In this document: positions 1 to 64,000 of the stretch, in pieces | How the letters are laid out: every line of letters starts with the position of its first letter | Position numbering within the stretch: the first letter of the stretch is position 1 | Source of the DNA: Acidovorax sp. SUPP3334 | GTDB lineage: Bacteria; Pseudomonadota; Gammaproteobacteria; Burkholderiales; Burkholderiaceae_C | DNA length: 64,000 nucleotides | Assembly: GCF_030159055.1 (NCBI RefSeq) | Contig: NZ_BQXQ01000029.1 | Coordinates: 1-64,000 of the forward strand | Reading direction: 5' to 3' | Made by a program: the position numbers and the translations under genes | Notes under the pieces: model-generated | The model's database searches: none | Told to the model about the DNA's origin: nothing | The model's input: the letters and a program-made list of their open reading frames with translations, nothing else

Positions 1-52
1 ATCGCTCCTCGTCAGAGAGCGCCAACTCGACCTTCGGTCTGCCCATTCTCAT
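1..52 (-). CDS. IS630-family transposase, N-terminal fragment cut by window edge
   Basis: Seventeen codons are visible, beginning ATG at 52 (or the second ATG at 46). They encode MRMGRPKVELALSDEER, which matches the usual opening of IS630-family transposases (M-G-R-P-K-x-x-L-x-L-S-x-x-E-R). These DDE enzymes cut and paste the element at TA sites. The rest of the gene lies to the left of the window, so whether it is intact is unknown. Confidence 0.6.
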   Translation of the reverse strand, partial: MRMGRPKVELALSDEER

Positions 53-126
53 CGCGGTATCTCCGGTTCCAAGATACCTCAATGGCATGCACGATTAATG
101 CCAGAAAATAACGGGACGGGACACTA
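1..126 (-). mobile_element. end of an IS630-family insertion sequence
   Basis: The left edge of the window is one end of an insertion sequence that continues outside it. On the minus strand a transposase start lies at 52, and the sequence between it and about 124 does not continue the integrase that resumes at 127. The junction falls at a TA dinucleotide (125-126), the target that IS630/Tc1 elements duplicate. The inner sequence next to the junction on the minus strand reads GTGTCCCGTCCCGTTATT, a plausible terminal repeat. The opposite end is not visible, so the repeat and the TA duplication cannot be confirmed. Confidence 0.6.
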
Positions 127-277
127 GGCTGTACCTGAATATCCACGATTTCACGCCGGTGGGAGTGATCTGTAGGTAAAGGCCGCCACCGTCGCTGTAA
201 AGCGTGGGGGCCTTCGGATGTTTGGCGGTAGCGTCGCGCACGACCGCATTGGTTAAAGCTGAGTATTTGCGTGCCAT
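127..277 (-). pseudogene. P4-type tyrosine integrase, N-terminal 50 residues, disrupted by IS630 element
   Basis: From ATG 277 the frame reads MARKYSALTNAVVRDA and then SDGGGLYLQITPTGVKSW-IFRYS, the typical N-terminal arm-binding domain (DUF4102) of P4-like prophage and island integrases. The similarity stops abruptly at the TA at 125-126, where the insertion sequence begins. The catalytic domain with the R-H-R-Y residues is absent from the window and may lie beyond the element. This marks the remnant of an integrated island or prophage. Family identity is fairly sure; the fate of the remainder is unknown. Confidence 0.7.
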
Positions 278-599
278 GGGTATAGTGCAATTCAATATGC
301 GACTCACACCAAAGCACGGCGCAGTTGGGACGTTCGCGAACGCTAGCGATTCGCTAGTTTTCTCGGCTACTACGTGGCGAACCAAAGCGGCCAATCGCGC
401 ACCTTCCTCGCCCCGTCGTCCACTCCGCCATATCGAAGCCTTCGCAAGTTCTTCTTGCGAAGGCTTTTTGCTTTGCGCGAGCGCCGCATGGCTCGGGCAT
501 GCCGTTTGCCAATTCGATGCAGCAGGGGAGCGAAAGGGTTTTCGCAGACTCATTGGCACCTCTCCACTGTCCCGAAAACTGCAAACAAGGAGCGAAACG
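278..599. other. intergenic region between integrase remnant and next gene
   Basis: No convincing gene is present. It contains a short hairpin with four T residues (CTAGCG 343-348, CGCTAG 352-357, then TTTT) and, at 420-430, CCACTCCGCCA, which looks like the 3' end of a serine tRNA but has no matching 5' half upstream. A strong terminator follows at 438-469. The 3' part (588-595, AAGGAGCG) is the ribosome binding site of the gene at 600. Confidence 0.5.
438..469 (+). terminator. rho-independent terminator
   Basis: GCCTTCGCAAG (438-448) and CTTGCGAAGGC (454-464) form a perfect 11-bp stem with a 5-nt loop, followed by five T residues (465-469). The orientation fits a plus-strand transcript ending here. 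It comes only 7 bases after the tRNA-like CCA at 430, an arrangement expected downstream of a tRNA gene. Confidence 0.85.
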
Positions 600-926
600 A
601 TGGCCTCCCAGTCGCCCACCTCACCTACCTTGGCCAACAGTGACGATGGCGTGTCTTTTTCGCGGTCCGCTGTGGGAGAAGAAGATCCGGGCGCTTCGCT
701 CGATGCCGGGCATCCATTGCCAGGCAGTTCCGATCAGCCTGCAGGAAGTCATGGGGCTACGGGCGCTTTGCCACCGTTGGCGCCTGGAGACGAAGCAGCG
801 CCCGGGACACCGGGTGCCGGCGAAAACCTTTGTCCGGCTTGCGGCGGCACGGGGAGAAACGGCACCGTTCCTTGTAGTAACTGCGAGGGGACAGGTCGAG
901 TCACTGTCGGAATTGGCGGGGCGTGA
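600..926 (+). CDS. small zinc-ribbon-like protein with paired CxxCxGxG motifs
   Basis: A 108-residue protein of unknown role. The first 70 residues are rich in Ser, Gly, Pro and Ala and look disordered. The C-terminus carries CPACGGTG (78-85) and CSNCEGTG (92-99), two DnaJ-type CxxCxGxG knuckles that would together bind one zinc ion. ATG 600 is chosen because AAGGAG lies about 7 bases upstream and because the longer upstream frame crosses the terminator. There is no signal peptide. Zinc binding is inferred from the motif; a chaperone-like or nucleic-acid role would be a guess. Confidence 0.65.
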   Translation: MASQSPTSPTLANSDDGVSFSRSAVGEEDPGASLDAGHPLPGSSDQPAGSHGATGALPPLAPGDEAAPGTPGAGENLCPACGGTGRNGTVPCSNCEGTGRVTVGIGGA

Positions 927-1103
927 TAGCCCTCAGTACGTAGCACCATGTTGACTGGTCATGCCGGGCCGGCAGCAGGGGCAAAGTGCCCAGACGGGTA
1001 GAGCGCCAGCGGGCACAATCGCGGCTTTTCGCCCGCCTTCACCTTTAACCCGACCGAGCGAGCCGACCATTGGCACTCGCCATTCCGCGCACCTGCCCCT
1101 GCA

Positions 1104-2285
1104 ATGCCATCTGCCCCAACGCTGCCCCTTCCGCCCGCCAGCCCTGTATCTGCCCGGCTGCAATCCATCGACGCGCTGCGCGGGCTCGTGATCCTGTTCA
1201 TGCTGCTGGACCATGTGCGGGAAACGTTCTTCCTGCATTACCAGGTCGGCGACCCCATGGCCGTGGCCACCACCTCGCCCGAACTGTTCGCCAGCCGCTT
1301 GCTGGCCCATGTCTGCGCGCCGGTGTTCGTCTTTCTGACGGGCCTGTCCGCCTGCCTGTATGGCGCACGGCAGGGCGGCGGCCGGGCTTCGGCCTCGGTG
1401 TTCCTGCTGCAGCGCGGGCTGTTTCTGGTCGTACTGGAACTCACGCTGGTGAACTTCGCCTGGACCTTCCAATGGCCACCCAAGGTGGTGTATTTGCAGG
1501 TCATCTGGGTGATCGGGTTGAGCATGCTGGCCTTGGCGGGGCTGCTGTGGCTGCCGCGAAAAGCGCTGATCGCGCTGGGCGTGGTGCTCGTGGCGGGGCA
1601 CAACCTGCTGGACGGCCTGCATTTTCCCGTTGGCCATGCGCTGCACATTCCCTGGGCGGTGCTCCACGACCGTGGCTGGATCGAGCTGGGCGAATCGCTG
1701 CGCCTGCGGACCTCATACCCGCTGCTGCCGTGGATCGGCGTGATCGCACTGGGCTACGCCGCAGGCCCGTGGTTTCTGGCCTCGGCCGATGCGCATGGCC
1801 GGCAGCGCCGCCTGCTTGTCTGGGGCGCAGGCCTGCTGGCAGGCTTCGCCGTGGTGCGAGCCTGGAACGTGTACGGCGACCGACCCTGGGTGCATGCAGA
1901 GACTGCTTTGGTCACGGCCATGTCGTTCTTCAACGTGACCAAGTACCCTCCATCGCTGCTGTTCATCGCGCTGACTCTGGGCATCGGCCTGCTGGTGCTG
2001 CGCGCGTTCGAGCGATTGCCGGCCGGCACCGGTCTTCGGGTGCTGGCGGTGTTCGGCGCGGCGCCCATGTTCTTTTACCTGCTGCACCTCTATGTGCTCA
2101 AGGCGCTGTACCTGGGCGCTCTGGCGTCGTGGGGCCCCAACCAGGGGCGGTATTTCGGTTTCGACGCCATGTGGGGCATCTGGCTGTGCACGGTGGTGCT
2201 GGCCGCAGCGCTCTACCCGGCGGTAAAGGCCTTCGGGGCCTTCAAGGCGCGGCGGCGCGACATCGCCTGGCTCAAATACCTGTAG
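1104..2285 (+). CDS. DUF1624/HGSNAT-like multipass membrane protein
   Basis: A 393-residue inner-membrane protein with many hydrophobic segments. Near the start it has SIDALRG (21-27) followed by LLDHVRE with His37, the signature of the DUF1624 family related to the catalytic part of heparan-alpha-glucosaminide N-acetyltransferase. Family members are thought to move acyl groups across the membrane onto periplasmic or cell-surface acceptors; the substrate here is unknown. Length is normal for the family. It stands alone, convergent with the dmeF pseudogene 33 bases downstream. Confidence 0.75.
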   Translation: MPSAPTLPLPPASPVSARLQSIDALRGLVILFMLLDHVRETFFLHYQVGDPMAVATTSPELFASRLLAHVCAPVFVFLTGLSACLYGARQGGGRASASVFLLQRGLFLVVLELTLVNFAWTFQWPPKVVYLQVIWVIGLSMLALAGLLWLPRKALIALGVVLVAGHNLLDGLHFPVGHALHIPWAVLHDRGWIELGESLRLRTSYPLLPWIGVIALGYAAGPWFLASADAHGRQRRLLVWGAGLLAGFAVVRAWNVYGDRPWVHAETALVTAMSFFNVTKYPPSLLFIALTLGIGLLVLRAFERLPAGTGLRVLAVFGAAPMFFYLLHLYVLKALYLGALASWGPNQGRYFGFDAMWGIWLCTVVLAAALYPAVKAFGAFKARRRDIAWLKYL

Positions 2286-2318
2286 CGCTGGATACGCGCA
2301 TCACAGCGCGCGAATGCG

Positions 2319-3347
2319 TCATAAGGGCAGGGGCGAGCCTTCGTACCGATTCACTTCGATGGAGATGTGCACCAGTTCCTCATGCACGCTCAGCAGGTGT
2401 TTGAAGAAGTCGGGCGCCACGGACGCGTGGGTCGTAGACAGCGAGACGATGCAGGCATACACGCCTGTGCCTACGCGCCAGACGTGAAGGTCGCACACCG
2501 TAGCTGGTATGGGGCTCGCGGCAATGGCCTGTCGGATTTCGGCCACCACAGGCGCATCCATTTCGGCATCGAGCAGCACTTTGCCGGTGTCTCTCAGCAA
2601 TCCCCAGGCCCAGCGGGCCACCAGCGCTGCGCCGAGCAGGCCCACGGCGGGGTCGAGCCAGTCGGCACCCCACAGCAGCCCACCGCCAAGCGCTGCGATG
2701 GCGAGCACAGAGGTTGCCGCGTCGGCCACCACGTGCAGGTAGGCGGATCGCAGGTTGAGGTCTGCTGGCGCTGCGCCGTGAGCATGGCCATGGCTGTGGC
2801 CGACGCGGGCATCATGCCCGTGATGCCCGTGGGGTTCGTGATGCCCGTGGGGTTCGTCGTGGGCATGGTGCGCATGCCCGCCGCGCAGCAACCAGGCGCA
2901 GGCCAGGTTGACCACCAAGCCCAGCGCGGCCGTGAAAATCGCTTGCTCGTAGTGAATGGGCGTTGGTGCCACCAGCCTTTGCAACGACTGGAGCACCATG
3001 AGGCCTGCCACGAGCAGCAAAAGAATGGCGCTGGTATAGCCCCCCAGCACTTCGATCTTCCAGGTGCCGAATGCGAAACGGCCATCGTTGGCATGGCGCC
3101 GGGCAGCGGCATATGCCACCGCGGAAAGACCCAGTGCCAGGGCGTGCGAACTCATGTGTCAGCCGTCCGCCAGCAACGCCATCGACCCGAAAGCCCAGCC
3201 CCCAGCGATCTCCGCCACCATCATGGCGGCAGTCAACACCACCGCCCACCGCGTGTTGCGCTCTGCCATCGGATTGCCTTGGCTGAAGACGTGGGGATGC
3301 TGCCAGCCTGCAGCGAGCGAGACGTCGGGGTGGTGGGTTTCGATCAT
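2319..3347 (-). pseudogene. dmeF: cation diffusion facilitator (DmeF-like Co/Ni exporter) with in-frame stop
   Basis: The frame from ATG 3347 encodes a cation diffusion facilitator of about 342 residues: N-terminal MIETHHPD and HVF, six predicted membrane segments, a long cytoplasmic loop packed with His (HGHHEPHGHHGHD region), and a C-terminal metal-binding domain ending at 2319. Codon 63 is TGA (3159-3161), exactly where the family has the Trp of the motif LLADGWHM; the next codons read HMSSHA as expected. One base change (TGG to TGA) explains it. The metal-binding HxxxD site lies around the stop, so neither half should work alone. It diverges from a matching metal sensor. Sequencing error is the main alternative. 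Confidence 0.8.
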
Positions 3348-3363
3348 GGTCTGCACCTTTTGA

Positions 3364-3380
3364 ATACTGGCCCCCAGTAT
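3364..3380. promoter_or_regulatory. metal-sensor operator between dmeF and dmeR
   Basis: ATACTGG (3364-3370) and CCAGTAT (3374-3380) form a perfect 7-bp inverted repeat around CCC. Read on the minus strand it is TACTGGGGGCCAGTA, close to the known RcnR/DmeR operator (TACT, a G tract, then AGTA). It sits between the two divergent starts, 17 bases before dmeF, and is expected to silence transcription until nickel or cobalt binds the repressor. Confidence 0.8.
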
Positions 3381-3409
3381 ATTGAAAGCCGCTTCATACA
3401 ATGCCCGCC

Positions 3410-3685
3410 ATGGCCCATACCATCCATGGAAAAAAGAAACTTCTCGCCCGCGTGCGCCGCATCCAGGGCCAAGCTGCGGCCCTGGAGAGGGCGCTGGAAC
3501 AAGACGCCGACTGTACGGCGGTGCTTCAGCAGATCGCAGCCGTTCGCGGTGCCGTGAACGGCCTGATGGCGCAGGTGCTGGAAGGCCACATCCTTCAGCA
3601 CCTGGGCGATCCCGACACTCCCGCGCCGCAACGCGAGCGTGACGTGGCGACCGTGGCATCGGCTCTGCGCTCCTACCTCAAGTAA
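3410..3685 (+). CDS. dmeR: DmeR/RcnR-type Ni/Co-sensing transcriptional repressor
   Basis: A 91-residue all-helical repressor of the CsoR/RcnR family (FrmR superfamily). Starting at ATG 3410 gives His3, Cys35, His60 and His64, exactly the RcnR metal ligands, which argues for this start over the ATG at 3401. The DNA-binding face shows KKKLLARVRRIQGQ (8-21). In this family nickel or cobalt binding releases the operator and lets the exporter be made. The operator just upstream fits this type and the divergent gene is dmeF. Because the exporter is interrupted, the sensor may now control nothing useful nearby. Confidence 0.85.
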   Translation: MAHTIHGKKKLLARVRRIQGQAAALERALEQDADCTAVLQQIAAVRGAVNGLMAQVLEGHILQHLGDPDTPAPQRERDVATVASALRSYLK

Positions 3686-3776
3686 GCGATCGCGGGCATC
3701 GGCGGCGCAAACCGGGCCTGTCCGGGCTTGTAGCGCCCGCGAGCGGCGGATGCCGACCTTGGCGACAATCGGGCCC

Positions 3777-4988
3777 ATGTTTCCTTCCGCTTTCCTTCGC
3801 ATCGCCCTCGTTCTGGGCCTTCTCTCGGCCATCGGCCCTTTTGCCATCGACATGTACCTGCCAGCGCTGCCCGACATCGGGCGCAGCCTGGGCGCCCCGG
3901 TCGGCGCGGTGCAATGGAGCCTGACGGCGTTCTTTCTCTCGCTGGGGGCCGGGCAGTTGCTCTACGGACCGGTCTCCGACATGGTAGGGCGCAAGCCACC
4001 GCTGTACTTCGGGCTGCTGCTCTTCACCGTGGCCAGCGTGGGCTGCGCGCTGGCGACCGAGATCGAGATGCTGGTGGCCCTGCGCTTTCTGCAGGGCCTG
4101 GGGGCGGCGGCCGGCATGGCCATCCCGCGTGCGGTGGTGCGCGACCTGCACACCGGCACCGATGCCGCACGGCTGATGTCGCTGTTGATGCTGGTGTTCA
4201 GCGTGTCGCCCATTCTTGCGCCGCTGGCGGGCAGCGGGGTCATCGCGCTGACGGGCTGGCGCGGCGTTTTCTGGGCCGTCGCCGTCGCGGCCATCGCGGG
4301 GCTGGCGCTGGTCTACGGCGCGCTGCGTGAGACGCGCCCCGCCGCCGACCGGGTCGAAAGCAGCGTGGGCAGTGCCGTTCGCGCCTATGGCCTGCTGCTG
4401 CGGGACCGCCACTACCTGGGCCTCGTCTTCATCGGCGGCTGTGCCATGTCGGGGTTCTTCGTCTATCTGGCGGGTTCTCCGTTTGTGCTCATCAACCATT
4501 ACGGGCTCACACCCACGCAGTACAGCCTGGCCTTTTCGCTCAACGCTGCGGCGTTCATCGGCTCGTCTCAGTTCACCGGCATGTTGGGCGAGCGCTTCGG
4601 CCTGGTGCCGCTGGTGAAAGCGGCCGTCAGCGCGTCCGGCGTGGTCATGGTGGCGCTGCTGGCCTATTACCTGATGGGCGGCGACCAGCTGCCTGTGCTG
4701 ATCGCGCTGTATTTCGTCTCCAGTGCATTCATGGGACTGGTGATTCCCACCACTTCGGTGCTGGCGCTGGAAAAGCACGGCGCGATCGCCGGCACCGCTT
4801 CGGCGTTGCTGGGCACGCTGCAGATGCTGTCGGGGGCTGCCGCCATGGGCATCGTCGGCCTGTTCGCCAACGGCGAGCCGCTGCCCATGGTGATCGGCAT
4901 GGCGGCGGGCGCGCTGGTGGCCGTGGCACTCACCTGGATCACGCTGGCCGGACTGCCCACCCACCGGGCGCGAGGGGCGCAGGCTTGA
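3777..4988 (+). CDS. Bcr/CflA-family MFS multidrug exporter
   Basis: A 403-residue, 12-segment major facilitator protein. The first helix has GPFAIDMYLPALP, and the second-third loop has GPVSDMVGRKP, both typical of the Bcr/CflA drug:proton antiporters (bicyclomycin, chloramphenicol and similar compounds). ATG 3777 starts just before the first helix; ATG 3750 is possible and adds nine residues. Its stop overlaps the start of the next exporter, so the two are probably co-transcribed. The substrate cannot be read from sequence. Confidence 0.85.
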   Translation: MFPSAFLRIALVLGLLSAIGPFAIDMYLPALPDIGRSLGAPVGAVQWSLTAFFLSLGAGQLLYGPVSDMVGRKPPLYFGLLLFTVASVGCALATEIEMLVALRFLQGLGAAAGMAIPRAVVRDLHTGTDAARLMSLLMLVFSVSPILAPLAGSGVIALTGWRGVFWAVAVAAIAGLALVYGALRETRPAADRVESSVGSAVRAYGLLLRDRHYLGLVFIGGCAMSGFFVYLAGSPFVLINHYGLTPTQYSLAFSLNAAAFIGSSQFTGMLGERFGLVPLVKAAVSASGVVMVALLAYYLMGGDQLPVLIALYFVSSAFMGLVIPTTSVLALEKHGAIAGTASALLGTLQMLSGAAAMGIVGLFANGEPLPMVIGMAAGALVAVALTWITLAGLPTHRARGAQA

Positions 4989-6445
4989 ACGCCGATTCCG
5001 CCGCAGGCGACCGGTCCCGCCGGGCCGCCGCGCGGGCCGCGGCCACGCCAGCGTCGCCGGACGGCCTGCCGCCGCGCGAGCGGGCCTGGGCCATGCTGGT
5101 CATCGTCCTCGGGCTCACGGTGGCGGTGCTGGACGGCAGCATCGTCAACCTGGCGCTGCCCGGCATCGCGCGTGAGCTGAACGCCGGTGCGTCCCAGGCC
5201 ATCTGGGTGGTCAACGCCTACCAGATCGCCACGCTCGTCATGCTGCTGCCGCTGGCCTCGCTGGGCGAGCGGTTCGGCTACCGGCGCGTTTACCTGCTCG
5301 GCATGGCGCTGTTCGCCGTGTCGTCCCTGGGCGCCATGCTGGCCACCTCGCTGCCCACGCTGATCGTGGCGCGCGCCGTGCAGGGCCTGGGGGCGGCCGG
5401 CATCATGAGCGTGAACGCCGCGCTGGTGCGGCTGGTCTACCCGCGCGCGCAGCTCGGCCAGGGCATGGCCATCAACTCGTTGGTCGTCGCCACCTCCTCG
5501 ATGGCGGGGCCTTCGGTGGCAGCGGGCATCCTGTCGGTGGCGTCCTGGCCCTGGCTCTTCGCGCTGAATTTGCCGCTGGGCCTGTTCACCCTGTGGCTGG
5601 GGCGGCGCGCGCTGCCGTCCAACCCGCCCACCACGCACAAGGGCGCGCGCCTGACGGTGCTGGACGTCACGCTCAACATCCTCATGTTCGCGCTCATCTT
5701 CATCGGCGGCGAGCAATTGGGCGTGCGCGGAGAAGCGGCCGGAACGGCTTCGCCCCTGGGCTGGGCGTTGCTGCTGGCTGGCGTGGCGGTGGGGTGGGTG
5801 TACCTGCGGCGCCAGATGCGCCTGGCCGTGCCGCTCTTTCCGGTGGACCTGCTTCGCATTCCCGTCTTCGCACTGTCGATGGGCGCCTCGGTGAGTGCAT
5901 TCTGTGCGCAGATGCTGGCCTTCCTGTCGCTGCCTTTTCTGCTGCTGGAGGCCCAGGGGCGCTCGCACCTTGAGGCCGGTCTGCTCATCACCGCCTGGCC
6001 CCTTGCGATCGTGCTGATCGCACCGCTGGCAGGGCGGCTCATCGGCCGTTTCGCAGACGGCTTGCTGGGTGGCATCGGCATGGCGGTGTTCGCGTGCGGG
6101 CTGCTCGCGCTGGCCGCCCTGCCGCCGCAGCCCGGCGTGTTCGACGTGGCGTGGCGCATGCTGCTGTGCGGTGCGGGCTTCGGGCTTTTTCAGTCGCCCA
6201 ACAACCACACCATCGTGACCTCGGCCCCGCTGCACCGCTCAGGCGCGGCCAGCGGCATGCTGGGCACTGCGCGCCTTACCGGGCAGACGCTCGGCGCGGT
6301 GGTGCTGGCGGGCATCTTCGCCGTCTGGGGCCTGCACGACGGGCGGGGCGAGGCCGTCGCGCTGACGGTGGCGGCCGGCTGTGCCGCCGTGGCGGCCGTG
6401 TGCAGCGTGATGCGGTTGCGGCAGGCGCCACGGGCGCATCCCTGA
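4985..6445 (+). CDS. EmrB/QacA-family (DHA2) MFS exporter
   Basis: A 486-residue, 14-segment MFS transporter. It shows LDGSIVNLALPGI in helix 1 and LGERFGYRRV in the loop after helix 2, both diagnostic of DHA2 drug exporters. The start is TTG 4985, overlapping the TGA of the upstream gene (4986-4988), which suggests translational coupling; the next in-frame ATG at about 5093 would remove much of the first helix. The N-terminal 30 residues are Ala/Arg-rich and cytoplasmic. No membrane fusion protein is adjacent, so it may work alone. The drug is unknown. Confidence 0.8.
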   Translation: MNADSAAGDRSRRAAARAAATPASPDGLPPRERAWAMLVIVLGLTVAVLDGSIVNLALPGIARELNAGASQAIWVVNAYQIATLVMLLPLASLGERFGYRRVYLLGMALFAVSSLGAMLATSLPTLIVARAVQGLGAAGIMSVNAALVRLVYPRAQLGQGMAINSLVVATSSMAGPSVAAGILSVASWPWLFALNLPLGLFTLWLGRRALPSNPPTTHKGARLTVLDVTLNILMFALIFIGGEQLGVRGEAAGTASPLGWALLLAGVAVGWVYLRRQMRLAVPLFPVDLLRIPVFALSMGASVSAFCAQMLAFLSLPFLLLEAQGRSHLEAGLLITAWPLAIVLIAPLAGRLIGRFADGLLGGIGMAVFACGLLALAALPPQPGVFDVAWRMLLCGAGFGLFQSPNNHTIVTSAPLHRSGAASGMLGTARLTGQTLGAVVLAGIFAVWGLHDGRGEAVALTVAAGCAAVAAVCSVMRLRQAPRAHP

Positions 6446-6460
6446 AAGCACTATGGGTGT

Positions 6461-6515
6461 TTCAGGCCTCCAGCACAATCAATACCACGGCATGTTGCTA
6501 TTAAAATAATAGCAA
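6461..6515 (+). repeat. dispersed hairpin repeat, copy A
   Basis: TTGCTATTA (6495-6503) and TAATAGCAA (6507-6515) form a perfect 9-bp stem with an AAA loop. The preceding bases (about 6464-6484, GGCCTCCAGCACAATCAATA) match the reverse complement of the repeat at 18859-18921 at 19 of 21 positions, so this is a member of a repeat family and not just a terminator. It lies between two convergent genes. Confidence 0.75.
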
Positions 6516-6533
6516 TCGTTTCCAGGAAGGCTT

Positions 6534-7679
6534 TCAGGGGCCGTGGGGCTCGGGGGTGGCTGGCGGCAACTCCGGTCGGGGTGCCACCTGCTCCGCGAGG
6601 GTGTGCAAGGTCAGCGGCGCGCAGCCTTCGGCATGGTTGCTCACGGTGATGAAGGCGTTCTGTCCTGCCCCGGTGATGCCGGCGATGGTGCGCGCCAGCA
6701 GCTCGTGCACTTCCGGTGCCGGATGCACGATCCGGTCGTAGGGGGAATAAAGCGTTTCTGCGTCTTCGTAGCCGTAAGCGCCGTGCACGGGGTTCAGGTT
6801 CCACCGGCACACCAGCGGGCCGGGCCACAGCCGGCGCAGCACATGCAGTTGTTCCTGCAGCGAAGGCATCTTGGCTTGCAACCCCACGCAATACGTGGCG
6901 CCGGCCTCGCGCAAGACTTCGGCGAAGCGGGGCATGAACTCGGGCGACAGCCACTCGGGGTCGCGCACTTCCACGGCCAGCACGCCGTCCGGTGCCGTGG
7001 GCGCGAGCGGCGGCTGCGCCAGCAGCAGGGTGCGCAGACGATCCAGCACCTGCGGCAAGCGGTCCAGCTGCGCCAGGGGCAACGGGCTCAACTGAAACAC
7101 CAGTGCGCCCACCTTGCGGCCCAGCCCTTCGAGCGCTGGCGCCACGAATTCCTGCGTGGCGAGCGCAGCATCCAGAAACGCCGGGTTGGCCTGCCGCCCG
7201 CGCCCGTCTTCGCCGCGCACCAGCGCATCGGTCACCAGGCTGGGCGCCTTCACCACGAAGCGAAAATCGTCCGGCACCTGCGCCGCATAGCGCTCGTACT
7301 GGCTCACGGTGAGCGGCCGGTAGAAGCTGCGGTCGATGCTGACCGTGCGCATGAGCGGGTGCTGGGCATAGACCGGCAATCCGTTCTTGGAGAGTACCTG
7401 CTCGGAATGCTCGCCCTCCCACAGCAGACCCTTCCAGCCGGGATACGTCCAGGACGACGTGCCCATGCGCAGGCGGGGCGGCAGCCGCGCCGCGAGTTGG
7501 CGCAGTTCTTCGTCCCACTGCGCCGGGTGCACGGTACCGCTGCGGCGCACGGCGGGCGCCTTCGCAGGCTGGGCGGCCCCCTTCGGCCGAGCCGCATCTG
7601 TTGCAGCGGGCTCTGCAGGCGCTGTGGGGGGCTCGGGCGGCGCAGGCAGATCGCCGAAAAGATCGTCTTGGTCTTGCAT
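6534..7679 (-). CDS. DUF72 (YecE-like) protein
   Basis: A 381-residue cytoplasmic protein of the DUF72 family, a TIM-barrel fold of unknown activity. The core begins after a Pro/Ala-rich N-terminal stretch of about 70 residues, with MGTSSWTYPGWKG and later FVVKAP and VEVRDPEW motifs. Family members are usually about 250-300 residues, so the N-terminal extension is an addition. ATG 7679 is chosen; the longer TTG at 7703 would overlap the upstream stop. It probably shares a transcript with the small gene upstream (7700-8104). Confidence 0.8.
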   Translation of the reverse strand: MQDQDDLFGDLPAPPEPPTAPAEPAATDAARPKGAAQPAKAPAVRRSGTVHPAQWDEELRQLAARLPPRLRMGTSSWTYPGWKGLLWEGEHSEQVLSKNGLPVYAQHPLMRTVSIDRSFYRPLTVSQYERYAAQVPDDFRFVVKAPSLVTDALVRGEDGRGRQANPAFLDAALATQEFVAPALEGLGRKVGALVFQLSPLPLAQLDRLPQVLDRLRTLLLAQPPLAPTAPDGVLAVEVRDPEWLSPEFMPRFAEVLREAGATYCVGLQAKMPSLQEQLHVLRRLWPGPLVCRWNLNPVHGAYGYEDAETLYSPYDRIVHPAPEVHELLARTIAGITGAGQNAFITVSNHAEGCAPLTLHTLAEQVAPRPELPPATPEPHGP

Positions 7680-7699
7680 GGGTCGAATCGATGGGTCTT

Positions 7700-8104
7700 T
7701 CAATCCCCTGAAAACAGCCCGCCTTCATTGAGCAATTCGTAGGCAATGTCCGGGTGCCGGTCCATGCTCTTCTTGATCGCGGCGGGAATCGCCTGCCGCG
7801 TCTTGCGGCACAGCCCGCGTTGCTCCAGGACCAGGATCGCGATGCCGCGCAGGCTGCGCACTTCGTTGGGGCTGGTGGTGATGCTCAGGCGAATGCCCAG
7901 TTGCTCGTCCAGCCGGGCCTGCATGCGGCGCAAATCGGCCAGGCTGCCCAGGTTTTCCAGCCGCTCGATGAGCCGCTTTTCTTCATCGCGGGTGAGGCGC
8001 AGCACCCGCAGATCGCCGCTCGGTGCCTGCAGCAGCGCATCCCGATCGCACACGCACGCGCCCGGCGGGCATTCGGTGCGGATGGCGAAAGGCAAGGGCG
8101 TCAT
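7700..8104 (-). CDS. hypothetical protein with N-terminal CPPGACVC motif
   Basis: A 134-residue protein I do not recognise. From ATG 8104 it reads MTPLPFAIRTE then CPPGACVCDRD (Cys pair and a third Cys), then a charged helical region (RLTRDEEKRLIERLENL) and a second helical part ending in LLNEGGLFSGD. Conserved-looking codon use and its position just ahead of the DUF72 gene support it being real. A longer start at 8218 exists, but it runs through low-complexity ATGGATGG repeats. Cytoplasmic; perhaps metal-binding through the Cys cluster, which is a guess. Confidence 0.6.
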   Translation of the reverse strand: MTPLPFAIRTECPPGACVCDRDALLQAPSGDLRVLRLTRDEEKRLIERLENLGSLADLRRMQARLDEQLGIRLSITTSPNEVRSLRGIAILVLEQRGLCRKTRQAIPAAIKKSMDRHPDIAYELLNEGGLFSGD

Positions 8105-8214
8105 GGATGGATGAATGGATGGGCGATGGCGTGGCGTGGGCCGCCGTGGCGGCCTGTGCATTTTAGGGAAGCACCATGGCCCCCGTGGCGACACGGGTAG
8201 GGGTGTCAGCGTCT

Positions 8215-9393
8215 TCAATGCGCGCTGTACACCAGCCCTGGCCGGGTGCCATCCAGATCGTCGGTTTCGGAATCTTCCACGGGTTCGTTGCCGAACGTGC
8301 GGCCCAGCGCCACGAAGCGGTAGGCACCCTTGCGGTCGGTGTAAACGGCCCAGCCGGTCGGGGTGATGGCAATGCAGTGCCAGGGGCCGGCAACGCGCGC
8401 ATCCACCACGGTGGCCACCGGTTGTCCATCGGCTGTGCGGTAGATGCGCAGCTCGCCGGTGCCTCGTGGGAGAGCGGCCTCTGCAGCAGATGCCTTGTCG
8501 GGCAAGGCGGTTGCTTGATCAGGGCGCTGTACCTCGCGCATGGCAAACAGCCCTCCCGGCGCCAGGCGCAAGGGCCCGTTGACCGCGTCTGCAACTGCCG
8601 CCAGCCGAACAAAGCGCCGCGTTGCGCGATCGGCAAAGCCTGCGCCGGCCCGAGGCTGAGCTTGGGGCTTGTCCGCGGCAGCGAATTCGACCAGGGACAC
8701 ATTGCCAGACCATTGCGTGGGTCGTGCAAAGGCAATCCCTTGGCCGCCCGCATATCCCGCTATTTCTGCCGTGGCGTCAGGCTCTGCCTCGGGCGCTCGT
8801 GGCACCCATTGGCCGGTGCGTGGGCCGGGAACCATGCGTGGCGGTGCGCCATTGAGGACGTCGAACCTTCCCAGGTCCGCCTGTTGTTGCAGCGCCCAGT
8901 CGGGCAGCGAGAAGGTCAGCAGGCGATACGCCTTCTTTCCGTCGTCATTGCCGCGATAGAACTGGGCCGATGCCACCACTTGCACGGCGTGCTGGCCCGG
9001 GCTGCCCGCCGCGCGGGCCGCGGGGACCGGCCGTGCCAGGCAACTGTCGGGCCGGGCGCCCGGCGACGGCGCAGCCGCCACGGCGGCCGGTGTGCCGCTG
9101 CGATCGCTGAGCTGAAACGAGGCGACCTTGGCTGGCTGGGCCAGATCGAGCTTGTCCACCGTTCCACTGCAATACACCACGTAGAGAAATGCCGGCGGCG
9201 TTGGACCGACGCTGCCGGAATCCCTTGCGGCCACGCCAGGCCGGGTTGAGGCGGCGTGCGCCAGGTCGAGGTCTTTGCCGGGGCAGGTGCCTGGCAGCAG
9301 ACCTGCGGCGATGGCGACCACGGCCGTGGCATGGCGGATGGTCGGCCTGTTGGTGGTCGGGAACAGTGAGAGAGCGATCTGGAGCGGCGTCAT
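8215..9393 (-). CDS. hypothetical secreted protein
   Basis: A 392-residue protein of unknown function. The N-terminus has a hydrophobic stretch (ATAVVAIAAGLLPGT, about 23-37) that fits a signal peptide or anchor, then low-complexity Ala/Pro/Gly segments. Cys residues are few and no catalytic motif is apparent. The C-terminal half has repeated short beta-like pieces such as LRIYRTADGQPVATV and WAVYTDRKGAYRFVAL. It starts 49 bases after livF on the same strand, so it could be read from the liv operon, but nothing in it suggests a transport role. Confidence 0.55.
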   Translation of the reverse strand: MTPLQIALSLFPTTNRPTIRHATAVVAIAAGLLPGTCPGKDLDLAHAASTRPGVAARDSGSVGPTPPAFLYVVYCSGTVDKLDLAQPAKVASFQLSDRSGTPAAVAAAPSPGARPDSCLARPVPAARAAGSPGQHAVQVVASAQFYRGNDDGKKAYRLLTFSLPDWALQQQADLGRFDVLNGAPPRMVPGPRTGQWVPRAPEAEPDATAEIAGYAGGQGIAFARPTQWSGNVSLVEFAAADKPQAQPRAGAGFADRATRRFVRLAAVADAVNGPLRLAPGGLFAMREVQRPDQATALPDKASAAEAALPRGTGELRIYRTADGQPVATVVDARVAGPWHCIAITPTGWAVYTDRKGAYRFVALGRTFGNEPVEDSETDDLDGTRPGLVYSAH

Positions 9394-9441
9394 GAAAGAA
9401 GGCGTGCCCGCACCAGCGGTGCGAGCGGTTTTTCCGCCAGC

Positions 9442-10179
9442 CTACACGGTCAGGTACCGCGCCCAGAGACTCCGGTCCGCGTTCAGCGCGGCCGAATCCC
9501 CTTGCCACACCACGCGCCCGCGCTCCAGGATCACGTGGCGGTCGGCCAGGTCCACGAGGCGGTGCACGTATTTGTCCACCACCAGAATGGTTTGTCCGGC
9601 GGCCTTGAGGGCGGCCAGGCAGCGCCAGATCTCTTCGCGGATCACCGGCGCCAGGCCTTCGGTGGCTTCGTCCAGGATGAGCAGGCGCGGGTTGGTGGAC
9701 AGGGCGCGGCCGATGGCCAGCATTTGCTGTTCGCCGCCCGATAGCTGGTTGCCCAGGTGGTGCTCGCGCTCCTTCAAGCGTGGAAACACGCCGTAGATGC
9801 GTTGCAGATCCCAGGGGTCGCCCAGGCCGTTGCGGCGGTCGGCGAAGGCCAGCAGGTGCTCGCGCACGCTGAGATTGGGGAACACGTGGCGCCCCTCGGG
9901 CACGATCGCCAGGCCCAGGCGGGCGATGGCATCGCTTTTCATCGCGCCGATGGCCTGGCCCGCAAAGCGGATGCTGCCCGCCGTGGGGCGCAGGGCGCCG
10001 ACCAGTGTCTTGATGGTGGTGCTCTTTCCCATGCCGTTGCGCCCCAGCAGCGACACCACCTCGCCCGCGGCGATGTCGAGGTGGATGCCGAACAGCACCT
10101 GGCTCACGCCGTAGCCGGCCTCCACGGCCTGGCAGCTCAGCAGGGGCGCTTCTTCGCGGACGGTTTCGGGCGAGTTCAT
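9442..10179 (-). CDS. livF: branched-chain amino-acid type ABC transporter ATPase, LivF-like
   Basis: A 245-residue cytoplasmic ATPase. It has the Walker A motif GRNGMGKST, the signature LSGGEQQ, and Walker B LLILDEATEGL. The EGLAP after Walker B is typical of the LivF subgroup. It energises import by the LivH/LivM channel. Its ATG overlaps the livG stop (ATGA at 10176-10179). It is the last transporter gene of the operon running from 14305 leftward. The true substrate may be an amino acid, amide or urea. Confidence 0.9.
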   Translation of the reverse strand: MNSPETVREEAPLLSCQAVEAGYGVSQVLFGIHLDIAAGEVVSLLGRNGMGKSTTIKTLVGALRPTAGSIRFAGQAIGAMKSDAIARLGLAIVPEGRHVFPNLSVREHLLAFADRRNGLGDPWDLQRIYGVFPRLKEREHHLGNQLSGGEQQMLAIGRALSTNPRLLILDEATEGLAPVIREEIWRCLAALKAAGQTILVVDKYVHRLVDLADRHVILERGRVVWQGDSAALNADRSLWARYLTV

Positions 10180-10949
10180 GCGGCGGTCTCCAGCGCGTCG
10201 TTGCCGATGGTTTCGGTGCCCAGGTACACCGCCTGCACTTCGGGGTGGTTGCGGATCTCGTCGGGCGTTCCGGCGGTGAGCACGCGGCCATACACCAGCA
10301 CCGAGATGCGGTCGGCCAGGCGGAACACGGCCTCCATGTCGTGCTCGATCAGCAGCACGGCCATGTCCTGGCGCAGGGTTTCGATGAGTTGCACCATCTG
10401 CAGCGACTCGTCGGGCCCCATGCCCGCCATGGGTTCGTCGAGCAGCAGCAGTTTCGGGGCAGAGGCCAGCGCCAGGGCCACGTCGAGCGTGCGCTGTGCG
10501 CCGTGCGGCAGCGCGCCGGCGATGGCGTCCATGCCGTGCTGCAGCCCCACGCGCTCGGCCAGCCGGTCCGCGCCCTCGTAAAGGCTCCGGGCGTGCGACC
10601 TCGGCTGCAGGAACCGAAAGCTCGATCCGCTGTGCGCCTGCACCGCCAGCAGCAGGTTGTCGCGCACGGTCTGGCGGGGAAAGATGCGCGTCACCTGGAA
10701 GCAGCGCGACAGGCCCGCGCCCACGCGGCGGTGCATGGGCAGGGCGGTGATGTCGGCGCCATCCAGCAGCACGCGCCCAGCGTCGGGTGCCAGCAGCCCC
10801 GAGATCTGGTTGACCAGCGTGGTCTTGCCCGCGCCGTTGGGGCCGATGAGGGCGTGCACCTCGCCGTGCGCCACCGTCAGGCTCACATGGTCGGTGGCGA
10901 GCAGACCGCCGAAGCGCTTGACCAGGCCATCCACTTGAAAGAGGCTCAT
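10176..10949 (-). CDS. livG: branched-chain amino-acid type ABC transporter ATPase, LivG-like
   Basis: A 257-residue ATPase with Walker A GPNGAGKTT at 36-44 and Walker B LLLLDEPMAGM. The C-terminal region (AVYLG) is typical of LivG. The ABC signature is unusual: LPHGAQ in place of LS(Y/G)GQ. It overlaps both neighbours by the ATGA arrangement, so the operon is translationally coupled. It pairs with LivF on the cytoplasmic side of the membrane channel. Confidence 0.9.
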   Translation of the reverse strand: MSLFQVDGLVKRFGGLLATDHVSLTVAHGEVHALIGPNGAGKTTLVNQISGLLAPDAGRVLLDGADITALPMHRRVGAGLSRCFQVTRIFPRQTVRDNLLLAVQAHSGSSFRFLQPRSHARSLYEGADRLAERVGLQHGMDAIAGALPHGAQRTLDVALALASAPKLLLLDEPMAGMGPDESLQMVQLIETLRQDMAVLLIEHDMEAVFRLADRISVLVYGRVLTAGTPDEIRNHPEVQAVYLGTETIGNDALETAA

Positions 10950-11938
10950 CGCGAACTCCTTGCGCGCAGGTCGGCCAGCGCGGCGAGGCCCTTGGGTGCG
11001 TAGAGTGCGGTGGCGATCAGCAAGATGCCCAGCGGCATGTGCCAGTGGTCGGTGTTGAGCTTGAGCACTTCTTCCAGCGTGAGCCAGACGGCCGCGCCCA
11101 GCGGCCCGCCCCAGCGCCGGCCCAGGCCGCCGATCACCACCATCACGATCAGCGTCGCCGACTGCGTCCAATGCATGGTCGATGGGCTCACGAAACTGTT
11201 GCCGGTGGCCAGCAGCGCGCCCGCCAGGCCCGCCACGGCGCCGGCCAGCGTGAAGGCCGTGAGCTGCAGCAGATACACCGGATAGCCCAGGGCCCGCATG
11301 CGGGTTTCGTTGTCGCGAATGCCGGCCAGCGCCATGCCGAAGCGCGAGGCCGTGGCCCGGTCGAGCCACCACAGCACCAGCGCGACCAGGGCCAGCACCA
11401 CCCAGTACAGCGTGGGCTCGTGCATCGTGTCCAGCCCCAAGCCCAGCACCGGCCGCATGGGCAGGCCGTAGCCGTCGTCGCCGCCGTAGCTGCGCAGCGA
11501 GACGAAGACGAAGTACAGCATCTGCGCAAACGCCAGCGTGATCATGATGAAGTACACGCCCTTGGTGCGCAGCGAGATCGCCCCGATCAGCGCCGCAGCC
11601 AGTGCGGCCAGCACCATCGCCGCGCCCCACACGAACCAGGCCGATGTGGCGCCCGCATCGGTCAGCACCACCACCGCATAGGCGCCGACGCCCACGAAGC
11701 CCGCATGGCCCAGCGCCACCATGCCGCCGAACCCCATGATGAAGTTCAGGCTGGCGGCCGCCAGCGCCACCACCAGCACCCGGCGCACGAAGCCGATGTA
11801 GAAGTCGAGCCCCATGGCCGACGCCGCGAGCGGAAACAGCGCCAGCGCCACCAGGAGGACCAGCGGCAGCAGCGCACCGCGCCAGCGCGGTGCCGAAGGG
11901 CGCGCCGGCAGGGCAGAAGAAGTCGAGAGGGCAGACAT
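10946..11938 (-). CDS. livM: branched-chain amino-acid type ABC permease, LivM-like
   Basis: A 330-residue inner-membrane permease with about ten hydrophobic segments. The segment GFGGMVALGHAGFVGVGAY is the permease signature of the LivM group. ATG 11938 is chosen because it opens a normal-length protein just six bases after the livH stop; the longer frame upstream is the livH shadow. Together with LivH it forms the transmembrane channel. Confidence 0.9.
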   Translation of the reverse strand: MSALSTSSALPARPSAPRWRGALLPLVLLVALALFPLAASAMGLDFYIGFVRRVLVVALAAASLNFIMGFGGMVALGHAGFVGVGAYAVVVLTDAGATSAWFVWGAAMVLAALAAALIGAISLRTKGVYFIMITLAFAQMLYFVFVSLRSYGGDDGYGLPMRPVLGLGLDTMHEPTLYWVVLALVALVLWWLDRATASRFGMALAGIRDNETRMRALGYPVYLLQLTAFTLAGAVAGLAGALLATGNSFVSPSTMHWTQSATLIVMVVIGGLGRRWGGPLGAAVWLTLEEVLKLNTDHWHMPLGILLIATALYAPKGLAALADLRARSSR

Positions 11939-11943
11939 GTCGC

Positions 11944-12864
11944 TCAGGCCTTGGCAGAAAACAGCCCCGCGGGGCGAAAGCTCAAGCACGCGGCCATCAG
12001 GGCGTACATGGCCACTTCGGCGAACAGCGGGCCCAGGTCGGCTGCCACGGCGGGCGGCAGCGTGGCGCGCAGCAGCATGGGCAGGAAGGCGCGGCCGATG
12101 GTGTCCACCAGCCCGACCAGCAGCGCCGCCACGAAGGCGCCGCGCACCGATCCGATGCCCCCGATCACGATCACCACCAGCGCCGGAATCAGGATGGCCT
12201 CGCCCATGCCCACCTGCACGGCCACCAGCGGGCCCATCAGCGCGCCGGCCAGCGCCGCCAGTGCGGCGCCCAGCACGAACACGCCGAAGAACACCCGCTT
12301 GACGCGCACGCCCATCAGCTCGGCCATCCAGCGGTCCGAGGCGCCGGCCCGCACCAGCATGCCCACGCGGCTGTGGTTGACCAGCAGGTACAGCAGCACG
12401 GCCACGAGCACGCCCGCGCCCAGCACCACCAGCCGGTAGGAGGGGTAGGGCAGGCCGGCGAACAGTTCCACCGGCCCCGAGAGCCAGCCCGGCGTAGGCG
12501 CCATCACGGGCGACGGACCCCACAGCATCTTCACGGCATCGTCCGCCACGAGGATCACGCCGAAGGTGGCCAGCACCTGGGCCAGGTGGTCGCGCCCGTA
12601 GAGGCGGCGCATCAGCGTGGCCTCCAGCAGCGCGGCCACCAGCACCGTGACCGCGATGGCCGCCAGCACCGCGATGGCGAACGAGCCGCTCTGCACATGC
12701 ACCGTGGCCGCCACGTAGGCGCCCACCATGAAGAGCGAGCCGTGCGAGAGATTCATCACGTCCATGATCCCGAAGACCAGGGTGAGGCCCGCTGCGATCA
12801 GAAAGAGCATGAGCCCGTAGCCCGCACCGTTGAGCAACTGTTCGAAGACGAGAATCCAGTTCAT
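11944..12864 (-). CDS. livH: branched-chain amino-acid type ABC permease, LivH-like
   Basis: A 306-residue inner-membrane permease. The N-terminus QLLNGAGYGLMLFLIAAGLT and the following MNLSHGSLFMVGAY are characteristic of LivH. Eight or so membrane segments are visible. It lies 235 bases downstream of the periplasmic binding protein gene and five bases upstream of livM. Confidence 0.9.
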   Translation of the reverse strand: MNWILVFEQLLNGAGYGLMLFLIAAGLTLVFGIMDVMNLSHGSLFMVGAYVAATVHVQSGSFAIAVLAAIAVTVLVAALLEATLMRRLYGRDHLAQVLATFGVILVADDAVKMLWGPSPVMAPTPGWLSGPVELFAGLPYPSYRLVVLGAGVLVAVLLYLLVNHSRVGMLVRAGASDRWMAELMGVRVKRVFFGVFVLGAALAALAGALMGPLVAVQVGMGEAILIPALVVIVIGGIGSVRGAFVAALLVGLVDTIGRAFLPMLLRATLPPAVAADLGPLFAEVAMYALMAACLSFRPAGLFSAKA

Positions 12865-13099
12865 GGCGTGGCGGCAGTGCGCGGGAAGGTGGTCGATGTC
12901 ATCGGGGAAATTTCATGGCGGCACGCCCCCGCGCAGCCTTTGAAAGCAGCGCTTGGGGCAACGGGCAGTCCTGGCCGGCAGGTGGGGGGCGGGGGCGGCC
13001 GTTTTCTTGAAAGCGGCGCCTCAGCCACTGGCGAAGTCTCCGGGTCGCGTCGGGGTCGCGTCCGGCTCGCGGGGCGTGCGGCGATTCGGAAAGACCCGG

Positions 13100-14305
13100 C
13101 TATTTCAGCTTGCACTGGTCGGCGAACGAGTCGCCGTAGTTCTCCAGCACCGTCTTGATGGTCTTGTTGGTGATGCGGCCCTCGGCGTTCTTGCCGATGG
13201 TGCGCAGGTAGAAGTTCTGCACCGGGTAGTGGTTGTTGGCGTAGCGGAAGCTGCCGCGCACCGACGGGAACTGCGCCTTGGCCAGCGCCTTGATCAGTGC
13301 CTCGCGGTCGGCCACCTTGCCGCCCACGGCCTTCACGGCCGAGTCCATGGCGATGATCACGTCGAAGGCCTGCGCGGCGTAGATGGACGGATAGCGCCCG
13401 CCGTATTCCTTGCGGAACGCAGCCACGAAAGCCTTGTTGGCCGGATTGTCCAGGTCATGCGCCCAGTGCGAGGTGTTGAACATGCCCAGCATCGGATCGC
13501 CCACGGCGCCGATCACGTCTTCGTCGGCCGAGAAGCCGCTGGTCACCAGCGTGATGTCCTTGGACAGCCCCGCGCCCACGAACTGCTTGATGAAGTTGAT
13601 GCCCATGGCCCCGGGCAGGAAGAAGTACACGGCCTCCGGCTTGGTGGCACGCAGTTGCGCCAGCTCGGTCGCGTAGTCGATCTGGCCGAGCTTGGTGTAC
13701 ATCTCGTCCGCCACCGCGCCCTTGTACTTGCGCTTGAAGCCGTTCAAGCCGTCCTTGCCGGCCGGGTAGTTGGGCGCGATCAGCACCATGCGCTTGAAGC
13801 CGCGATCGGCCGCGAACTGGCCGGCGGCTTCGTGGTACTGGTCGTTTTGGTAGGCGGTGCCGAAGAAATAGGCGTTGCACTGGGCGCCCGCCAGCTGGCT
13901 CGGGCCTGCGTTGTTCGACAGGTAAGGCACCTTGGCCGCGAACAGCGTGGGCGCGACGGCCAGCGCCACGTTGGACGGAATCGGGCCGGTGAACAGGTCG
14001 ATCTTCTCGCGCTGGACGAAGCGGTCCACCAGTTGCTTGGCCTGCTCGGGGTTGCCGCCCATGTCGGTCTGCAAGAACTGCGCGGGCTGGCCGCCCAGCT
14101 TGCCGTCCAGCTGCTTGATGGCCAGCGCGAAGCCGTCCCGTGCCTCGGCGCCCAGGCCGGCGAACGGGCCGGAGATGTCCAGCGCGATGCCCACCTTGAT
14201 GGGGGCCTGCTGGGCCAGCACCGGCAGGCTGGCGCATGCGGCCAGCGCGAAGAGGGCCACTGCCCCGAGGCGGGGGCGCAGTGAGATGCGGGAGAGTTGT
14301 GCCAT
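13100..14305 (-). CDS. ABC transporter periplasmic substrate-binding protein, LivK-like
   Basis: A 401-residue type I periplasmic binding protein. The N-terminal 32 residues are a Sec signal peptide ending near VLAQQ-A, followed by PIKVGIALDISGPFAGLG, the usual opening of Leu/Ile/Val- and amide-binding proteins. It is the first gene of the liv operon and supplies the ligand to LivHMGF. The family also includes receptors for aromatic acids and amides, so the substrate is open. The 235-base gap before livH holds no gene. Confidence 0.85.
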   Translation of the reverse strand: MAQLSRISLRPRLGAVALFALAACASLPVLAQQAPIKVGIALDISGPFAGLGAEARDGFALAIKQLDGKLGGQPAQFLQTDMGGNPEQAKQLVDRFVQREKIDLFTGPIPSNVALAVAPTLFAAKVPYLSNNAGPSQLAGAQCNAYFFGTAYQNDQYHEAAGQFAADRGFKRMVLIAPNYPAGKDGLNGFKRKYKGAVADEMYTKLGQIDYATELAQLRATKPEAVYFFLPGAMGINFIKQFVGAGLSKDITLVTSGFSADEDVIGAVGDPMLGMFNTSHWAHDLDNPANKAFVAAFRKEYGGRYPSIYAAQAFDVIIAMDSAVKAVGGKVADREALIKALAKAQFPSVRGSFRYANNHYPVQNFYLRTIGKNAEGRITNKTIKTVLENYGDSFADQCKLK

Positions 14306-14747
14306 TCGTCAGTCCTTATCCATCAAACCAAGGAAAACAAACCAGGATCGCTGCAGGGGCGGCGGCAGGACCGCTGCGGTGCCGGAAGGCCCCACTTCGG
14401 CCCGCTCCGTACCCGCGTTGTGCCCGCGCTGTACCCGACCTTTGCCCGCGATGCCGCCATGTGCACCGGGAACGTGCGCAACACCGGGCAGGTCGCCTGA
14501 AGCGGGGGCTTCGCGCCGGTGCTGCGGGGTTCCTATGCAAGGGGCATTCCATGCAGCGTGTCTTTTCCATCGCCGCCTTCATCGGGCCGCCATGGGAGTG
14601 CTCGGAATCGTACACGCGCGTGGGGCGTTCGGGCCTACAGGTCTTCCCTGCCACCGAATGTCGCCTGGAGGTGATCCCAGCCACCAGGAACGCCTGTGGC
14701 ACACTCGCCCGCTTTTCCAAAGCCGAGCCATCGGGAGCGTTTTCAGC
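14306..14747. other. divergent promoter region between liv operon and tex
   Basis: This 442-base stretch has no gene I can support. Short frames exist on both strands but lack ribosome sites and family resemblance. A run near 14409-14453 repeats short units of the type GTACCCGC/GTGCCCGC. Promoters for the minus-strand liv operon and plus-strand tex must lie here, but no clear -35/-10 pair stands out. Confidence 0.4.
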
Positions 14748-17114
<2,367 letters not shown>

Positions 17115-17157
17115 AAGTTGCGTGGATAATCGCCGGAACCTCACTTCCGGCCGTTCC

Positions 17158-17982
17158 ATGGACCTCATCGCCCTGCTGGGGATTCCCGTTGCGCTGCCGA
17201 GCGTTCCGCGCGCCGTGGCGCTGCTGATGAACGAGCTGGCCACTCCGGAGCCCAACCTGCGCCGGGTAACCCAGTTGTTCGGCACCGACCCTGCCATGGC
17301 CGCCCGGTTGCTGGAAGAGGCCAATTCCCCCGCCTTCCAAGCCCAGCAGCAGATCAGCGGCATTCCCGAAGCGCTGTCGCTTCTCGGGGTGCAGCAGCTG
17401 CGCACGCTGGTCGCCTCCGCGCCGCTGGGCACCACGTCGCGGTCGGTGCCGGGTGTCAATCTGCAGCAGTTCTGGCGATACAGCCTGCACACCGCCAAGC
17501 TCGCGCGGTCGCTGGCGGGCAGCGTGCACCAGAACCAGATCGCCGCGTACACCGCCGGCCTGCTGCACGGGGTGGGCGAACTGCTGCTGCACCTGGGCAA
17601 CCCGGAGCGCGTGCAATCGATGAACCGGCTGGTGACGCCGTTCGACCCCCGCCGGGCCAAGCTGGAGCAGCGGCTGCTGGGCTACTCGTATTCGCAGGTG
17701 AGCGCCGGCATGGCGAGCCGCTGGCAACTGCCGCAGGTGGTGGTCGATGCCTTGCAGTACCAGAGCGCACCGTTCGAGAACAGCGTGTACGAGCCGCTGG
17801 CCGGCGTGCTGCACCTGGCCGCATGGCGCGTGCGGGCGCGCGAAGCGGCGCTGGGCGAGAAGGAGCTTGCCGTGTCGTTCCCCGGCGAGGTCGGTCTGGC
17901 GCTGGGCCTGGACATCGACATGGTGCTGCAGCAAGACCCCATCGACTGGACCGTGCGCCCCGACCCGGGCGATTACGTGTGA
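17158..17982 (+). CDS. HDOD domain signalling protein
   Basis: A 274-residue cytoplasmic protein made almost entirely of one HDOD domain, a degenerate relative of HD-GYP phosphodiesterases. It shows LPSVPRAVALLM near the start and GLLHGVGELLLHL in the middle, where HD-GYP enzymes have their metal-binding HD; the metal ligands are largely missing. HDOD proteins act as non-catalytic signalling modules. The gene is 43 bases after tex and may be read with it. Its partner is unknown. Confidence 0.8.
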   Translation: MDLIALLGIPVALPSVPRAVALLMNELATPEPNLRRVTQLFGTDPAMAARLLEEANSPAFQAQQQISGIPEALSLLGVQQLRTLVASAPLGTTSRSVPGVNLQQFWRYSLHTAKLARSLAGSVHQNQIAAYTAGLLHGVGELLLHLGNPERVQSMNRLVTPFDPRRAKLEQRLLGYSYSQVSAGMASRWQLPQVVVDALQYQSAPFENSVYEPLAGVLHLAAWRVRAREAALGEKELAVSFPGEVGLALGLDIDMVLQQDPIDWTVRPDPGDYV

Positions 17983-18049
17983 GCGCCGCCGTGGGTTACC
18001 AGCCTGTGCGGCGGCCCGCGCGCTGCAAATCGATGCGGTGAAGGCTGCG

Positions 18050-19237
18050 ATGACGGCTGTGGTGAAGGCGCTGCGCATCCATGCCGGGCCGCTGGCGCGC
18101 GAACACATCGTGCGGCACGGGCTTCGGCCGGCCGACATCGGCGTGGTCCCGGCGGCGGCGGGTGGCCCCAAGGGGCTCATCCTCGGGCCGCTCGACCGCT
18201 TCGTGTTCGGGCAATGGCTGCAGGGCTCGCAGCAGCCGGTGCACCTGGTGGGCGCCTCCATCGGCGCCTGGCGCATGGCCACCGCATGCCTCGACACGCC
18301 CGTGGCCGCACTGGAGCGGCTGGAGCATGCCTACATCCACCAGAACTACGCCCCGCCGCCCGGCCGCAAGCGCCCCTCGGCCGCCCAGGTGAGCGAACAG
18401 TTCGGCCAGGGTCTGCGCGACTTCTTCGGCGCGCAGGTGCCGCAGTTGCTGTCGCACCCGCGCTGGCGGCTGCACATCGTGGCTTCGCGCGGGCGGCACT
18501 TGCTGTCGCGCGAGCACCGCTGGGCGACGCCGCTCGGCTACCTGGTGGCTTTCGCCGCGAACGCGGTGCGCCGCCGCGCGCTGGGCCTGTGGCTGGAGCG
18601 GGTGGTGTTCTCGGGCCCAGCCTCCGCTTTCGCCAGCGCCGGGGTTCCAGCGCCGGCGCCGCTGCCTTTCACCACGGACGACTTTCCCACCCGGCAGGTG
18701 GCGCTGACCGAGGCGAACTTCATGCCCGCGCTGCAGGCGAGCTGCTCCATCCCGTTCGTGCTCCAGGCCGTGCACGACATTCCCGGCGCACCGCCCGGTG
18801 CGTACTGGGACGGCGGGCTGACCGACTACCACCTGCACCTGCGGTATCGAACGCTGGATGCTATAGAAAATATAGCAATACCCCCTAGTGTTGATTGCGC
18901 TGGAGGCCAAAATCATTCAAACGCCCCAGGGGCCCTGGTGCTGTACCCGCACTTTCAGCAGAACGTGGTGCCGGGCTGGCTGGACAAGGGGCTGCGGTGG
19001 CGGCATGGCCCCACCTCCGCGCTGGATCGGATGGTGGTGCTGTCGCCCCATCCCGACTGGGTGCGCACCTTGCCGAACGCCAAGTTGCCGGACCGCAACG
19101 ATTTCATGCACTACGGCACCGACCTGGCCGCGCGAGTGCGCGCCTGGAGCACCGCCACGGCGGCCGCCCGCCAGCTTGCCGACGAATTCGCCGAATGGCT
19201 GCATCGCCCCGATCCGGGGGCCGTGCAGCCTTTGTGA
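18050..19237 (+). CDS. patatin-like phospholipase with a dispersed repeat in the reading frame
   Basis: A 395-residue patatin-family serine hydrolase. It has the oxyanion motif GGPKG (38-42), the nucleophile motif GASIG with Ser70, and the catalytic Asp in DGG (254-256). Residues 271-291 (AIENIAIPPS... to NHSN) are encoded by a copy of a dispersed repeat and probably do not belong to the ancestral protein; the fold resumes at APGALVLYPHF. The frame is kept, so the enzyme may still work, since the insert follows the catalytic Asp in a loop. It likely cleaves fatty acyl esters of membrane lipids. ATG 18050 is the first start consistent with the fold. Confidence 0.8.
   Translation: MTAVVKALRIHAGPLAREHIVRHGLRPADIGVVPAAAGGPKGLILGPLDRFVFGQWLQGSQQPVHLVGASIGAWRMATACLDTPVAALERLEHAYIHQNYAPPPGRKRPSAAQVSEQFGQGLRDFFGAQVPQLLSHPRWRLHIVASRGRHLLSREHRWATPLGYLVAFAANAVRRRALGLWLERVVFSGPASAFASAGVPAPAPLPFTTDDFPTRQVALTEANFMPALQASCSIPFVLQAVHDIPGAPPGAYWDGGLTDYHLHLRYRTLDAIENIAIPPSVDCAGGQNHSNAPGALVLYPHFQQNVVPGWLDKGLRWRHGPTSALDRMVVLSPHPDWVRTLPNAKLPDRNDFMHYGTDLAARVRAWSTATAAARQLADEFAEWLHRPDPGAVQPL
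18859..18921 (-). repeat. dispersed hairpin repeat, copy B, inside a coding region
   Basis: TGCTATA (18859-18865) and TATAGCA (18871-18877) form a 7-bp stem. The downstream part (about 18891-18910) is the reverse complement of the GGCCTCCAGC-CAATCAA segment of copy A at 6464-6484. Orientation is therefore opposite to copy A. It is A+T-rich against its neighbours and lies in the patatin gene without breaking the frame. Confidence 0.75.
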
Positions 19238-19246
19238 TGGTGGCGG

Positions 19247-20383
19247 TCAGAGCGATTGCGTGAGCATCGCCCGGTAGTCGTCCACGCTGGCTTCGCGTGG
19301 GTTGGTCTTGTGGCAGTGGTCGGCCATGGCGCCACCAATCACGTCGCTGAACATCGCCTCGGTCACGCCCATCGCCGCCAAACCCGTGGGCAGCCCCAGC
19401 CGCGCGCTCATGTCGCGGATCGCCTCGGGAATGTCGCCGGCCGAGGCCAGGCCCATGGCATGCGCCATGCGTTCCAGGCGCCGGTCTTTCTGCACGGCGG
19501 GGTCTTGCGCGTTGAAGCGCACCACGGCGGGCAGGAACACCGCGTTGAGCGTGCCGTGGTGCAGCCGCGGGTTCACGCCGCCCAGGCTGTGGCTGAGCGA
19601 ATGCACGCAGCCCAGACCTTTCTGGAACGCCATGGCGCCCTGCATGCTGGCGCTCATCATGTTCAGGCGTGCCTCCCGGTCGCTGCCGTCTCGCGTGGCG
19701 CGTTCGATATGGGCCCAGCCGCGCGTGAGCCCGTCCAGCGCGATGCCGTCGGCCGGGGGGTTGAAGGCCGACGACATGAAGGTTTCCATGCAGTGCGCGA
19801 TCGCATCCATGCCGGTGGCGGCCGTCAGTGCCGGTGGCAGCCCCAGCGTCAGGCCCGGGTCGCAGATGGCGGTCTTGGGCACCAGGTGCCACGAGTGAAA
19901 GCCCAGCTTGCGGTGGTCGTCCACGATGATGATCGCGCCGCGCGCCACTTCGCTGCCGGTGCCGGCGGTGGTGGGCACGGCGATCAGCGGCACGGCCCGT
20001 TCGGTGATGCGCGGCGAGCCGCCTTCGATGGTGGCGTAGTGGGTGAGCGGGCCTTCGTGCGTGGCGGCGATGGCGATGCCCTTCGCGCAGTCGATGGCCG
20101 ATCCGCCGCCCACGGCCACCAGGCCGTCGCAGCCTTGCGCGCGGTACACCTGCACGGCGGCGCGCACCGCGGCCTCGGTGGGGTTGGACGGTGTCCCGTC
20201 GAACACGGCGGCCGGCATGCCGTCCAGCGCGTCCAGGGCTTTTTGCAGCACGCCGGCGGCTTTCACGCCCGGGTCGGTCACCACGAGCGGGCGCGTGATG
20301 CCCACGCGGCTGCACTCCTGTTTCAGGAGCTGTATCGCACCGAATTCGAACTGGATCTGGGTGACGTAGTAGATGAATGCCAT
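19247..20383 (-). CDS. iron-containing alcohol dehydrogenase
   Basis: A 378-residue group III (Fe-type) alcohol dehydrogenase. It has the NAD-binding GGGS (92-95), PTTAGTGSE, and the metal ligands Asp193, His197, His261 and probably His275. ATG 20383 gives the expected N-terminus (FEFGA). These enzymes oxidise or reduce small alcohols and aldehydes with NAD. It lies convergent with the patatin gene and stands alone as a transcription unit. Substrate not determinable; the family includes lactaldehyde, butanol and maleylacetate reductases. Confidence 0.85.
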   Translation of the reverse strand: MAFIYYVTQIQFEFGAIQLLKQECSRVGITRPLVVTDPGVKAAGVLQKALDALDGMPAAVFDGTPSNPTEAAVRAAVQVYRAQGCDGLVAVGGGSAIDCAKGIAIAATHEGPLTHYATIEGGSPRITERAVPLIAVPTTAGTGSEVARGAIIIVDDHRKLGFHSWHLVPKTAICDPGLTLGLPPALTAATGMDAIAHCMETFMSSAFNPPADGIALDGLTRGWAHIERATRDGSDREARLNMMSASMQGAMAFQKGLGCVHSLSHSLGGVNPRLHHGTLNAVFLPAVVRFNAQDPAVQKDRRLERMAHAMGLASAGDIPEAIRDMSARLGLPTGLAAMGVTEAMFSDVIGGAMADHCHKTNPREASVDDYRAMLTQSL

Positions 20384-20460
20384 GGTGGATTGCGAGGATG
20401 CGCGCAGGGCGCTGTCGTGGTTAGCATGCCGGCCAGCCAATCTACAACCGGAGCCCCTCC

Positions 20461-21110
20461 ATGGCCATGCAGCAAACCCTCATCGCCACCGTGCTGGCGG
20501 TCGCCTGCGTGACAAGCGCACAGGCCGAATGCCTCACCGATGCCCAGGCGGCCGAGCTGGCGGCCCATTACTCGGGCAAGACGCCCGCCACCAACCCGCA
20601 GGGCCTGAGCGATTGGTGCGGGTGAAGAGCGCCGCCATCAACCACGCACGCGCTCCCATGGAGGTGCTGGAGCACATCGATCAGGTCGTTCCCTTCATCG
20701 AACTGCCCGACCTGCTGGTGCAGTCGCCGGGCCAGTGGAACGGCCCCGGCGTGGCGGCCATCAACGTCGGGGCACGGCTGGGCGTGGCCGGTGCGCCCAT
20801 CGCCGTGCCGCGCCTGCGGGCCGAGCGGTACGCCATGGTGGACGCGCTGCAGAACATGACGGTCACGCTCACCGACGGGCAGGGCGCCAGGCTGGGCGGC
20901 GGGCGGGGCAGCGACATCCTGGGCCATCCGCTCAACGCCGTCGTGTGGCTGGCCGAGGCGCTGTCCAAGGAAGACATCACGCTGCAGCCGGGCGACTGGG
21001 TGAGCCTGGGGTCGTTCTCCGCGCTGCTGCCCCCGCAGCCGGGCTTGGCCGTCACCGCGACCTTCGACGGACTGCCGGGCGCGGCGCCCGTGCACGTGAC
21101 CTTTCGCTGA
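20461..21110 (+). pseudogene. secreted 2-keto-4-pentenoate hydratase-like protein, internally deleted and frameshifted
   Basis: The N-terminal part (20461-20623) encodes a signal peptide and the mature start AECLTDAQAAELAAHYSG, ending at TGA in frame one. From about 20615 a second frame continues (LVRVKSAAINHARAPMEVLEHIDQVVPFIELPD and onward to 21110), matching the C-terminal half of the fumarylacetoacetase-like hydratase family (FIELPDLLVQ, GHPLNAVVWLA, GDWVSLGSF). Between the two halves roughly 75-100 residues of the expected protein are missing and the frame changes. A deletion explains both. The product is unlikely to be made intact. Confidence 0.75.
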
Positions 21111-21262
21111 GGGTGGCCGCGGGCCTGCGGGCCTGGTAGAGCGGCCCGGGGCCGAATGCACCGGCCTTCATCGAGCGGGCTACAGTTGCGGGATGATCGG
21201 GCGTTTTGCTTCGTGCCCTACCGTTCAATCCCCTTTGCCGCTCCCGCTTGCGGCCCACCTCC

Positions 21263-22225
21263 GTGACATCCTCCGTTCCCTCCAACGCCCGGCTCAACGC
21301 GCAGATGCGCAGCGTCATCGACCGCATGGAGCGCGCCAATCGGCCGCCGCTGCACACCCTGCCACCCACCGAAGCGCGCGCCGCGTATGAAGCCGGCGCG
21401 GGCGTGCTGGAGGTGCCCAAGGCCATGCTCGAGCGGGTCGAAGACCTGCAGATTCCCGCGCGGGACGGCCAGGCGCTGCACGCGCGGCTGTATGCCCCGA
21501 CCCGCGGTGTACGGCTACCCGTGCTGCTGTACCTGCACGGCGGCGGCTTCACCATCGGCAGCGTGGCAACGCACGACGTACTCTGCCGCGAACTGGCACG
21601 CCTGGCGGGCTGCATGGTGGTTTCGCTGGACTACCGGCTCGCGCCCGAACACCGCTTTCCCACAGCCTGCGACGATGCGTGGGATGCGCTGGCCTGGCTG
21701 GCGGTGCAGGCTGCTGTCCTGGGCGCCGATCCGGCACGCATCGCCGTGGGTGGCGATAGCGCTGGCGGTACGCTGGCCGCCGTCAACGCGATCCTGGCGC
21801 GCGATGCCGGGCTGCCGCTGGCGCTGCAATTGCTGTTCTATCCTGGCTGCGCGGCGCACCAGGACACGCCTTCGCACGCGGCCTTCGCGCACGGCCTCGT
21901 GCTGGAAGAGGCTTCCATCACCTGGTTCTTCGACAACTACGTGCGCGAACCGGCCGACCGTGACGACTGGCGTTTTGCCCCGCTCAATGCGCCCGACGTG
22001 GACGGTGTGGCGCCGGCCTGGATCGGGCTGGCCGAATGCGACCCGCTGGTGGACGAAGGCGTGGACTACGCGGACAAGCTGCGCAGTGCCGGCGTGGCGG
22101 TCGATCTGGAGATCTACCGCGGCGTCACGCACGAGTTCATCAAGATGGGCCGGGCCATTCCCGAAGCAAGGCAGGCCCATGCGGATGCCGCAGCGGCATT
22201 GCGCATGGCTTTCGGCCTGGGGTGA
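21263..22225 (+). CDS. alpha/beta hydrolase, hormone-sensitive lipase type
   Basis: A 320-residue carboxylesterase of the HSL (bacterial lipase family IV) group. It has the oxyanion motif HGGG (92-95), the nucleophile GDSAGG with Ser166, Asp260 (in ECDPLVDEG) and His290 (in GVTHEF). Such enzymes hydrolyse short-chain acyl esters in the cytoplasm. The start is uncertain: GTG 21263 is used, with TTG 21206 and ATG 21305 as alternatives; none has a clear ribosome site. Function as an esterase is sure; the natural ester is unknown. Confidence 0.85.
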   Translation: MTSSVPSNARLNAQMRSVIDRMERANRPPLHTLPPTEARAAYEAGAGVLEVPKAMLERVEDLQIPARDGQALHARLYAPTRGVRLPVLLYLHGGGFTIGSVATHDVLCRELARLAGCMVVSLDYRLAPEHRFPTACDDAWDALAWLAVQAAVLGADPARIAVGGDSAGGTLAAVNAILARDAGLPLALQLLFYPGCAAHQDTPSHAAFAHGLVLEEASITWFFDNYVREPADRDDWRFAPLNAPDVDGVAPAWIGLAECDPLVDEGVDYADKLRSAGVAVDLEIYRGVTHEFIKMGRAIPEARQAHADAAAALRMAFGLG

Positions 22226-22285
22226 AAGGGCAGGGCGCCGCCCCTGCGGGCATCGGCACAGCGGCGCCGGGGCCCGGCGGCTGTC

Positions 22286-22711
22286 TCAGCGCTTCTTGCA
22301 GGAGGCCGTGATCAGCTTTCGGGCCGGCTCGCCGGGCATGCCGAGAAAGGTCACCGGTGCCTCGTTCTCCTTGTATTCCTCGCGCGCGACGACCGTTCCT
22401 TGCCAGGCGGGTTCGGCGTAGTAGTTCAGCGAGAGATACCAGCCTTTTTGCGTGGCGCAGTCGATCACGGCCACGCCCTTGAAGGAGCGGTAGGGCTGCT
22501 TGCGATAGCTCGAGCGTGGGGTGCTGCGCGACACCCGCACCTCCATGGTGAACTGGTTCTGCCAGGGGATCTGCGTGGGGTTGATCTGCACCACGTCGCC
22601 TGCCTTGTCCTCGGGAAAGCCGTGGATCGTGAGCCATTCTTCGTCGGTTTGAGCGTGGACCTGGGTTGCCATGAGCAGGGCCACCAACAGGGCGTTTCGA
22701 AGGGGGGACAC
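22286..22711 (-). CDS. periplasmic protein, surface-adhesin E-like
   Basis: A 141-residue secreted protein. GTG 22711 is chosen because GGAGG lies six bases upstream and it opens directly on a signal peptide (SPLRNALLVALLMATQVHAQ). The mature part has the spacing and residues seen in the surface-adhesin E family: YRSFKGVAVIDCATQKGWYLSLNYY and a C-terminal Cys (ITASCKKR), a likely disulfide partner. Role unknown in these bacteria; in Haemophilus the family binds host proteins. The family call is from memory of the pattern and is moderate. Confidence 0.55.
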   Translation of the reverse strand: MSPLRNALLVALLMATQVHAQTDEEWLTIHGFPEDKAGDVVQINPTQIPWQNQFTMEVRVSRSTPRSSYRKQPYRSFKGVAVIDCATQKGWYLSLNYYAEPAWQGTVVAREEYKENEAPVTFLGMPGEPARKLITASCKKR

Positions 22712-22908
22712 GGTGGCCTCCAAGGGTGTGTGCAAAAGTTGCAGCGCCGCATCTTATGCGATCCGCGCGGGCTGGCTCTGACCTGGATCAAGCCCATAAA
22801 GCCGCATCAGGGTAATCCTGCGAAGGGGCGGTGCGCCGCCCTCCCTAAAATCTGTTGCGCTGCAACCATCAAACACCGGGTGCGTCCCCGCACCCCCAGG
22901 AGCCCGCT

Positions 22909-23448
22909 GTGCCAGATTCAACGTCCCCCCCATCCACCTCGACTGCACAGCAGAGGATCATCAAGAAGTATCCCAACCGCCGGCTGTACGACACCTCCAC
23001 CTCCACCTACATCACGCTGGCCGAAGTCAAGCAGCTCGTCATGGCCGGCGAGCACGTGGTGGTGCGCGACGCCAAGAGCAGCGAAGACCTCACGCGCAGC
23101 ATCCTGCTGCAGATCATTCTGGAAGAAGAGGCCGGCGGTGCGCCCATGTTCACCGAGGCCGTGCTGGCCAACATCATCCGTTTCTACGGCCACGCCATGC
23201 AAGGCTTCATGGGCGCGTACCTCGAAAAGAACGTGCAGGTCTTCACCGACATCCAGACCAAGATGGCCGAGCAGTCCAAGGGCATCACGCCCGAGATGTG
23301 GTCGCAGTTCATGAACCTGCAATCGCCCATGTTCAAGGGCGTCATGGGCAGCTACGTGGACCAGTCGCAGGCCATCTTCACGCAGATGCAGGAGCAGATG
23401 CAAAAGCAGACCGAGCAGATGCTCGGCGCCTTCGGCATCAAGCGCTGA
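22909..23448 (+). CDS. phaR: polyhydroxyalkanoate synthesis repressor PhaR
   Basis: A 179-residue repressor. The N-terminal DNA-binding domain reads IIKKYPNRRLYDT then YITLAEVKQLV, the PHB/PHA accumulation regulator domain, and a second domain follows with Met/Gln-rich helices at the C-terminus (QMQEQMQKQTEQM). PhaR binds nascent polyhydroxybutyrate and relieves repression of phasin and its own gene. The start is GTG 22909, with AGGAG about seven bases upstream. In Comamonadaceae rimO usually follows; here only its beginning remains. Confidence 0.9.
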   Translation: MPDSTSPPSTSTAQQRIIKKYPNRRLYDTSTSTYITLAEVKQLVMAGEHVVVRDAKSSEDLTRSILLQIILEEEAGGAPMFTEAVLANIIRFYGHAMQGFMGAYLEKNVQVFTDIQTKMAEQSKGITPEMWSQFMNLQSPMFKGVMGSYVDQSQAIFTQMQEQMQKQTEQMLGAFGIKR

Positions 23449-23505
23449 CGGGGTGCGTCAAGGCCCCGATTCGGGCCCGGCGGCCAGAACTGGGGCAATG
23501 CGAGG

Positions 23506-23595
23506 ATGAGCGAAGTACTCTCCCCCACGAAAACCCCCAAACTCGGATTCGTCAGCCTCTGGTGCCCGAAGGCGTGTCGATATATGCCTTTTTGA
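23506..23595 (+). pseudogene. rimO: rimO 5' fragment 1 (23 codons)
   Basis: ATG 23506 opens MSEVLSPTKTPKLGFVSLWCPKA, the N-terminus of RimO, the radical SAM enzyme that methylthiolates ribosomal protein S12. The Gly of the conserved SLGCPK motif is Trp here. After GCG (23574) the resemblance stops and the frame closes at TGA 23593-23595. The position after phaR is the native locus, so the chromosomal copy appears to have been cut by the insertion or rearrangement of the block to the right. Confidence 0.8.
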
Positions 23596-23634
23596 GCCAG
23601 CCCACTCATCGGGGATGAATTGCAGGGGCCAACA

Positions 23635-23659
23635 AACCCGTTGACTGATCGCACGGGTT
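23635..23659 (-). terminator. weak terminator for the oxidoreductase operon
   Basis: AACCCGT (23635-23641) and ACGGGTT (23653-23659) pair with an 11-nt loop. On the minus strand the stem is followed by TGTTGG; together with the last bases of the stem this gives TTTGTT. It lies 36 bases beyond the stop of the last gene of the minus-strand operon, a fitting place for a terminator. Confidence 0.5.
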
Positions 23660-23695
23660 CATCGCGCCAAGCTGTTGACAAGGTTTTGCCGTTGC

Positions 23696-24703
23696 TCAGT
23701 CAGGTTTGATTTGCACGACAACTTTGCCCTTGGCACGCCCTTGAGCCAAGTATTCGAGGGCCTCGCACGCCTTCTGGAACGGGAACACCTGATCGATTAC
23801 CGGGCGCACTTGCCCCGCCTGCAGCAGTTCGCCGATCTCGGAGAGTTGCCCGCCGTCAGGACGTACAAAAAGAAATGAAAAGCTGACGTTTTGCTTGGCC
23901 GCAAGCTGCCTGATCTTGCGGCTCATCAGCCCGAAGACGAACTTCAGGATGAAGTTCAGCCGGCGCGCGGTGGCAAACGCCGCGTCCAGCGGCCCGACCA
24001 GGGACACAATCTTGCCGCCGGCCCGCAGGATGCCGATGGACTTCTCGATCTCGTCGCCCTTGAGCGTGCCCAGTGCCATGTCATAGCCCGACAGCTGCTT
24101 CTCGAAGGCCTGCTTCTTGTAGTCGATGACTTCGTCCGCGCCCAGGCCGCGCACCAACTCGACATTGGCGGTGCTGGTGGTCGTACCGACCTTGGCGCCG
24201 AAATGCTTGGCAAGCTGGATGGCCATCGTGCCGATGCCGCCCGACCCCGCCGGGATGAACACCTTCTGCCCCGGCCGCACGCCCGCGCGCTCCTTCATGG
24301 CTTGCCAGGACGTGAGGGCCACCATGGGCACGGAGGCCGCCTGCACGAAATCGAGATTGGCCGGCTTGAACGCCGCCACCCGCTCGGGCACCACGGCGTA
24401 CTCGGCCAGTGAGCCCGTGCCCAGGTCGAACAGGCTGGCGAAGACGGCATCGCCCGGCTTGAAGCGCTTGACGCGGCTGCCGACCTCTTTCACCACGCCG
24501 GCCAGGTCGCTGCCCATCGTGGCGGGCAGCTGGAACTTCAGCACCGGCTTGAACATGCCCGTGGTGATCATGTTGTCGATGGGGTTCAGGCCCACTGCAT
24601 GCACCTCCACCAGCATCTCGTCGGGCTGCAGCGTGGGGCGGGGCAGGTCGGTGAAGCCGATTTCGGGCGACTTGCCGTAGCGCTTGAAGGTGAGTGCTTT
24701 CAT
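23696..24703 (-). CDS. MDR-family NADP-dependent alcohol dehydrogenase/quinone reductase
   Basis: A 335-residue zinc-free medium-chain reductase. It has the GroES-like N-terminal domain (VGLNPIDNMI, GSDLAGVVKEVG) and the Rossmann motif AGSGGIGTMAIQLAKHFGA with STANVELVRGLGADEVIDY. These proteins reduce enones or quinones with NADPH. Last gene of the six-gene minus-strand operon; its ATG lies in an ATGA that should have been the stop of the upstream hydrolase. Substrate unknown. Confidence 0.85.
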   Translation of the reverse strand: MKALTFKRYGKSPEIGFTDLPRPTLQPDEMLVEVHAVGLNPIDNMITTGMFKPVLKFQLPATMGSDLAGVVKEVGSRVKRFKPGDAVFASLFDLGTGSLAEYAVVPERVAAFKPANLDFVQAASVPMVALTSWQAMKERAGVRPGQKVFIPAGSGGIGTMAIQLAKHFGAKVGTTTSTANVELVRGLGADEVIDYKKQAFEKQLSGYDMALGTLKGDEIEKSIGILRAGGKIVSLVGPLDAAFATARRLNFILKFVFGLMSRKIRQLAAKQNVSFSFLFVRPDGGQLSEIGELLQAGQVRPVIDQVFPFQKACEALEYLAQGRAKGKVVVQIKPD

Positions 24704-25643
24704 GGGGTTCTCTTGTTCTCTGGTGCGGTGGTGGTGAGGGTTGCAGTGCAGGTGCCGACGGCGGCGTGGCGCTTCGCGCTAGGAAGGCCAGCGCCCGGGG
24801 TACGAAGGCGGCGTGGTGCTGGAAGATGCCGCCGTGGCCGGCGTCGTCGTAGATGACGAGCTGCGCCTGCGGGATGCGGCGCGCCATGTCGTGGCTGAGC
24901 GCGGTGGGCACCATGATGTCGTTGTCGCCGTTGGCGATCAGCACCGGGATGGCGATGCGGTCCAGCGCTTGCGGCGCCTGCCGGCCCCAGGCTTCGATGG
25001 CCTTGAGCTGGCGCCAGAAGGCGCGCGGCGTCGGCCCCGGGTCGCGGTCGGCGGTGCGTTGCTTGAGCCGCTCGATGAACGCCCCTGCTGCGCGCTGGCC
25101 GTTCGGGGTGCGCGTGAAGAACAGGTAGTGCTTGGGATCGCACAGCGTCAGCAGGCCCTTGAGCATCAGCGGCCAGGAGACGGTGCCGACCCGGTCGATC
25201 CCGGCGCCGCCGGCAGGGCCGGTGCCGGTGAGGATGAGCCGCCGCACGAGGCCGTGCGCGCGCTGCACGAGGTCCTGCGCCACGAAACCGCCCAGCGAGA
25301 AGCCCAGCAGGTCGATGGTGCTGAAGCCAAGCGCGCGGACCAGCGCGATGCCGTCCTGCGCCATCTCGCCGATGGTTCGTGGCGCGGTGCCACCCGAGCC
25401 GCCGATGCCGCGGTAGTCGATGGCGACGATGCGGTGCCGGCTGGCCAGGCCATCGACGATGGCCGGGTCGAAGTTGTCCAGCACGGCGCCCCAGTGGTTC
25501 AGCAGCACCAGCGGCACGCCGCCGCGCGGGCCGAGGTCGCGGTAGGCGAACGTCGTGCCGTTGACCTCATCAATGCGCTGGGTGGGCGCATCGCTGCAGC
25601 GCTGGCCCTGCTGGCCGGCTTGCTCAGGCGCGGGCGTCTTCAT
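24081..25643 (-). CDS. alpha/beta hydrolase with lost stop codon (C-terminal read-through)
   Basis: The first 300 or so residues are an alpha/beta hydrolase of the haloperoxidase/esterase type: LLNHWGAVLDNFDP, the nucleophile motif GFSLGGF, Asp in ANGDNDIMVP and His in DDAGHGG. The domain should end near FLARSA, yet this frame stays open for over 200 further codons through the start of the next gene, ending at 24081. In another frame a TGA occurs at 24700-24702 overlapping the next ATG (ATGA), the layout shared by its neighbours. A single-base frameshift near the C-terminus would explain this. The catalytic core is intact. Confidence 0.65.
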   Translation of the reverse strand: MKTPAPEQAGQQGQRCSDAPTQRIDEVNGTTFAYRDLGPRGGVPLVLLNHWGAVLDNFDPAIVDGLASRHRIVAIDYRGIGGSGGTAPRTIGEMAQDGIALVRALGFSTIDLLGFSLGGFVAQDLVQRAHGLVRRLILTGTGPAGGAGIDRVGTVSWPLMLKGLLTLCDPKHYLFFTRTPNGQRAAGAFIERLKQRTADRDPGPTPRAFWRQLKAIEAWGRQAPQALDRIAIPVLIANGDNDIMVPTALSHDMARRIPQAQLVIYDDAGHGGIFQHHAAFVPRALAFLARSATPPSAPALQPSPPPHQRTREPHESTHLQALRQVARNRLHRPAPPHAAARRDAGGGACSGPEPHRQHDHHGHVQAGAEVPAARHDGQRPGRRGERGRQPRQALQAGRCRLRQPVRPGHGLTGRVRRGARAGGGVQAGQSRFRAGGLRAHGGPHVLASHEGARGRAAGAEGVHPGGVGRHRHDGHPACQAFRRQGRYDHQHRQCRVGARPGRGRSHRLQEAGLREAAVGL

Positions 25644-26626
25644 GCGTTGACATCCACCACGGTGCGGCCCCGCACCTGGCCCTGCAGCACCGGGCCGGCG
25701 AGGCCGGGCACGGCCCCGAGGCCGACGGTCTGCGTCGTGCTGGCGAGCTTGGCGAGGTCCAGGTCGCTGGCCAGGCGAGCCCAGGCCGTGCGACGCGCGT
25801 TTTGCGGCGCGTTGACCGAGTCGATGCCGGCGAGCGTGACGTTGCGCAGGATGAAGGGCAGCACCGAGCCGGGCAGGTCGGCGCCTTGCGCCAGGCCGAA
25901 CGCGGCGACGGCGCCGCGGTAGCGCGTCTGCGCCAGCACGTTGACCAGCGTGTGGCTGCCGACCGAGTCGATGGCGCCGGCCCAGCGCTCCTTGGCGATG
26001 GGGCTGCCTGCTGCGGACAGCGTGCTGCGGTCGATCACCTCGGCGGCACCGAGGGCGCGCAGGTAGTCCGTTTCCTCCAGCCGCCCGGTGGACGCGACGA
26101 CCCGGTAGCCCAGGCCCGACAGCAGCGCGATGGCCACCGAGCCGGCGCCGCCGCTGGCGCCCGTCACGAGCACGTCGCCACGCTCGGGCGTCAGCCCGGC
26201 ATGCTCCAGCGCCAGCACCGACAGCATCGCGGTGTAGCCGGCCGTGCCGATGGCCATGGCGTCGAAGGTGGAGATGCGCGGGTCCAGCTTGACCAGCCAT
26301 TCGCCGGGGACGCGCGCCTTTTGCGCGAAGCCGCCGTGGTGCGTCTGGCTCAGGCCCCAGCCGTTGGCCACCACGCGCTCGCCGACCTGGAAGCCGGCAT
26401 GCGTCGAGGCCGTCACCGTGCCGGCGAAGTCGATGCCGGCGATCAGCGGGAACTTCTGGATGACCGGCGCGCGGCCGCTCAGGGCCATCGCGTCCTTGTA
26501 GTTCACGGTCGAGTAGTCGATGGCGACCTCGACGTCACCGGGCATCAGGTCGGCGTCGTTGAAATCGACCACTGTGGCCGAGATCGCATCGCCGGTCTTG
26601 GTCGCGAGCAGTGCCTTGAATGTCAT
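25640..26626 (-). CDS. acrylyl-CoA reductase-like MDR oxidoreductase (AcuI/YhdH type)
   Basis: A 328-residue NADPH-dependent medium-chain reductase. The opening TFKALLATKTGD, then YSTVNYKDAMALSG, FPLIAGIDFAGTV and VTGASGGAGSVAIALL are hallmarks of the YhdH/AcuI branch, which reduces acryloyl-CoA or related acceptors. The catalytic Tyr-Lys of the family lies in NYKD. The stop overlaps the ATG of the next gene in the operon. Specific substrate unproven. Confidence 0.85.
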   Translation of the reverse strand: MTFKALLATKTGDAISATVVDFNDADLMPGDVEVAIDYSTVNYKDAMALSGRAPVIQKFPLIAGIDFAGTVTASTHAGFQVGERVVANGWGLSQTHHGGFAQKARVPGEWLVKLDPRISTFDAMAIGTAGYTAMLSVLALEHAGLTPERGDVLVTGASGGAGSVAIALLSGLGYRVVASTGRLEETDYLRALGAAEVIDRSTLSAAGSPIAKERWAGAIDSVGSHTLVNVLAQTRYRGAVAAFGLAQGADLPGSVLPFILRNVTLAGIDSVNAPQNARRTAWARLASDLDLAKLASTTQTVGLGAVPGLAGPVLQGQVRGRTVVDVNA

Positions 26627-26677
26627 CGTCTTGCCTTTCGGTCAGGGGTCGGCGCGGCGGTGCGCGCCGGATGGGCA

Positions 26678-27658
26678 TCACGCCCAGGGTTGCAGCACGA
26701 CTTTGCCCGTGGTCTTGCGGCTTTCGAGCAGGCGGTGCGCCTCGGCAGCTTGCGACAGCGGGAGCACCGTGTCGATCTGCAGTTGCAGCTTGCCGGAAAG
26801 AATCAGCCCGATGATCTCGCCCAGCGTCGACTGGATGAGTGCCGGGTTGGCCATGTAGCCCATGACGTAGAAGCAGGTGACCGTGTGGTTGGCCACGGTC
26901 AGGTCCCACGGCTCGATGTGGGTGGTTTGGCCGCCGGACTGGCCGATGAAGACCAGCCGGCCGAAGGGCGCCAGCGCCTTCAGCGCTTCGTGGATGTTGT
27001 CGCCGCCCACGGTTTCCAGCACGACGTCCACACCGCGGCCGTCCGTCAGCGCCAGCACCTGCTCGTGCCAGTTGGGGGCCGTGTAGTCCACCGTCGCATC
27101 GGCACCCAGGCGCAGCGCGAGCGCGCGCTTCTCGGGCGTGCTGGCGGCGGCGATGACCTTGGCGCCGTAGTGCTTGGCCAGTTGCACCGCGAACTGCCCC
27201 AGCCCGCCGGCGGCGGCTTCGATCAGCACGGTTTCGCCCGGGGCCAGCCGCGCCGCCTGGCTCAGCGCCAGCGCGGCGCTGAGCCCGTGCGCCACCACGG
27301 CTGCAGCCTGCATGGCGCTGACGCCTTCGGGCAGCGGCACCACGATGGCGGCCGGCACGCACAGGTACTGCGCATAGCCGCCAGCGCCTGGCGTGGCCAG
27401 CACCGGGGTGCCGACCTTCAGGTGCGTCACGTCTTTGCCGACGGCGGCAATGGTGCCGGCCACTTCGATGCCCAGCGTGAAGGGCGTGGGTGAAGCCTCG
27501 GGGTAGGGGTCGCCACGGCGGCGCATGACGTCCGCGAAGTTCAGGCCGGCGGCTTCGACGCGGATCAGTACCTCATGGTCCTGCGGCACGGGATCGGGCA
27601 CGTCTTCGTAAACGAGCACGTCGGCAGCGCCGGTCTGGTGGAATCGAACAGCTTTCAT
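26678..27658 (-). CDS. NADPH:quinone oxidoreductase (Qor-like)
   Basis: A 326-residue zeta-crystallin-type quinone reductase. It has GLNFADVMRRRGDPYP, TLGIEVAGTIAAVG, and the nucleotide-binding motif AAAGGLGQFAVQLAKHYGAKV followed by GADATVDY. Members reduce quinones or alpha,beta-unsaturated carbonyls by one or two electrons with NADPH. It stands third in the minus-strand operon that faces the tetR gene. Confidence 0.85.
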   Translation of the reverse strand: MKAVRFHQTGAADVLVYEDVPDPVPQDHEVLIRVEAAGLNFADVMRRRGDPYPEASPTPFTLGIEVAGTIAAVGKDVTHLKVGTPVLATPGAGGYAQYLCVPAAIVVPLPEGVSAMQAAAVVAHGLSAALALSQAARLAPGETVLIEAAAGGLGQFAVQLAKHYGAKVIAAASTPEKRALALRLGADATVDYTAPNWHEQVLALTDGRGVDVVLETVGGDNIHEALKALAPFGRLVFIGQSGGQTTHIEPWDLTVANHTVTCFYVMGYMANPALIQSTLGEIIGLILSGKLQLQIDTVLPLSQAAEAHRLLESRKTTGKVVLQPWA

Positions 27659-27716
27659 GGGGGCAACTTTCTGTGGGCGGGGGTGGGAAGGGGTGGCGCG
27701 GCGGCGGGTCAGCGGA

Positions 27717-28535
27717 TCAGGCCAGGCCGAATTGCTTGTGCAGCACCTTGTCGAACAGCGAACGTGGCAGGAAGCGGCGCGCGAAGGCGCCTTGCCGTGC
27801 GGATTTGCCGGAGGGGTAGCGCAGTTGCGGCTGCGTGTCCTGCGCCGCGCGCACGATGGTCTCGGCGACGCTTTCGGGCGTGTCGGCGTCGGCCATGGTG
27901 CGCTCGTAGGCGGCCAGGTAACTCGTGCGCAGCGCGTCGTAGGCGGCCAGCGGCCTGTCGGACGCGGTGGTCGCCGACTCGAACGAGGTCTTCGTGGCGC
28001 CGGGCTCGATCACCGCCACGCGGATGCCGAAGCCGCGCACCTCGTGGTCCAGCGATTCGGAGTAGCCCTCCAGCGCATGCTTGGTGGCCGAGTAGTAGGC
28101 GCTGAACGGCGCGGGGATGAAGCCCAGGCCTGAGCCGACATTCAGGATGCGCCCGCTGCCCTGGCGGCGCATCAGCGGCAGCACCGCGTTGGTCACGCGC
28201 ACGACGCCGTGGAAGTTGGTGTCGAAGAGCGTGCGCACCTGCTCGATGGAGCTCTCCTCGGCCGCGCCGGTGACGCCGATGCCAGCGTTGTTGACCAGCA
28301 GGTCGATGCGCCCCTCGCGGCGCTCCAGGTCGGCGATGGCGGCCTTGACGGAGGCGTCGCCCGTCACGTCCAGCGCCAGCAGCGGGAAGGCGCGCTGGCC
28401 GCCCTCGGCGCCGCGGCGGCTGGTGCCATAGACGGTGAAGCCGGCGGCCAACAGTTGCTTGGCAGTGGCCTCGCCGATGCCGGATGACGCGCCCGTCACG
28501 AGGGCCACGCGTTGCTGTGTTTGCTTGATGCTCAT
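27717..28535 (-). CDS. short-chain dehydrogenase/reductase
   Basis: A 272-residue classical SDR. It shows the cofactor motif TGASSGIG (14-21), NNAG (82-85) and the catalytic Tyr148-Ser-Ala-Thr-Lys152. Arg41 just after the second strand (TSRRG) suggests NADP preference. Substrate unknown. It is separated by 16 bases from the second SDR upstream and by 58 from the quinone reductase downstream. Confidence 0.85.
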   Translation of the reverse strand: MSIKQTQQRVALVTGASSGIGEATAKQLLAAGFTVYGTSRRGAEGGQRAFPLLALDVTGDASVKAAIADLERREGRIDLLVNNAGIGVTGAAEESSIEQVRTLFDTNFHGVVRVTNAVLPLMRRQGSGRILNVGSGLGFIPAPFSAYYSATKHALEGYSESLDHEVRGFGIRVAVIEPGATKTSFESATTASDRPLAAYDALRTSYLAAYERTMADADTPESVAETIVRAAQDTQPQLRYPSGKSARQGAFARRFLPRSLFDKVLHKQFGLA

Positions 28536-28551
28536 GCGATGTCCTCTGCGC

Positions 28552-29340
28552 TTACTTCGCGCCGTGATAGCGCTCGGCGGCGTGGGCCTGCCGGAGGTCC
28601 GAGAGCAGGCCCTGGCGTGCGCCGTCCAGCGCGTCCCAGCGCTCGGCGACATGCAGCGGCGGAATCGTGACTGCCTCCCGGCGGTCGAAACCGACCAGGG
28701 CCGCATCGACCAATTCGCCGACGTCCATCAGGTCGGTCATCGTGCTGCTGTCGATGCCGGCGCGCTCCCAGATTTCTGTGCGCGTGCCGGCCGGCAGCAC
28801 GGCTTGCACGTAGATGCCTTTGGCCGACAGCTCCACGCCCAGGCCCTGCGACAGGAACAGCACGTAGGCCTTGGTCGCGCCGTAGATCGACATGCCGAAC
28901 TCGGGCGCGAAGCCGACGGCCGACCCGATGTTGACGATGGCGCCGGTGCCCGCCTCTGCAAAGCGCGGGGCGACGGCTGCGGCCAGCCGCGTCAGCGAGG
29001 TCGTGTTGAGGGCGATCAGCCGCTCGATGCTGTCGGGGGTCTGCTGCAGGATGCCGCCCGACTGGGCCGCGCCGGCGTTGTTGATGAGGATGCCGATGCG
29101 GGCGTCGTCACGCAGGCGGGCCTCGACGGTGGCCACGTCGGTCGGGTTCGTCAGGTCTGCGGGCAGCACGTCGACGGCGACCTTGAAGTCGGCGCGCAGG
29201 CGTGCGGCGAGCGTCTCCAAGCGGGCCTGGTCCCGCGCGACCAGCACGAGGTCATGGCCCCGTTGGGCGAAGCGTTCGGCATAGGTGGCGCCGATGCCGG
29301 AAGATGCCCCGGTGATGAGGACGGCGGAGGCTTGTGTCAT
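28552..29340 (-). CDS. short-chain dehydrogenase/reductase, first gene of divergent operon
   Basis: A 262-residue SDR with TGASSGIG (10-17), INNAG, and the catalytic pair Tyr153 and Lys157 (YGATK). Arg36 after the second strand (VARDQARLE) points to NADP. The family resemblance is to fatty-acyl or keto-ester reductases (DltE/YqjQ-like). It is the first gene transcribed leftward from the palindrome at 29374-29425, so probably controlled by the divergent TetR regulator. Confidence 0.85.
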   Translation of the reverse strand: MTQASAVLITGASSGIGATYAERFAQRGHDLVLVARDQARLETLAARLRADFKVAVDVLPADLTNPTDVATVEARLRDDARIGILINNAGAAQSGGILQQTPDSIERLIALNTTSLTRLAAAVAPRFAEAGTGAIVNIGSAVGFAPEFGMSIYGATKAYVLFLSQGLGVELSAKGIYVQAVLPAGTRTEIWERAGIDSSTMTDLMDVGELVDAALVGFDRREAVTIPPLHVAERWDALDGARQGLLSDLRQAHAAERYHGAK

Positions 29341-29373
29341 GTCTTGACTTTCTGTGGGATGAGTTGGGATCAA

Positions 29374-29434
29374 TGATGTCATTCGCAATCAAAAAGGTCA
29401 AGCATTTTGATTGCGAATGACATCAATGTATAGT
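29374..29434. promoter_or_regulatory. TetR operator palindrome and divergent promoters
   Basis: Two 21-base arms (29374-29394 and 29405-29425) are perfect inverted repeats around a 10-base spacer; each arm contains GTCATTCGCAATC or its complement. Rightward, TTGATT (29407-29412) and TATAGT (29429-29434), 16 bases apart, form a good promoter for tetR, so the right arm covers its -35 to spacer. The left arm carries the same TTGATT on the other strand for the leftward operon. Binding of the regulator here would shut both directions. Confidence 0.75.
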
Positions 29435-29464
29435 CGAGGCCTGTTTTTCAAGGCGAGAGACGAG

Positions 29465-30043
29465 ATGAAGATCACCAAGGCCCAGTCGCAGGAGAACCGG
29501 GCGCGCATCGTCAAGACGGCGTCTGCGCTGTTTCGCGAGCGGGGCTACGACGGCGTGAGCGTGGCCGACCTGATGGCCGCCGCTGGCCTCACCCATGGCG
29601 GCTTCTACAAGCACTTCGGCTCAAAGGCCGAGCTGATGGCCGAAGCGGCGGAGCAGGGTCTGGCCAGCAAGATGAGCGAGTACCAAGGCTGTGAAATGGC
29701 CGACTTGGTGAAGAGCTACCTGTCGAAGGAGCACCGTGACGGCCGTTCAGACGGCTGCACCATGGCCGCCCTGTGCGGCGATGCGGCGCGCCAGCATGCG
29801 GCCGTGCAGGCCACCTTCGCGGCCGGCATCGCCCGCATGCTCGACGCGGTGGAGGGCGCCGGTGTGGCCGCGGGTGCTGATCGCGAAGCCGCACGTGCCT
29901 GGGCGATCGGCTTGTTCTCGCAGATGGTCGGCGCGCTGGTGTTGTCGCGGGCCTGCCCGGGCGACTCACCCCTGGCGGACGAAATCTTGCAGGTTTGTCG
30001 CGATCTGGTGCTGGGCTTGCTCGCACCGGTGAATGAGGTTTGA
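29465..30043 (+). CDS. TetR/AcrR-family transcriptional regulator
   Basis: A 192-residue repressor. The N-terminal helix-turn-helix spans about 29-50 (DGVSVADLMAAAGLTHGGFYKHFGS), the typical TetR pattern, and the C-terminal ligand domain resembles the TetR_C_33/YjdC-like group with an internal Cys-rich region (CTMAALCGDAARQ). ATG 29465 is preferred since upstream residues overlap the promoter. It lies beside its likely operator and reads with the aldo/keto reductase. The inducer is probably a small reactive electrophile or quinone, inferred from the gene set. Confidence 0.85.
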   Translation: MKITKAQSQENRARIVKTASALFRERGYDGVSVADLMAAAGLTHGGFYKHFGSKAELMAEAAEQGLASKMSEYQGCEMADLVKSYLSKEHRDGRSDGCTMAALCGDAARQHAAVQATFAAGIARMLDAVEGAGVAAGADREAARAWAIGLFSQMVGALVLSRACPGDSPLADEILQVCRDLVLGLLAPVNEV

Positions 30044-30066
30044 AGTTCAACTCAAAGAGGACACCC

Positions 30067-31071
30067 ATGAAATACACCACGTTTGGCAGTACCGGCATGC
30101 AGGTCTCGCAGGTCGCCCTGGGCACCGGCAACTTCGGCACGGGCTGGGGTCACGGGGCTGACCCCGACGTCGCCGAGGCTGTGTTCAACGCCTATACCGA
30201 GGCCGGCGGCAACTTCATCGACTCGGCGGATGCCTACCAGTTCGGCCAGTCCGAGGATCTGCTCGGCAATCTGCTGCAGGGGCGGCGCGACGACTTCGTG
30301 CTGGCGACCAAGTTCACGCGGGGCGCCACGCCCAACGCGAACCGCCTGGTCACCGGCAACAGCCGCCGGGCGATGGCCGCTTCGGTGGAAGCCAGCCTCA
30401 AGCGTCTGGGCACGGACCGCATCGATCTCTACTGGGCGCACTGGCCTGACACCGTGACCCCCATCGAGGAGATCGTGCGCGGCTTCGAAGACCTGGCCCG
30501 TGCCGGCAAGATACTCTACGCCGGCCTGTCGAACTTTCCGGCATGGCGCCTGGCCCGCGCGGTCACGCTGGCGGAGCTGACGCATGCGGTGCCCATCGCC
30601 GCCGCGCAGTTCGAGCACAGCCTGGTGCATCGTGAGCCCGAAGCCGACCTGTTCCCGGCGGCGCAGGCCCTGGGGCTGGGCGTCACGACCTGGTCGCCCC
30701 TGGGCGGCGGCATGCTCACGGGCAAGTACCGCCAGGGCGAAAGGGGCCGTGCCGAAGGTTTCGGCGGCAAGGTCTTCCAGGCCGAGAACTCCGCACAGCG
30801 AACCCAGGTTCTCGACACCGTGCTGGCGGTCGCCGGCGAACTGGGCGTGAACGCGGGCCAGGTCGCCCTGGCCTGGGCGGGCACGCATGGCGCCGTCCCC
30901 ATCCTGGGGCCGCGCACGCTGGCTCAGTTGAGCGACAACCTGGGGTCGCTGGCGGTCGAACTGTCGGCCGAGCAGATTATCCGACTCGACGCCGTGAGCA
31001 ATCTGGCGTCTGCAGCTGCGGAGCGAACGCCGCAGCGCTGGGGCGAGCAGCCCGTTCGAGTGGTGGCCTGA
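30067..31071 (+). CDS. aldo/keto reductase
   Basis: A 334-residue AKR with the tetrad Asp52, Tyr57, Lys82 and His125. It has the opening TFGSTGMQVSQVALGTGNFG and the C-terminal NADPH-binding segment GPRTLAQLSDNL typical of the AKR11/AKR13-like branch. It reduces aldehydes or ketones, often toxic carbonyls. It starts 23 bases after tetR, so both are probably on one transcript. With the divergent reductases it makes a carbonyl/enone-reducing set. Confidence 0.85.
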   Translation: MKYTTFGSTGMQVSQVALGTGNFGTGWGHGADPDVAEAVFNAYTEAGGNFIDSADAYQFGQSEDLLGNLLQGRRDDFVLATKFTRGATPNANRLVTGNSRRAMAASVEASLKRLGTDRIDLYWAHWPDTVTPIEEIVRGFEDLARAGKILYAGLSNFPAWRLARAVTLAELTHAVPIAAAQFEHSLVHREPEADLFPAAQALGLGVTTWSPLGGGMLTGKYRQGERGRAEGFGGKVFQAENSAQRTQVLDTVLAVAGELGVNAGQVALAWAGTHGAVPILGPRTLAQLSDNLGSLAVELSAEQIIRLDAVSNLASAAAERTPQRWGEQPVRVVA

Positions 31072-31192
31072 GCCGGCTCGGCGCCCGAATTCTTGTCATT
31101 CGGCATTTCGGAGGCCGGGCGGCATGCAGCCATGACGCGCCGGCCTAAAATGCGCGCCTCTGTCGTCTACGTGGTTGTGCTGCGAAAACAAA

Positions 31193-31303
31193 ATGAATTC
31201 AGCTACTGACGAGGCCGTCGCAGCGCCGCAAGCAACCCGTGTCCCGAAAGTCGGATTCGTATCACTCGGGTGTCCTAAGAACGTGTTCACGATCTTTGTC
31301 TGA
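31193..31303 (+). pseudogene. rimO: rimO 5' fragment 2 (29 codons), foreign allele
   Basis: ATG 31193 opens MNSATDEAVAAPQATR then VPKVGFVSLGCPKN, again the start of RimO, but with a different leader and different codon choices from the fragment at 23506. It breaks at the same place, after CCTAAG, and continues as VFTIFV to TGA 31301-31303, sequence that belongs to the insertion element beginning around 31280. The upstream 120 bases look like its own promoter region. It must have come from another betaproteobacterium or an earlier duplication. Confidence 0.75.
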
Positions 31304-31320
31304 TCACTGACAATGACGCG

Positions 31321-31753
31321 GTGCGAACCAAGAAATATCCCAGCGATACGAGCCGCGAGCAATTCGAGATCATCAAGCCGATGCTGGAGAGTGCGCGCAA
31401 GAAAACCAAACCACGCACCGTTGACTTGTACGAGGTGTGGTGCGCGGTGCTGTATCTGCTGCGCACAGGGTGCCAATGCAGGGCACTGCCCAGCGATCTT
31501 CCCAAGTGGCGCACCGTGCATTCGTACTTCGCCAAGTGGAGCCTGCCCGATGATCAGGGCGTTAGCCTGCTTGAGCAGGCTTTAAAAAAATCAGGTTGGC
31601 GCGGCCCGTGGGAGACTGGGGCGAAACGCCTCAAGCGCGTTCTTGATCATCGACGCGCAGAGTGTGAAGAACACTGACACGGCGGCCTTGAAGGGCTATG
31701 ACGCAGGCAAGAAGGTCTCGGGCATCAAGCGCCACATCGCGGTGGATACATGA
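31321..31753 (+). pseudogene. IS5-family transposase, frameshifted and truncated
   Basis: GTG 31321 starts MRTKKYPSDTSREQFEIIKP, then LYEVWCAVLYLLRTGCQ and LPKWRTVHSYFAKW, the N-terminal half of IS5-group transposases. At the A7 run (31584-31590) the coding frame changes; the continuing frame reads FLIIDAQSVKNTDTAALKGYDAGKKVSGIKRHIAVDT, containing the first catalytic Asp of the DDE triad. It then stops at TGA 31751-31753 where unrelated DNA begins, so the other two catalytic residues are lost. The frame change could be programmed slippage of an IS5-type element or decay. Confidence 0.75.
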
Positions 31754-31762
31754 GCGACCTGC

Positions 31763-31946
31763 CTACCGCAGGGTCTGCTGCGCGTACGCGTGCATGGCAT
31801 CGCCCAGAAACTCCACCATGCGGGGGTGATGCCCCTTGTAGAACGCCTTCATGCCCGCTTTGCCGGCATAAAACAGTGCGGCGCCCACAGACGCCTCGCG
31901 AGAAGGCCCGTAAAAGCGCGAGGCTCGCTCGGCCCGCCGGCGCCGT
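31763..31946 (-). pseudogene. C-terminal fragment of an unidentified protein
   Basis: On the minus strand a frame ending at TAG 31763-31765 reads RFYGPSREASVGAALFYAGK, then MKAFYKGHHPRMVEFL and GDAMHAYAQQTLR. Its composition and good codon use look like the tail of a real cytoplasmic protein of about 60 residues visible here. It is not preceded by a start and abuts the broken transposase. I do not recognise the family. It marks a rearrangement junction. Confidence 0.4.
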
Positions 31947-32049
31947 TCAATAGGGCGAGCCAGCCCCGGCCGCCCGGTCTGCGCTGGGTCTGAACTGTTG
32001 CTCGGGCGGCGAACTGGCCAGGCTTTGCGCCGGCCGCCTCAGCGTCGCG

Positions 32050-32316
32050 TTGAAGGGGTTGATTTTCGGGCCGATGGCGGTGGCTTCGCGCTGGCTGCTG
32101 GCGTTCATCAACAGCTTCGACGAGGTGACCATGTCGATCTTCGTCACCTCGCCCAGCACGGTCACGCTGCCGGTGCGCATGTACATGTACGCCACCGAGT
32201 CCATCGACCCGCTGATGGCCGCCGTGTCGGCGCTGATGGTCGCCCTGACGGCGTGCGCCATGGTGCTGCTGGACCGCGTGTACGGGCTGGACCGCGTGCT
32301 GGTGGGCAAGAAGTGA
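32050..32316 (+). pseudogene. ABC transporter permease, C-terminal remnant (PotC-like)
   Basis: The frame reads LLAFINSFDEVTMSIFVTSP, then TLPVRMYMYATESIDPLMAAVSALMVALT and ends LDRVYGLDRVLVGKK. This is the last 80 residues or so of a polyamine/opine-type ABC permease; the FINSFDE motif lies after the conserved EAA loop. The N-terminal membrane segments are missing: DNA before about 32050 does not fit. It lies directly ahead of the dehydrogenase genes and once belonged to their uptake system. Confidence 0.7.
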
Positions 32317-32439
32317 TGCATCCCTTGAGCCGCTTTGCCGCTGCCCCTCTTCACCCCTTTCTCGCCGCGCGGGAGGGGGACGCCACCGGTGGCCTGGCGA
32401 AGCCGGTTCCACGGTGGCGCCCAACGCAGGAGCACCGAC

Positions 32440-32739
32440 ATGATTGAATCCACCGTGCTGCTGCACCGCGTGGCCGAGGCGCACCGCGCGCCCGTGCCCT
32501 TCACGCTGGACGGCGAGTCCGCCACCGCCTTGCAGGGCGACACGGTGCTGACCGCCATCCTGACCCACCGCGCCCGGCTGCGCCGCAACGAGTTCAGCCA
32601 CGAGCCGCGCGCGGGCTTTTGCCTCATGGGCGCCTGCCAGGACTGCTGGGTGCAGGCGGCCAGCGGCGAGCGCCTGCGCGCCTGCTCCACGTTCGTGGTG
32701 GCGGGCATGGCCTTTGTCACCGGCGAGGGCGCGGCATGA
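32440..32739 (+). CDS. (2Fe-2S) ferredoxin-like subunit of an HcnA/OoxA-type dehydrogenase
   Basis: A 99-residue plant-type [2Fe-2S] protein with Cys61, Cys66, Cys69 and Cys82 (CLMGACQDC...C). It matches the small subunit of three-part dehydrogenases such as hydrogen cyanide synthase HcnA and octopine/nopaline or D-hydroxyproline oxidases. ATG 32440 is preceded by GCAGGAG. It overlaps the next gene by ATGA. Its role is to pass electrons between the flavin subunits and the respiratory chain. Confidence 0.85.
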   Translation: MIESTVLLHRVAEAHRAPVPFTLDGESATALQGDTVLTAILTHRARLRRNEFSHEPRAGFCLMGACQDCWVQAASGERLRACSTFVVAGMAFVTGEGAA

Positions 32740-34169
32740 GCGCGGGCGCCAGCAACCCGTTGCCACCCGTGGTCGTGGGCGCCGGCCCCGCCGGCATCCG
32801 CGCCGCGCAGACCCTGGCCGCGCACGGCCTGCGGCCCGTGCTGATCGACGAGGCCGCGCGCGGCGGCGGGCAGATCTACCGCCGACCGCCCGCGCATTTC
32901 GAGCGCAGTGCGCAGACGCTGTACGGCACCGAAGCAGCCCGCGCTACGGCGCTGCACGGCACGCTCGATGCGTTGCAAGGCCGTATCGATTACCAGCCCG
33001 ACAGCCTGGTGTGGAACGCGCAGGGCGGCCTGCTGGATGTTCTGCACGGCCCCACGCAGACCACGCGCACGGTGGCGCATGGCCCGCTCATCGTGGCCAG
33101 CGGCGCCACCGACCGGGTGCTTCCGCTGCCGGGCTGGACCTTGCCGGGCGTGTACACGCTGGGCGGCGCGCAGGTGGCGCTCAAGTTCCAGGGCTGCACC
33201 ATCGGGCGCAATGTGGTGCTGATGGGCACCGGGCCGCTGCTGTACCTGGTGGCTTACCAGTATGCGAAGGCCGGTGCCGGCGCGGGCGTGAAGGTGGCCG
33301 CCGTGCTGGACACCGCCCGTTTCGCCGACCAGTGGGCCGCGGTGCCCGGCATGCTGGCGCAGCCGGCCGTGCTGGCGAAGGGCCTGTATTGCGTGGGCTG
33401 GCTGCGCGCCCATGGCGTGCCGATGCACACCGGCATCCGCCCCGTGCGCGTGCTGGGCAACGGCCGGGTGGCGGGCGTGGCCTGGAACGATGGCCGGCAA
33501 GAGCGGGTGCTGCCGTGCGATGCCGTGGGCCTGGGCTACGCCCTGCGGTCCGAGACGCAGCTGGCCGACCTGCTGGGCTGCCGCTTCGCCTGGGCGCCCC
33601 TGCAGCGCGCCCACCTGCCCGAGCGCGACGGCGCGGGCCGCTCCAGCGTGCCCGGTGTGTACCTGGCGGGCGACGGCGCCGGCATCATGGGGGCGGACGC
33701 GGCCGAATGGGCCGGCGAGCGCGCCGCGCTGGCGCTGCTGGCCGACCAGGGCGTGGGGGTGGACGCGGCCCGCGCTGCCGCCCTGGAGCGCCGGCTGGCG
33801 GGCCTGGTGCGGTTCCGGCGGGGGCTGGAGCGGGCGTTTCCGTTCCCGGACGGCTGGGCGGCCCAGGCGCCCGATGCGCTGGTGGTGTGCCGCTGCGAGA
33901 ACGTCACGGCGGGCGAACTGCGGGCCTGCGCCCGCGATGCGGGGGCCGACGAGATGAACCGCCTGAAGGCGCTGACCCGCGTGGGCATGGGCCGCTGCCA
34001 GGGCCGCATGTGCGGGGTGGCCGCCGCCGAAATCCTCGCGCAGGCCAGGGGCCTGCCGGTGGAGCAGGTGGGCCGCCTGCGCGGCCAGGCGCCGATCAAG
34101 CCCGTACCGATTCACTGGCAAGCGCGCGCTGCCGAGCCGCAGGGCGCCGCCATGGAGCCAGGCGCATGA
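32736..34169 (+). CDS. FAD/NAD(P)-binding subunit, HcnB/OoxA-like
   Basis: A 477-residue flavoprotein. The N-terminal Rossmann motif VVVGAGPAGIRAAQTL and RGGGQIYRRP, a second dinucleotide fold near VVLMGTGPLLYLVA, and the C-terminal [2Fe-2S]-type Cys cluster CRCENVT...RCQGRMCG identify the middle subunit of opine-oxidase/HcnABC complexes. It is coupled to both neighbours by ATGA overlaps. The likely substrate is an imino or D-amino acid or opine brought in by the adjacent ABC system. Confidence 0.85.
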   Translation: MSAGASNPLPPVVVGAGPAGIRAAQTLAAHGLRPVLIDEAARGGGQIYRRPPAHFERSAQTLYGTEAARATALHGTLDALQGRIDYQPDSLVWNAQGGLLDVLHGPTQTTRTVAHGPLIVASGATDRVLPLPGWTLPGVYTLGGAQVALKFQGCTIGRNVVLMGTGPLLYLVAYQYAKAGAGAGVKVAAVLDTARFADQWAAVPGMLAQPAVLAKGLYCVGWLRAHGVPMHTGIRPVRVLGNGRVAGVAWNDGRQERVLPCDAVGLGYALRSETQLADLLGCRFAWAPLQRAHLPERDGAGRSSVPGVYLAGDGAGIMGADAAEWAGERAALALLADQGVGVDAARAAALERRLAGLVRFRRGLERAFPFPDGWAAQAPDALVVCRCENVTAGELRACARDAGADEMNRLKALTRVGMGRCQGRMCGVAAAEILAQARGLPVEQVGRLRGQAPIKPVPIHWQARAAEPQGAAMEPGA

Positions 34170-36217
34170 CCGCCCCCCGCACCATCGACACCGACGTGGC
34201 CATCGTGGGCGGCGGCATCGTGGGCGCGTCGGCCGCGCTCGCGCTGTGCCGCAAGGGCGTGGCCGTGGTGCTGCTGGAGCGCGACCTGTGCGGCTCGCGC
34301 TCCAGCGGCGTGAACTACGGCGGCGTGCGCCGCCAGGGCCGGCCCTTGAGCCAGTTGCCGCTGGCCCAGCGCGCCCACGAGATCTGGGCGTGCCTGCCCG
34401 AGCTGGTCGGCACCGACGGCGAATACCTGCGCAGCGGGCATTTCAAGATCGGGCGCAGCGAGGCGGACATGGCGGCGCTGGAGCGTTACGCCGACCTGAG
34501 CCGCGACTTCGGCCTGGGCATCGAGCTGGTCTCGGGCGCCACGCTGCGCGAGCGCTGCCCCTGGCTGGGCGGGCGCGCCGTGGGCGGGTCGCTGTGCCCG
34601 GACGACGGCCAGGCCAACCCGCGCCTGGTGTCACCCGCCTTCGCGCTGGCCGCCCGGCGCGCGGGCGCGCAGATCTTCGAGCGCACGCCGCTGACCGAAG
34701 TGGCGCACGACGGCCAGGGGTTCACGCTGCGCTCGGGCACCGCGCTGCAGGTGCGTGCGCCGGTGCTGCTCAACTGCGCGGGGGCCTGGGCCGGCCCGCT
34801 GGCCGCGCAGTTCGGCGAAGCCGTGCCGCTGCATTCCGGCCACCCGGCCATGGCGGTGACCGAGCCGCTGCCGTTCTTCATGCACTGGAGCCTGGGCGTG
34901 GAGGGCGGCGGCATTTACTGCCGCCAGGTGGCGCGCGGCAATCTGGTGCTGGGCGGCGGATCGGGGCTGGCGCTGGATGCCGACCGCGCCCGCTCCGAGC
35001 GCAGCGCCCTGGCCGCGCTGTCGGCGCAGGCGGTGGAGCTGCTGCCGGCGCTGAAGCACGCGCACTTCATTCGCACCTGGAGCGGCACCGAGGGCTACCT
35101 GCCCGACCGCCAGCCGGTGCTGTCTTCGAGCCGCACCACGCCCGGCCTGGTGCACGGTTTCGGCTTCGCCGGCGCGGGCTTTCAGATCGGCCCTGCCGCG
35201 GGCGAGGCGCTGGCCGCCCTGGCGACGGTCGCCACCGGCGCCGCCGCGCAGACCAAGACGCTGTACATCGGCATGAACGGCGGCACCATGGAGAAGACGT
35301 ACACGCAGTACGTGTTCCCGGCCTTCGAGAAGCTGCACGGCGTGAAGGTGGTGGTGCCGGGCACGTCGTCCGACATCCTGGCCAAGGCGCAGGCCAACAA
35401 GGACAGTCCGCAGATGCACGTGATGTTCCTGGACGACGGCATCATGGTGCGCGCCATGGGCATGGGCCTGTGCGAGAAGCAAAAGCCCAACCCGCACCTG
35501 GCCGACCTGTACCCCGCCGCCCGCTTCAAGGACGACCTGGCCACCGGCGTGAGCGTGGGCATGACCGGCATCGCCTACAACGCCAAGATGTTCGCCGACA
35601 AGGGCTGGGCGGCGCCCACGTCGTGGATGGATTTCGCCGACCCCAAATACAAGGGCAAGGTGGTGTTCCAGTCGATGCCGTCGTCGTTCGGGCTGCACGG
35701 GTTTTTGATGTTCAACCGCATCCAGGGCGGCAACGACAAGAACGTGGAGCCGGGCTTCAACAACTGGGCCAAGACCATCGGGCCGAACGTGCTGGAGTAC
35801 ATCCCCAGTTCGGCCAAGATTTCCGAGATGGTGCAGACGGGCGAGGCCGCGATCTTCCCGCTCACCCCCACGGCGGTGGAGGCGCTCAAGACCAAGGGCA
35901 TTCCGGTGGAATACGCACAGCCTAAAGAAGGCTCGGTGGTGCTGCTGACGGCGCAGTGCGTGATCGCCAGGAACAGCGAGCCCGAGCTGGCGCAAAAGCT
36001 CGCCGAGTTTCTGCTGAGCCCGCTGGCGCAGGCCAACGTGCTGCAGTTCGGCGCGCAGATCCCCACCAACCCCAAGGCCCCCGCCGTGGGCGAAGGCGCC
36101 GAGCAGGTGGCCAAGATCAATCAGTGGATGAAGAACGCGGTGACGCTGGACTGGGACAGCGTGAATGCCAGCCGACCCGCCTGGAACGCGCGCTGGAACA
36201 AGACGATCGAGCGCTGA
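34166..36217 (+). CDS. FAD-dependent amine/amino-acid dehydrogenase fused to an ABC solute-binding protein
   Basis: A 683-residue chimera. Residues 1 to about 351 are a DadA/HcnC-like FAD oxidase: VAIVGGGIVG (11-20), SGVNYGGVRRQGR, and the C-terminal flavin-binding motif HGFGFAGAGFQIGPAAGEALA. From about residue 352 (TVATGAAAQTKTLYIGMNGG) it becomes a family 1 extracellular solute-binding protein of the PotD type, running to NKTIER. The joint lies near 35220. What remains of the second part's signal peptide is only its end, ATGAAAQ, so it can no longer be exported in the normal way. A deletion between two adjacent genes explains it; the oxidase has lost its last 20-30 residues. Confidence 0.8.
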   Translation: MTAPRTIDTDVAIVGGGIVGASAALALCRKGVAVVLLERDLCGSRSSGVNYGGVRRQGRPLSQLPLAQRAHEIWACLPELVGTDGEYLRSGHFKIGRSEADMAALERYADLSRDFGLGIELVSGATLRERCPWLGGRAVGGSLCPDDGQANPRLVSPAFALAARRAGAQIFERTPLTEVAHDGQGFTLRSGTALQVRAPVLLNCAGAWAGPLAAQFGEAVPLHSGHPAMAVTEPLPFFMHWSLGVEGGGIYCRQVARGNLVLGGGSGLALDADRARSERSALAALSAQAVELLPALKHAHFIRTWSGTEGYLPDRQPVLSSSRTTPGLVHGFGFAGAGFQIGPAAGEALAALATVATGAAAQTKTLYIGMNGGTMEKTYTQYVFPAFEKLHGVKVVVPGTSSDILAKAQANKDSPQMHVMFLDDGIMVRAMGMGLCEKQKPNPHLADLYPAARFKDDLATGVSVGMTGIAYNAKMFADKGWAAPTSWMDFADPKYKGKVVFQSMPSSFGLHGFLMFNRIQGGNDKNVEPGFNNWAKTIGPNVLEYIPSSAKISEMVQTGEAAIFPLTPTAVEALKTKGIPVEYAQPKEGSVVLLTAQCVIARNSEPELAQKLAEFLLSPLAQANVLQFGAQIPTNPKAPAVGEGAEQVAKINQWMKNAVTLDWDSVNASRPAWNARWNKTIER

Positions 36218-36271
36218 AGCGGAAAGAGCGCGGGGCGCTGGCGCCGAAGCGCGAGCCGGCCGGGCGCGCCG

Positions 36272-36544
36272 TCAGCCCGGTTGCACCACGGCGGCGGGGG
36301 CCGCGGCGGGCGGGCCCTCCAACGCATCCTCCAACGCATCGAGCATCTCCAGCGCATCCTGCCGCCACCATTCGGCGGCGGCATAGAAGCCTTCCCACAC
36401 GCAGCCGTTGCAGCCTCGGCCGCAGCAGGTGGTGGGCTCCGCCGGCGGCTGCCGCAGCGCGACCGCATGGGCCTTTGCGCGGGCCTGCAGCGCGGCGAAC
36501 AGGGCGCGTGCGCCGGGCAGGTCGGTGGCGATTTCGTCGGTCAT
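36272..36544 (-). CDS. oxidoreductase-like domain protein (CCGRGC motif)
   Basis: A 90-residue protein with CCGRGCNGCVWEGFY (about 40-54), the signature of the oxidoreductase-like domain (PF09791), four closely spaced Cys that probably hold a metal or cluster. The C-terminus is Ala/Pro-rich. Function is unknown in bacteria; eukaryotic relatives occur in mitochondria. It is followed upstream on the same strand by a small membrane protein at 36563. Confidence 0.75.
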   Translation of the reverse strand: MTDEIATDLPGARALFAALQARAKAHAVALRQPPAEPTTCCGRGCNGCVWEGFYAAAEWWRQDALEMLDALEDALEGPPAAAPAAVVQPG

Positions 36545-36562
36545 CGCATCGGGCCCGGGCCG

Positions 36563-36808
36563 TCAGTAGCGGCGGCGGCCCCCGTAGCGGCGCATGGCGT
36601 AGCGCACGAGGAAGGCAAGGCCCAGCACGAGGGCGAACCAGCCCACCAGGTAGGCCTGCCGCATCATGTCCGCCACGCTGGACGACCGCGCCACGTAAGG
36701 GGCCAGCAGCACGATGAGGCCGATGAGCGCGCAGGTCACGCCCTTGAAAAGCAGCTCTTTGTCGTGCTTGCTGTCGGGACGGTGAACGGGGGGTGGGGGA
36801 AGGGGCAT
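36563..36808 (-). CDS. small two-segment membrane protein
   Basis: An 81-residue protein with two membrane helices (LLFKGVTCALIGLIVLLAPYV and YLVGWFALVLGLAFLVRY) and a basic C-terminal tail (RRYGGRRRY). The Pro-rich N-terminus would face the cytoplasm. It resembles small conserved Burkholderiales membrane proteins of unknown role. Ends 18 bases before the oxidoreductase-like gene and may be cotranscribed. Confidence 0.6.
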   Translation of the reverse strand: MPLPPPPVHRPDSKHDKELLFKGVTCALIGLIVLLAPYVARSSSVADMMRQAYLVGWFALVLGLAFLVRYAMRRYGGRRRY

Positions 36809-36887
36809 GAAGGCCAGGGCCGGGAGTGAAAGCAGGGCCGATTATCCTTGTCGCCCTCGAACCCCCTCAAAAAGCGAAAGACTCTCC

Positions 36888-37901
36888 ATGGCCATCCAGT
36901 GGTTTCCCGGTCACATGCACCTCACGCGCAAGGCGATCGGCGAGCGCATCAAGGACATCGACGTGGTGATCGAACTGCTGGACGCGCGCCTGCCCGGCTC
37001 CAGCAGCAACCCGTTGCTGGCCGAGCTGACCGGGCACAAGCCCGCCGTGAAAGTGCTCAACAAGCAGGACGTGGCCGACCCCGCGCGCACGCCGCTGTGG
37101 CTCGACTGGTACAACGCCCGGTCGGAAACGCGCGCTATCGCGCTCGATGCCTCCGAGCCCGCGCCGGCCCGGCGCCTCATCGACGCCTGCCACCAGCTGG
37201 CCCCGCAGCGCGGCGGCATGGCCAAGCCCATGCGCGTGCTGATCTGCGGCATTCCCAACGTGGGCAAGTCCACGCTCATCAACACGCTCAGCAAGAAGAG
37301 CCAGGCCAAGACGGGCGACGAAGCCGGCATCACCAAGCTGGAGCAGCGCATCACGCTGGCGGACGACTTCTACCTGTGGGACACGCCCGGCATGCTGTGG
37401 CCGCGCATCACCGTGCCGCAAAGCGGCTTCAAGCTGGCCGCCAGCGGCGCCATCGGCCGCAACGCCTACGACGAGGAAGAGGTGGCGCTGGAGCTGATCG
37501 GCTACCTCAAGCAGCACTACGTGCCGCTGATGGAGGCGCGCTACAAGCTGGGCCTGCCCGCGGGCGCCGTGGGCGACATGCAGGACGAAGAGATCCTGGA
37601 GGCCGTGGCCCGCAAGCGCGGGGCCATCATGGCTGGCGGGCGCGTCAACCTGCAAAAGGCGGCCGAACTGGTGATGACCGACTTTCGCACCGCCATCCTG
37701 GGCCGCATCACGCTGGAAACGCCTGCCGAGTTCGAGGTCTGGCAGGCCGAAGGCGCCCGCCAGGAAGCGCTGCGCGCCGCCAAGAAGGAGGCCAAAGGCC
37801 GCAAGCGCGGCAGCCGCGGACCGGAAGGGGGCGCCGCCGACGGTGGCGAGTCGCCGCCAGGCGAAGGCGGCGCGGACGCGGGCGACGGCTCGGGGGACTG
37901 A
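36888..37901 (+). CDS. ylqF: circularly permuted GTPase, YlqF/RbgA family
   Basis: A 337-residue GTPase with motifs in permuted order: G4 NKQD (58-61), G1 GIPNVGKS (121-128) and G3 DTPG (165-168). It opens with WFPGHMHLTRK, the RbgA signature. RbgA acts in late assembly of the 50S ribosomal subunit. The last 40 residues are a charged Gly/Asp/Lys tail, longer than usual. It diverges from the small membrane protein upstream. Confidence 0.9.
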   Translation: MAIQWFPGHMHLTRKAIGERIKDIDVVIELLDARLPGSSSNPLLAELTGHKPAVKVLNKQDVADPARTPLWLDWYNARSETRAIALDASEPAPARRLIDACHQLAPQRGGMAKPMRVLICGIPNVGKSTLINTLSKKSQAKTGDEAGITKLEQRITLADDFYLWDTPGMLWPRITVPQSGFKLAASGAIGRNAYDEEEVALELIGYLKQHYVPLMEARYKLGLPAGAVGDMQDEEILEAVARKRGAIMAGGRVNLQKAAELVMTDFRTAILGRITLETPAEFEVWQAEGARQEALRAAKKEAKGRKRGSRGPEGGAADGGESPPGEGGADAGDGSGD

Positions 37902-37930
37902 CGCCTCGCGATGCCGGCGGGCCGGCGTGC

Positions 37931-37960
37931 GCTGGTGGGTGCTGGTGGGTGCTGGTGGGC
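37931..37960 (+). repeat. tandem repeat, three 10-bp units
   Basis: GCTGGTGGGT occurs three times head to tail, the last ending in C. It lies just after the ylqF stop in non-coding DNA and has no evident role; probably a slippage-prone tract. Confidence 0.8.
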
Positions 37961-38001
37961 GATGTTTTGCGCGGGCCGGGGCGTTGCAGGGCCCGGTTCG
38001 G

Positions 38002-38070
38002 TGATTTGATGTCAAATCGTGCTCCCGCCCTAGATAATCATGCGGTGACAGCTATGAAAGTAATAGCAAT
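38002..38070 (+). repeat. probable dispersed hairpin repeat, copy C
   Basis: GATTTGA (38002-38008) and TCAAATC (38011-38017) form a hairpin, followed after 30 bases by CAGCTAT...ATAGCAAT (about 38049-38070), the same terminal GCTAT/ATAGC stem seen in copies A and B. The middle portion differs more. It is the only A+T-rich stretch in this gap. Membership of the family is likely but not certain. Confidence 0.5.
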
Positions 38071-38071
38071 T

Positions 38072-38107
38072 GGCCGCTCTGGCCGCTCTGGCCGCTCTGG
38101 CCGTTTT
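38072..38107 (+). repeat. tandem repeat, four 9-bp units
   Basis: GGCCGCTCT three times, then GGCCGTTTT. It directly abuts the hairpin repeat. As a 9-base unit it would keep any frame open, and on the minus strand it would encode a repeating Pro-Glu-Arg, but no gene crosses it. Confidence 0.8.
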
Positions 38108-38186
38108 GGCTGGCGGGCGGCTGGACACGCGGCGTTAACGGGCGCTAACAGGAGCTCACAGACGCTACCGGGCGCTGCAGCGTGCT

Positions 38187-39869
38187 TCAGCCGCGATCCG
38201 GCGCAGCGTGCTCCTGCCCCGTGTCCTCGGCCGGCGCCTGCATGCCATGGGTCGCATGCAGGCGGTCTTCCAGCGCCAGAAACCAGCGCAGCAGCCGCGC
38301 GGCGTGGTCCACGGCGTGGTGCGGCAGCAGGCGGCGCGGCTCCGACTGGCGCTGGGCGCAGGCGATGCGCACGGCCGGCGGCGTGCCCGGGGCCGAGGCT
38401 TCGATGTCGATCTGGTAGGCCGCATGGGCATCGTCGGGCGGGTCGCCGGGGGCTTCCTCTGCGTTGCGCCAACTGAGCTTGAGGGCCAGGCCCCAGGGCT
38501 CGCCCTGGTGCATGCAGGGCTGGCGCACGCCCACCCACACATCGCCCTCCCACCAGCCGTTGCGCTCGTCGTCCCACCAGTCGTTGTACCGCTCGGTGAA
38601 CACGGGCAGCTGCGACAGCGCCTCGATGCGCTCGGCCGACAGCGCGGCCACCAGCCGCCGCCACACCGGCTCGCCCGCCCGCGCATGGGCGACGGCCTTG
38701 CGGGCGTAGTCGAGCACGCCTTGCCAAGCCTGTTCACAGGCCTGCGCAGCGGCGGGGTCGGCGCCGTCTTCAAGCAATGGCTCCCACGGTCCCGGCACGC
38801 CTGCGGCATACCGCCGGTGCATGACGGTCAACCCGTCGCTGCGGGGCTCGGGCGTCGGCCGCCAGCGGGCCGCCAGCCGGCGCCACCAGCCTTGCCGCGC
38901 GGTGCCGTCGTCGATGGACAGGTGAAAGTCCCAGGTCTTCCAGACCGTCATGAACAGGCCGTCGGTGTAGGTGTCGCCGTCCTCGTCCACATGTTGGCGG
39001 CACAGCATGAAGTCGGTGGCGCCGAACCAGCCCACGGCCTTCTTGTGCGCCGCATCGAGCAGCCGCGACCGCAGCAACTGCCGCAGGTGGGCCGCGTGCA
39101 TCGCGCCGCCGGGGCACAGGGCCGTGTCGTGCGCCAGATCGGCGGCCAGTTGCTCGGGGCTGCGCAGCACGGCTTGCCCAGCGTGCAGCGCGGCCAGCAG
39201 GGCGGGGCGGTCGGGCAGCATGTCCAGGCGGCCCGGCTCGCCCACTGCCAGGCGGTGGATCAGCGAGGGTTCGAAAACGGCGGCCAGCGGTTCTGCGGAA
39301 AAAGCGGCCCGGTCGTGATCGCCGTGCGCCGCACCGAAGCGGTAGGGCACCGACACGTCGCCGCCGGCCTGCAGGCCATGGCGGCCGGTGAACAGCGCCA
39401 CCTGCGCGCTGAGCGGGCCGCCGATGCGCAGCGCGAAAGGCGCCGGACCGCCGGGCGCGTCGTTCGCTGCGCCCTCGCCGCCGCACCACAGCAGGCCATC
39501 GACCTGCAGGGCGCCGGTGATCGTGGCGGCCGTGCTGCCCAGCACCGCATGGCCCCAGTGCGCATCGCCGCACACCAGCAATGGCATGGCCGGGCCGACC
39601 GGCGCCGTGACCGCACCGGCCACGCGAAGGGTGCCTTGCACGATCAGCAGGGCGGGCGCAACGGGCAGGCTCTGCGCCGCCGTGCCCAGCGCTTGCGTTG
39701 CGAGCGGAGCGCCCAGGTCCAGGGCCGGCAGCGAAACGTCGCCCTGCACGCACACGGCGCCCGTGGCCGCGACGGCCTGTGCCAGCGCCTCGGGGAACTC
39801 GCCCAAGCCTTCGGGCCAGAGGCGACGGGCTTCTTCCAGTGAAATCGGCTGGGCGGTGGGCGGGTTCAT
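38187..39869 (-). CDS. hypothetical protein with beta-helix-like N-terminal repeats
   Basis: A 560-residue protein I do not recognise firmly. Residues about 38-200 contain repeated short strands with Gly-Asp turns (VCVQGDVSLPALDLG, LLIVQGTLRVAGAV, LLVCGDAHWGHAVLG, ALQVDGLLWCGG), the pattern of a right-handed beta-helix as in polymer-forming cytoskeletal proteins. The C-terminal half is rich in Trp (WWDDERNGWWEGDVW) and shares no motif I know. No signal peptide. ATG 39869 is used. It stands alone, divergent from the aspartoacylase gene. Confidence 0.6.
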   Translation of the reverse strand: MNPPTAQPISLEEARRLWPEGLGEFPEALAQAVAATGAVCVQGDVSLPALDLGAPLATQALGTAAQSLPVAPALLIVQGTLRVAGAVTAPVGPAMPLLVCGDAHWGHAVLGSTAATITGALQVDGLLWCGGEGAANDAPGGPAPFALRIGGPLSAQVALFTGRHGLQAGGDVSVPYRFGAAHGDHDRAAFSAEPLAAVFEPSLIHRLAVGEPGRLDMLPDRPALLAALHAGQAVLRSPEQLAADLAHDTALCPGGAMHAAHLRQLLRSRLLDAAHKKAVGWFGATDFMLCRQHVDEDGDTYTDGLFMTVWKTWDFHLSIDDGTARQGWWRRLAARWRPTPEPRSDGLTVMHRRYAAGVPGPWEPLLEDGADPAAAQACEQAWQGVLDYARKAVAHARAGEPVWRRLVAALSAERIEALSQLPVFTERYNDWWDDERNGWWEGDVWVGVRQPCMHQGEPWGLALKLSWRNAEEAPGDPPDDAHAAYQIDIEASAPGTPPAVRIACAQRQSEPRRLLPHHAVDHAARLLRWFLALEDRLHATHGMQAPAEDTGQEHAAPDRG

Positions 39870-40093
39870 GGTCGAAGGTCGGGGCAGGGCGCCCAGGCCC
39901 CGTGGCGTGGGTGGGCGTGGGTGGGCGTGATTTTCGGGGTCGGCACCCCTGCGGGCGATCCTACAAGAGGGCGCCCGGGCGAAGGCCATTGCAGGCGATG
40001 CAACTTTGCGCCGAAGCCGCTACGATGGCCGGCTTCCCCATCTTCCCACCGGACGGGCGGCCCCAAGCCGGACACGCCCTCCGCCGCACTGCG

Positions 40094-41026
40094 ATGAGCC
40101 TCTCTCCTCCCTTGTTCGAAGTCCTGCCGCGCGATCTGTCCGCTTACCGCGAGGGCAACACCGGCATTCCCTACGTGCACCGTTTCGCCTCGGGCCAGCC
40201 CGGCCCGCATGTGCTGATCAACGCGCTCACGCACGGCAACGAGATCTGCGGCATGGTGGCCGCCACGCACCTGCTGGACAGCGGCGTGCGGCCTTTGAAA
40301 GGCACGCTCACCATCAGCTTCGCCAACGTGCAGGCGTACGAGTCGTTCGACCGGGGCCGGCCTTTCGACAGCCGCCAGATCGACCACAACCTCAACCGCG
40401 TTTGGTCGGCCGCCGAGCTGGAAGGCAGCCTGGATAGCATCGAGATGCGCCGCGCGCGAGAACTGCGCCCGGTGGTGGCCGCGGCCGATCACGTGCTGGA
40501 CATTCATTCCACGAGCCAAGACGTCGAGCCGTTTTGGGTGTACCCCGCGTATGCCCGCAATGCCGAGGTGGCGTGCGCCATCGGCCGGCCCGCCGTGCAC
40601 CTGCTGATGCCGAGCGGGCTGGGTTCCGGAACCCCGCTGATCCAGCACGGGCGCCTGGGCGAGGCGGCGGGCGCGGGCACGGGCCTGGTGGTGGAATGCG
40701 GGCAGCACTTTCTGCGCTCGGCGGGCGAGGTGGCCACCACGGCGGCACTCGATTTTCTGGGCTACTTCGGGCTGATCGAACGTGACCGCCCCGCGCCCGG
40801 GCCGCAGCGCCGCTACGAGCTGCTGCAGACCTGCATGGTGAAGACGCCGGAGTTCCGCTTCACGCGGCCATTGGTCGGTTTCGAGGTGTTTGCCGATGGT
40901 GAGCTGATCGCCACCGACGGGGAGGATGAGATCCGCGCCCTGTGCGACGGCTGCACGGTGATGATGCCGACCCGTGCGCCCATCGTGGGCCGCGAGGCGG
41001 TGTACCTCACCCGCCCGGTGCCCTGA
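40094..41026 (+). CDS. aspartoacylase/succinylglutamate desuccinylase-family zinc amidohydrolase
   Basis: A 310-residue carboxypeptidase-like enzyme. The zinc ligands are His47 and Glu50 (HGNE) and His138 (DIHSTS); Arg and Asn of the substrate site appear in DHNLNRVW, and the catalytic Glu is probably in VVECGQHF. The family removes acyl groups from N-acyl amino acids (aspartate, glutamate, ectoine precursors). No arginine succinyltransferase genes are near, so a role in the AST pathway is unlikely. Single-gene unit. Confidence 0.8.
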   Translation: MSLSPPLFEVLPRDLSAYREGNTGIPYVHRFASGQPGPHVLINALTHGNEICGMVAATHLLDSGVRPLKGTLTISFANVQAYESFDRGRPFDSRQIDHNLNRVWSAAELEGSLDSIEMRRARELRPVVAAADHVLDIHSTSQDVEPFWVYPAYARNAEVACAIGRPAVHLLMPSGLGSGTPLIQHGRLGEAAGAGTGLVVECGQHFLRSAGEVATTAALDFLGYFGLIERDRPAPGPQRRYELLQTCMVKTPEFRFTRPLVGFEVFADGELIATDGEDEIRALCDGCTVMMPTRAPIVGREAVYLTRPVP

Positions 41027-41153
41027 GCCTTCGGGGAACTGATCGAGCGGTTGTGCGTGGTGCGTTGTGCCGGAGGGCCTTGCACCGCATCGCGGGGTGC
41101 GGCGCGGCGCCTGCCGGGCGGCGCGATGCAGGCCGCCGGCAGGCCTTTGCGAA

Positions 41154-41408
41154 TCAGGCGCTGGCGGGGGCGACGTGGCCTTCTTCGGCGTGGCCTTCCT
41201 GCGGCAGGATCTTGCCGGCATTCACATACAGCTCGTACTGATCGCGGGGCATGGCGGCGAGGCCTGCCGCGTCGTTGTCCGCCGTCCAGCTCAAGGTCAC
41301 GCTGTCGGGGGCGTGGACCAGCTCGACCGGGCCCTCGGGAATGGCGATCGGCATGCCGTCGCCTTCGCGGTAAGTGACTTCTCCGCGAATGGTGGCGTGT
41401 TGCTTCAT
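41154..41408 (-). CDS. hypothetical small protein
   Basis: An 84-residue acidic protein from ATG 41408. It reads MKQHATIRGEVTYREGDG, ending in a His/Glu-rich tail (PQEGHAEEGHVAPASA). It looks like one small beta-domain (VTLSWTADNDAAGLAAMP, YELYVNAGKI). Codon use is consistent with a real gene and AGGAGGAC lies upstream. No family or function can be given; the tail might bind metal. Confidence 0.55.
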   Translation of the reverse strand: MKQHATIRGEVTYREGDGMPIAIPEGPVELVHAPDSVTLSWTADNDAAGLAAMPRDQYELYVNAGKILPQEGHAEEGHVAPASA

Positions 41409-41674
41409 GGGATGGTCCTCCTCGGGTGGTTGCTATAGGCCGCGCCGGTAGCCGGGCGGCTGAAGCCATTACATGGCAGCCCGGGCAGCGGGCGTGTCGG
41501 ACCCGTTCCCGAATTGTTGCGCTGCAAGAATTGCCCCTGCTTCGCTCCTGCCGTGCTCCTGCAGCGTCCTTGCCGCGCCCTTGCAGCACTCTTCTGACGA
41601 CTCACCTTCCGCCGGTCAAGGCCCGTCACACGCCCGATGAAGCCGATGCGCGCGCCCCCAAGCCGCATCGCCCA

Positions 41675-42904
41675 TCAGCGCACAGGGGCCGGCGCGCGCC
41701 GCGCCAGCCGCGCGTCGTACACCATCGCCAGGGCGTTGAGCACCGCCACGCCCAGCCCGGCAAGGCAGGCCGCGCCCCAGCCGCCGCGCTGCCACGCGGC
41801 CGACCCCACCGCCGAGCCGAGCGCGGCGCCGGTGAAGTACGTGGTCATGTACACCGCGTTCAGGCGCGAGCGCGCGTCGGGCGCCAGCTGGTAGATCACG
41901 TTCTGGTTGCTGATGTGCACGCCCTGCAGCGCCAGGTCGATCACCAGCATGCCGACCAGGAACCACACGATGGACGTGCCACCCAGCCACAGGGCCGCCC
42001 AGCTGGCCAGCACCAGCAATACCGACACCCGGGTGGTGAGCTGCTCGCGCCCCTGGTCGGCCAGGCGGCCGGCCACATTGGCCATCAGCGCGCCGGCCAC
42101 GCCGGCCAGCCCGACGAGGCCGATGTGCGCATCGCTCATGCGGTGGGCGGGGCCGGCCAGCATCAGTGCCATGGTGGAAAACAGCACGCTCACCGAGGCG
42201 AACGACAGCCCGCCCAGCAGCGCGCGGCTGCGCAGCCGCGGATGGCGCATCGCCAGCGTGCCGAGCGAACGCAGCACCTGTCCGTAGCTGGGAGGGTTGG
42301 GGCTGCGCAGCGCGGGCAGCGCGAACCACAGCGCCACCGCCACCAGCAGCATGGCCACGCCGCCCACGCGGTACACGAGGTTCCACCCGCCCAGGCCCGA
42401 CAGCACGCCGGCCACGCTGCGCGCCGCCAGAATGCCGGTGAGCAGGCCGCTCATCACCAGCCCCACCGCCTGCCCGCTGCGCCCCGGCGCGGCCAGCGCC
42501 GCTGCCATGGGCACCAGCACCTGCGCCGCCACCGAGAACAGCCCCGTCATCAGCGTGCCCAGCGCCAGCAGCGCGAAGCTGTCGGCAAATCCGCTCATGA
42601 ACAGGCCGATGGCCGCCAGCACCATGAGCGTGGCGATCAGCCGGCGCCGCTCCAGCTTGTCGCCCAGCGGCACGAGCAGCAGCAGCCCGAAGGCATAGGC
42701 CACCTGCGCGATGGTGACGGTGAGCGCCGCCGTGCCCTCGGACACGTCGAGGTGCACGGCGATGGAATGCAGCAGCGGCTGGTTGAAATAATTGGCCCCG
42801 GCGCACAGGCCGCAGGCCACGGCCATGAGCAGCAGTACGGGCGTGGACAGGCCCGCTCTGGCGGGAAGGCGGGACGATGAGGCGGGCAGGGCGTTGGGTG
42901 GCAT
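41675..42904 (-). CDS. MFS transporter, YnfM-like
   Basis: A 409-residue, 12-segment exporter. It begins near LMAVACGLCAGANYFNQPLLHSIA and has LLVPLGDKLERRRLI after helix 2, similar to the YnfM/arabinose-exporter-like branch. ATG 42904 is chosen over the TTG at 42931. Likely exports a drug or metabolite by proton antiport; substrate unknown. No companion genes; it lies between a small gene and a RidA-like gene on the same strand. Confidence 0.8.
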   Translation of the reverse strand: MPPNALPASSSRLPARAGLSTPVLLLMAVACGLCAGANYFNQPLLHSIAVHLDVSEGTAALTVTIAQVAYAFGLLLLVPLGDKLERRRLIATLMVLAAIGLFMSGFADSFALLALGTLMTGLFSVAAQVLVPMAAALAAPGRSGQAVGLVMSGLLTGILAARSVAGVLSGLGGWNLVYRVGGVAMLLVAVALWFALPALRSPNPPSYGQVLRSLGTLAMRHPRLRSRALLGGLSFASVSVLFSTMALMLAGPAHRMSDAHIGLVGLAGVAGALMANVAGRLADQGREQLTTRVSVLLVLASWAALWLGGTSIVWFLVGMLVIDLALQGVHISNQNVIYQLAPDARSRLNAVYMTTYFTGAALGSAVGSAAWQRGGWGAACLAGLGVAVLNALAMVYDARLARRAPAPVR

Positions 42905-43024
42905 GCGCAAAAAGAGGGTCGAGCTGAGCAATGGTGAAACGGCGGGCGGCGGGATCTTGGAACCTTCGTAGCTCGGTACCGGCCGCCCCGGCGGCGAAAG
43001 AGTGCGGACCGATCGGCGGACCGA

Positions 43025-43540
43025 TCAGCGGGCCGGCACGTAGGCGAGCGCGTCTATTTCGAACAGCATGCCGTCCAGCGCCAGACGCGGCACGGGGATG
43101 AGGGTGCATGCAGGTGTCGGAGCGCCGGCCCATCCGGCCATGAGCGCCTGGCTGAAGGTGCGCAGGCGACCTTCGTCATGGTCCACGATCAGCACGGTGA
43201 GCTTGGCCACATCTTTCAATCCGGCCCCTGCTGCGCCGAGCGCGGTACGCAGATTGGCCAGCGCCAGGTCCACCTGGCCCGCGAAGCCTTCCGCCAGGCG
43301 GCCCTGGGCGTCCTCCCCGCCCTGGCCCGCCACATGCACCGTGCGCGCCGCGCCTTGCACCACCGCCAAGTGCGAATAGCCGTTGGGCTGCGGGTCGTAC
43401 AGGCCCGGCGGGTTCAGCAGCGACAACGCCATGGCCGGGGCGCCACGGGTGCCCAGGGGGGCGATGTAAGCCGCTGCAGCGGGGCCGGGAGAGCGGCTGG
43501 AATGGGCGGTGGAAGCAGTGGCGGGGTTCGGGCTGGACAT
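43025..43540 (-). CDS. RidA/YjgF-like protein under SoxR control
   Basis: A 171-residue protein with a RidA fold after an Ala/Ser-rich leader of about 35 residues. Visible are YSHLAVVQGAARTVHVAGQGGED, VDLALANLRTALGAAGAGLKDVAKLTVLIVD and TLIPVPRLALDGMLFEIDALA. Canonical RidA Arg105 is replaced around VPRLA, where an Arg is present, so imine deaminase activity is possible. ATG 43540 is used; ATG 43432 would give the standard 136-residue form. A SoxR-type promoter lies just upstream, so it is probably induced by redox-cycling compounds. Confidence 0.75.
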   Translation of the reverse strand: MSSPNPATASTAHSSRSPGPAAAAYIAPLGTRGAPAMALSLLNPPGLYDPQPNGYSHLAVVQGAARTVHVAGQGGEDAQGRLAEGFAGQVDLALANLRTALGAAGAGLKDVAKLTVLIVDHDEGRLRTFSQALMAGWAGAPTPACTLIPVPRLALDGMLFEIDALAYVPAR

Positions 43541-43573
43541 GGGGCAACAGGGCTTTGGAGTGAAGAGGCCTGC

Positions 43574-43604
43574 AGTATCAAACCTCAATTAGACTTGAGG
43601 TCAA
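43574..43604 (-). promoter_or_regulatory. SoxR-dependent promoter of the RidA-like gene
   Basis: CCTCAATTAGACTTGAGG (43583-43600) is a near-perfect SoxR box (arms CCTCAA/TTGAGG). On the minus strand it lies between -35 TTGACC (43599-43604) and -10 GATACT (43574-43579) with a 19-base spacer, the overlong spacing that MerR-family activators correct. It points to the RidA-like gene and lies 29 bases before soxR. Confidence 0.85.
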
Positions 43605-43628
43605 CCCTTTCCAACGCCTTCCGTTTCC

Positions 43629-44186
43629 ATGCCCGCAGACGACCCCTCCGGCTCCGCCAAAACCAACCCTGAACTGACCGTGGGCGAGGTGGCCGCGCGC
43701 AGCGGCCTCGCCGTATCGGCGCTGCACTTCTATGAGGCCAAGGGGCTGATCGGCAGCGTGCGCAGCGCGGGCAACCAGCGGCGCTACCCGCGTTCGGTGC
43801 TGCGGCGCGTGGCGGTGATCAAGGTGGCGCAGCGCATGGGCGTGCCGCTGTCGGACATTGCCGAGGCGCTGCAGGCGCTGCCCCAGGGCCGTACGCCCAC
43901 CGCGGCCGACTGGCGGCGCATGTCGGCGGCCTGGAAGAACGGGCTGGATGACCGCATCCGCATGCTGACGCAGTTGCGCGATCAGCTCGACGGGTGCATC
44001 GGCTGCGGCTGCCTGTCGCTCAAGGACTGCCCGCTGCGCAATGCCCAGGACCAACTGGCCCAGGCCGGGCCGGGGCCGCATTTCGAAGCAGCGGCCGCGC
44101 CGGTCGCTGCTGCCGAACCTGCCGTGCCTGCCATGCCCCAGTGGATCTGGCCGGCGCCCAAGAAAAAACGGCGGCCTGCGCTGTAA
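43629..44186 (+). CDS. soxR: redox-sensitive transcriptional activator SoxR
   Basis: A 185-residue MerR-family activator. The N-terminal helix-turn-helix reads [20 protein letters not shown], followed by the dimer helix, and the [2Fe-2S] ligands Cys123, Cys126, Cys128 and Cys134 ([12 protein letters not shown]) match E. coli SoxR in spacing. Oxidation of the cluster activates target promoters. The C-terminal 45 residues after the cluster are an extra Ala/Pro tail ending KKKRRPAL. No soxS is nearby, so as in most non-enterics it probably acts directly, here on the divergent RidA-like gene. Confidence 0.9.
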
Positions 44187-44202
44187 GCCAGCGCAGGCCG
44201 CC
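44161..44202 (-). terminator. terminator embedded in the 3' end of soxR
   Basis: GGCGGCCTGCGCT (44170-44182) and AGCGCAGGCCGCC (44190-44202) form a perfect 13-bp stem with a 7-base loop that holds the soxR TAA. On the minus strand it is followed by CGTTTTTTCTT, a full intrinsic terminator for the minus-strand gene that ends at 44234. The T tract is the AAAAAA coding for the Lys codons of soxR. For plus-strand transcripts the stem lacks a T run. Confidence 0.85.
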
Positions 44203-44233
44203 ATCGGTGGGCAGGGCGGACGAGCCGGCCCGT

Positions 44234-44377
44234 TTACTTGTTCTTCAACTTGCCGCGGGGGGCCACGGCGGTGATGGGTGCCATGGGGCGGTCGGAACCG
44301 CCGCTTTCTTTCGGGGGCGAAGTGTCCTTCTTGGGTTTCTTCGCCATCTTGTTGCTGCGCTGTTCGCCTTTGGCCAT
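44234..44377 (-). CDS. small basic protein
   Basis: A 47-residue Lys-rich protein: MAKGEQRSNKMAKKPKKD then a Pro/Ser stretch and APRGKLKNK. GGAG lies eight bases before ATG 44377, and a strong terminator follows its stop, so it is probably expressed. Similar tiny basic proteins are conserved in Comamonadaceae; the function is unknown, perhaps binding nucleic acid. Confidence 0.6.
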   Translation of the reverse strand: MAKGEQRSNKMAKKPKKDTSPPKESGGSDRPMAPITAVAPRGKLKNK

Positions 44378-44439
44378 AGGGTGCTCCGTATCAGGTCGCC
44401 GGATGGGACCGTGGCGCGATGGTACGCCACAAATCCTCG

Positions 44440-44940
44440 CTATTTCCGATCCGAATCGCCGTGCCGCATGGTCATGCGCTGTACCAGCGGAACGGCATTG
44501 AAGATGGCCAGCGCCAGCAGCGTGCTGAGCACCGCCGTCGCCTCCAGCCCCAGCCCGGCGGCCACCCCGATGGCCGCGGTGAGCCAGATGCCGGCGGCCG
44601 TGGTCAGCCCCTTGACCTGTCCCTCGCCGTCGCCCTTGAGGATCGTTCCCGCGCCGAGGAAGCCCACGCCCGCCACGATGCCCTGCAGCACGCGGCTGTT
44701 GTCCCCCGCGCTGATGCCGGCCTGCTGCGCCACCAGCACGAACATCGCCGCGCCCATCGACACCAGCATGTGCGTGCGCAAGCCGGCCGCCTTGCCCTTG
44801 TTCTCGCGCTCCCAGCCCAGCAGGCCGCCCAGCAGCCCGGCGATGCCCAGGCGCACCACGATGCGCGTGGCCTGGCCCAGGTCGGTCAGGTCGGAGAACT
44901 CCATGGCCACGGTGGTGGCGATCTGGTCCCACCAGCCCAT
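44440..44940 (-). CDS. MgtC/SapB-family membrane protein
   Basis: A 166-residue inner-membrane protein with the MgtC signature: IVVRLGIAGLLGGLLGWERE, KAAGLRTHMLVSMGAAMF and VGFLGAGTILKGD, about five helices. The family is linked to growth at low magnesium and to virulence; this is the short form lacking the C-terminal cytoplasmic domain. ATG 44940 is used (a GTG lies at 44943). It lies upstream of the small basic gene, so both may share the terminator inside soxR. Confidence 0.85.
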   Translation of the reverse strand: MGWWDQIATTVAMEFSDLTDLGQATRIVVRLGIAGLLGGLLGWERENKGKAAGLRTHMLVSMGAAMFVLVAQQAGISAGDNSRVLQGIVAGVGFLGAGTILKGDGEGQVKGLTTAAGIWLTAAIGVAAGLGLEATAVLSTLLALAIFNAVPLVQRMTMRHGDSDRK

Positions 44941-45150
44941 CACGAGCGCGCCCCGCGCAGGGAGTTGAGAAGAAGCAATGTCTTGGTCATCCGCGAATAC
45001 CTCATGAAAAATGAATCGGTGCTGCCGTCGTTACGGGCCTGGAGCGGGCCGCCCTGGAAAGCCGCCAGCCAATGTCGGCCCCGTGTGCGGACTTTGCCAG
45101 CAGCCTCCAGCGACAGCGCAGGTAGGACGCGGCTGGCGCCAGGGCCGACG

Positions 45151-45933
45151 TTACAGCGGTTGCCAGGGCAATGCCAACACGCGCTGCTGCCAGTCCAGCG
45201 CATCGCTGGCGACGGCGATGGCCGGCGTGGCGGCGAGCTGTAGCCAGGTGACCGGCCCCGCCGCAGTCCACGGGGGCAGCCCGCTTTCCAGCGCCAGCCA
45301 CTCGCCGGTAACGGGGTGCGGCAGGCCCAGGTGCCAGGCGTGCAGCCACAGGCGCTGTCGCCCCAGCCGCTCGGCCCACCAGCGGTTGAGCGGGCCTTTG
45401 CCATGCGTGGCATCGCCCAGGATGGGGTGGGCCAGGTGCTTGAGGTGGCGGCGGATCTGGTGGCGCCGGCCGGTCGTGGGCTCGGCTTGCACCAGCGAAG
45501 CGCGCGTGCCGGGAAAGCGCGGGTCGGCCGCCTCGGGCAGCTCCAGCCGGGCCAGGCAACGCAGCGAGGTGTGGGCGCTCTGCACGGGCGCATCGGGCGG
45601 GGCATCGTCGGGGCGCAGGGCGTGGTCCACCTCGGCCGCCGGGGGCATCCAGCCGCGCACCAGCGCCAGGTAGCGCTTGCGCACCGTGTGGTGTTCGAAC
45701 GCCTGCGACAGCGCGCGCGCCGCAGCCGGGTGCAGCGCCATCACCAGCACGCCGCAGGTGCCCTTGTCGAGCCGGTGCACCGGGTACACGTGTTGCCCGA
45801 TCTGATCGCGCAGCACCCGCATGACGAAGCGCGTCTCGCCCGCGTCCAGCCCGGTGCGGTGCACCAGCCAGCCGGCGGGCTTATAGACGGCGACGAGGTG
45901 TTCGTCGCGCCAGAGAAGGTGCAGGGGCTGCAT
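45151..45933 (-). CDS. truC: RNA pseudouridine synthase, TruC-like
   Basis: A 260-residue RluA-family enzyme. The catalytic Asp56 lies in PVHRLDKGTCG, with YKPAGWLVH before it and TGRRHQIRRHLKHLAHPILGD later, the typical RluA/TruC motifs. TruC makes pseudouridine 65 in tRNA; without the specificity regions being tested, a broader tRNA/rRNA role is possible. ATG 45933 gives family length; a longer frame to 46002 adds only low-complexity residues. Confidence 0.85.
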   Translation of the reverse strand: MQPLHLLWRDEHLVAVYKPAGWLVHRTGLDAGETRFVMRVLRDQIGQHVYPVHRLDKGTCGVLVMALHPAAARALSQAFEHHTVRKRYLALVRGWMPPAAEVDHALRPDDAPPDAPVQSAHTSLRCLARLELPEAADPRFPGTRASLVQAEPTTGRRHQIRRHLKHLAHPILGDATHGKGPLNRWWAERLGRQRLWLHAWHLGLPHPVTGEWLALESGLPPWTAAGPVTWLQLAATPAIAVASDALDWQQRVLALPWQPL

Positions 45934-46068
45934 GCGATGAGGGAGAGAAAGGGCAAGAAAAGGAGGCTGGTGAGGGTGCGGCGGGCGCGGCAGGCGCACC
46001 ACGCTCTGCCGGGGACGGCGGGCAGGATAACCGGGCCTTGCCTGGGGGGCCTCGCTGGGGCGCTCGGG

Positions 46069-47571
46069 TCACCGCCGCCGCGCCGCTTGCGGGCGGGCCG
46101 CGGCCCATGGCGCGATCACCCCGGCCAGTACCTTCACACCCTGTTCGATCTGCTCCACCGTCAAGCTGGCATAGCCCAGCATCAGCCCGCCCGGCCGCTT
46201 CGGCTGCCCGCGCTGCGGTGGGGCGAAGAGCGGCGACAACGGGTACACCCCCACGCCCTGTTCGCGCGCGGCGGCCACCACGGCGGTTTCGTCCCGCGGG
46301 CGCAGAAACGGCAGCCACAGCACCGCGTGCAGCCCTGCCGCCGTGCCGGCCAGCCACGCATCGGCTGGAAGATGGCGCCCGATGGCCTTCAGCAGCGTGG
46401 TGCGGCGGCGTTCGTGCTCGCGCCGGGTGCGCCGCACGTGGCGCTCGTACGCGCCGGTTTCGATCAGCGCCGCCAGCGTGCGCTGCTCCAGCACCGGCGC
46501 GTGCCGGTCGGCCATGCGCTTGGCCTGGCGGAACACCCCAACCAGTTCGGCGGGCAGCACGAGGTAGCCCAGGCGAAGCTGCGGCGACAGCGCCTTGGAG
46601 AACGTGCCCATGTAGATCACGCGGCCATCGGTGTCGATGGCCTGCAGCGCGTCGATCGGGCGCTGGCCGTAGCGGAATTCGCCGTCGTAGTCGTCCTCCA
46701 CGATCCAGGCGCGGCGGCGCTGTGCCCATTGCAGCAGCTCCATGCGCCGCCCGATGGGCAGGACGCCGCCGAGCGGAAACTGGTGCGATGGCGTCACATA
46801 GGCCAGGCGCACCCGGCCGTCCTGCGGCAGGCGGGCGGTGTCCAGCCCCTGTGCATCGACCGGCACGGCGCGCAGTTGCGCGCCCGTGGCTTCGAAGCAC
46901 CGGCGCGCCATCAGGTAGCCGGGCTCCTCGAAGACGAACGCATCGCCCGCGTCCAGCAGCAGCCGGGCACACAGGTCGATGCCCTGCTGCGAGCCATGCA
47001 CCACCACGATCTTCTCCGCATCGCAGGCCAGCCCGCGGGCGCGCCGCAGATAGCCCTGGATCGCGCGGCGCAGTGCGGCATCGCCTTCGGGCGGGATGTA
47101 GCGCAGGCTGTGCTGGTGGCGCAGCAGTTCGGCCTGGTAGGCGCGGCGCCAGGCCAGCGCGGGAAAGTCGCGCGAGGCCACGGCACCGTACAGAAAATCG
47201 ATGCGCGCCGGCGCTTCGTGCGGCAGCGCCGGCATCTCCATGCCCGCCAGGCGCTGGCCGAAGGCAGACAGCCCCAGGGCCGCCTTGCCGCGACGCCCTG
47301 GCGTTGCGGCGGGCCGGCTTGGCCCGGCCGGAGGAATGGCAACGCGCGCGGCGCGCCCCATTGCGGTGACCAGAAAACCTTCGGCCGCCAATTGTTCGTA
47401 CGCCGCCGTGACGGTGGTGCGCGACACGCCCAGGTCGGCCGCCAGGGCCCGGGTGGACGGTGCCCGTGCGCCGGCCGCCAGCGTGCCGTCTGCGATCTGC
47501 GCGCGCAGCCGGTCGTAGATGCGGCGGCCGGTGCCCGGGGCCGAAGGGTTTTGGGGGTGCAACTGGCCCAT
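46069..47571 (-). CDS. MocR-type regulator (GntR domain plus aminotransferase domain)
   Basis: A 500-residue MocR/PdxR-family regulator. Residues about 15-80 are a winged helix (IYDRLRAQIADGTLAAGARAPSTRALAADLGVSRTTV), then a linker and a fold-type I aminotransferase domain with the PLP-binding Lys in GTFSKALSP and the conserved DYDGEFRY. It binds PLP or its aldimines to sense the ligand. It diverges from the paiB-like gene, its probable target, with regularly spaced direct repeats in the gap. Confidence 0.85.
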   Translation of the reverse strand: MGQLHPQNPSAPGTGRRIYDRLRAQIADGTLAAGARAPSTRALAADLGVSRTTVTAAYEQLAAEGFLVTAMGRAARVAIPPAGPSRPAATPGRRGKAALGLSAFGQRLAGMEMPALPHEAPARIDFLYGAVASRDFPALAWRRAYQAELLRHQHSLRYIPPEGDAALRRAIQGYLRRARGLACDAEKIVVVHGSQQGIDLCARLLLDAGDAFVFEEPGYLMARRCFEATGAQLRAVPVDAQGLDTARLPQDGRVRLAYVTPSHQFPLGGVLPIGRRMELLQWAQRRRAWIVEDDYDGEFRYGQRPIDALQAIDTDGRVIYMGTFSKALSPQLRLGYLVLPAELVGVFRQAKRMADRHAPVLEQRTLAALIETGAYERHVRRTRREHERRRTTLLKAIGRHLPADAWLAGTAAGLHAVLWLPFLRPRDETAVVAAAREQGVGVYPLSPLFAPPQRGQPKRPGGLMLGYASLTVEQIEQGVKVLAGVIAPWAAARPQAARRR

Positions 47572-47655
47572 TGAAAATGCCTGAAACTGGTTATTCGGAT
47601 TGTGCCGGTTCTGCGCGACAGTCCGGTTGAATCATTTCTGCACGAGCCACGCCCC
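47572..47655. promoter_or_regulatory. putative MocR operator: three spaced direct repeats
   Basis: CTGGTT (47587), CCGGTT (47605) and CCGGTT (47623) lie in the same orientation with starts exactly 18 bases apart in the 84-base gap between mocR and the paiB-like gene. MocR-family dimers bind direct repeats in such divergent regions, so this is a candidate operator. The spacing is seen directly; the role is inferred. Confidence 0.45.
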
Positions 47656-48279
47656 ATGTACATCCCCCCGCACTTCGCCGAATCCCGACCCGAGCCGCTG
47701 CACCGCCTGCTGCGCGAATACCCGCTGGGCACCCTGGTCACGCATGGCCCGGCCGGCCTGGATGCCGACCATCTTCCGTTCGAGTTCGATCCCGCGGTGG
47801 GCGAACATGGCCAGCTCTCGGCGCACGTGGCCCGCGCCAACCCGCTGTGGCAGCGCTGCCCCACGGGCACGCCGGTCATGGTGGTGTTCCAGGGCCCGCA
47901 GGCCTACATTTCGCCCAACTGGTATCCCAGCAAGCATGAGTCGCACCGCATGGTGCCCACCTGGAACTACGAGGTCGTGCACGCGCACGGCGTGCTGACG
48001 GTGCATGACGACGAGCGCTTCGTGCGCCGCCTGCTGGCCCGGCTGACCCGCCAGCACGAAGCGGCGGAGCCCCGGCCGTGGAAGATGGGCGACTCGGCGC
48101 CCGACTTCATCAACGGGCTGCTGCAGCACATCGTGGGCATCGAGATCGCCGTCACCTCGCTGGTGGGAAAGTCCAAGCTCAGCCAGAACCGCGAGCCGCG
48201 CGACCTCGCAGGCGCCGCCGACACGCTGCAGGCGCGCGGCCATGGCGACCTGGCCGAACGGATGCGGCCCGCTTCCTGA
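47656..48279 (+). CDS. PaiB-family FMN-binding protein
   Basis: A 207-residue flavin-reductase-fold protein of the PaiB family. It opens MYIPPHFAESRPEPLHRLLR and contains the family core YISPNWYPSKHESHRMVPTWNYEVVHAHG and a C-terminal helix GIEIAVTSLVGKSKLSQNR. In Bacillus PaiB affects sporulation and protease genes; in Proteobacteria these proteins often sit beside a MocR regulator, as here. Whether it reduces a substrate or regulates is unknown. Confidence 0.85.
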   Translation: MYIPPHFAESRPEPLHRLLREYPLGTLVTHGPAGLDADHLPFEFDPAVGEHGQLSAHVARANPLWQRCPTGTPVMVVFQGPQAYISPNWYPSKHESHRMVPTWNYEVVHAHGVLTVHDDERFVRRLLARLTRQHEAAEPRPWKMGDSAPDFINGLLQHIVGIEIAVTSLVGKSKLSQNREPRDLAGAADTLQARGHGDLAERMRPAS

Positions 48280-48589
48280 CGCCGCCATCCCGTCTTGCAT
48301 GATCGAGTCTCCGGTCCAGCGCTGTAAGAATCTGCGGAACAGCATGCACGCCCGGATCGAGCCCGCCTGCCCCGTGCATCAAGTGCGGTGTTGGCACACG
48401 AAAGATCAGAAGGCGCTGCATGGGTGAACTCGCAGGGCTCGCAAAGGCATGGACCCATGCGCTGATTGCGGCATCGGGGAGCGCATCCTTCGCGCGGACA
48501 TCTGCGTGCAACGCTTGTTCTGCCAGATTGACGCCGAACAAGCAATTTTCTCTGTCAGTCCTGCCGCGACTCAAGGATAATGATCCGCC
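48280..48589. other. intergenic region upstream of the metallophore-like cluster
   Basis: About 310 bases without a supported gene. Just before the DUF2946 start lies AAGGATAATGATCC (48573-48586), of which GATAATGAT (48576-48584) equals the first half of a Fur box; the second half does not match. TTGACG occurs near 48530. The promoter of the downstream 11-kb run is probably here. Confidence 0.4.
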
Positions 48590-48949
48590 ATGCATACTCT
48601 ACGCACCTCATCAATGCTTGCACGCCTGATCCTGGCGTGGCTCGTATTGACGCTGGGTATCGCCGTGGCTTCGCCCCTGGTCCAGCCCAAGGCGATGGAA
48701 CTGATCTGCTCCGATGGCGGGAGCGCGAAGCTCGTTTTCGTCGATGACAGTGGCGAAGCCGAACAGGGCGCACACCATGGGCTGGATTGTTCCCTGTGCC
48801 TGCCAGCTGCACTGCCCTTGACGCTGGGCCACTACGAGTTGGTGTTGCCCCAGCCTTCTGTCAATGCACGGTACCCTTTTGTGTCGGCGCACATCACGGC
48901 GCTTCTGGGCGCGCCGCTGCCGCCTCGCGGCCCTCCAATCCTTTCTTGA
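48590..48949 (+). CDS. DUF2946 protein, periplasmic Cys/His site
   Basis: A 119-residue DUF2946 protein. It has one N-terminal hydrophobic segment (LARLILAWLVLTLGIAVASP) acting as signal or anchor, then a periplasmic part with His62, His63, Cys67 and Cys70 (HHGLDCSLC). This HH...CxxC pattern fits copper binding and such genes are common next to copper-linked TonB receptors. The start could also be ATG 48614. First gene of the run that continues to 59544; 262 bases separate it from the receptor. Confidence 0.75.
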   Translation: MHTLRTSSMLARLILAWLVLTLGIAVASPLVQPKAMELICSDGGSAKLVFVDDSGEAEQGAHHGLDCSLCLPAALPLTLGHYELVLPQPSVNARYPFVSAHITALLGAPLPPRGPPILS

Positions 48950-49211
48950 TCTTCGGCAACTAAAGCGGCATTGGCTTTGGCGTGGTTTTCGCCAGCCATT
49001 CGCCTCCTGACAGTGCCCTCAGCGCCATTCAGCGCTGAACCATTCCTCTTTGCTCGCCTTTTCTGGCCAGTCCGTTTCGCGCGTTGCTGCGCAGAAACGC
49101 CCGGCCCATTGCCGGCGGTCGTCCGGATGGGCACGAAGCCCGGCCCGTCATGGTCACCGGCACTGCGAAACGCGAAGGCAACCCGTACACCTGTTCACCT
49201 TCCACCAAGCC

Positions 49212-51146
49212 ATGGAAAAAATACGCTCCTTACTGCGTCCTCACGTGATCTCGCTGTCGGCGTCGCTAGCCTGCTGTGGTGCGGCTTTCGCACATACCGA
49301 CAACGACACCTCAACATTACCGGCCGTGGTGGTCGTTGGCAGCCCTGTCATCGAGGACAACCGCACAGATGCCTTCGGCAGCCTGAGTACCGAAGTCAAG
49401 GCCGCGCAGATCCGCGACCTGAACGCTCTGGACTTGTCCTCTGTCTTGCGGCGTACGCCGGGCGTGTCCGTGTCCCGATTCAACCCGGTGGGATCATTCG
49501 GCGGCGACGAAGGGGGCGCTGTCTTCGTGCGTGGGCTCGGGGCCAGCCGTCCAGGCAGCGAGATCAAGACCTACATAGACGGTATTCCTTTCTATATGGG
49601 CGTCTGGAACCATCCGCTGCTGGACCTGATTCCGGTGAACGGCATCGACCGCATCACGGTCTACAAGGGGCCTCAGCCACAGACCTTCGGCAATACCTTT
49701 GCTGCGATCGACGTAAGTCCCAAGCGCGCCATGCGCGAAGGCGTTTCCGCGGATGCTCGCCTGAGCGCAGGCAGTTTTTCCACCATCGTCGAACAGGCCA
49801 GCTTGCAGGTGCGGCAAGGGGATTTGGGTGTGTCCCTGACCCAGGGCGAGGCGCGATCCAACGGCAGTCGCCCGGACGGTGATGGCAGGCTGTCCAACGT
49901 GATGGGTCGGATCGACTACCGGTTGACACCACAGTGGTCAGCGGGACTGAGCCTGCTTTATGCCGACAACAAGGTGTCCGATCCTGGGCAGGAGGGATTG
50001 CCCGCCACGAAGACTGGAAAATTCGATACGCGTGGTGGCTTTGCGGCCTTCTCGGTAGCCCACGAGCATGAGCATGCCCGCGGAACGCTGCAGATCTACG
50101 ACAACAGCGGCCAGAGCAACTGGCGCGACAACCCGGCCCAAGCCGATACCCTCAGTAAGTTTCGCCTCAGCGGACTGCGATGGATGGAAACCCTCCAGCC
50201 GTGGACGGGTGGCGAGATCGTCGCAGGGGTCGATCTTGACCGCATGAGCGGTAGTCTTGCGTTCGGTGGCTTCACCGCGTTCGATGGCGTTTCGCTGCGC
50301 CTGACATCCCCGCATGTGGCGGTCAGCCAGTCGGTGATGTTGGGCAACGACTGGAAGGCAACCCCTTCGATCGGCGTGCGCCTTTATGACCACAGCGTCT
50401 ATGGGCACTCCAGTGCCCCCCATGCGGGATTGGTGCTCGACCGGGGTGATTCGCTGTCTTTTCGCGCTAACGCCTCTCGCGGGCTGAACCATCCCGGTCT
50501 CGATGCCGCATTGCTCAATGCCATCGTGCCGCCACTGGCCAGTGCGCCGACCAGTTGGCGCGGGCTGCGGCCCGAGCGCATGAACCACATGGAGGTGGGC
50601 GTGCGTTGGTCGCCCCGTCCGGGAAGCAGCGTTGATCTGGCGGTGTTTGAGGACCGCCTGAGCCAGCGCTACGTTTTCGCTTTTCCACCGGCCGTGGCTG
50701 TGCCTGGCCTCACTAACCTGGGCTACTACCGCATCAAGGGCGTTGAACTGGCGGCGCAATATTCGATGGACAAATTCTGGTCGTTGTTCGCTGGGCTGAC
50801 GCTGCTCAATCCGAGCCGCAGCGATCTTCCCTATGCACCGCGCCGCGTACTTTCCCTGGGAACGAAATGGCAGAAAGGCGCATGGCGCGCCAGCGTGGAT
50901 GCGCAGACCCAGAGCGGGATGTTCACGCTCAACCGCGATCGATCCGATGGATCGAGCAGCACTTCCCGCGTCGGCGGCTTCGCCGTCGTCAACCTGCGCG
51001 TGGCCTACGCCCTGCCGAGTTTGCTGGGGCCTCGGGGCGAGGTCTTCATCGCGCTGGAGAACCTCGCTGATCGCAGGTACGCGTACCGCAGCGGTTATCC
51101 CATGCCCGGCCGATCCGCCCAACTGGGTGTGACCCTGAGCTTGTGA
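49212..51146 (+). CDS. TonB-dependent outer-membrane receptor
   Basis: A 644-residue receptor. A signal peptide (about 1-28, ending AAFA-H) is followed by the plug domain (LSSVLRRTPGVSVSRF, VFVRGLG, DGIPFYMG, RITVYKGP) and a 22-strand barrel ending in the Phe-less but typical LGVTLSL. A weak TonB box may be TLPAVVVVG (about 36-44). Although near copper-type genes, its own ligand cannot be read off. ATG 49212 is the start with the signal peptide. It is 50 bases before the next gene of the cluster. Confidence 0.9.
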   Translation: MEKIRSLLRPHVISLSASLACCGAAFAHTDNDTSTLPAVVVVGSPVIEDNRTDAFGSLSTEVKAAQIRDLNALDLSSVLRRTPGVSVSRFNPVGSFGGDEGGAVFVRGLGASRPGSEIKTYIDGIPFYMGVWNHPLLDLIPVNGIDRITVYKGPQPQTFGNTFAAIDVSPKRAMREGVSADARLSAGSFSTIVEQASLQVRQGDLGVSLTQGEARSNGSRPDGDGRLSNVMGRIDYRLTPQWSAGLSLLYADNKVSDPGQEGLPATKTGKFDTRGGFAAFSVAHEHEHARGTLQIYDNSGQSNWRDNPAQADTLSKFRLSGLRWMETLQPWTGGEIVAGVDLDRMSGSLAFGGFTAFDGVSLRLTSPHVAVSQSVMLGNDWKATPSIGVRLYDHSVYGHSSAPHAGLVLDRGDSLSFRANASRGLNHPGLDAALLNAIVPPLASAPTSWRGLRPERMNHMEVGVRWSPRPGSSVDLAVFEDRLSQRYVFAFPPAVAVPGLTNLGYYRIKGVELAAQYSMDKFWSLFAGLTLLNPSRSDLPYAPRRVLSLGTKWQKGAWRASVDAQTQSGMFTLNRDRSDGSSSTSRVGGFAVVNLRVAYALPSLLGPRGEVFIALENLADRRYAYRSGYPMPGRSAQLGVTLSL

Positions 51147-51196
51147 TCGATGTCACCCACTCAGTCCATTCAACTTACTACACAAGGAATTCCATC

Positions 51197-51697
51197 ATGA
51201 CAACCATCCGTCTCTGGCCTGGCAGGATCGCCATGTCCCTCGGTTTTTTTCTGAGTGCCTTGACGTGCAGGGCCGGCGAATCACCGGACGAAGCCGCCAT
51301 TCGCCAGGTCATTCTCTCGACCTGGAACAAGCCGAACGCACCTGTGGAGGTGGGGCCCGTGGTCGTGGCGGGTGTGAACGCCATCGCAGGATGGACGCAA
51401 GGCACGCGCGGCGGGCGCGCCCTGATGACGCGTGACCAGTCCGGCCGGTGGTCGGTCGCGGCCTGTGGCGGCGACGGCCTGAAAGACGCGAAATCGCTTG
51501 AATCCACCGGAATGGGGGCGGCCAGGGCAAAACAGCTCAGTGCTGCTCTGGCCCAGGCCGAAAGCGCCATACCCGCAGCACGAAAGGCGCAGTTTTCCAC
51601 CTTCGACGGTCTTGTTCGCATGGACGCGGGGGGGCAGCATTTCGGGCATGAAACCTCTTCCCATATTGGCTTAGACGTTCCGGGTGCCAAGCCATGA
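51197..51697 (+). CDS. copper-uptake-system-associated periplasmic protein
   Basis: A 166-residue exported protein. The signal peptide spans about 1-26 (IAMSLGFFLSALTCRA). The mature part shows DEAAIRQVILSTWNKP, VVVAGVNAIAGWTQGTRGGRALM, and VAACGGDGLKD, a pattern I recall from proteins annotated as copper uptake system-associated and found beside TonB receptors and DUF2946 proteins. Exact role unknown. Its TGA overlaps the ATG of the E1-like gene (51694-51697), tying uptake genes and biosynthesis genes into one operon. Confidence 0.7.
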   Translation: MTTIRLWPGRIAMSLGFFLSALTCRAGESPDEAAIRQVILSTWNKPNAPVEVGPVVVAGVNAIAGWTQGTRGGRALMTRDQSGRWSVAACGGDGLKDAKSLESTGMGAARAKQLSAALAQAESAIPAARKAQFSTFDGLVRMDAGGQHFGHETSSHIGLDVPGAKP

Positions 51698-52857
51698 TGC
51701 TGCCTCCCTTGGTCGCGCCGCAGGCGGAACTGACACCGGAAGAGATCGGCCGTTACAGCCGCCATCTCCTGCTGCCGGACGTTGGACTGAACGGGCAACG
51801 ACGCTTGAAGTCCGCCCGGGTGCTCGTGATCGGCGCAGGGGGACTGGGCTCGCCGGTGCTGCTGTACCTGGCTGCAGCCGGCGTCGGCCGCATCGGCATC
51901 GTGGAATTCGATTCGGTGGAGGTGTCGAACCTGCAGCGCCAGGTGATCCACGGCATGTCCGACCTCGGGCAGCCGAAGGCGCAAAGCGCCGCGCGAGCGC
52001 TTCGGGCACTCAACCCGTTGGTGGACATAAAGTTGCATGTCCAACGGCTGGAGGCGCACAACGCGCTGGAGATCCTCGATGGTTACGACCTGGTGATCGA
52101 CGGCACCGACAACTTCGCCACGCGCTACCTGGTCAACGATGCCTGCGTATTGGCTGGCAAGCCTTACGTCTGGGGCTCGATCTACCGATTCGAGGGCCAA
52201 GCATCGGTGTTCTGGGAGGACGCCCCCGGCGGTTCCGGCCTGAACTACCGCGACCTGTATCCCGAGCCGCCGCCCCCCGAACTTGCACCTTCGTGCGCCG
52301 AAGGGGGCGTGCTGGGCGTGCTGTGCGCATCCATCGGATCGGTCATGGCCACCGAGGCCATCAAGCTCATCACCGGGCTGGGCGAGTCCCTGCTCGGCCG
52401 CCTGATGGTGTATGACGCGCTGGACATGGCCTGGCGCAGCATGCCGATACGCCGTGATCCGCAGAGAACGCGCATCACGCGTCTCATCGACTATCCGGCG
52501 TTCTGCGGCTTTGGCACTGCGCCATCCGGCGAGGTTCCCGGCATCACGGCTGTTGAACTCAAGGCGCTGCTGGAGGGCAACTCGCCTCCTGTGCTGATCG
52601 ACGTGCGCGAGGCTGCGGAGCGCCACATCGTCAACATTCCCGGATCGGTGCATGTGCCCAAAGGGTCGCTCACGGTGGATGCGTGGCTGGCTGCGTTGCC
52701 CCCGCAGACGCCCATCGTGCTGCACTGCAAGTCCGGCGTGCGATCGCGCCAGGCGCTGCTTGCCTTGAGCGAGCGTGGATATGCCCGCGTGCGCCATCTC
52801 GAAGGCGGCATCCTGGCGTGGGTCGATCAGGTGGACCCGTCGCTGCCCAGGTACTGA
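51694..52857 (+). CDS. MoeB/ThiF-type adenylyltransferase with rhodanese domain
   Basis: A 387-residue two-domain sulfur-activation enzyme (MoeZ/QbsC-like). The N-terminal E1 domain has ATP-binding VLVIGAGGLGSP (43-54), Asp73, NLQRQ (79-83), TDN (138-140) and the conserved Cys201. The C-terminal rhodanese domain has the persulfide Cys345 in HCKSGVRS. It adenylates the C-terminal Gly of a small carrier and exchanges AMP for sulfur. The adjacent JAMM and MoaD/ThiS-like genes supply the carrier. Copies for molybdopterin or thiamine lie elsewhere as a rule; the context here points to a dedicated pathway. Confidence 0.9.
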   Translation: MMLPPLVAPQAELTPEEIGRYSRHLLLPDVGLNGQRRLKSARVLVIGAGGLGSPVLLYLAAAGVGRIGIVEFDSVEVSNLQRQVIHGMSDLGQPKAQSAARALRALNPLVDIKLHVQRLEAHNALEILDGYDLVIDGTDNFATRYLVNDACVLAGKPYVWGSIYRFEGQASVFWEDAPGGSGLNYRDLYPEPPPPELAPSCAEGGVLGVLCASIGSVMATEAIKLITGLGESLLGRLMVYDALDMAWRSMPIRRDPQRTRITRLIDYPAFCGFGTAPSGEVPGITAVELKALLEGNSPPVLIDVREAAERHIVNIPGSVHVPKGSLTVDAWLAALPPQTPIVLHCKSGVRSRQALLALSERGYARVRHLEGGILAWVDQVDPSLPRY

Positions 52858-52864
52858 GCGCCCG

Positions 52865-53281
52865 ATGTTGCTGCTGAGCCATGAACTGGCCGATGCCATG
52901 GTGCGCCATGCGCTGGCCCACCATCCGGTCGAAGCCTGCGGGCTGATCGCCGGCCCGCCCGGTGGGGCGCCCGTGCGACTGGTGCCGTTGCGCAATGCAT
53001 CGAACGCCACTGATGCATTTCGCTTCGATTCGCGCGAGCAACTCTCCGTCTGGCGCGAACTGGACGAGCGCGGCGAGATGCCGCATGTGCTTTATCACTC
53101 GCACACCGCGTCGCGCGCCTACCCGAGCCGCGACGACGTGGCCTTTGCCGCAGACCCGGCCACCCACTACCTCATTGTTTCCACTGTGGACCCACAAAGC
53201 CCGGAGATGCGCAGTTTTCGCATCGTCTCGGGCCGGATCACGGAGGAAGCGCTTGTCATTTCCGACTGTCCAACTCGTTGA
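52865..53281 (+). CDS. JAMM/Mov34 metalloprotease for sulfur-carrier maturation
   Basis: A 138-residue single-domain JAMM protease. The full zinc motif is present: Glu23, His78-Ser-His80 and Asp91 (EXnHXHX10D), with Ser88. In thioquinolobactin synthesis the homologue QbsD trims residues from the end of the carrier QbsE to expose GlyGly. The carrier encoded next also has extra residues after its GlyGly, so this enzyme is expected to cut there. ATG 52865 lies seven bases after the E1 stop. Confidence 0.9.
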   Translation: MLLLSHELADAMVRHALAHHPVEACGLIAGPPGGAPVRLVPLRNASNATDAFRFDSREQLSVWRELDERGEMPHVLYHSHTASRAYPSRDDVAFAADPATHYLIVSTVDPQSPEMRSFRIVSGRITEEALVISDCPTR

Positions 53282-53295
53282 AGGAGCCCATTTTC

Positions 53296-53586
53296 ATGAC
53301 TGTCACTGTCCACATTCCCACTCTGCTGCGTGCCCTCACCCAGGACCACAAGCGCGTTGATTGCTCAGGCCGGAGCGTGATGGAGGTCATCGACTCGATC
53401 AACCACCTTTATCCCGGAATCAAGGATCGCCTGGTTGCCAACGGACGGGTGCATCGCTTCATGAACATCTATGTGAACGATGAGGACATCCGCTTCGCGG
53501 CAGATCTGTCAACGCCTGTCAGTCCCGGCGACTCGGTGACCATCCTTCCGGCCGTCGCGGGCGGCAGCGGGGCACGCCCATGTTGA
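53296..53586 (+). CDS. MoaD/ThiS-like sulfur-carrier protein with masked GlyGly
   Basis: A 96-residue ubiquitin-fold sulfur carrier. The end reads VTILPAVAGG (81-90) then a six-residue tail SGARPC (91-96). Carrier activity needs a free C-terminal GlyGly that is adenylated and turned into a thiocarboxylate, so the tail must be removed, most simply by the JAMM protease encoded just before. AAGGAG precedes ATG 53296. Its last bases overlap the next gene. Confidence 0.9.
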   Translation: MTVTVHIPTLLRALTQDHKRVDCSGRSVMEVIDSINHLYPGIKDRLVANGRVHRFMNIYVNDEDIRFAADLSTPVSPGDSVTILPAVAGGSGARPC

Positions 53587-55475
53587 AAGCTGCGACCACG
53601 CCATGGCTGGCCGGCTGTGGCTTGAGCCGGATGGCCGCGCGCACGCCAGGCGGCTGGAGTCCGTTCATGCGCTCTCTCCGGTTCCAGGCCGATCGGCTGG
53701 GTATCGCGTGCGATGGGGCGCTTGCCGCTTCGCCAGAGCGTGACCATGCCTTGCGATTCGATCTCGTGGCACCCGGTGCGCGGGCCGTGACTGCCACCGT
53801 CCACGCCTGGGCCGACGGCAGCCACGCCATCGACGGCAGCGAATTCCTGGCACAGGCGGGCAGCGGCTTGATGGCGGTGCATGGCCGCTCCAGCGGCGGC
53901 AGCCGCGCACTCGGCCTGGACTGCGTCGGCACCGCGACCTCCGTGCTCGCCTTGCAAGGGGCGATGGCGGCCGCGCTGGGGCAATTGCGCGGCGCCTCCA
54001 GCACGCGGGTGGAGGTGTCGCTGGCCGGTACGGCGCTGCTGTGCATCGGGCAATACCTTGCCGGAGCCACTGCGTCCGATGCGCCGGAGCGGTTGTCGCC
54101 AGGCAGCCATTCGCCGCAGGATCGGCCGCCTTTCCTGTCGGCCGATGGGGTGGTGTTCGAAATCGAAACGCTGTATGCGGAGCCTTGGCGCAATTTCTGG
54201 GGAGCGCTGGGCATCGAGCCCGCCGTGGCTGCTCAGGGTTGGAAGGGCTTCCTGCTGCGCTATGCCAAGGCCGTGTCGCCGATGCCGGCAAGCATGATGC
54301 AGCTACTGGCCGGCTTGCCCTACGCGGAAATCGCGGCGCGTTGCGCGCAGGCCGGCATGGCGGTCTGTCCGGTCAGGCCAGTGGCCGCACGTGCGCAGGA
54401 CCCCGGGGCCCGCGACCTCTGGATGCAAGGGCCGTGGCGATTTTCCACGAACCCTGGCCTACCCGCAGTCCGGCCGCTGCCGTCGCCGCGATCACTGCCG
54501 TTGAGCGGGCTGACGATCATCGAATCGTGCCGCCGCATCCAGGGACCGCTGGCAGGCCATCTGCTCGCGCTGCTGGGCGCACGGGTGGTCCGCATCGAGC
54601 CTCCGGGTGGGGACCCGCTGCGCGGCATGCCGCCGATGGCCGGGGATGTGTCGGCACGCTTTGATGCATTGAACCGCTTGAAGACGGTGCGAGAGATAGA
54701 CATCCGGACCGCTGCGGGCCGCTCGGCCGTGCTGGAGCTTGCCCGCGATGCGGACGTGTTCCTGCACAACTGGGCACCTGGCAAGGCTTTGGAACTGGGG
54801 CTGGACGATGGCGATCTCCATCGGGTGAATCCGGCGCTGGTCTATGCCTATGCCGGCGCCTGGGGCAGCGAAGGCCATGCTCCGAGCTTGCCAGGCACTG
54901 ATTTCATGACCCAGGCCTACTCCGGCGCCGCATCGGTCATCGCGCAGGCCGCCGGTACGCGCGGAGGATCTCTTTTCACCGTGTTGGATGTGCTGGGTGG
55001 GGTTGTCGCCGCGCAGGGCGTCACGGCCGCGTTGCTGCGCCGGCAGTTGAGCCCGTCGGGGTGCCGCGTCGATACCTCGCTGCTGGGTGCCGCGACCCTG
55101 TTGTGCGCCGACGAGTTGCAGGCGTGCTGGGAAGGGGGTGCCAAGGCAACGGACTGCGGTCCCCTGCTTCAGGCCGTGATTCCCGTGAAAGACGGACGGA
55201 TCGCGGTGGAATGCCCCGACGATGCGGCGCTGAGCCGTCTGGCCGAGGCCGCCGGCCTGCCGCGACCAGCGTCCGCTGACGTGGTTCGTGACGCGCTGCC
55301 CGGCTGGCTGGGGGCGTTGACGCTGGGCGACGCCGAACGCTTGCTTTCCCGCATCAGCGTGCCGGCCACCGCGGTGGCCGAAGACCTAGCCCTGTTGCCC
55401 GAAAACCCCCGGCTGGCCCGCGCGCTGCGGCCAGCCTCCTATGTCCAAGTGCAGTCTCCCTGGAGGTGGTCATGA
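53580..55475 (+). CDS. double CaiB/BaiF-type CoA transferase
   Basis: A 631-residue protein made of two class III CoA-transferase-like halves. The C-terminal half (about 300-631) has LTIIESCRRIQGPLAGHLLALLGARVVRIEPPGGD and NPALVYAYAGAWGS...GTDFMTQAYSGAAS with the family's catalytic Asp. The N-terminal half repeats the pattern in decayed form (DGSEFLAQAGSGLMAVHG, then TSVLALQGAMAAALGQL); the Asp is Glu there, so it is probably not catalytic. Such enzymes move CoA between acids. It overlaps the carrier gene by seven bases and the ligase gene by four. A role in activating or releasing the thioacid product is inferred. Confidence 0.75.
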   Translation: MLKAATTPWLAGCGLSRMAARTPGGWSPFMRSLRFQADRLGIACDGALAASPERDHALRFDLVAPGARAVTATVHAWADGSHAIDGSEFLAQAGSGLMAVHGRSSGGSRALGLDCVGTATSVLALQGAMAAALGQLRGASSTRVEVSLAGTALLCIGQYLAGATASDAPERLSPGSHSPQDRPPFLSADGVVFEIETLYAEPWRNFWGALGIEPAVAAQGWKGFLLRYAKAVSPMPASMMQLLAGLPYAEIAARCAQAGMAVCPVRPVAARAQDPGARDLWMQGPWRFSTNPGLPAVRPLPSPRSLPLSGLTIIESCRRIQGPLAGHLLALLGARVVRIEPPGGDPLRGMPPMAGDVSARFDALNRLKTVREIDIRTAAGRSAVLELARDADVFLHNWAPGKALELGLDDGDLHRVNPALVYAYAGAWGSEGHAPSLPGTDFMTQAYSGAASVIAQAAGTRGGSLFTVLDVLGGVVAAQGVTAALLRRQLSPSGCRVDTSLLGAATLLCADELQACWEGGAKATDCGPLLQAVIPVKDGRIAVECPDDAALSRLAEAAGLPRPASADVVRDALPGWLGALTLGDAERLLSRISVPATAVAEDLALLPENPRLARALRPASYVQVQSPWRWS

Positions 55476-57127
55476 GCGAATCCGGAATCGTCGATCTCGT
55501 TCCCGTATCGTTGCGCCGCGAATGGAGCCTTCGTGGCTGGTATCCCGATCGCTCGGTGTACGAGATGTTCGCAGCCCACGCCCTGCGCCAGCCCGACAAG
55601 CCGGCCGTGGTGTCGCCGACTGGCAGCGTCAGTTACGGGATGCTGCTAGACGCCGCGCATCGCCTGGCGGCAAGCCTGCGCAAGCGCGGCATCGTGCCAG
55701 GCGACGTCGTGGCCTATCAACTGGCGAATTCCTGGCGAAGCTGCGCCATCGACCTGGCCGTCGCTGCGCTGGGAGCGATCGTGGCACCGCTGCCGCCGGG
55801 CCGCGGCCGGCTCGACATGGAGTCGCTGCTGCGGCGCTGCCAGGCGCGCGCCGTCATCGTTCCGCCGAGCCATGGCGATGTTGACCTGTGCGAGCTGGTC
55901 GAATCGCTGCGTTCCAGCCTGCTGTCGCTGCGCATTCTCGTGCTGGACGGTGCATGCCGCGAGGGGTGGTCCACGTTCGACGACATGCTGGAGGGACACC
56001 CCATCGATCCCGTGTCGCTGCCTGCCGTGAATCCCAACGCGCCCGTGCGCCTGCTGGTGTCATCGGGCACGGAGTCCGAACCCAAGCTGGTCGCGTATTC
56101 GCACAATGCGCTGCTCGGCGGCCGTGGGCGTTTTCTGCAGCGGCTGCATCCCCAGGGGCAAGGATTTCGGGGCTTGTATCTCGTGCCACTGGGCTCTTCC
56201 TTTGGCTCGACCGCCACCTTTGGCGTGCTGTCCTGGCTTGGGGGCTCGATCGCGTTGATTCCCCGGTTCGACCCCGTCACCGCGATCCAGGCCATCGCCA
56301 GCCTGAAGCCCACCCACGTCCTGGGGGTGCCTACCATGCTGCAGCGCATGGCGGCCGATCCGCTGCTGTCGAGCATCGAAAAGTCCAGCCTGGTGGCAAT
56401 GGTCAGCGGCGGCTCGGTGATCGACAGTGCGAGCATCCGCCGCTGTGTCGAGGCATTCGGCTGCGGTTTCATCAGCCTCTATGGCTCGGCCGATGGCGTG
56501 AACTGCCACAACACTTTGGACGAATCGCTGGAACTGGTGCTGCGCAGCGTCGGCAAGCCCAACGACAGCGTGTGCGCGATCCGTCTCGTCGATGAGGCGG
56601 GCCGGGAGGTCGGTGCCGGCGATATCGGTGAAATCACGGCACTCGGCCCACTCAGCCCCATGCAGTACGTCAACGCGCCGGAACTCGATCAGCGCTACAG
56701 AGATGCCGGCGGCTGGGTCTATACCGGCGACCTGGGATGCTTCGACGTCGACGGATACCTGATGCTCACCGGGCGCAAGAAGGACATCATCATCCGCGGT
56801 GGGTCCAACATCAGCACCGTACAGATCGAAACGCTGGCGACAGGCCACCCCGACGTGGTGAGCGCCGCCTGCGTGCCCGTGCCCGATGCGGACATGGGCC
56901 AGAGGGTGTGCCTGTGCCTGACGATGCGCGATGGCGCGCCGCGGCCAAGCCTGAACGAGATCAATGCCTACCTGCGCGAGCAGGGGCTGGAAAACAACAA
57001 GCTGCCGGAGTATCTGCGCTACTACCGCCAACTGCCGCTGAGTCCGGCAGGCAAGGTGGACAAGAAGGCGCTGACCGCCGAAGTCTCTGAACTGGGCAAC
57101 GGACCCGGTTTCCGGATTGCTCGCTGA
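55472..57127 (+). CDS. AMP-dependent acid ligase (aryl/acyl-AMP type)
   Basis: A 551-residue ANL-superfamily ligase. It has the phosphate loop LLVSSGTESEPKLV (unusual: Glu where Gly is normal), ISLYGSADG, YTGDLGCFDVDGYLMLTGRKKDIIIRGG and the C-terminal catalytic Lys in SPAGKVDKKAL. It is closest to aryl-acid ligases such as EntE/DhbE and to the ligase of thiocarboxylate pathways that adenylates the acid before sulfur attack. TGGAGG precedes ATG 55472. Not a modular NRPS; no carrier domain is present. Confidence 0.85.
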   Translation: MSESGIVDLVPVSLRREWSLRGWYPDRSVYEMFAAHALRQPDKPAVVSPTGSVSYGMLLDAAHRLAASLRKRGIVPGDVVAYQLANSWRSCAIDLAVAALGAIVAPLPPGRGRLDMESLLRRCQARAVIVPPSHGDVDLCELVESLRSSLLSLRILVLDGACREGWSTFDDMLEGHPIDPVSLPAVNPNAPVRLLVSSGTESEPKLVAYSHNALLGGRGRFLQRLHPQGQGFRGLYLVPLGSSFGSTATFGVLSWLGGSIALIPRFDPVTAIQAIASLKPTHVLGVPTMLQRMAADPLLSSIEKSSLVAMVSGGSVIDSASIRRCVEAFGCGFISLYGSADGVNCHNTLDESLELVLRSVGKPNDSVCAIRLVDEAGREVGAGDIGEITALGPLSPMQYVNAPELDQRYRDAGGWVYTGDLGCFDVDGYLMLTGRKKDIIIRGGSNISTVQIETLATGHPDVVSAACVPVPDADMGQRVCLCLTMRDGAPRPSLNEINAYLREQGLENNKLPEYLRYYRQLPLSPAGKVDKKALTAEVSELGNGPGFRIAR

Positions 57128-57142
57128 CACGAAAGGACCCGC

Positions 57143-58309
57143 ATGAGCGAACAAGCACGGTTATCGAACACGCTGGCATGCGAAGTGCGGCAATGGATCG
57201 ATGCCCACGTCATTCCGGCCGAGGCCCTTCTGGATCAAGACGATTCGGCCGCCGCAGGCAAGGCCGCCGAGCTGGTCGAGGCCGCCCGGCGTGCCCGGTT
57301 GTGGGGGTCTTTCTATCCCGCCGCGCTGGGTGGGCGCGTGAGCTCGCTCGCCGCCTACGTCACTGTTGCAGAGGCGGAAGGTCGATCGGAGCATGGCCCG
57401 ATGGTCTTCGGCAGCGAGGCCGCCGTCGATGCGCACATGCTTTTTATGCATGGCAGTCCGCTGGTCCGCGAGCGCTATCTTGCGCCGCTGGCGGCGGGGC
57501 AAGCCACGCCCGCCTACGCCATGTCCGAGCCGCAAGGCATCGGCTCGATGCCATCGACCATCCAGACGTCGGCCACGCTGCACGATGGTCACTGGCACAT
57601 CGACGGGCTCAAGTGGTTCATCTGCCGAGCGGGCCGCGCTGCCTTCGTCACCGTCGTTGCCCGGACGCTGCCGGATGCTCCCGCAGAGCAGGCGCTGTCG
57701 ATGATCGTGGTGCCCACCGATGCACCCGGTTTCAGGGTGGAGCGCGAACTGGACATCCTCGGGCGGCACCAGGGGCAGTGCGAGATCTCCTTCACGAACG
57801 TGCGTGTCCCGGCCGATCACGTACTCGGCGAACCGCACCGGGGCATGGCGCTGATGCGGCAGCGGCTGGTATTGGGGCGGTTGCTGCGCTCCAGCCACTG
57901 GCTGGGGCTGGGCCAGCGTTGCTTCGATCTGCTGTGCGAGCGCATCCGCAGTCCGCGCGGCGCGATGGCGGCACTGCAGGACAAACAGCTCGTGCGGCGG
58001 CATGTTTTCGAGGCACACCTGGCACTGACCAGCGCGCGCGCGCTGGTGCATGCCGCAGCGGAAGAATTCGACGCCGGCCGCCGGTGCGATCTGTCAGCGA
58101 ATCTTGCCAAGGTGGCTGCGGCTCGCGCCCTGGGACTGGCGGCGGATTCCGCCATACAGATATTCGGGGCGGAAGGCTTGAGTGCGCTCACACCGTTGTC
58201 AGGCATCTTTCGCTCAGCGCGGGCCACGCGCATCCTGGATGGCGCCGATGAAGCCCTCATCAGCTCCGTGGGCCGCCAGTTGATCGACCTCGAAGCCGCA
58301 GCTTCATGA
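57143..58309 (+). CDS. acyl-CoA dehydrogenase-like flavoenzyme
   Basis: A 388-residue acyl-CoA dehydrogenase fold. FAD-site motifs include YAMSEPQGIGSM (127-138 region) and WFICRAGRAAF; the C-terminal loop reads RILDGADEALIS, like the ADGPDEVH of the ACAD10/11 branch rather than YEGT of MCAD. It is expected to oxidise a CoA or AMP-linked precursor, perhaps in making an aromatic or unsaturated ring. It lies 15 bases after the ligase and overlaps the exporter gene by ATGA. Confidence 0.85.
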   Translation: MSEQARLSNTLACEVRQWIDAHVIPAEALLDQDDSAAAGKAAELVEAARRARLWGSFYPAALGGRVSSLAAYVTVAEAEGRSEHGPMVFGSEAAVDAHMLFMHGSPLVRERYLAPLAAGQATPAYAMSEPQGIGSMPSTIQTSATLHDGHWHIDGLKWFICRAGRAAFVTVVARTLPDAPAEQALSMIVVPTDAPGFRVERELDILGRHQGQCEISFTNVRVPADHVLGEPHRGMALMRQRLVLGRLLRSSHWLGLGQRCFDLLCERIRSPRGAMAALQDKQLVRRHVFEAHLALTSARALVHAAAEEFDAGRRCDLSANLAKVAAARALGLAADSAIQIFGAEGLSALTPLSGIFRSARATRILDGADEALISSVGRQLIDLEAAAS

Positions 58310-59544
58310 AAGGGCCTGATATGCACCCTGTCGTAGGCACGGCCCCCGAGCCGAAGGCAACCGCCGCCGATCTGCGCTCCTGCGCATCCGGGCTGGCTGC
58401 CGTCCTAATGGCCGCCATGGCATTGCCCATGCTGGTGCTATACGCCGTTGGAACGCTCGGCCCCATGCTGGGCCGCGATCTGGGCGTAGCTCCCGGGTCA
58501 TTGGGATGGGTCACCGCTGCGACTTTCGGCGTGGCCGCGGCGCTGTCCCCCTGGGCGGGAACCTGGACGGCGCGGCTGGGCGGCCGCCTGGGGCTGGTGG
58601 TGCTGTTTCTGGCCGTTTCGCTGGTCTACACCATGATGGCTTGGGCGCCGGGCCTGACGGCGCTGACATGCGCAGTCGCTGTCGGCGGTGTGGCGCAGGC
58701 GTTGTGCAATCCGGTCACGAACCTGCTCATAGCGCAGCAGGTGGCCCCGAATCAGAGGCCGCGCATGGTGGGAGTCAAACAGGCGGGCGTGCAAGTGGCA
58801 GCGCTGTTCGCGGGGCTGGCCTTGCCCGTGCTGGCATCCCGTTGGGGCTGGCGTTGGACGCTCGGTCTCATGGCCCCCCTCGGCCTGCTGCTGGCCCTGG
58901 CCGTTCCCGCCGTGACGCGGCAGCACGCGGCCGGGCCTGTGCCGCCGATGACCCCACCGAGGCCGAACTTGGCTCTGGCCGTGTTGATGGGCATCCAGTG
59001 GTGCGTGGGTGCCGCACTGTCGGCGTTCATCGTGTCCTTGCCTGCGCACGCGGCCGCCCAGGGGTGGCCTCTGGTACAGGCAGGTCATCTGGTGGCGGTC
59101 TTCGCCGCGACCGGGTTGGTCTCGCGCGTGGTGCTGACCCCATTGGCTGCGCAGCTTCGGGACGAGTCCTGGTTGATCTTGTTTCTCTTGGTGATCGCCG
59201 CCGCATCGGCGGGCGGCGTGCTTTTGGCTGGCCCCTTGCGGCAATGGCCGCTGTGGTGCGCGGCGGGGCTGATGGGCATCAGCGCGGTGGCCTTGAACGC
59301 CGTCGCCATGGGCATGGTCGTGCGGCACGCCACGTTCGGTGCCACGGCCGTTGCGTCCGGCTGGTTGTCTGCAGCCTTCTTTGCCGGGCTGGCATTGGGC
59401 GCCCCTTTGGCAGCCGCCGCAGCAAACTTCGGTTATGGCTTGGAATGGACCTGGCTGGGCCTCGCCATGGTGCTGAGCGTAGCGGCCACTATCACCCCCT
59501 TGCTTCGGTGGGCGATGCGCGGCAGCCGTGTCTCCAGGGGATAG
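58306..59544 (+). CDS. MFS exporter at the end of the metallophore-like cluster
   Basis: A 412-residue, 12-segment MFS protein. It begins MHPV (ATG 58321) or MKGPDMHPV (58306); helix 1 reads VLMAAMALPMLVLYAVGTLGPML, and motif A-like residues are TWTARLGGRLG. Its place as the last gene, coupled to the dehydrogenase, suggests it exports the product or imports the loaded metal complex. PDTC and thioquinolobactin loci also carry an MFS protein. Substrate inferred only from context. Confidence 0.8.
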   Translation: MKGPDMHPVVGTAPEPKATAADLRSCASGLAAVLMAAMALPMLVLYAVGTLGPMLGRDLGVAPGSLGWVTAATFGVAAALSPWAGTWTARLGGRLGLVVLFLAVSLVYTMMAWAPGLTALTCAVAVGGVAQALCNPVTNLLIAQQVAPNQRPRMVGVKQAGVQVAALFAGLALPVLASRWGWRWTLGLMAPLGLLLALAVPAVTRQHAAGPVPPMTPPRPNLALAVLMGIQWCVGAALSAFIVSLPAHAAAQGWPLVQAGHLVAVFAATGLVSRVVLTPLAAQLRDESWLILFLLVIAAASAGGVLLAGPLRQWPLWCAAGLMGISAVALNAVAMGMVVRHATFGATAVASGWLSAAFFAGLALGAPLAAAAANFGYGLEWTWLGLAMVLSVAATITPLLRWAMRGSRVSRG

Positions 59545-59642
59545 GCGGCTGCCGCGCATTGCGCAAACCGACCCCATCCGTGGCGGCCGGCTCCACCTGC
59601 AGGCACGTTTGTTCGGTTCGCCGTCAGGCCATCGGCAGCCCG

Positions 59643-60278
59643 TCAGCGCAGCACGCGGCACTGGCCGAATTCGCAGCGGATGGCCATCGCATCGCCGTTG
59701 CTGCAAGGCACGGTGTAGGTCTCGAAGCCGGGGCCCTTGGCGGCCAGCCAGGCCATGGGTGTGGCGGTGCAGGACTGGTCGCGCGCCAGGCGCTCGGCGT
59801 TGAAGGTGTCCGTGCCGATGGCGCGCGCCGGCAGGGGCGTGTAATCCGCATGCGCCATGGGCGCTGGGCGGTTGGGCTCGGGCAGCGCCGGCATGGCTGC
59901 ATAGGCGCCCCCCGCGTAGCCCCGGCCGGCCATGCAGTTGGCCACGATGCGCTGGCGGCGGTCCAGCGCCTGCACCCCCTGCGTGGCGCCGAGGGCCCCA
60001 CCGATCAGCGCCGAATCCTGTACCGCGTTGCGGCTGCCGCCCAGCGCCCACACCACCGTGGCCGCCAGCACGGCACCGGCCACCAGCCCATCCACCGTCT
60101 CGCTGGCCACGCCGATCTGGCTGGCGTAGCGCTGGCAGTCGGCCAGGTCCGCAGCCTGCCGGGCCGGGTCTGCAGGCTGCGCGCTGCCGGCAGGCGCGCC
60201 CAGCGAAAGGCTGTCGGAGCCGTGCGTGGCGCAGCCGGCCAGGAAGAGGGCCATGACGCAGATCGACAGCTTTCGCAT
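59643..60278 (-). CDS. hypothetical lipoprotein with glycine-zipper-like segment
   Basis: A 211-residue lipoprotein. The lipobox is LAGC with Cys16, and AAGGAG lies upstream of ATG 60278. After the lipid site is a disordered stretch, then a membrane-like Gly/Ala segment (VDGLVAGAVLAATVVWALGG...SALIGGALGATQGV), a glycine-zipper pattern, and a C-terminal domain with paired Cys (SCTATP, PCSNGDAMAIRCEFGQCRVLR). Probably anchored in the outer membrane. Function unknown. Confidence 0.65.
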   Translation of the reverse strand: MRKLSICVMALFLAGCATHGSDSLSLGAPAGSAQPADPARQAADLADCQRYASQIGVASETVDGLVAGAVLAATVVWALGGSRNAVQDSALIGGALGATQGVQALDRRQRIVANCMAGRGYAGGAYAAMPALPEPNRPAPMAHADYTPLPARAIGTDTFNAERLARDQSCTATPMAWLAAKGPGFETYTVPCSNGDAMAIRCEFGQCRVLR

Positions 60279-60408
60279 AAAAACTCCTTGCGGGTGAATC
60301 GGTGCCGGGTGGCGCGATGCAGCGCCCCTGGGCGATTGGACAACCGAAAGGGTGGCACTGCCAAGCCCCTCCGCCGCTCGGCCCGCCCGGTGCCCGACAA
60401 TGCGCCCC

Positions 60409-61383
60409 ATGACGATCCCCACGAAAAAACCCCTCCTGCCCCTGCAACTGCTGGTGCACCCCGACAAGAGCGACCCCAACCCCCTGATCCTCTACCACGG
60501 CCGTTGCGCCGACGGTTTCGGCGCCGCGCTGGCTGCCTGGCGCTATTACGGCGGCCAGGCCGAGTGCGTAGGGCTGTCGCACGGCCAGGTGCAGTCGGTG
60601 GAAGACTTGCCTGCGCTGGACGGCCGGGCGGTGTACATCCTCGACTTTTCTTTCACGCCCGAGATATTGACCGCCATCGACGAGCGGGCCGCCAAGCTGG
60701 TCATGCTGGACCACCACAAGAGCGCGGCCGAAAAGCTCACCGGCTTTGCCTGCCGATGCGGCGTGATGCACTTCGATATGGACAAATCGGGTGCGCGCCT
60801 GGCGTGGGAGTTTTTCTACCCCGACGCTCCGCTGCCCGATCTGGTGCGCTACGTGGAAGACCGCGACATCTGGGCCTGGGCTTTTCCTGAAAGCGCCGGC
60901 TACCTCGCCGCGCTGGACATGGAGCCCTTCGACTTCGCGCGCTGGGAGGAGATCGCCCACTTCACGCCCGAGCAATCCGCCGCCTTCGTGGCACGCGGCA
61001 ACGCCATGGACGAGAAATTCCGCCACCTGGCGGCCGACGTGGCGGGCGGCGCGCAAGCCATCACCTTCAACGGCAAGCAGGGGCTGATGGTGAATGCGCC
61101 CGGCGCCTTCCACAGCCTGATCGGCGAAATGCTGTCCAAGCAGTGCGGCACGTTCGCGCTGATGTGGATCGTCGGCAAGGACGGCAAGGTCAAGGTCGGC
61201 ATGCGCTCGCAGCGCAATTTCGACTGCTCGGTGCTCGCCGAGAGCATGGGTGGCGGCGGCCACGCGCAGGCCTGCGGCTTTCGCATGGGAGCCGATCGCC
61301 TGCCGGAACTGCTGAGCGGCACGTTCGACGCGTCTGGCACCACAGCGGGTGCCGCAGGGGTTCAGGCGACCCCGGCCCTCTGA
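60409..61383 (+). CDS. DHH-family phosphoesterase
   Basis: A 324-residue DHH/DHHA1 phosphoesterase-like protein. Motifs are YHGRCADGFGAALAAW (Asp near 35), LDFSF, LDHHKSA and YVEDRDIW, with the DHHA1 end ESMGGGGHAQACGFRM. Relatives cleave nano-RNA, pAp or cyclic dinucleotides. The start is ATG 60409 (60400 is also possible). It lies alone and convergent with the DUF1501 gene. Confidence 0.8.
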   Translation: MTIPTKKPLLPLQLLVHPDKSDPNPLILYHGRCADGFGAALAAWRYYGGQAECVGLSHGQVQSVEDLPALDGRAVYILDFSFTPEILTAIDERAAKLVMLDHHKSAAEKLTGFACRCGVMHFDMDKSGARLAWEFFYPDAPLPDLVRYVEDRDIWAWAFPESAGYLAALDMEPFDFARWEEIAHFTPEQSAAFVARGNAMDEKFRHLAADVAGGAQAITFNGKQGLMVNAPGAFHSLIGEMLSKQCGTFALMWIVGKDGKVKVGMRSQRNFDCSVLAESMGGGGHAQACGFRMGADRLPELLSGTFDASGTTAGAAGVQATPAL

Positions 61384-61393
61384 GCCTTCGCGT

Positions 61394-62665
61394 TCATACC
61401 AGCTTCAGATCGCGCGGCCGGGTCTGCGGGAACACGCGGGCCAGGGCCGCGGGCGACAGCCCATAGGTGCGCGCGAACAGCCCGCCCAGCACGGCGCGGT
61501 AGTCGTTCAGCACTGGGTAGTCGCGGTTCTGGAACAGGGTGGTGGCCGAGAGCGTCTGCTGCTCGCCTGCGATGCGGCCGCCCGACACGCCGCCACCCAG
61601 CACCCACATCACGCTGCCGTGGCCGTGGTCCGTGCCGCGGTTGCCGTTCTCGCGGAAGGTGCGGCCGAACTCGCTGATGACGACCACCGTGGTGCGGTTC
61701 CAGGCCGGCCCCATTTCATCGGCGAAGGCGGACAGCCCGCGGCCCAGTTCCTCGAAGCGGTTGGCCAGCGCGCCCGTGGCGTTGCCCTGGCCCACGTGCG
61801 TGTCCCAGCCGCCCACGTCCACGAAGCCCAGGTTGTAGCGCGACTGCATCAGCCGGGCCATGCGGCGCGCCGTGCCCTCGAAGCCCTTGGTGCTCAAGGC
61901 ATTGCGGCTGGCCGCATCCATCTCGCCCTGCATGGTGCGCGCCACTTCGTCGCGCGTCTGGAACCCTTCGGCCACGGCGGCGGCCAGCGGCGTGCCGCCG
62001 TACATCGAAGCGATCAGGCCGGCCTGCCGGTCGTCGATGCCGGGCTTGGCCGCGCCCGCGGCGCCCAGCGCGGTGTTGGGCACGTCGTAGCCGCCGCGCA
62101 GCACCAGCGGCAGCGTGTCGGTGAAGGCCATGGGCGACAGGTGGTCGTGCCAGCGTGGCTGCGTGCCCAGCTCGGCGGCCAGCCGGTTGAGAAAGCCCGA
62201 GCGGTAGTCGCGCCGCCCGCCCACGGGCTGGCCCAGTTCGATGCTGTCTTGCGTGTCGAAGTGGCTGCGCGTGAGGTCTTCGGTGCCCGAGAACGGCACG
62301 AAGGCCACCTGCTTCTTCTCGTACAGGGGCTGTAGCGAGCCCGCCAGTGCCGGGTGCAGGCCCCAGTCGGCCGTGAGCGGCAGGGCGCCACCGGCCTCGC
62401 CCGGCTTGGCGATGGCGATGTTGGGCCGGGTTTCGTAGTAGTAGCTGCTGGAGGTGGGCACCAGCAGGCTCGCGCAGTCGTAGCCGCCGCGCAGGAACAC
62501 GAGCAAGAAGCGCGCATCCGCCGCGGCCTGCGGCGTGGCCGCCAGGCTGGCCTGCAATACGCCCGGCGCGGCCAGCGCGGCGAGGGCCTGAAGGCATTGG
62601 CGGCGGGTCGGGGCGGGGCCGGCATCGGAGGTTCCAGAGCGGCGGGGGGTGAAGAAATGCGTCAT
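61394..62665 (-). CDS. DUF1501 Tat-secreted protein
   Basis: A 423-residue DUF1501 protein, alkaline-phosphatase-like fold. The N-terminus carries a twin-arginine signal (TRRQCLQALAALAAPGVLQASLAA). Typical features are FLLVFLRGGYDCASLLVP, GGWDTHVGQG, VVVISEFGRTFREN and GTDHGHGSVMWVLGGGV. It is almost always paired with a DUF1800 protein, as it is here 110 bases downstream of it. Thought to act at the cell surface; the substrate is unknown. ATG 62665 is used. Confidence 0.85.
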   Translation of the reverse strand: MTHFFTPRRSGTSDAGPAPTRRQCLQALAALAAPGVLQASLAATPQAAADARFLLVFLRGGYDCASLLVPTSSSYYYETRPNIAIAKPGEAGGALPLTADWGLHPALAGSLQPLYEKKQVAFVPFSGTEDLTRSHFDTQDSIELGQPVGGRRDYRSGFLNRLAAELGTQPRWHDHLSPMAFTDTLPLVLRGGYDVPNTALGAAGAAKPGIDDRQAGLIASMYGGTPLAAAVAEGFQTRDEVARTMQGEMDAASRNALSTKGFEGTARRMARLMQSRYNLGFVDVGGWDTHVGQGNATGALANRFEELGRGLSAFADEMGPAWNRTTVVVISEFGRTFRENGNRGTDHGHGSVMWVLGGGVSGGRIAGEQQTLSATTLFQNRDYPVLNDYRAVLGGLFARTYGLSPAALARVFPQTRPRDLKLV

Positions 62666-62775
62666 GGCAATGCCTTTCAGCGGCAACAGGAAGAGGCGTG
62701 ATGAACGATGCAGGGATGCGGATGGATGCTGAGGTATGTGGGGACAGGCACGCCCGGCGGGCGCGGCCGCACGGC

Positions 62776-64000
62776 TCAGGCGTACATGAACTCGGGCGCG
62801 CTCAGCAGGAAGGTGTTCCATTCCAGCGGCGTGGCCGCGCGCGCCAGCGCCACGCGCGTGGCGGGCGCCAGTTGCGGCTCCAGCGCGCGGTAATAGGCGC
62901 TCTGGGCCAGTGCCGGCGGCGCGACCTTGGGCGGGGGCGCGCCTTCCGGGCGATAGAGCGCCGCCGCGCCGGCACCGCCCAGTGCCCGGGCCACCTCGAA
63001 GCGCACGGCCATCTGGCCCGAGCTGGTCCAGGCGGCGGAATCGAGCGGGTAACCGTCGGGCGTGGCGCGGCCGTACAGCGGCTCGGCCAGGCGCTGCAGC
63101 CACGACAGCGCCGGGTCGGGATTGGTCAGCACGCGATCGGCGTAGCCCATGCGAAGCCCGGCCATCACGTACTGCACCGGATCGCGCAGCCGCTTGCCGA
63201 GCGACGCCTGAAATGGCGCGCTGGCGAACAGCGTCTGCAGCACGGTGGCGATGTGGCCGTCGCTGCGCGTGAACGACTCGGCCATCGCATCCAGCAGCGC
63301 GGGTGCAGGCGCATCGCCCACCAGGTACAACGCGAGCTTGCGCGACACGAAGCGGGCCGTGGCCGGCGCGCGGGCCAGGCGATCGAGGGCTTCGTCCAGT
63401 TCGGCCATGCCTTGTCCCTGCAGCGGCTGCCCCAGCAACTCCTTGGCGCCCCAGTCGTGGCGCTGGGGGTGAAACTCATACAGCCCATGGCGCACGTACT
63501 GGTGGGTCCACTCGGGTTTGAGCTTCGGGGGCGGCTCGCCCAGCGGGCGCAGCGAGACGCCATGGCCGGTGAGCACGCGCGCCATCTCCTGCACGTCGCG
63601 CTGGCTGTAGCCGCCGTCCACGCCCAGCGTGTGCAGCTCCATCAGTTCGCGGGCATAGTTTTCATTGATGCGGTTGGCTGCGTTCTGCGCGTTGTCCAGG
63701 TAGCGCAGCATGGCCGGGTGGCGCACCGTGGCGCCCAGCAGATCCCGAAAGCGCCCCAGCGCATGCGGCCGGATGGCGCGGTCTTCGTAGTCGCCCACCA
63801 TGGCGCGGATGTCGCCCTTGCCCGCGAACACGCTGAAGTGGTTCATCCAGAACCAGGTCATCTTCTCCTGCAGCTGCGCGGGCGAGTACACGGCCCGCAG
63901 TACGAAGCGGCGCTCTGCCTCGCGCTGCAGTCCGCGCAGTTCGCGCTGGTAGGCCTCTTGCGCGGCCTTGCGGGCGTCTTCGTCGGGCAGGTCCTTGATG
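62776..64000 (-). CDS. DUF1800 protein, start beyond window edge
   Basis: About 408 C-terminal residues are visible, running off the right edge in frame (KDLPDEDARKAAQEAYQREL near the edge, then MTWFWMNHFSVF). Family motifs are ENYARELMELHTLGVDGGYSQRDVQEMARVLTGHG and FVSRKLALYLVGD. The Arg/Glu-rich linker in the first visible part is normal. DUF1800 and DUF1501 proteins form a conserved gene pair, probably secreted together. The start and signal lie to the right of the window. Confidence 0.85.
   Translation of the reverse strand, partial: IKDLPDEDARKAAQEAYQRELRGLQREAERRFVLRAVYSPAQLQEKMTWFWMNHFSVFAGKGDIRAMVGDYEDRAIRPHALGRFRDLLGATVRHPAMLRYLDNAQNAANRINENYARELMELHTLGVDGGYSQRDVQEMARVLTGHGVSLRPLGEPPPKLKPEWTHQYVRHGLYEFHPQRHDWGAKELLGQPLQGQGMAELDEALDRLARAPATARFVSRKLALYLVGDAPAPALLDAMAESFTRSDGHIATVLQTLFASAPFQASLGKRLRDPVQYVMAGLRMGYADRVLTNPDPALSWLQRLAEPLYGRATPDGYPLDSAAWTSSGQMAVRFEVARALGGAGAAALYRPEGAPPPKVAPPALAQSAYYRALEPQLAPATRVALARAATPLEWNTFLLSAPEFMYA

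Follow-up and report, generated by a model that had tools for sequence, protein, structure and literature searches.

Methanobactin, one of the few known bacterial copper ligands, captures copper as a secreted sulfur ligand and has a TonB receptor, and the locus for pyridine-2,6-dithiocarboxylate (pdt) has its own receptor and MFS transporter; we know of no copper leader or copper uptake system-associated protein for pdt. In a study of thioplatensimycin (PMC6006322), the thioacid chemistry of PtmA3, PtmU4, and PtmS is shown, with experimental proof that PtmU4 carries out sulfur transfer. Uncapping by QbsD is also reported, and PtmU4-type two-domain CoA-transferases are described from three other loci: QbsK from qbs, OrfI from pdt, and YtkF from ytk (PMC6006322). 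A JAMM protease, a MoaZ-type E1, and capped carriers are also used for thioplatensimycin (PMC6006322). On the regulatory side CruR, a member of the DUF2946 family, is a copper-sensing leader that switches its operon off when copper is present, by a mechanism of leader stalling and Rho termination shown in Bordetella pertussis (PMC9426467). CruR is encoded by the first gene of its operon, followed by a long space, and carries a CxxC, 45 residues in Bordetella, and then R-A-P-P shortly before the C terminus, with the CxxC-to-RAPP spacing kept to within one or two residues across the family (PMC9426467). The identity of DUF2946 as the CruR family had been missed in the preliminary description of the locus studied here. 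Receptors of the CrtA family have 707–911 residues and are followed by PepSY_TM in more than 75% of loci, and the 2026 study of CrtA identifies no high-affinity chalkophore ligand and proposes foreign ligands or scavenging (PMC12914433).

The window analyzed is a 64,000-nucleotide stretch of Acidovorax sp. SUPP3334 (contig NZ_BQXQ01000029.1). Its ORF list and profile searches place ten plus-strand ORFs, g1 to g10, at 48590–59544, with the following features.

48280–59641, no strand: block absent from siblings G003 and G016 (flank alignment)
48552–48581, plus: weak promoter-like site just 5' of g1, the only one in 48250–59800 (1 found, 1.5 expected by chance)
48590–48949, plus: g1, putative DUF2946/CruR-type copper leader (PF11162, 27.6 bits, cutoff 23.7; motif spacing)
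48950–49211, plus: leader-to-receptor space, 262 nt (C 95 versus G 68), candidate Rho-dependent termination region by analogy with CruR
49212–51146, plus: g2, TonB-dependent receptor, 644 aa from ATG 49212 (PF00593 and PF07715; clade and context)
51197–51697, plus: g3, "copper uptake system-associated protein," start ATG 51197 (NF033672, 122.9 bits, cutoff 50)
51694–52857, plus: g4, E1 adenylyltransferase-rhodanese (PF00899 and PF00581)
52865–53281, plus: g5, JAMM metalloprotease with E...HSH-x7-SxxD, predicted carrier-uncapping enzyme (PF14464)
53296–53586, plus: g6, ThiS/MoaD-like sulfur carrier ending AVAGG-SGARPC, a capped di-glycine (PF02597; carrier alignment)
53580–55475, plus: g7, two-domain (double CaiB) CoA-transferase, Asp441 in GTDF (PF02515, two stretches)
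55472–57127, plus: g8, AMP-forming acyl-CoA ligase, PtmA3/QbsL type (PF00501 and PF13193)
57143–58309, plus: g9, acyl-CoA dehydrogenase, nearest solved relative ACAD11 (PF00441/02770/02771)
58306–59544, plus: g10, MFS transporter, predicted free-thioacid export or inner-membrane uptake (PF07690)

With the likelier starts, the ORFs bear out the nearly gapless run described previously, except for the 262 nt after the DUF2946 gene; the remaining spacings are 50 (g2–g3), −4 (g3–g4), 7 (g4–g5), 14 (g5–g6), −7 (g6–g7), −4 (g7–g8), 15 (g8–g9), and −4 nt (g9–g10). The ATGA junction reported between g3 and the E1 gene was confirmed by reading the sequence as the 4-nt overlap. The ORF list also shows longer overlaps (g4/g5, for example), which arise from upstream alternative starts, and the g3 ORF itself opens at GTG 51143, with ATG 51197 the likelier start. 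The ten genes form one unit: an 11.4-kb block of the window is replaced by ∼0.4 kb in two sibling genomes. Window positions 48279 and 59642 align ∼0.39 kb apart in G003, and 48276 and 59633 align ∼0.38 kb apart in G016. The third genome compared, G009, gave an alignment for the upstream flank only. Conservation of the key E1, JAMM, carrier, and CoA-transferase motifs in 21–25 homologues and the recurrence of the g4–g10 order indicate that the locus is not a chance assembly.

Genes g4–g8 match the PtmA3/PtmU4 thioacid cassette, so that homology and comparative genomics uphold the thiocarboxylate synthesis previously proposed. The rhodanese Cys of g4 and its conserved E1 Cys, which we take to be functional, are kept in 21 of 21 homologues, and the TD(F/Y) Asp of g7 in 25 of 25; the motif suggests that Asp441 may be equivalent to PtmU4 Asp430. 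The JAMM motif of the Ralstonia and MF4836 homologues was read on the two proteins separately. The ligase gene g8 directly follows g7, within the two-gene distance of PtmA3/PtmU4-type cassettes, and an E1-rhodanese, a JAMM protease, and a dedicated capped carrier are all present, as in qbs/pdt-type loci. In contrast to the thioplatensimycin cassette, the carrier genes lie inside the operon, an acyl-CoA dehydrogenase and copper uptake genes are added, and none of the ten is a diterpenoid/aryl scaffold gene. The locus shares E1, JAMM, capped carrier, CoA-transferase, ligase, and receptor with thioquinolobactin (qbs), but its ten genes include neither ring genes nor a methyltransferase and begin with a putative copper leader. 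The identity of g7 and g8 to their counterparts in a qbs-like locus, L036 (907-aa ligase ORF; carrier end GGCF, as in QbsE), is only 40–41%. In agreement with the earlier statement that no ring-forming enzyme is present, Pfam and NCBIfam searches show none of the ring-forming genes of the known products among the ten, so this is neither a qbs nor a pdt locus. Compared by description, pdt also has E1/JAMM/carrier genes, the OrfI CoA-transferase, and the OrfJ ligase (PMC6006322). The double CaiB protein, previously considered a distinguishing feature, is of the same type as QbsK, OrfI, and PtmU4 (PMC6006322). Other carriers are encoded elsewhere in the genome, on C3 beside ThiG/ThiO-like ORFs and on C33 beside a MoeA-like ORF (neighbors judged by eye), as are three further ThiF-family genes; g6 was therefore rejected as a housekeeping thiamine/molybdopterin carrier, and the concern raised earlier that the E1/carrier set serves only those pathways does not apply.

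The nearest solved relatives of g8 are salicylate- and DHB-AMP (dihydroxybenzoate) ligases. Its alignments differ from these enzymes in the segment with the Asn that we take to read the 2-hydroxyl of the substrate, and the substrate of g8 was therefore not assigned to salicylate or dihydroxybenzoate. A possible route from proline to pyrrole-2-thiocarboxylate was considered and not adopted; g9 scored 109.9 bits against the prolyl-carrier dehydrogenase model (cutoff 650) and 113.8 against an acryloyl-CoA reductase model, and a proline ligase was absent from the best 25 of 103 NCBIfam models for g8. There is no inner-membrane importer among the ten genes besides g10.

The g1 product is a marginal DUF2946 family match, with CSLC at residues 67–70, 42 intervening residues, RGPP at 113–116, and 3 residues to the C-terminal end. 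It follows the CruR pattern as the first gene with a 262-nt space, which fits a leader role, whereas its motif spacing is 3 short of 45 and Gly replaces Ala (RGPP versus RAPP). A C>G bubble test for Rho on this space showed nothing distinctive (22 of 195 control stretches were equally strong). In sister genome G006, the leader of the corresponding operon was missing from the Pfam results. A DUF2946-type leader is present in all six cassette loci where g3 was found (the window, L015, L017, L018, L019, and L032), over the Pfam cutoff in all except L015, which was recognized by its motif and 90% identity to g1. The motif spacing in these loci is 42 or 45 (exactly 45 in L017–L019), always 3 residues from the end. 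Related cassettes with three further gene arrangements also begin with such leaders, on two occasions immediately 5' of the biosynthetic genes; in L018 and L019 the leader directly precedes the E1 gene, and L032 has a second leader before an AraC-like gene and the cassette.

As in the CruR-BfrG/CrtA-bp2921 operon of Bordetella pertussis, a DUF2946-type leader carrying CxxC and R(A/G)PP is followed, after a long gap, by a TonB receptor, but g2 is shorter than CrtA, g3 occupies the PepSY_TM position, and biosynthetic genes follow. With its 644 aa and with g3 instead of PepSY_TM after it, g2 was ruled out as a CrtA receptor (CrtA compared by description), and blastp of g2 against the leader-TonB-PepSY_TM receptor of the same genome gave no match. 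The best NCBIfam match of g2 is a general siderophore-receptor model (104.6 bits, far under the cutoff of 223.5); the TonB-copper receptor model scored 20.1 bits (cutoff 472.45). The N terminus of g3 is signal-peptide-like by eye. No PDB entry matched the AlphaFold model of g3, built from a five-sequence alignment with a mean pLDDT of 78.7, at E ≤ 0.001. Among 13 g2-type loci the leader is directly upstream in 8 and g3 downstream in 8. Some genomes that lack the cassette also have g2 and g3 together with such a leader. In one case, L068, the copper genes MbnP/MbnH are adjacent, in the order leader-MbnP-MbnH-423 aa-g2-like (60%)-g3. This neighborhood is a point of resemblance to methanobactin clusters; in contrast to methanobactin, there is no MbnB/C-type gene among the ten, and the predicted route is to a small thioacid rather than a modified peptide. 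The cassette-genome search for g2 covered 17 of 22 proteobacterial loci, leaving out L018 (genome G010), L031, L033, L035, and L044. Of 16 cassette genomes, 5 carry the receptor, including two whose cassette is cut or split (qbs-like L036, one of the 17, is excluded despite its g2); of 396 family genomes that gave no g7 match, 5 carry it. The two counts are drawn from different taxa. The L066 receptor was called by tblastn alone, and its listed long ORF has no Pfam match. Since five family genomes have g2 without a g7 match, and the L036 genome carries its leader-g2-g3 module at another place from the qbs-like genes, g2 alone does not imply thioacid synthesis.

With g7 as the query, g4–g10 were found in the same order at 18 of 36 loci from other genomes. 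The seven-gene cassette occurs in Nitrosomonas, Nitrosospira, Nitrosovibrio, and one Methylococcales MAG, twice beside a g2-type receptor; a DUF2946 search of six ammonia-oxidizer/methanotroph genomes gave no match. P. anthurii keeps all nine genes g2–g10 in a different order. For 14 of the 18 full cassettes from other genomes, the fetched stretch contains no leader and no g3, and several adjoin other receptors or PigD/PigE genes, indicating that a link to copper is not intrinsic to the cassette. A tree of g7 and g8 groups five copper-type loci with incomplete support (92/71) and places P. wayambapalatensis apart. Actinobacterial loci have g7/g8 relatives, many also with g9 and g10, and no receptor match, and a g7 search of 891 plasmid records reached at least 80% coverage at two places only (40–41% identity).

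Taken together, we assign a probability of roughly 0.68 to an operon for copper starvation whose product is a small thiocarboxylic-acid chalkophore, secreted by the cell and taken up again through its own receptor. At low copper the ribosome would stall at the R(A/G)PP of the leader and transcription would continue into the operon, whereas copper bound at the CxxC would relieve stalling and allow Rho to end transcription, as for CruR. The ligase g8 would convert a carboxylic acid to its CoA thioester, which g9 may dehydrogenate, the order and substrate being presumptive. By analogy with Ptm/Qbs chemistry, g5 would expose the GG end of the carrier g6 by trimming, g4 would adenylate and thiolate that end, and g7 would replace CoA with sulfur to give the free thioacid, as shown for PtmA3/PtmU4/PtmS. 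The thioacid would exit by g10 or another route and bind copper, and the complex would re-enter through g2, with g3 probably assisting in the periplasm.

The preliminary description left the metal as copper or iron, and homology and comparative genomics favor copper. A siderophore for iron, similar in kind to thioquinolobactin/PDTC, in which the copper leader and g3 would be incidental or have a side role in sensing copper interference, is unlikely: the thioacid metallophores known to come with receptors are linked to iron, and g2 matches the siderophore-receptor model above the copper-receptor model (both below cutoff), but the consistent presence of the leader in the six cassette loci with g3 and the operon shared by a g2 relative and MbnP/MbnH argue against it, as does the receptor that accompanies the qbs-like genes in L036, which is of another type and only weakly similar to g2. 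Somewhat less probable still is an antibiotic or copper-dependent weapon with a receptor for self-recovery. Thioplatensimycin-type cassettes do make antibiotics (PMC6006322), the actinobacterial loci have no receptor match, and an MFS transporter is present; however, CruR-like copper repression suits starvation rather than attack or detoxification, and receptor and g3 accompany the cassette even in rearranged order. An intracellular cofactor or sulfur donor (for tRNA, protein conjugation, or copper-enzyme assembly), its receptor genes joined by chance, is highly improbable, since despite the Urm1- and SAMP-like roles of other E1/JAMM/carrier sets and below-cutoff matches of desampylase and SAMP1 NCBIfam models to g5 and g6, no such role is known to involve an acyl-CoA ligase or a two-domain CoA-transferase, the MFS and TonB receptor belong to the unit, the whole block is missing from two siblings, and the ThiG/ThiO-like and MoeA-like ORFs lie, by eye, beside other carriers.

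The literature searched contained no thiocarboxylate chalkophore of this kind. A tentative proposal, which we consider possible but hold at clearly less than even odds, is that the sulfur-carrier-derived small thiocarboxylate chalkophore belongs to a chemical class not yet known among bacterial copper ligands. A copper leader would sense it on the ribosome, copper-hungry ammonia oxidizers and a methanotroph would use it alongside soil and plant-associated proteobacteria, and species with only leader, receptor, and g3 would pirate it. The presence of a complete thioacid route within a receptor operon with a copper-type leader makes ligand, receptor, and regulation testable together and, if confirmed, would constitute a new bacterial way of acquiring copper. 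Ammonia and methane monooxygenases need copper, and the cassette in Nitrosomonas, Nitrosospira, Nitrosovibrio, and the Methylococcales MAG would bear on copper supply that does not involve methanobactin.

All ten plus-strand genes of the preliminary description were confirmed with the families it had named by Pfam and NCBIfam profile matches, in the following order.

48590-59544, + strand, ten-gene operon
g1, +, DUF2946 leader; g2, +, TonB receptor; g3, +, NF033672 "copper uptake system-associated protein"; g4, +, E1-rhodanese; g5, +, JAMM protease
g6, +, ThiS-family carrier; g7, +, protein with two CoA-transferase III stretches; g8, +, AMP-forming ligase; g9, +, acyl-CoA dehydrogenase; g10, +, MFS protein

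With the likelier starts, g2 to g10 are spaced by overlaps of 4–7 nt or gaps of 7–50 nt, and the 262-nt space after the DUF2946 gene is the sole larger gap of the run. The flanking genes are ordinary: on the upstream side lie a divergent gene for a GntR/aminotransferase regulator and one for an FMN-binding protein, on the downstream side a gene with a DHHA1 domain. An empty site was sought in three sibling genomes. Between the flanks whose alignments end at window positions 48279 and 59642, G003 has about 0.39 kb; for G016 the positions are 48276 and 59633 and the distance about 0.38 kb. In both, the missing block starts before the DUF2946 gene and ends just past the MFS gene; in G009 the upstream flank alone aligned to the window. 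The ten genes are one unit that is either there in full or missing. Searches for g7 gave hits in 3 of the 17 genus genomes (the window's own counted), in 3 of 399 at family level and, among 369 at class level, in the window's own genome alone.

We read these genes as a candidate copper-starvation operon for a small thiocarboxylic-acid chalkophore and its receptor. No thioacid chalkophore was found among the literature matches listed. Our literature statements on the thioacid cassette and the copper leader and receptor come from PMC6006322, PMC9426467 and PMC12914433. The parts of a thioacid cassette are described in PMC6006322, and the window contains all of those given there. The double CaiB protein g7, which had been thought to set the locus apart, therefore ties it to the known thioacid loci, to which such a protein is common according to the same paper. 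The JAMM motif is kept in 21/21 homologues of g5, the conserved E1 and rhodanese cysteines in 21/21 of g4, and the CoA-transferase Asp in 25/25 of g7. The carrier alignment shows AVAGG or SVAGG in all 21 sequences; residues past GG occur in eight of them, and the window carrier has SGARPC at this position.

A survey with g7 as query yielded 36 loci, with g4 to g10 in order in 18, a cut or split cassette in three (L020, L035, L027), one qbs-like locus, and 14 actinobacterial loci with some of g4 to g10 and zero matches for E1, JAMM and carrier. The types were as follows.

Copper type: L017, L018, L019, L032
Ammonia-oxidiser/methanotroph type: L022, L023, L025, L026, L028, L029; alginate-export-like barrel, n14, mostly an amidohydrolase
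PigD/PigE type: L021, L024, L034, L044, L047, plus L057 and L058 (from G180 and G159)
Alcaligenes type: methyltransferase, AraC and second MFS added

The seven-gene cassette thus also occurs in ammonia oxidisers and a Methylococcales MAG, with a g2-like receptor just upstream in two of the six loci of that type (Nitrosovibrio and Nitrosospira). PigD and PigE were originally known from the pyrrole part of prodigiosin synthesis, and genes like them directly precede the cassette in all seven PigD/PigE-type loci; in L034 PigE scored above and PigD below the NCBIfam cutoff, and those of the remaining loci were located by tblastn. In 14/14 full non-copper cassettes, as well as in L019, a member of the unnamed n14 family (about 350–390 aa; L034:15641-16741, L019:15008-16093, L028:18481-19626 and others) is located on the downstream side of the MFS gene. 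The n14 proteins of L034 and L019 were scanned and had no Pfam or NCBIfam match, and no n14 match adjoins the cassettes of L017, L018, L032 or L015, the sister locus of the window. Streptomyces-type loci (L037-L043, L046, L048, L049, L051) contain relatives of g7, g9, g10 and n14, with a g8 relative in all except L051 and no E1, JAMM or carrier match nearby. In a cassette from a Nitrosomonas MAG (L027:11809-21409), the match to the ligase gene falls into two parts separated by about 8 kb, as though an insertion had split it.

The g9 gene is present in 18/18 full loci and was not found in G159 or G180, where the nearest match is another dehydrogenase (28%). Among the named cassette loci compared, g8 (62–80%) and g4 (60–79%) are best kept. 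Against the qbs-like locus L036 of Pseudomonas sp. MF4836, g8 drops to 41%, whereas g4 stays at 62%; this difference in sequence conservation suggests that the cassette family may be built on one common acid. Judging by its architecture, L036 is probably the qbs locus. Identity of the window locus with qbs was ruled out, as L036 matches g7 and g8 at only 40–41% identity and a different type of receptor adjoins its g7.

According to PMC9426467, CruR, the DUF2946 protein of Bordetella pertussis, is a leader peptide that stalls at RAPP without copper, allowing transcription of the operon, whereas copper bound to its CxxC brings about termination by Rho. The g1 product has CSLC, then 42 residues, RGPP and three residues to the end, compared with 45 residues between the motifs and RAPP in Bordetella. 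The L015 leader is 90% identical to g1 with the motifs present; a Pfam scan of G006, the genome it belongs to, missed it, indicating that this pair is marginal for the family model. DUF2946 above the Pfam cutoff heads the operon in L017 (Rubrivivax MAG), L018 (P. anthurii) and L019 (Ralstonia sp. ASV6), directly before the E1 gene in the latter two, and heads the receptor operon in L032 (Pseudomonas wayambapalatensis). The latter has two divergent leaders (about 5773-6243, −, and 6422-6763, +), one ahead of the receptor and g3 and the second ahead of an AraC-like gene that is followed by the cassette; each ends in RASP, not RAPP. The six g3-positive cassette loci are exactly the six with a leader, and both are missing from the fetched stretch in 14 of 18 full cassettes. 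In P. anthurii g2 to g10 are all kept although the receptor and g3 are shifted to the end, so the association outlasted rearrangement. In Ralstonia the leader, cassette and g3 lie together, with a g2 relative (43%) on a separate contig.

Even without the cassette, the receptor module is linked to copper. NF033672 is rare (5/150 family genomes), and each of its four other loci combines a CruR-like leader with a nearby receptor (that of L066 by tblastn only) and shows no cassette genes within the stretch fetched. The copper operon of L068 (7823-15110; no thioacid genes in the fetched stretch) runs leader, MbnP, MbnH, a 423-aa ORF, a receptor 60% identical to g2, and g3, and is possibly a ligand pirate. 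Among 13 g2-type loci, the window counted, a leader is directly upstream in eight and g3 downstream in eight; of the five that have no adjoining leader, two break off on the upstream side, two come from ammonia oxidisers that lack DUF2946, and the fifth is that of L068, whose leader stands at a greater distance. The g2 receptor groups with its relatives in a single clade of eight, with support of 96/94. A second operon of the window's genome (G000:C45, L059:3437-8072) consists of a DUF2946 leader, a TonB receptor outside this clade and a PepSY_TM gene, matching the arrangement of CrtA.

The g2 receptor is present in 5/16 cassette genomes (two with a cut or split cassette) versus 5/396 family genomes without a g7 match (Fisher p 1e-5, ignoring relatedness and with samples drawn differently); within the family sample alone the values are 1/2 versus 5/396 (p 0.03). 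The genomes with g2 and no g7 match (G116, G228, G257, G364, G432) could, we infer, be users of a foreign ligand. The L036 genome also has a leader-g2-g3 module (L085) away from its qbs-like locus; g2 is therefore not exclusive to this cassette, and uptake by this receptor type might not be limited to a single thioacid-copper complex.
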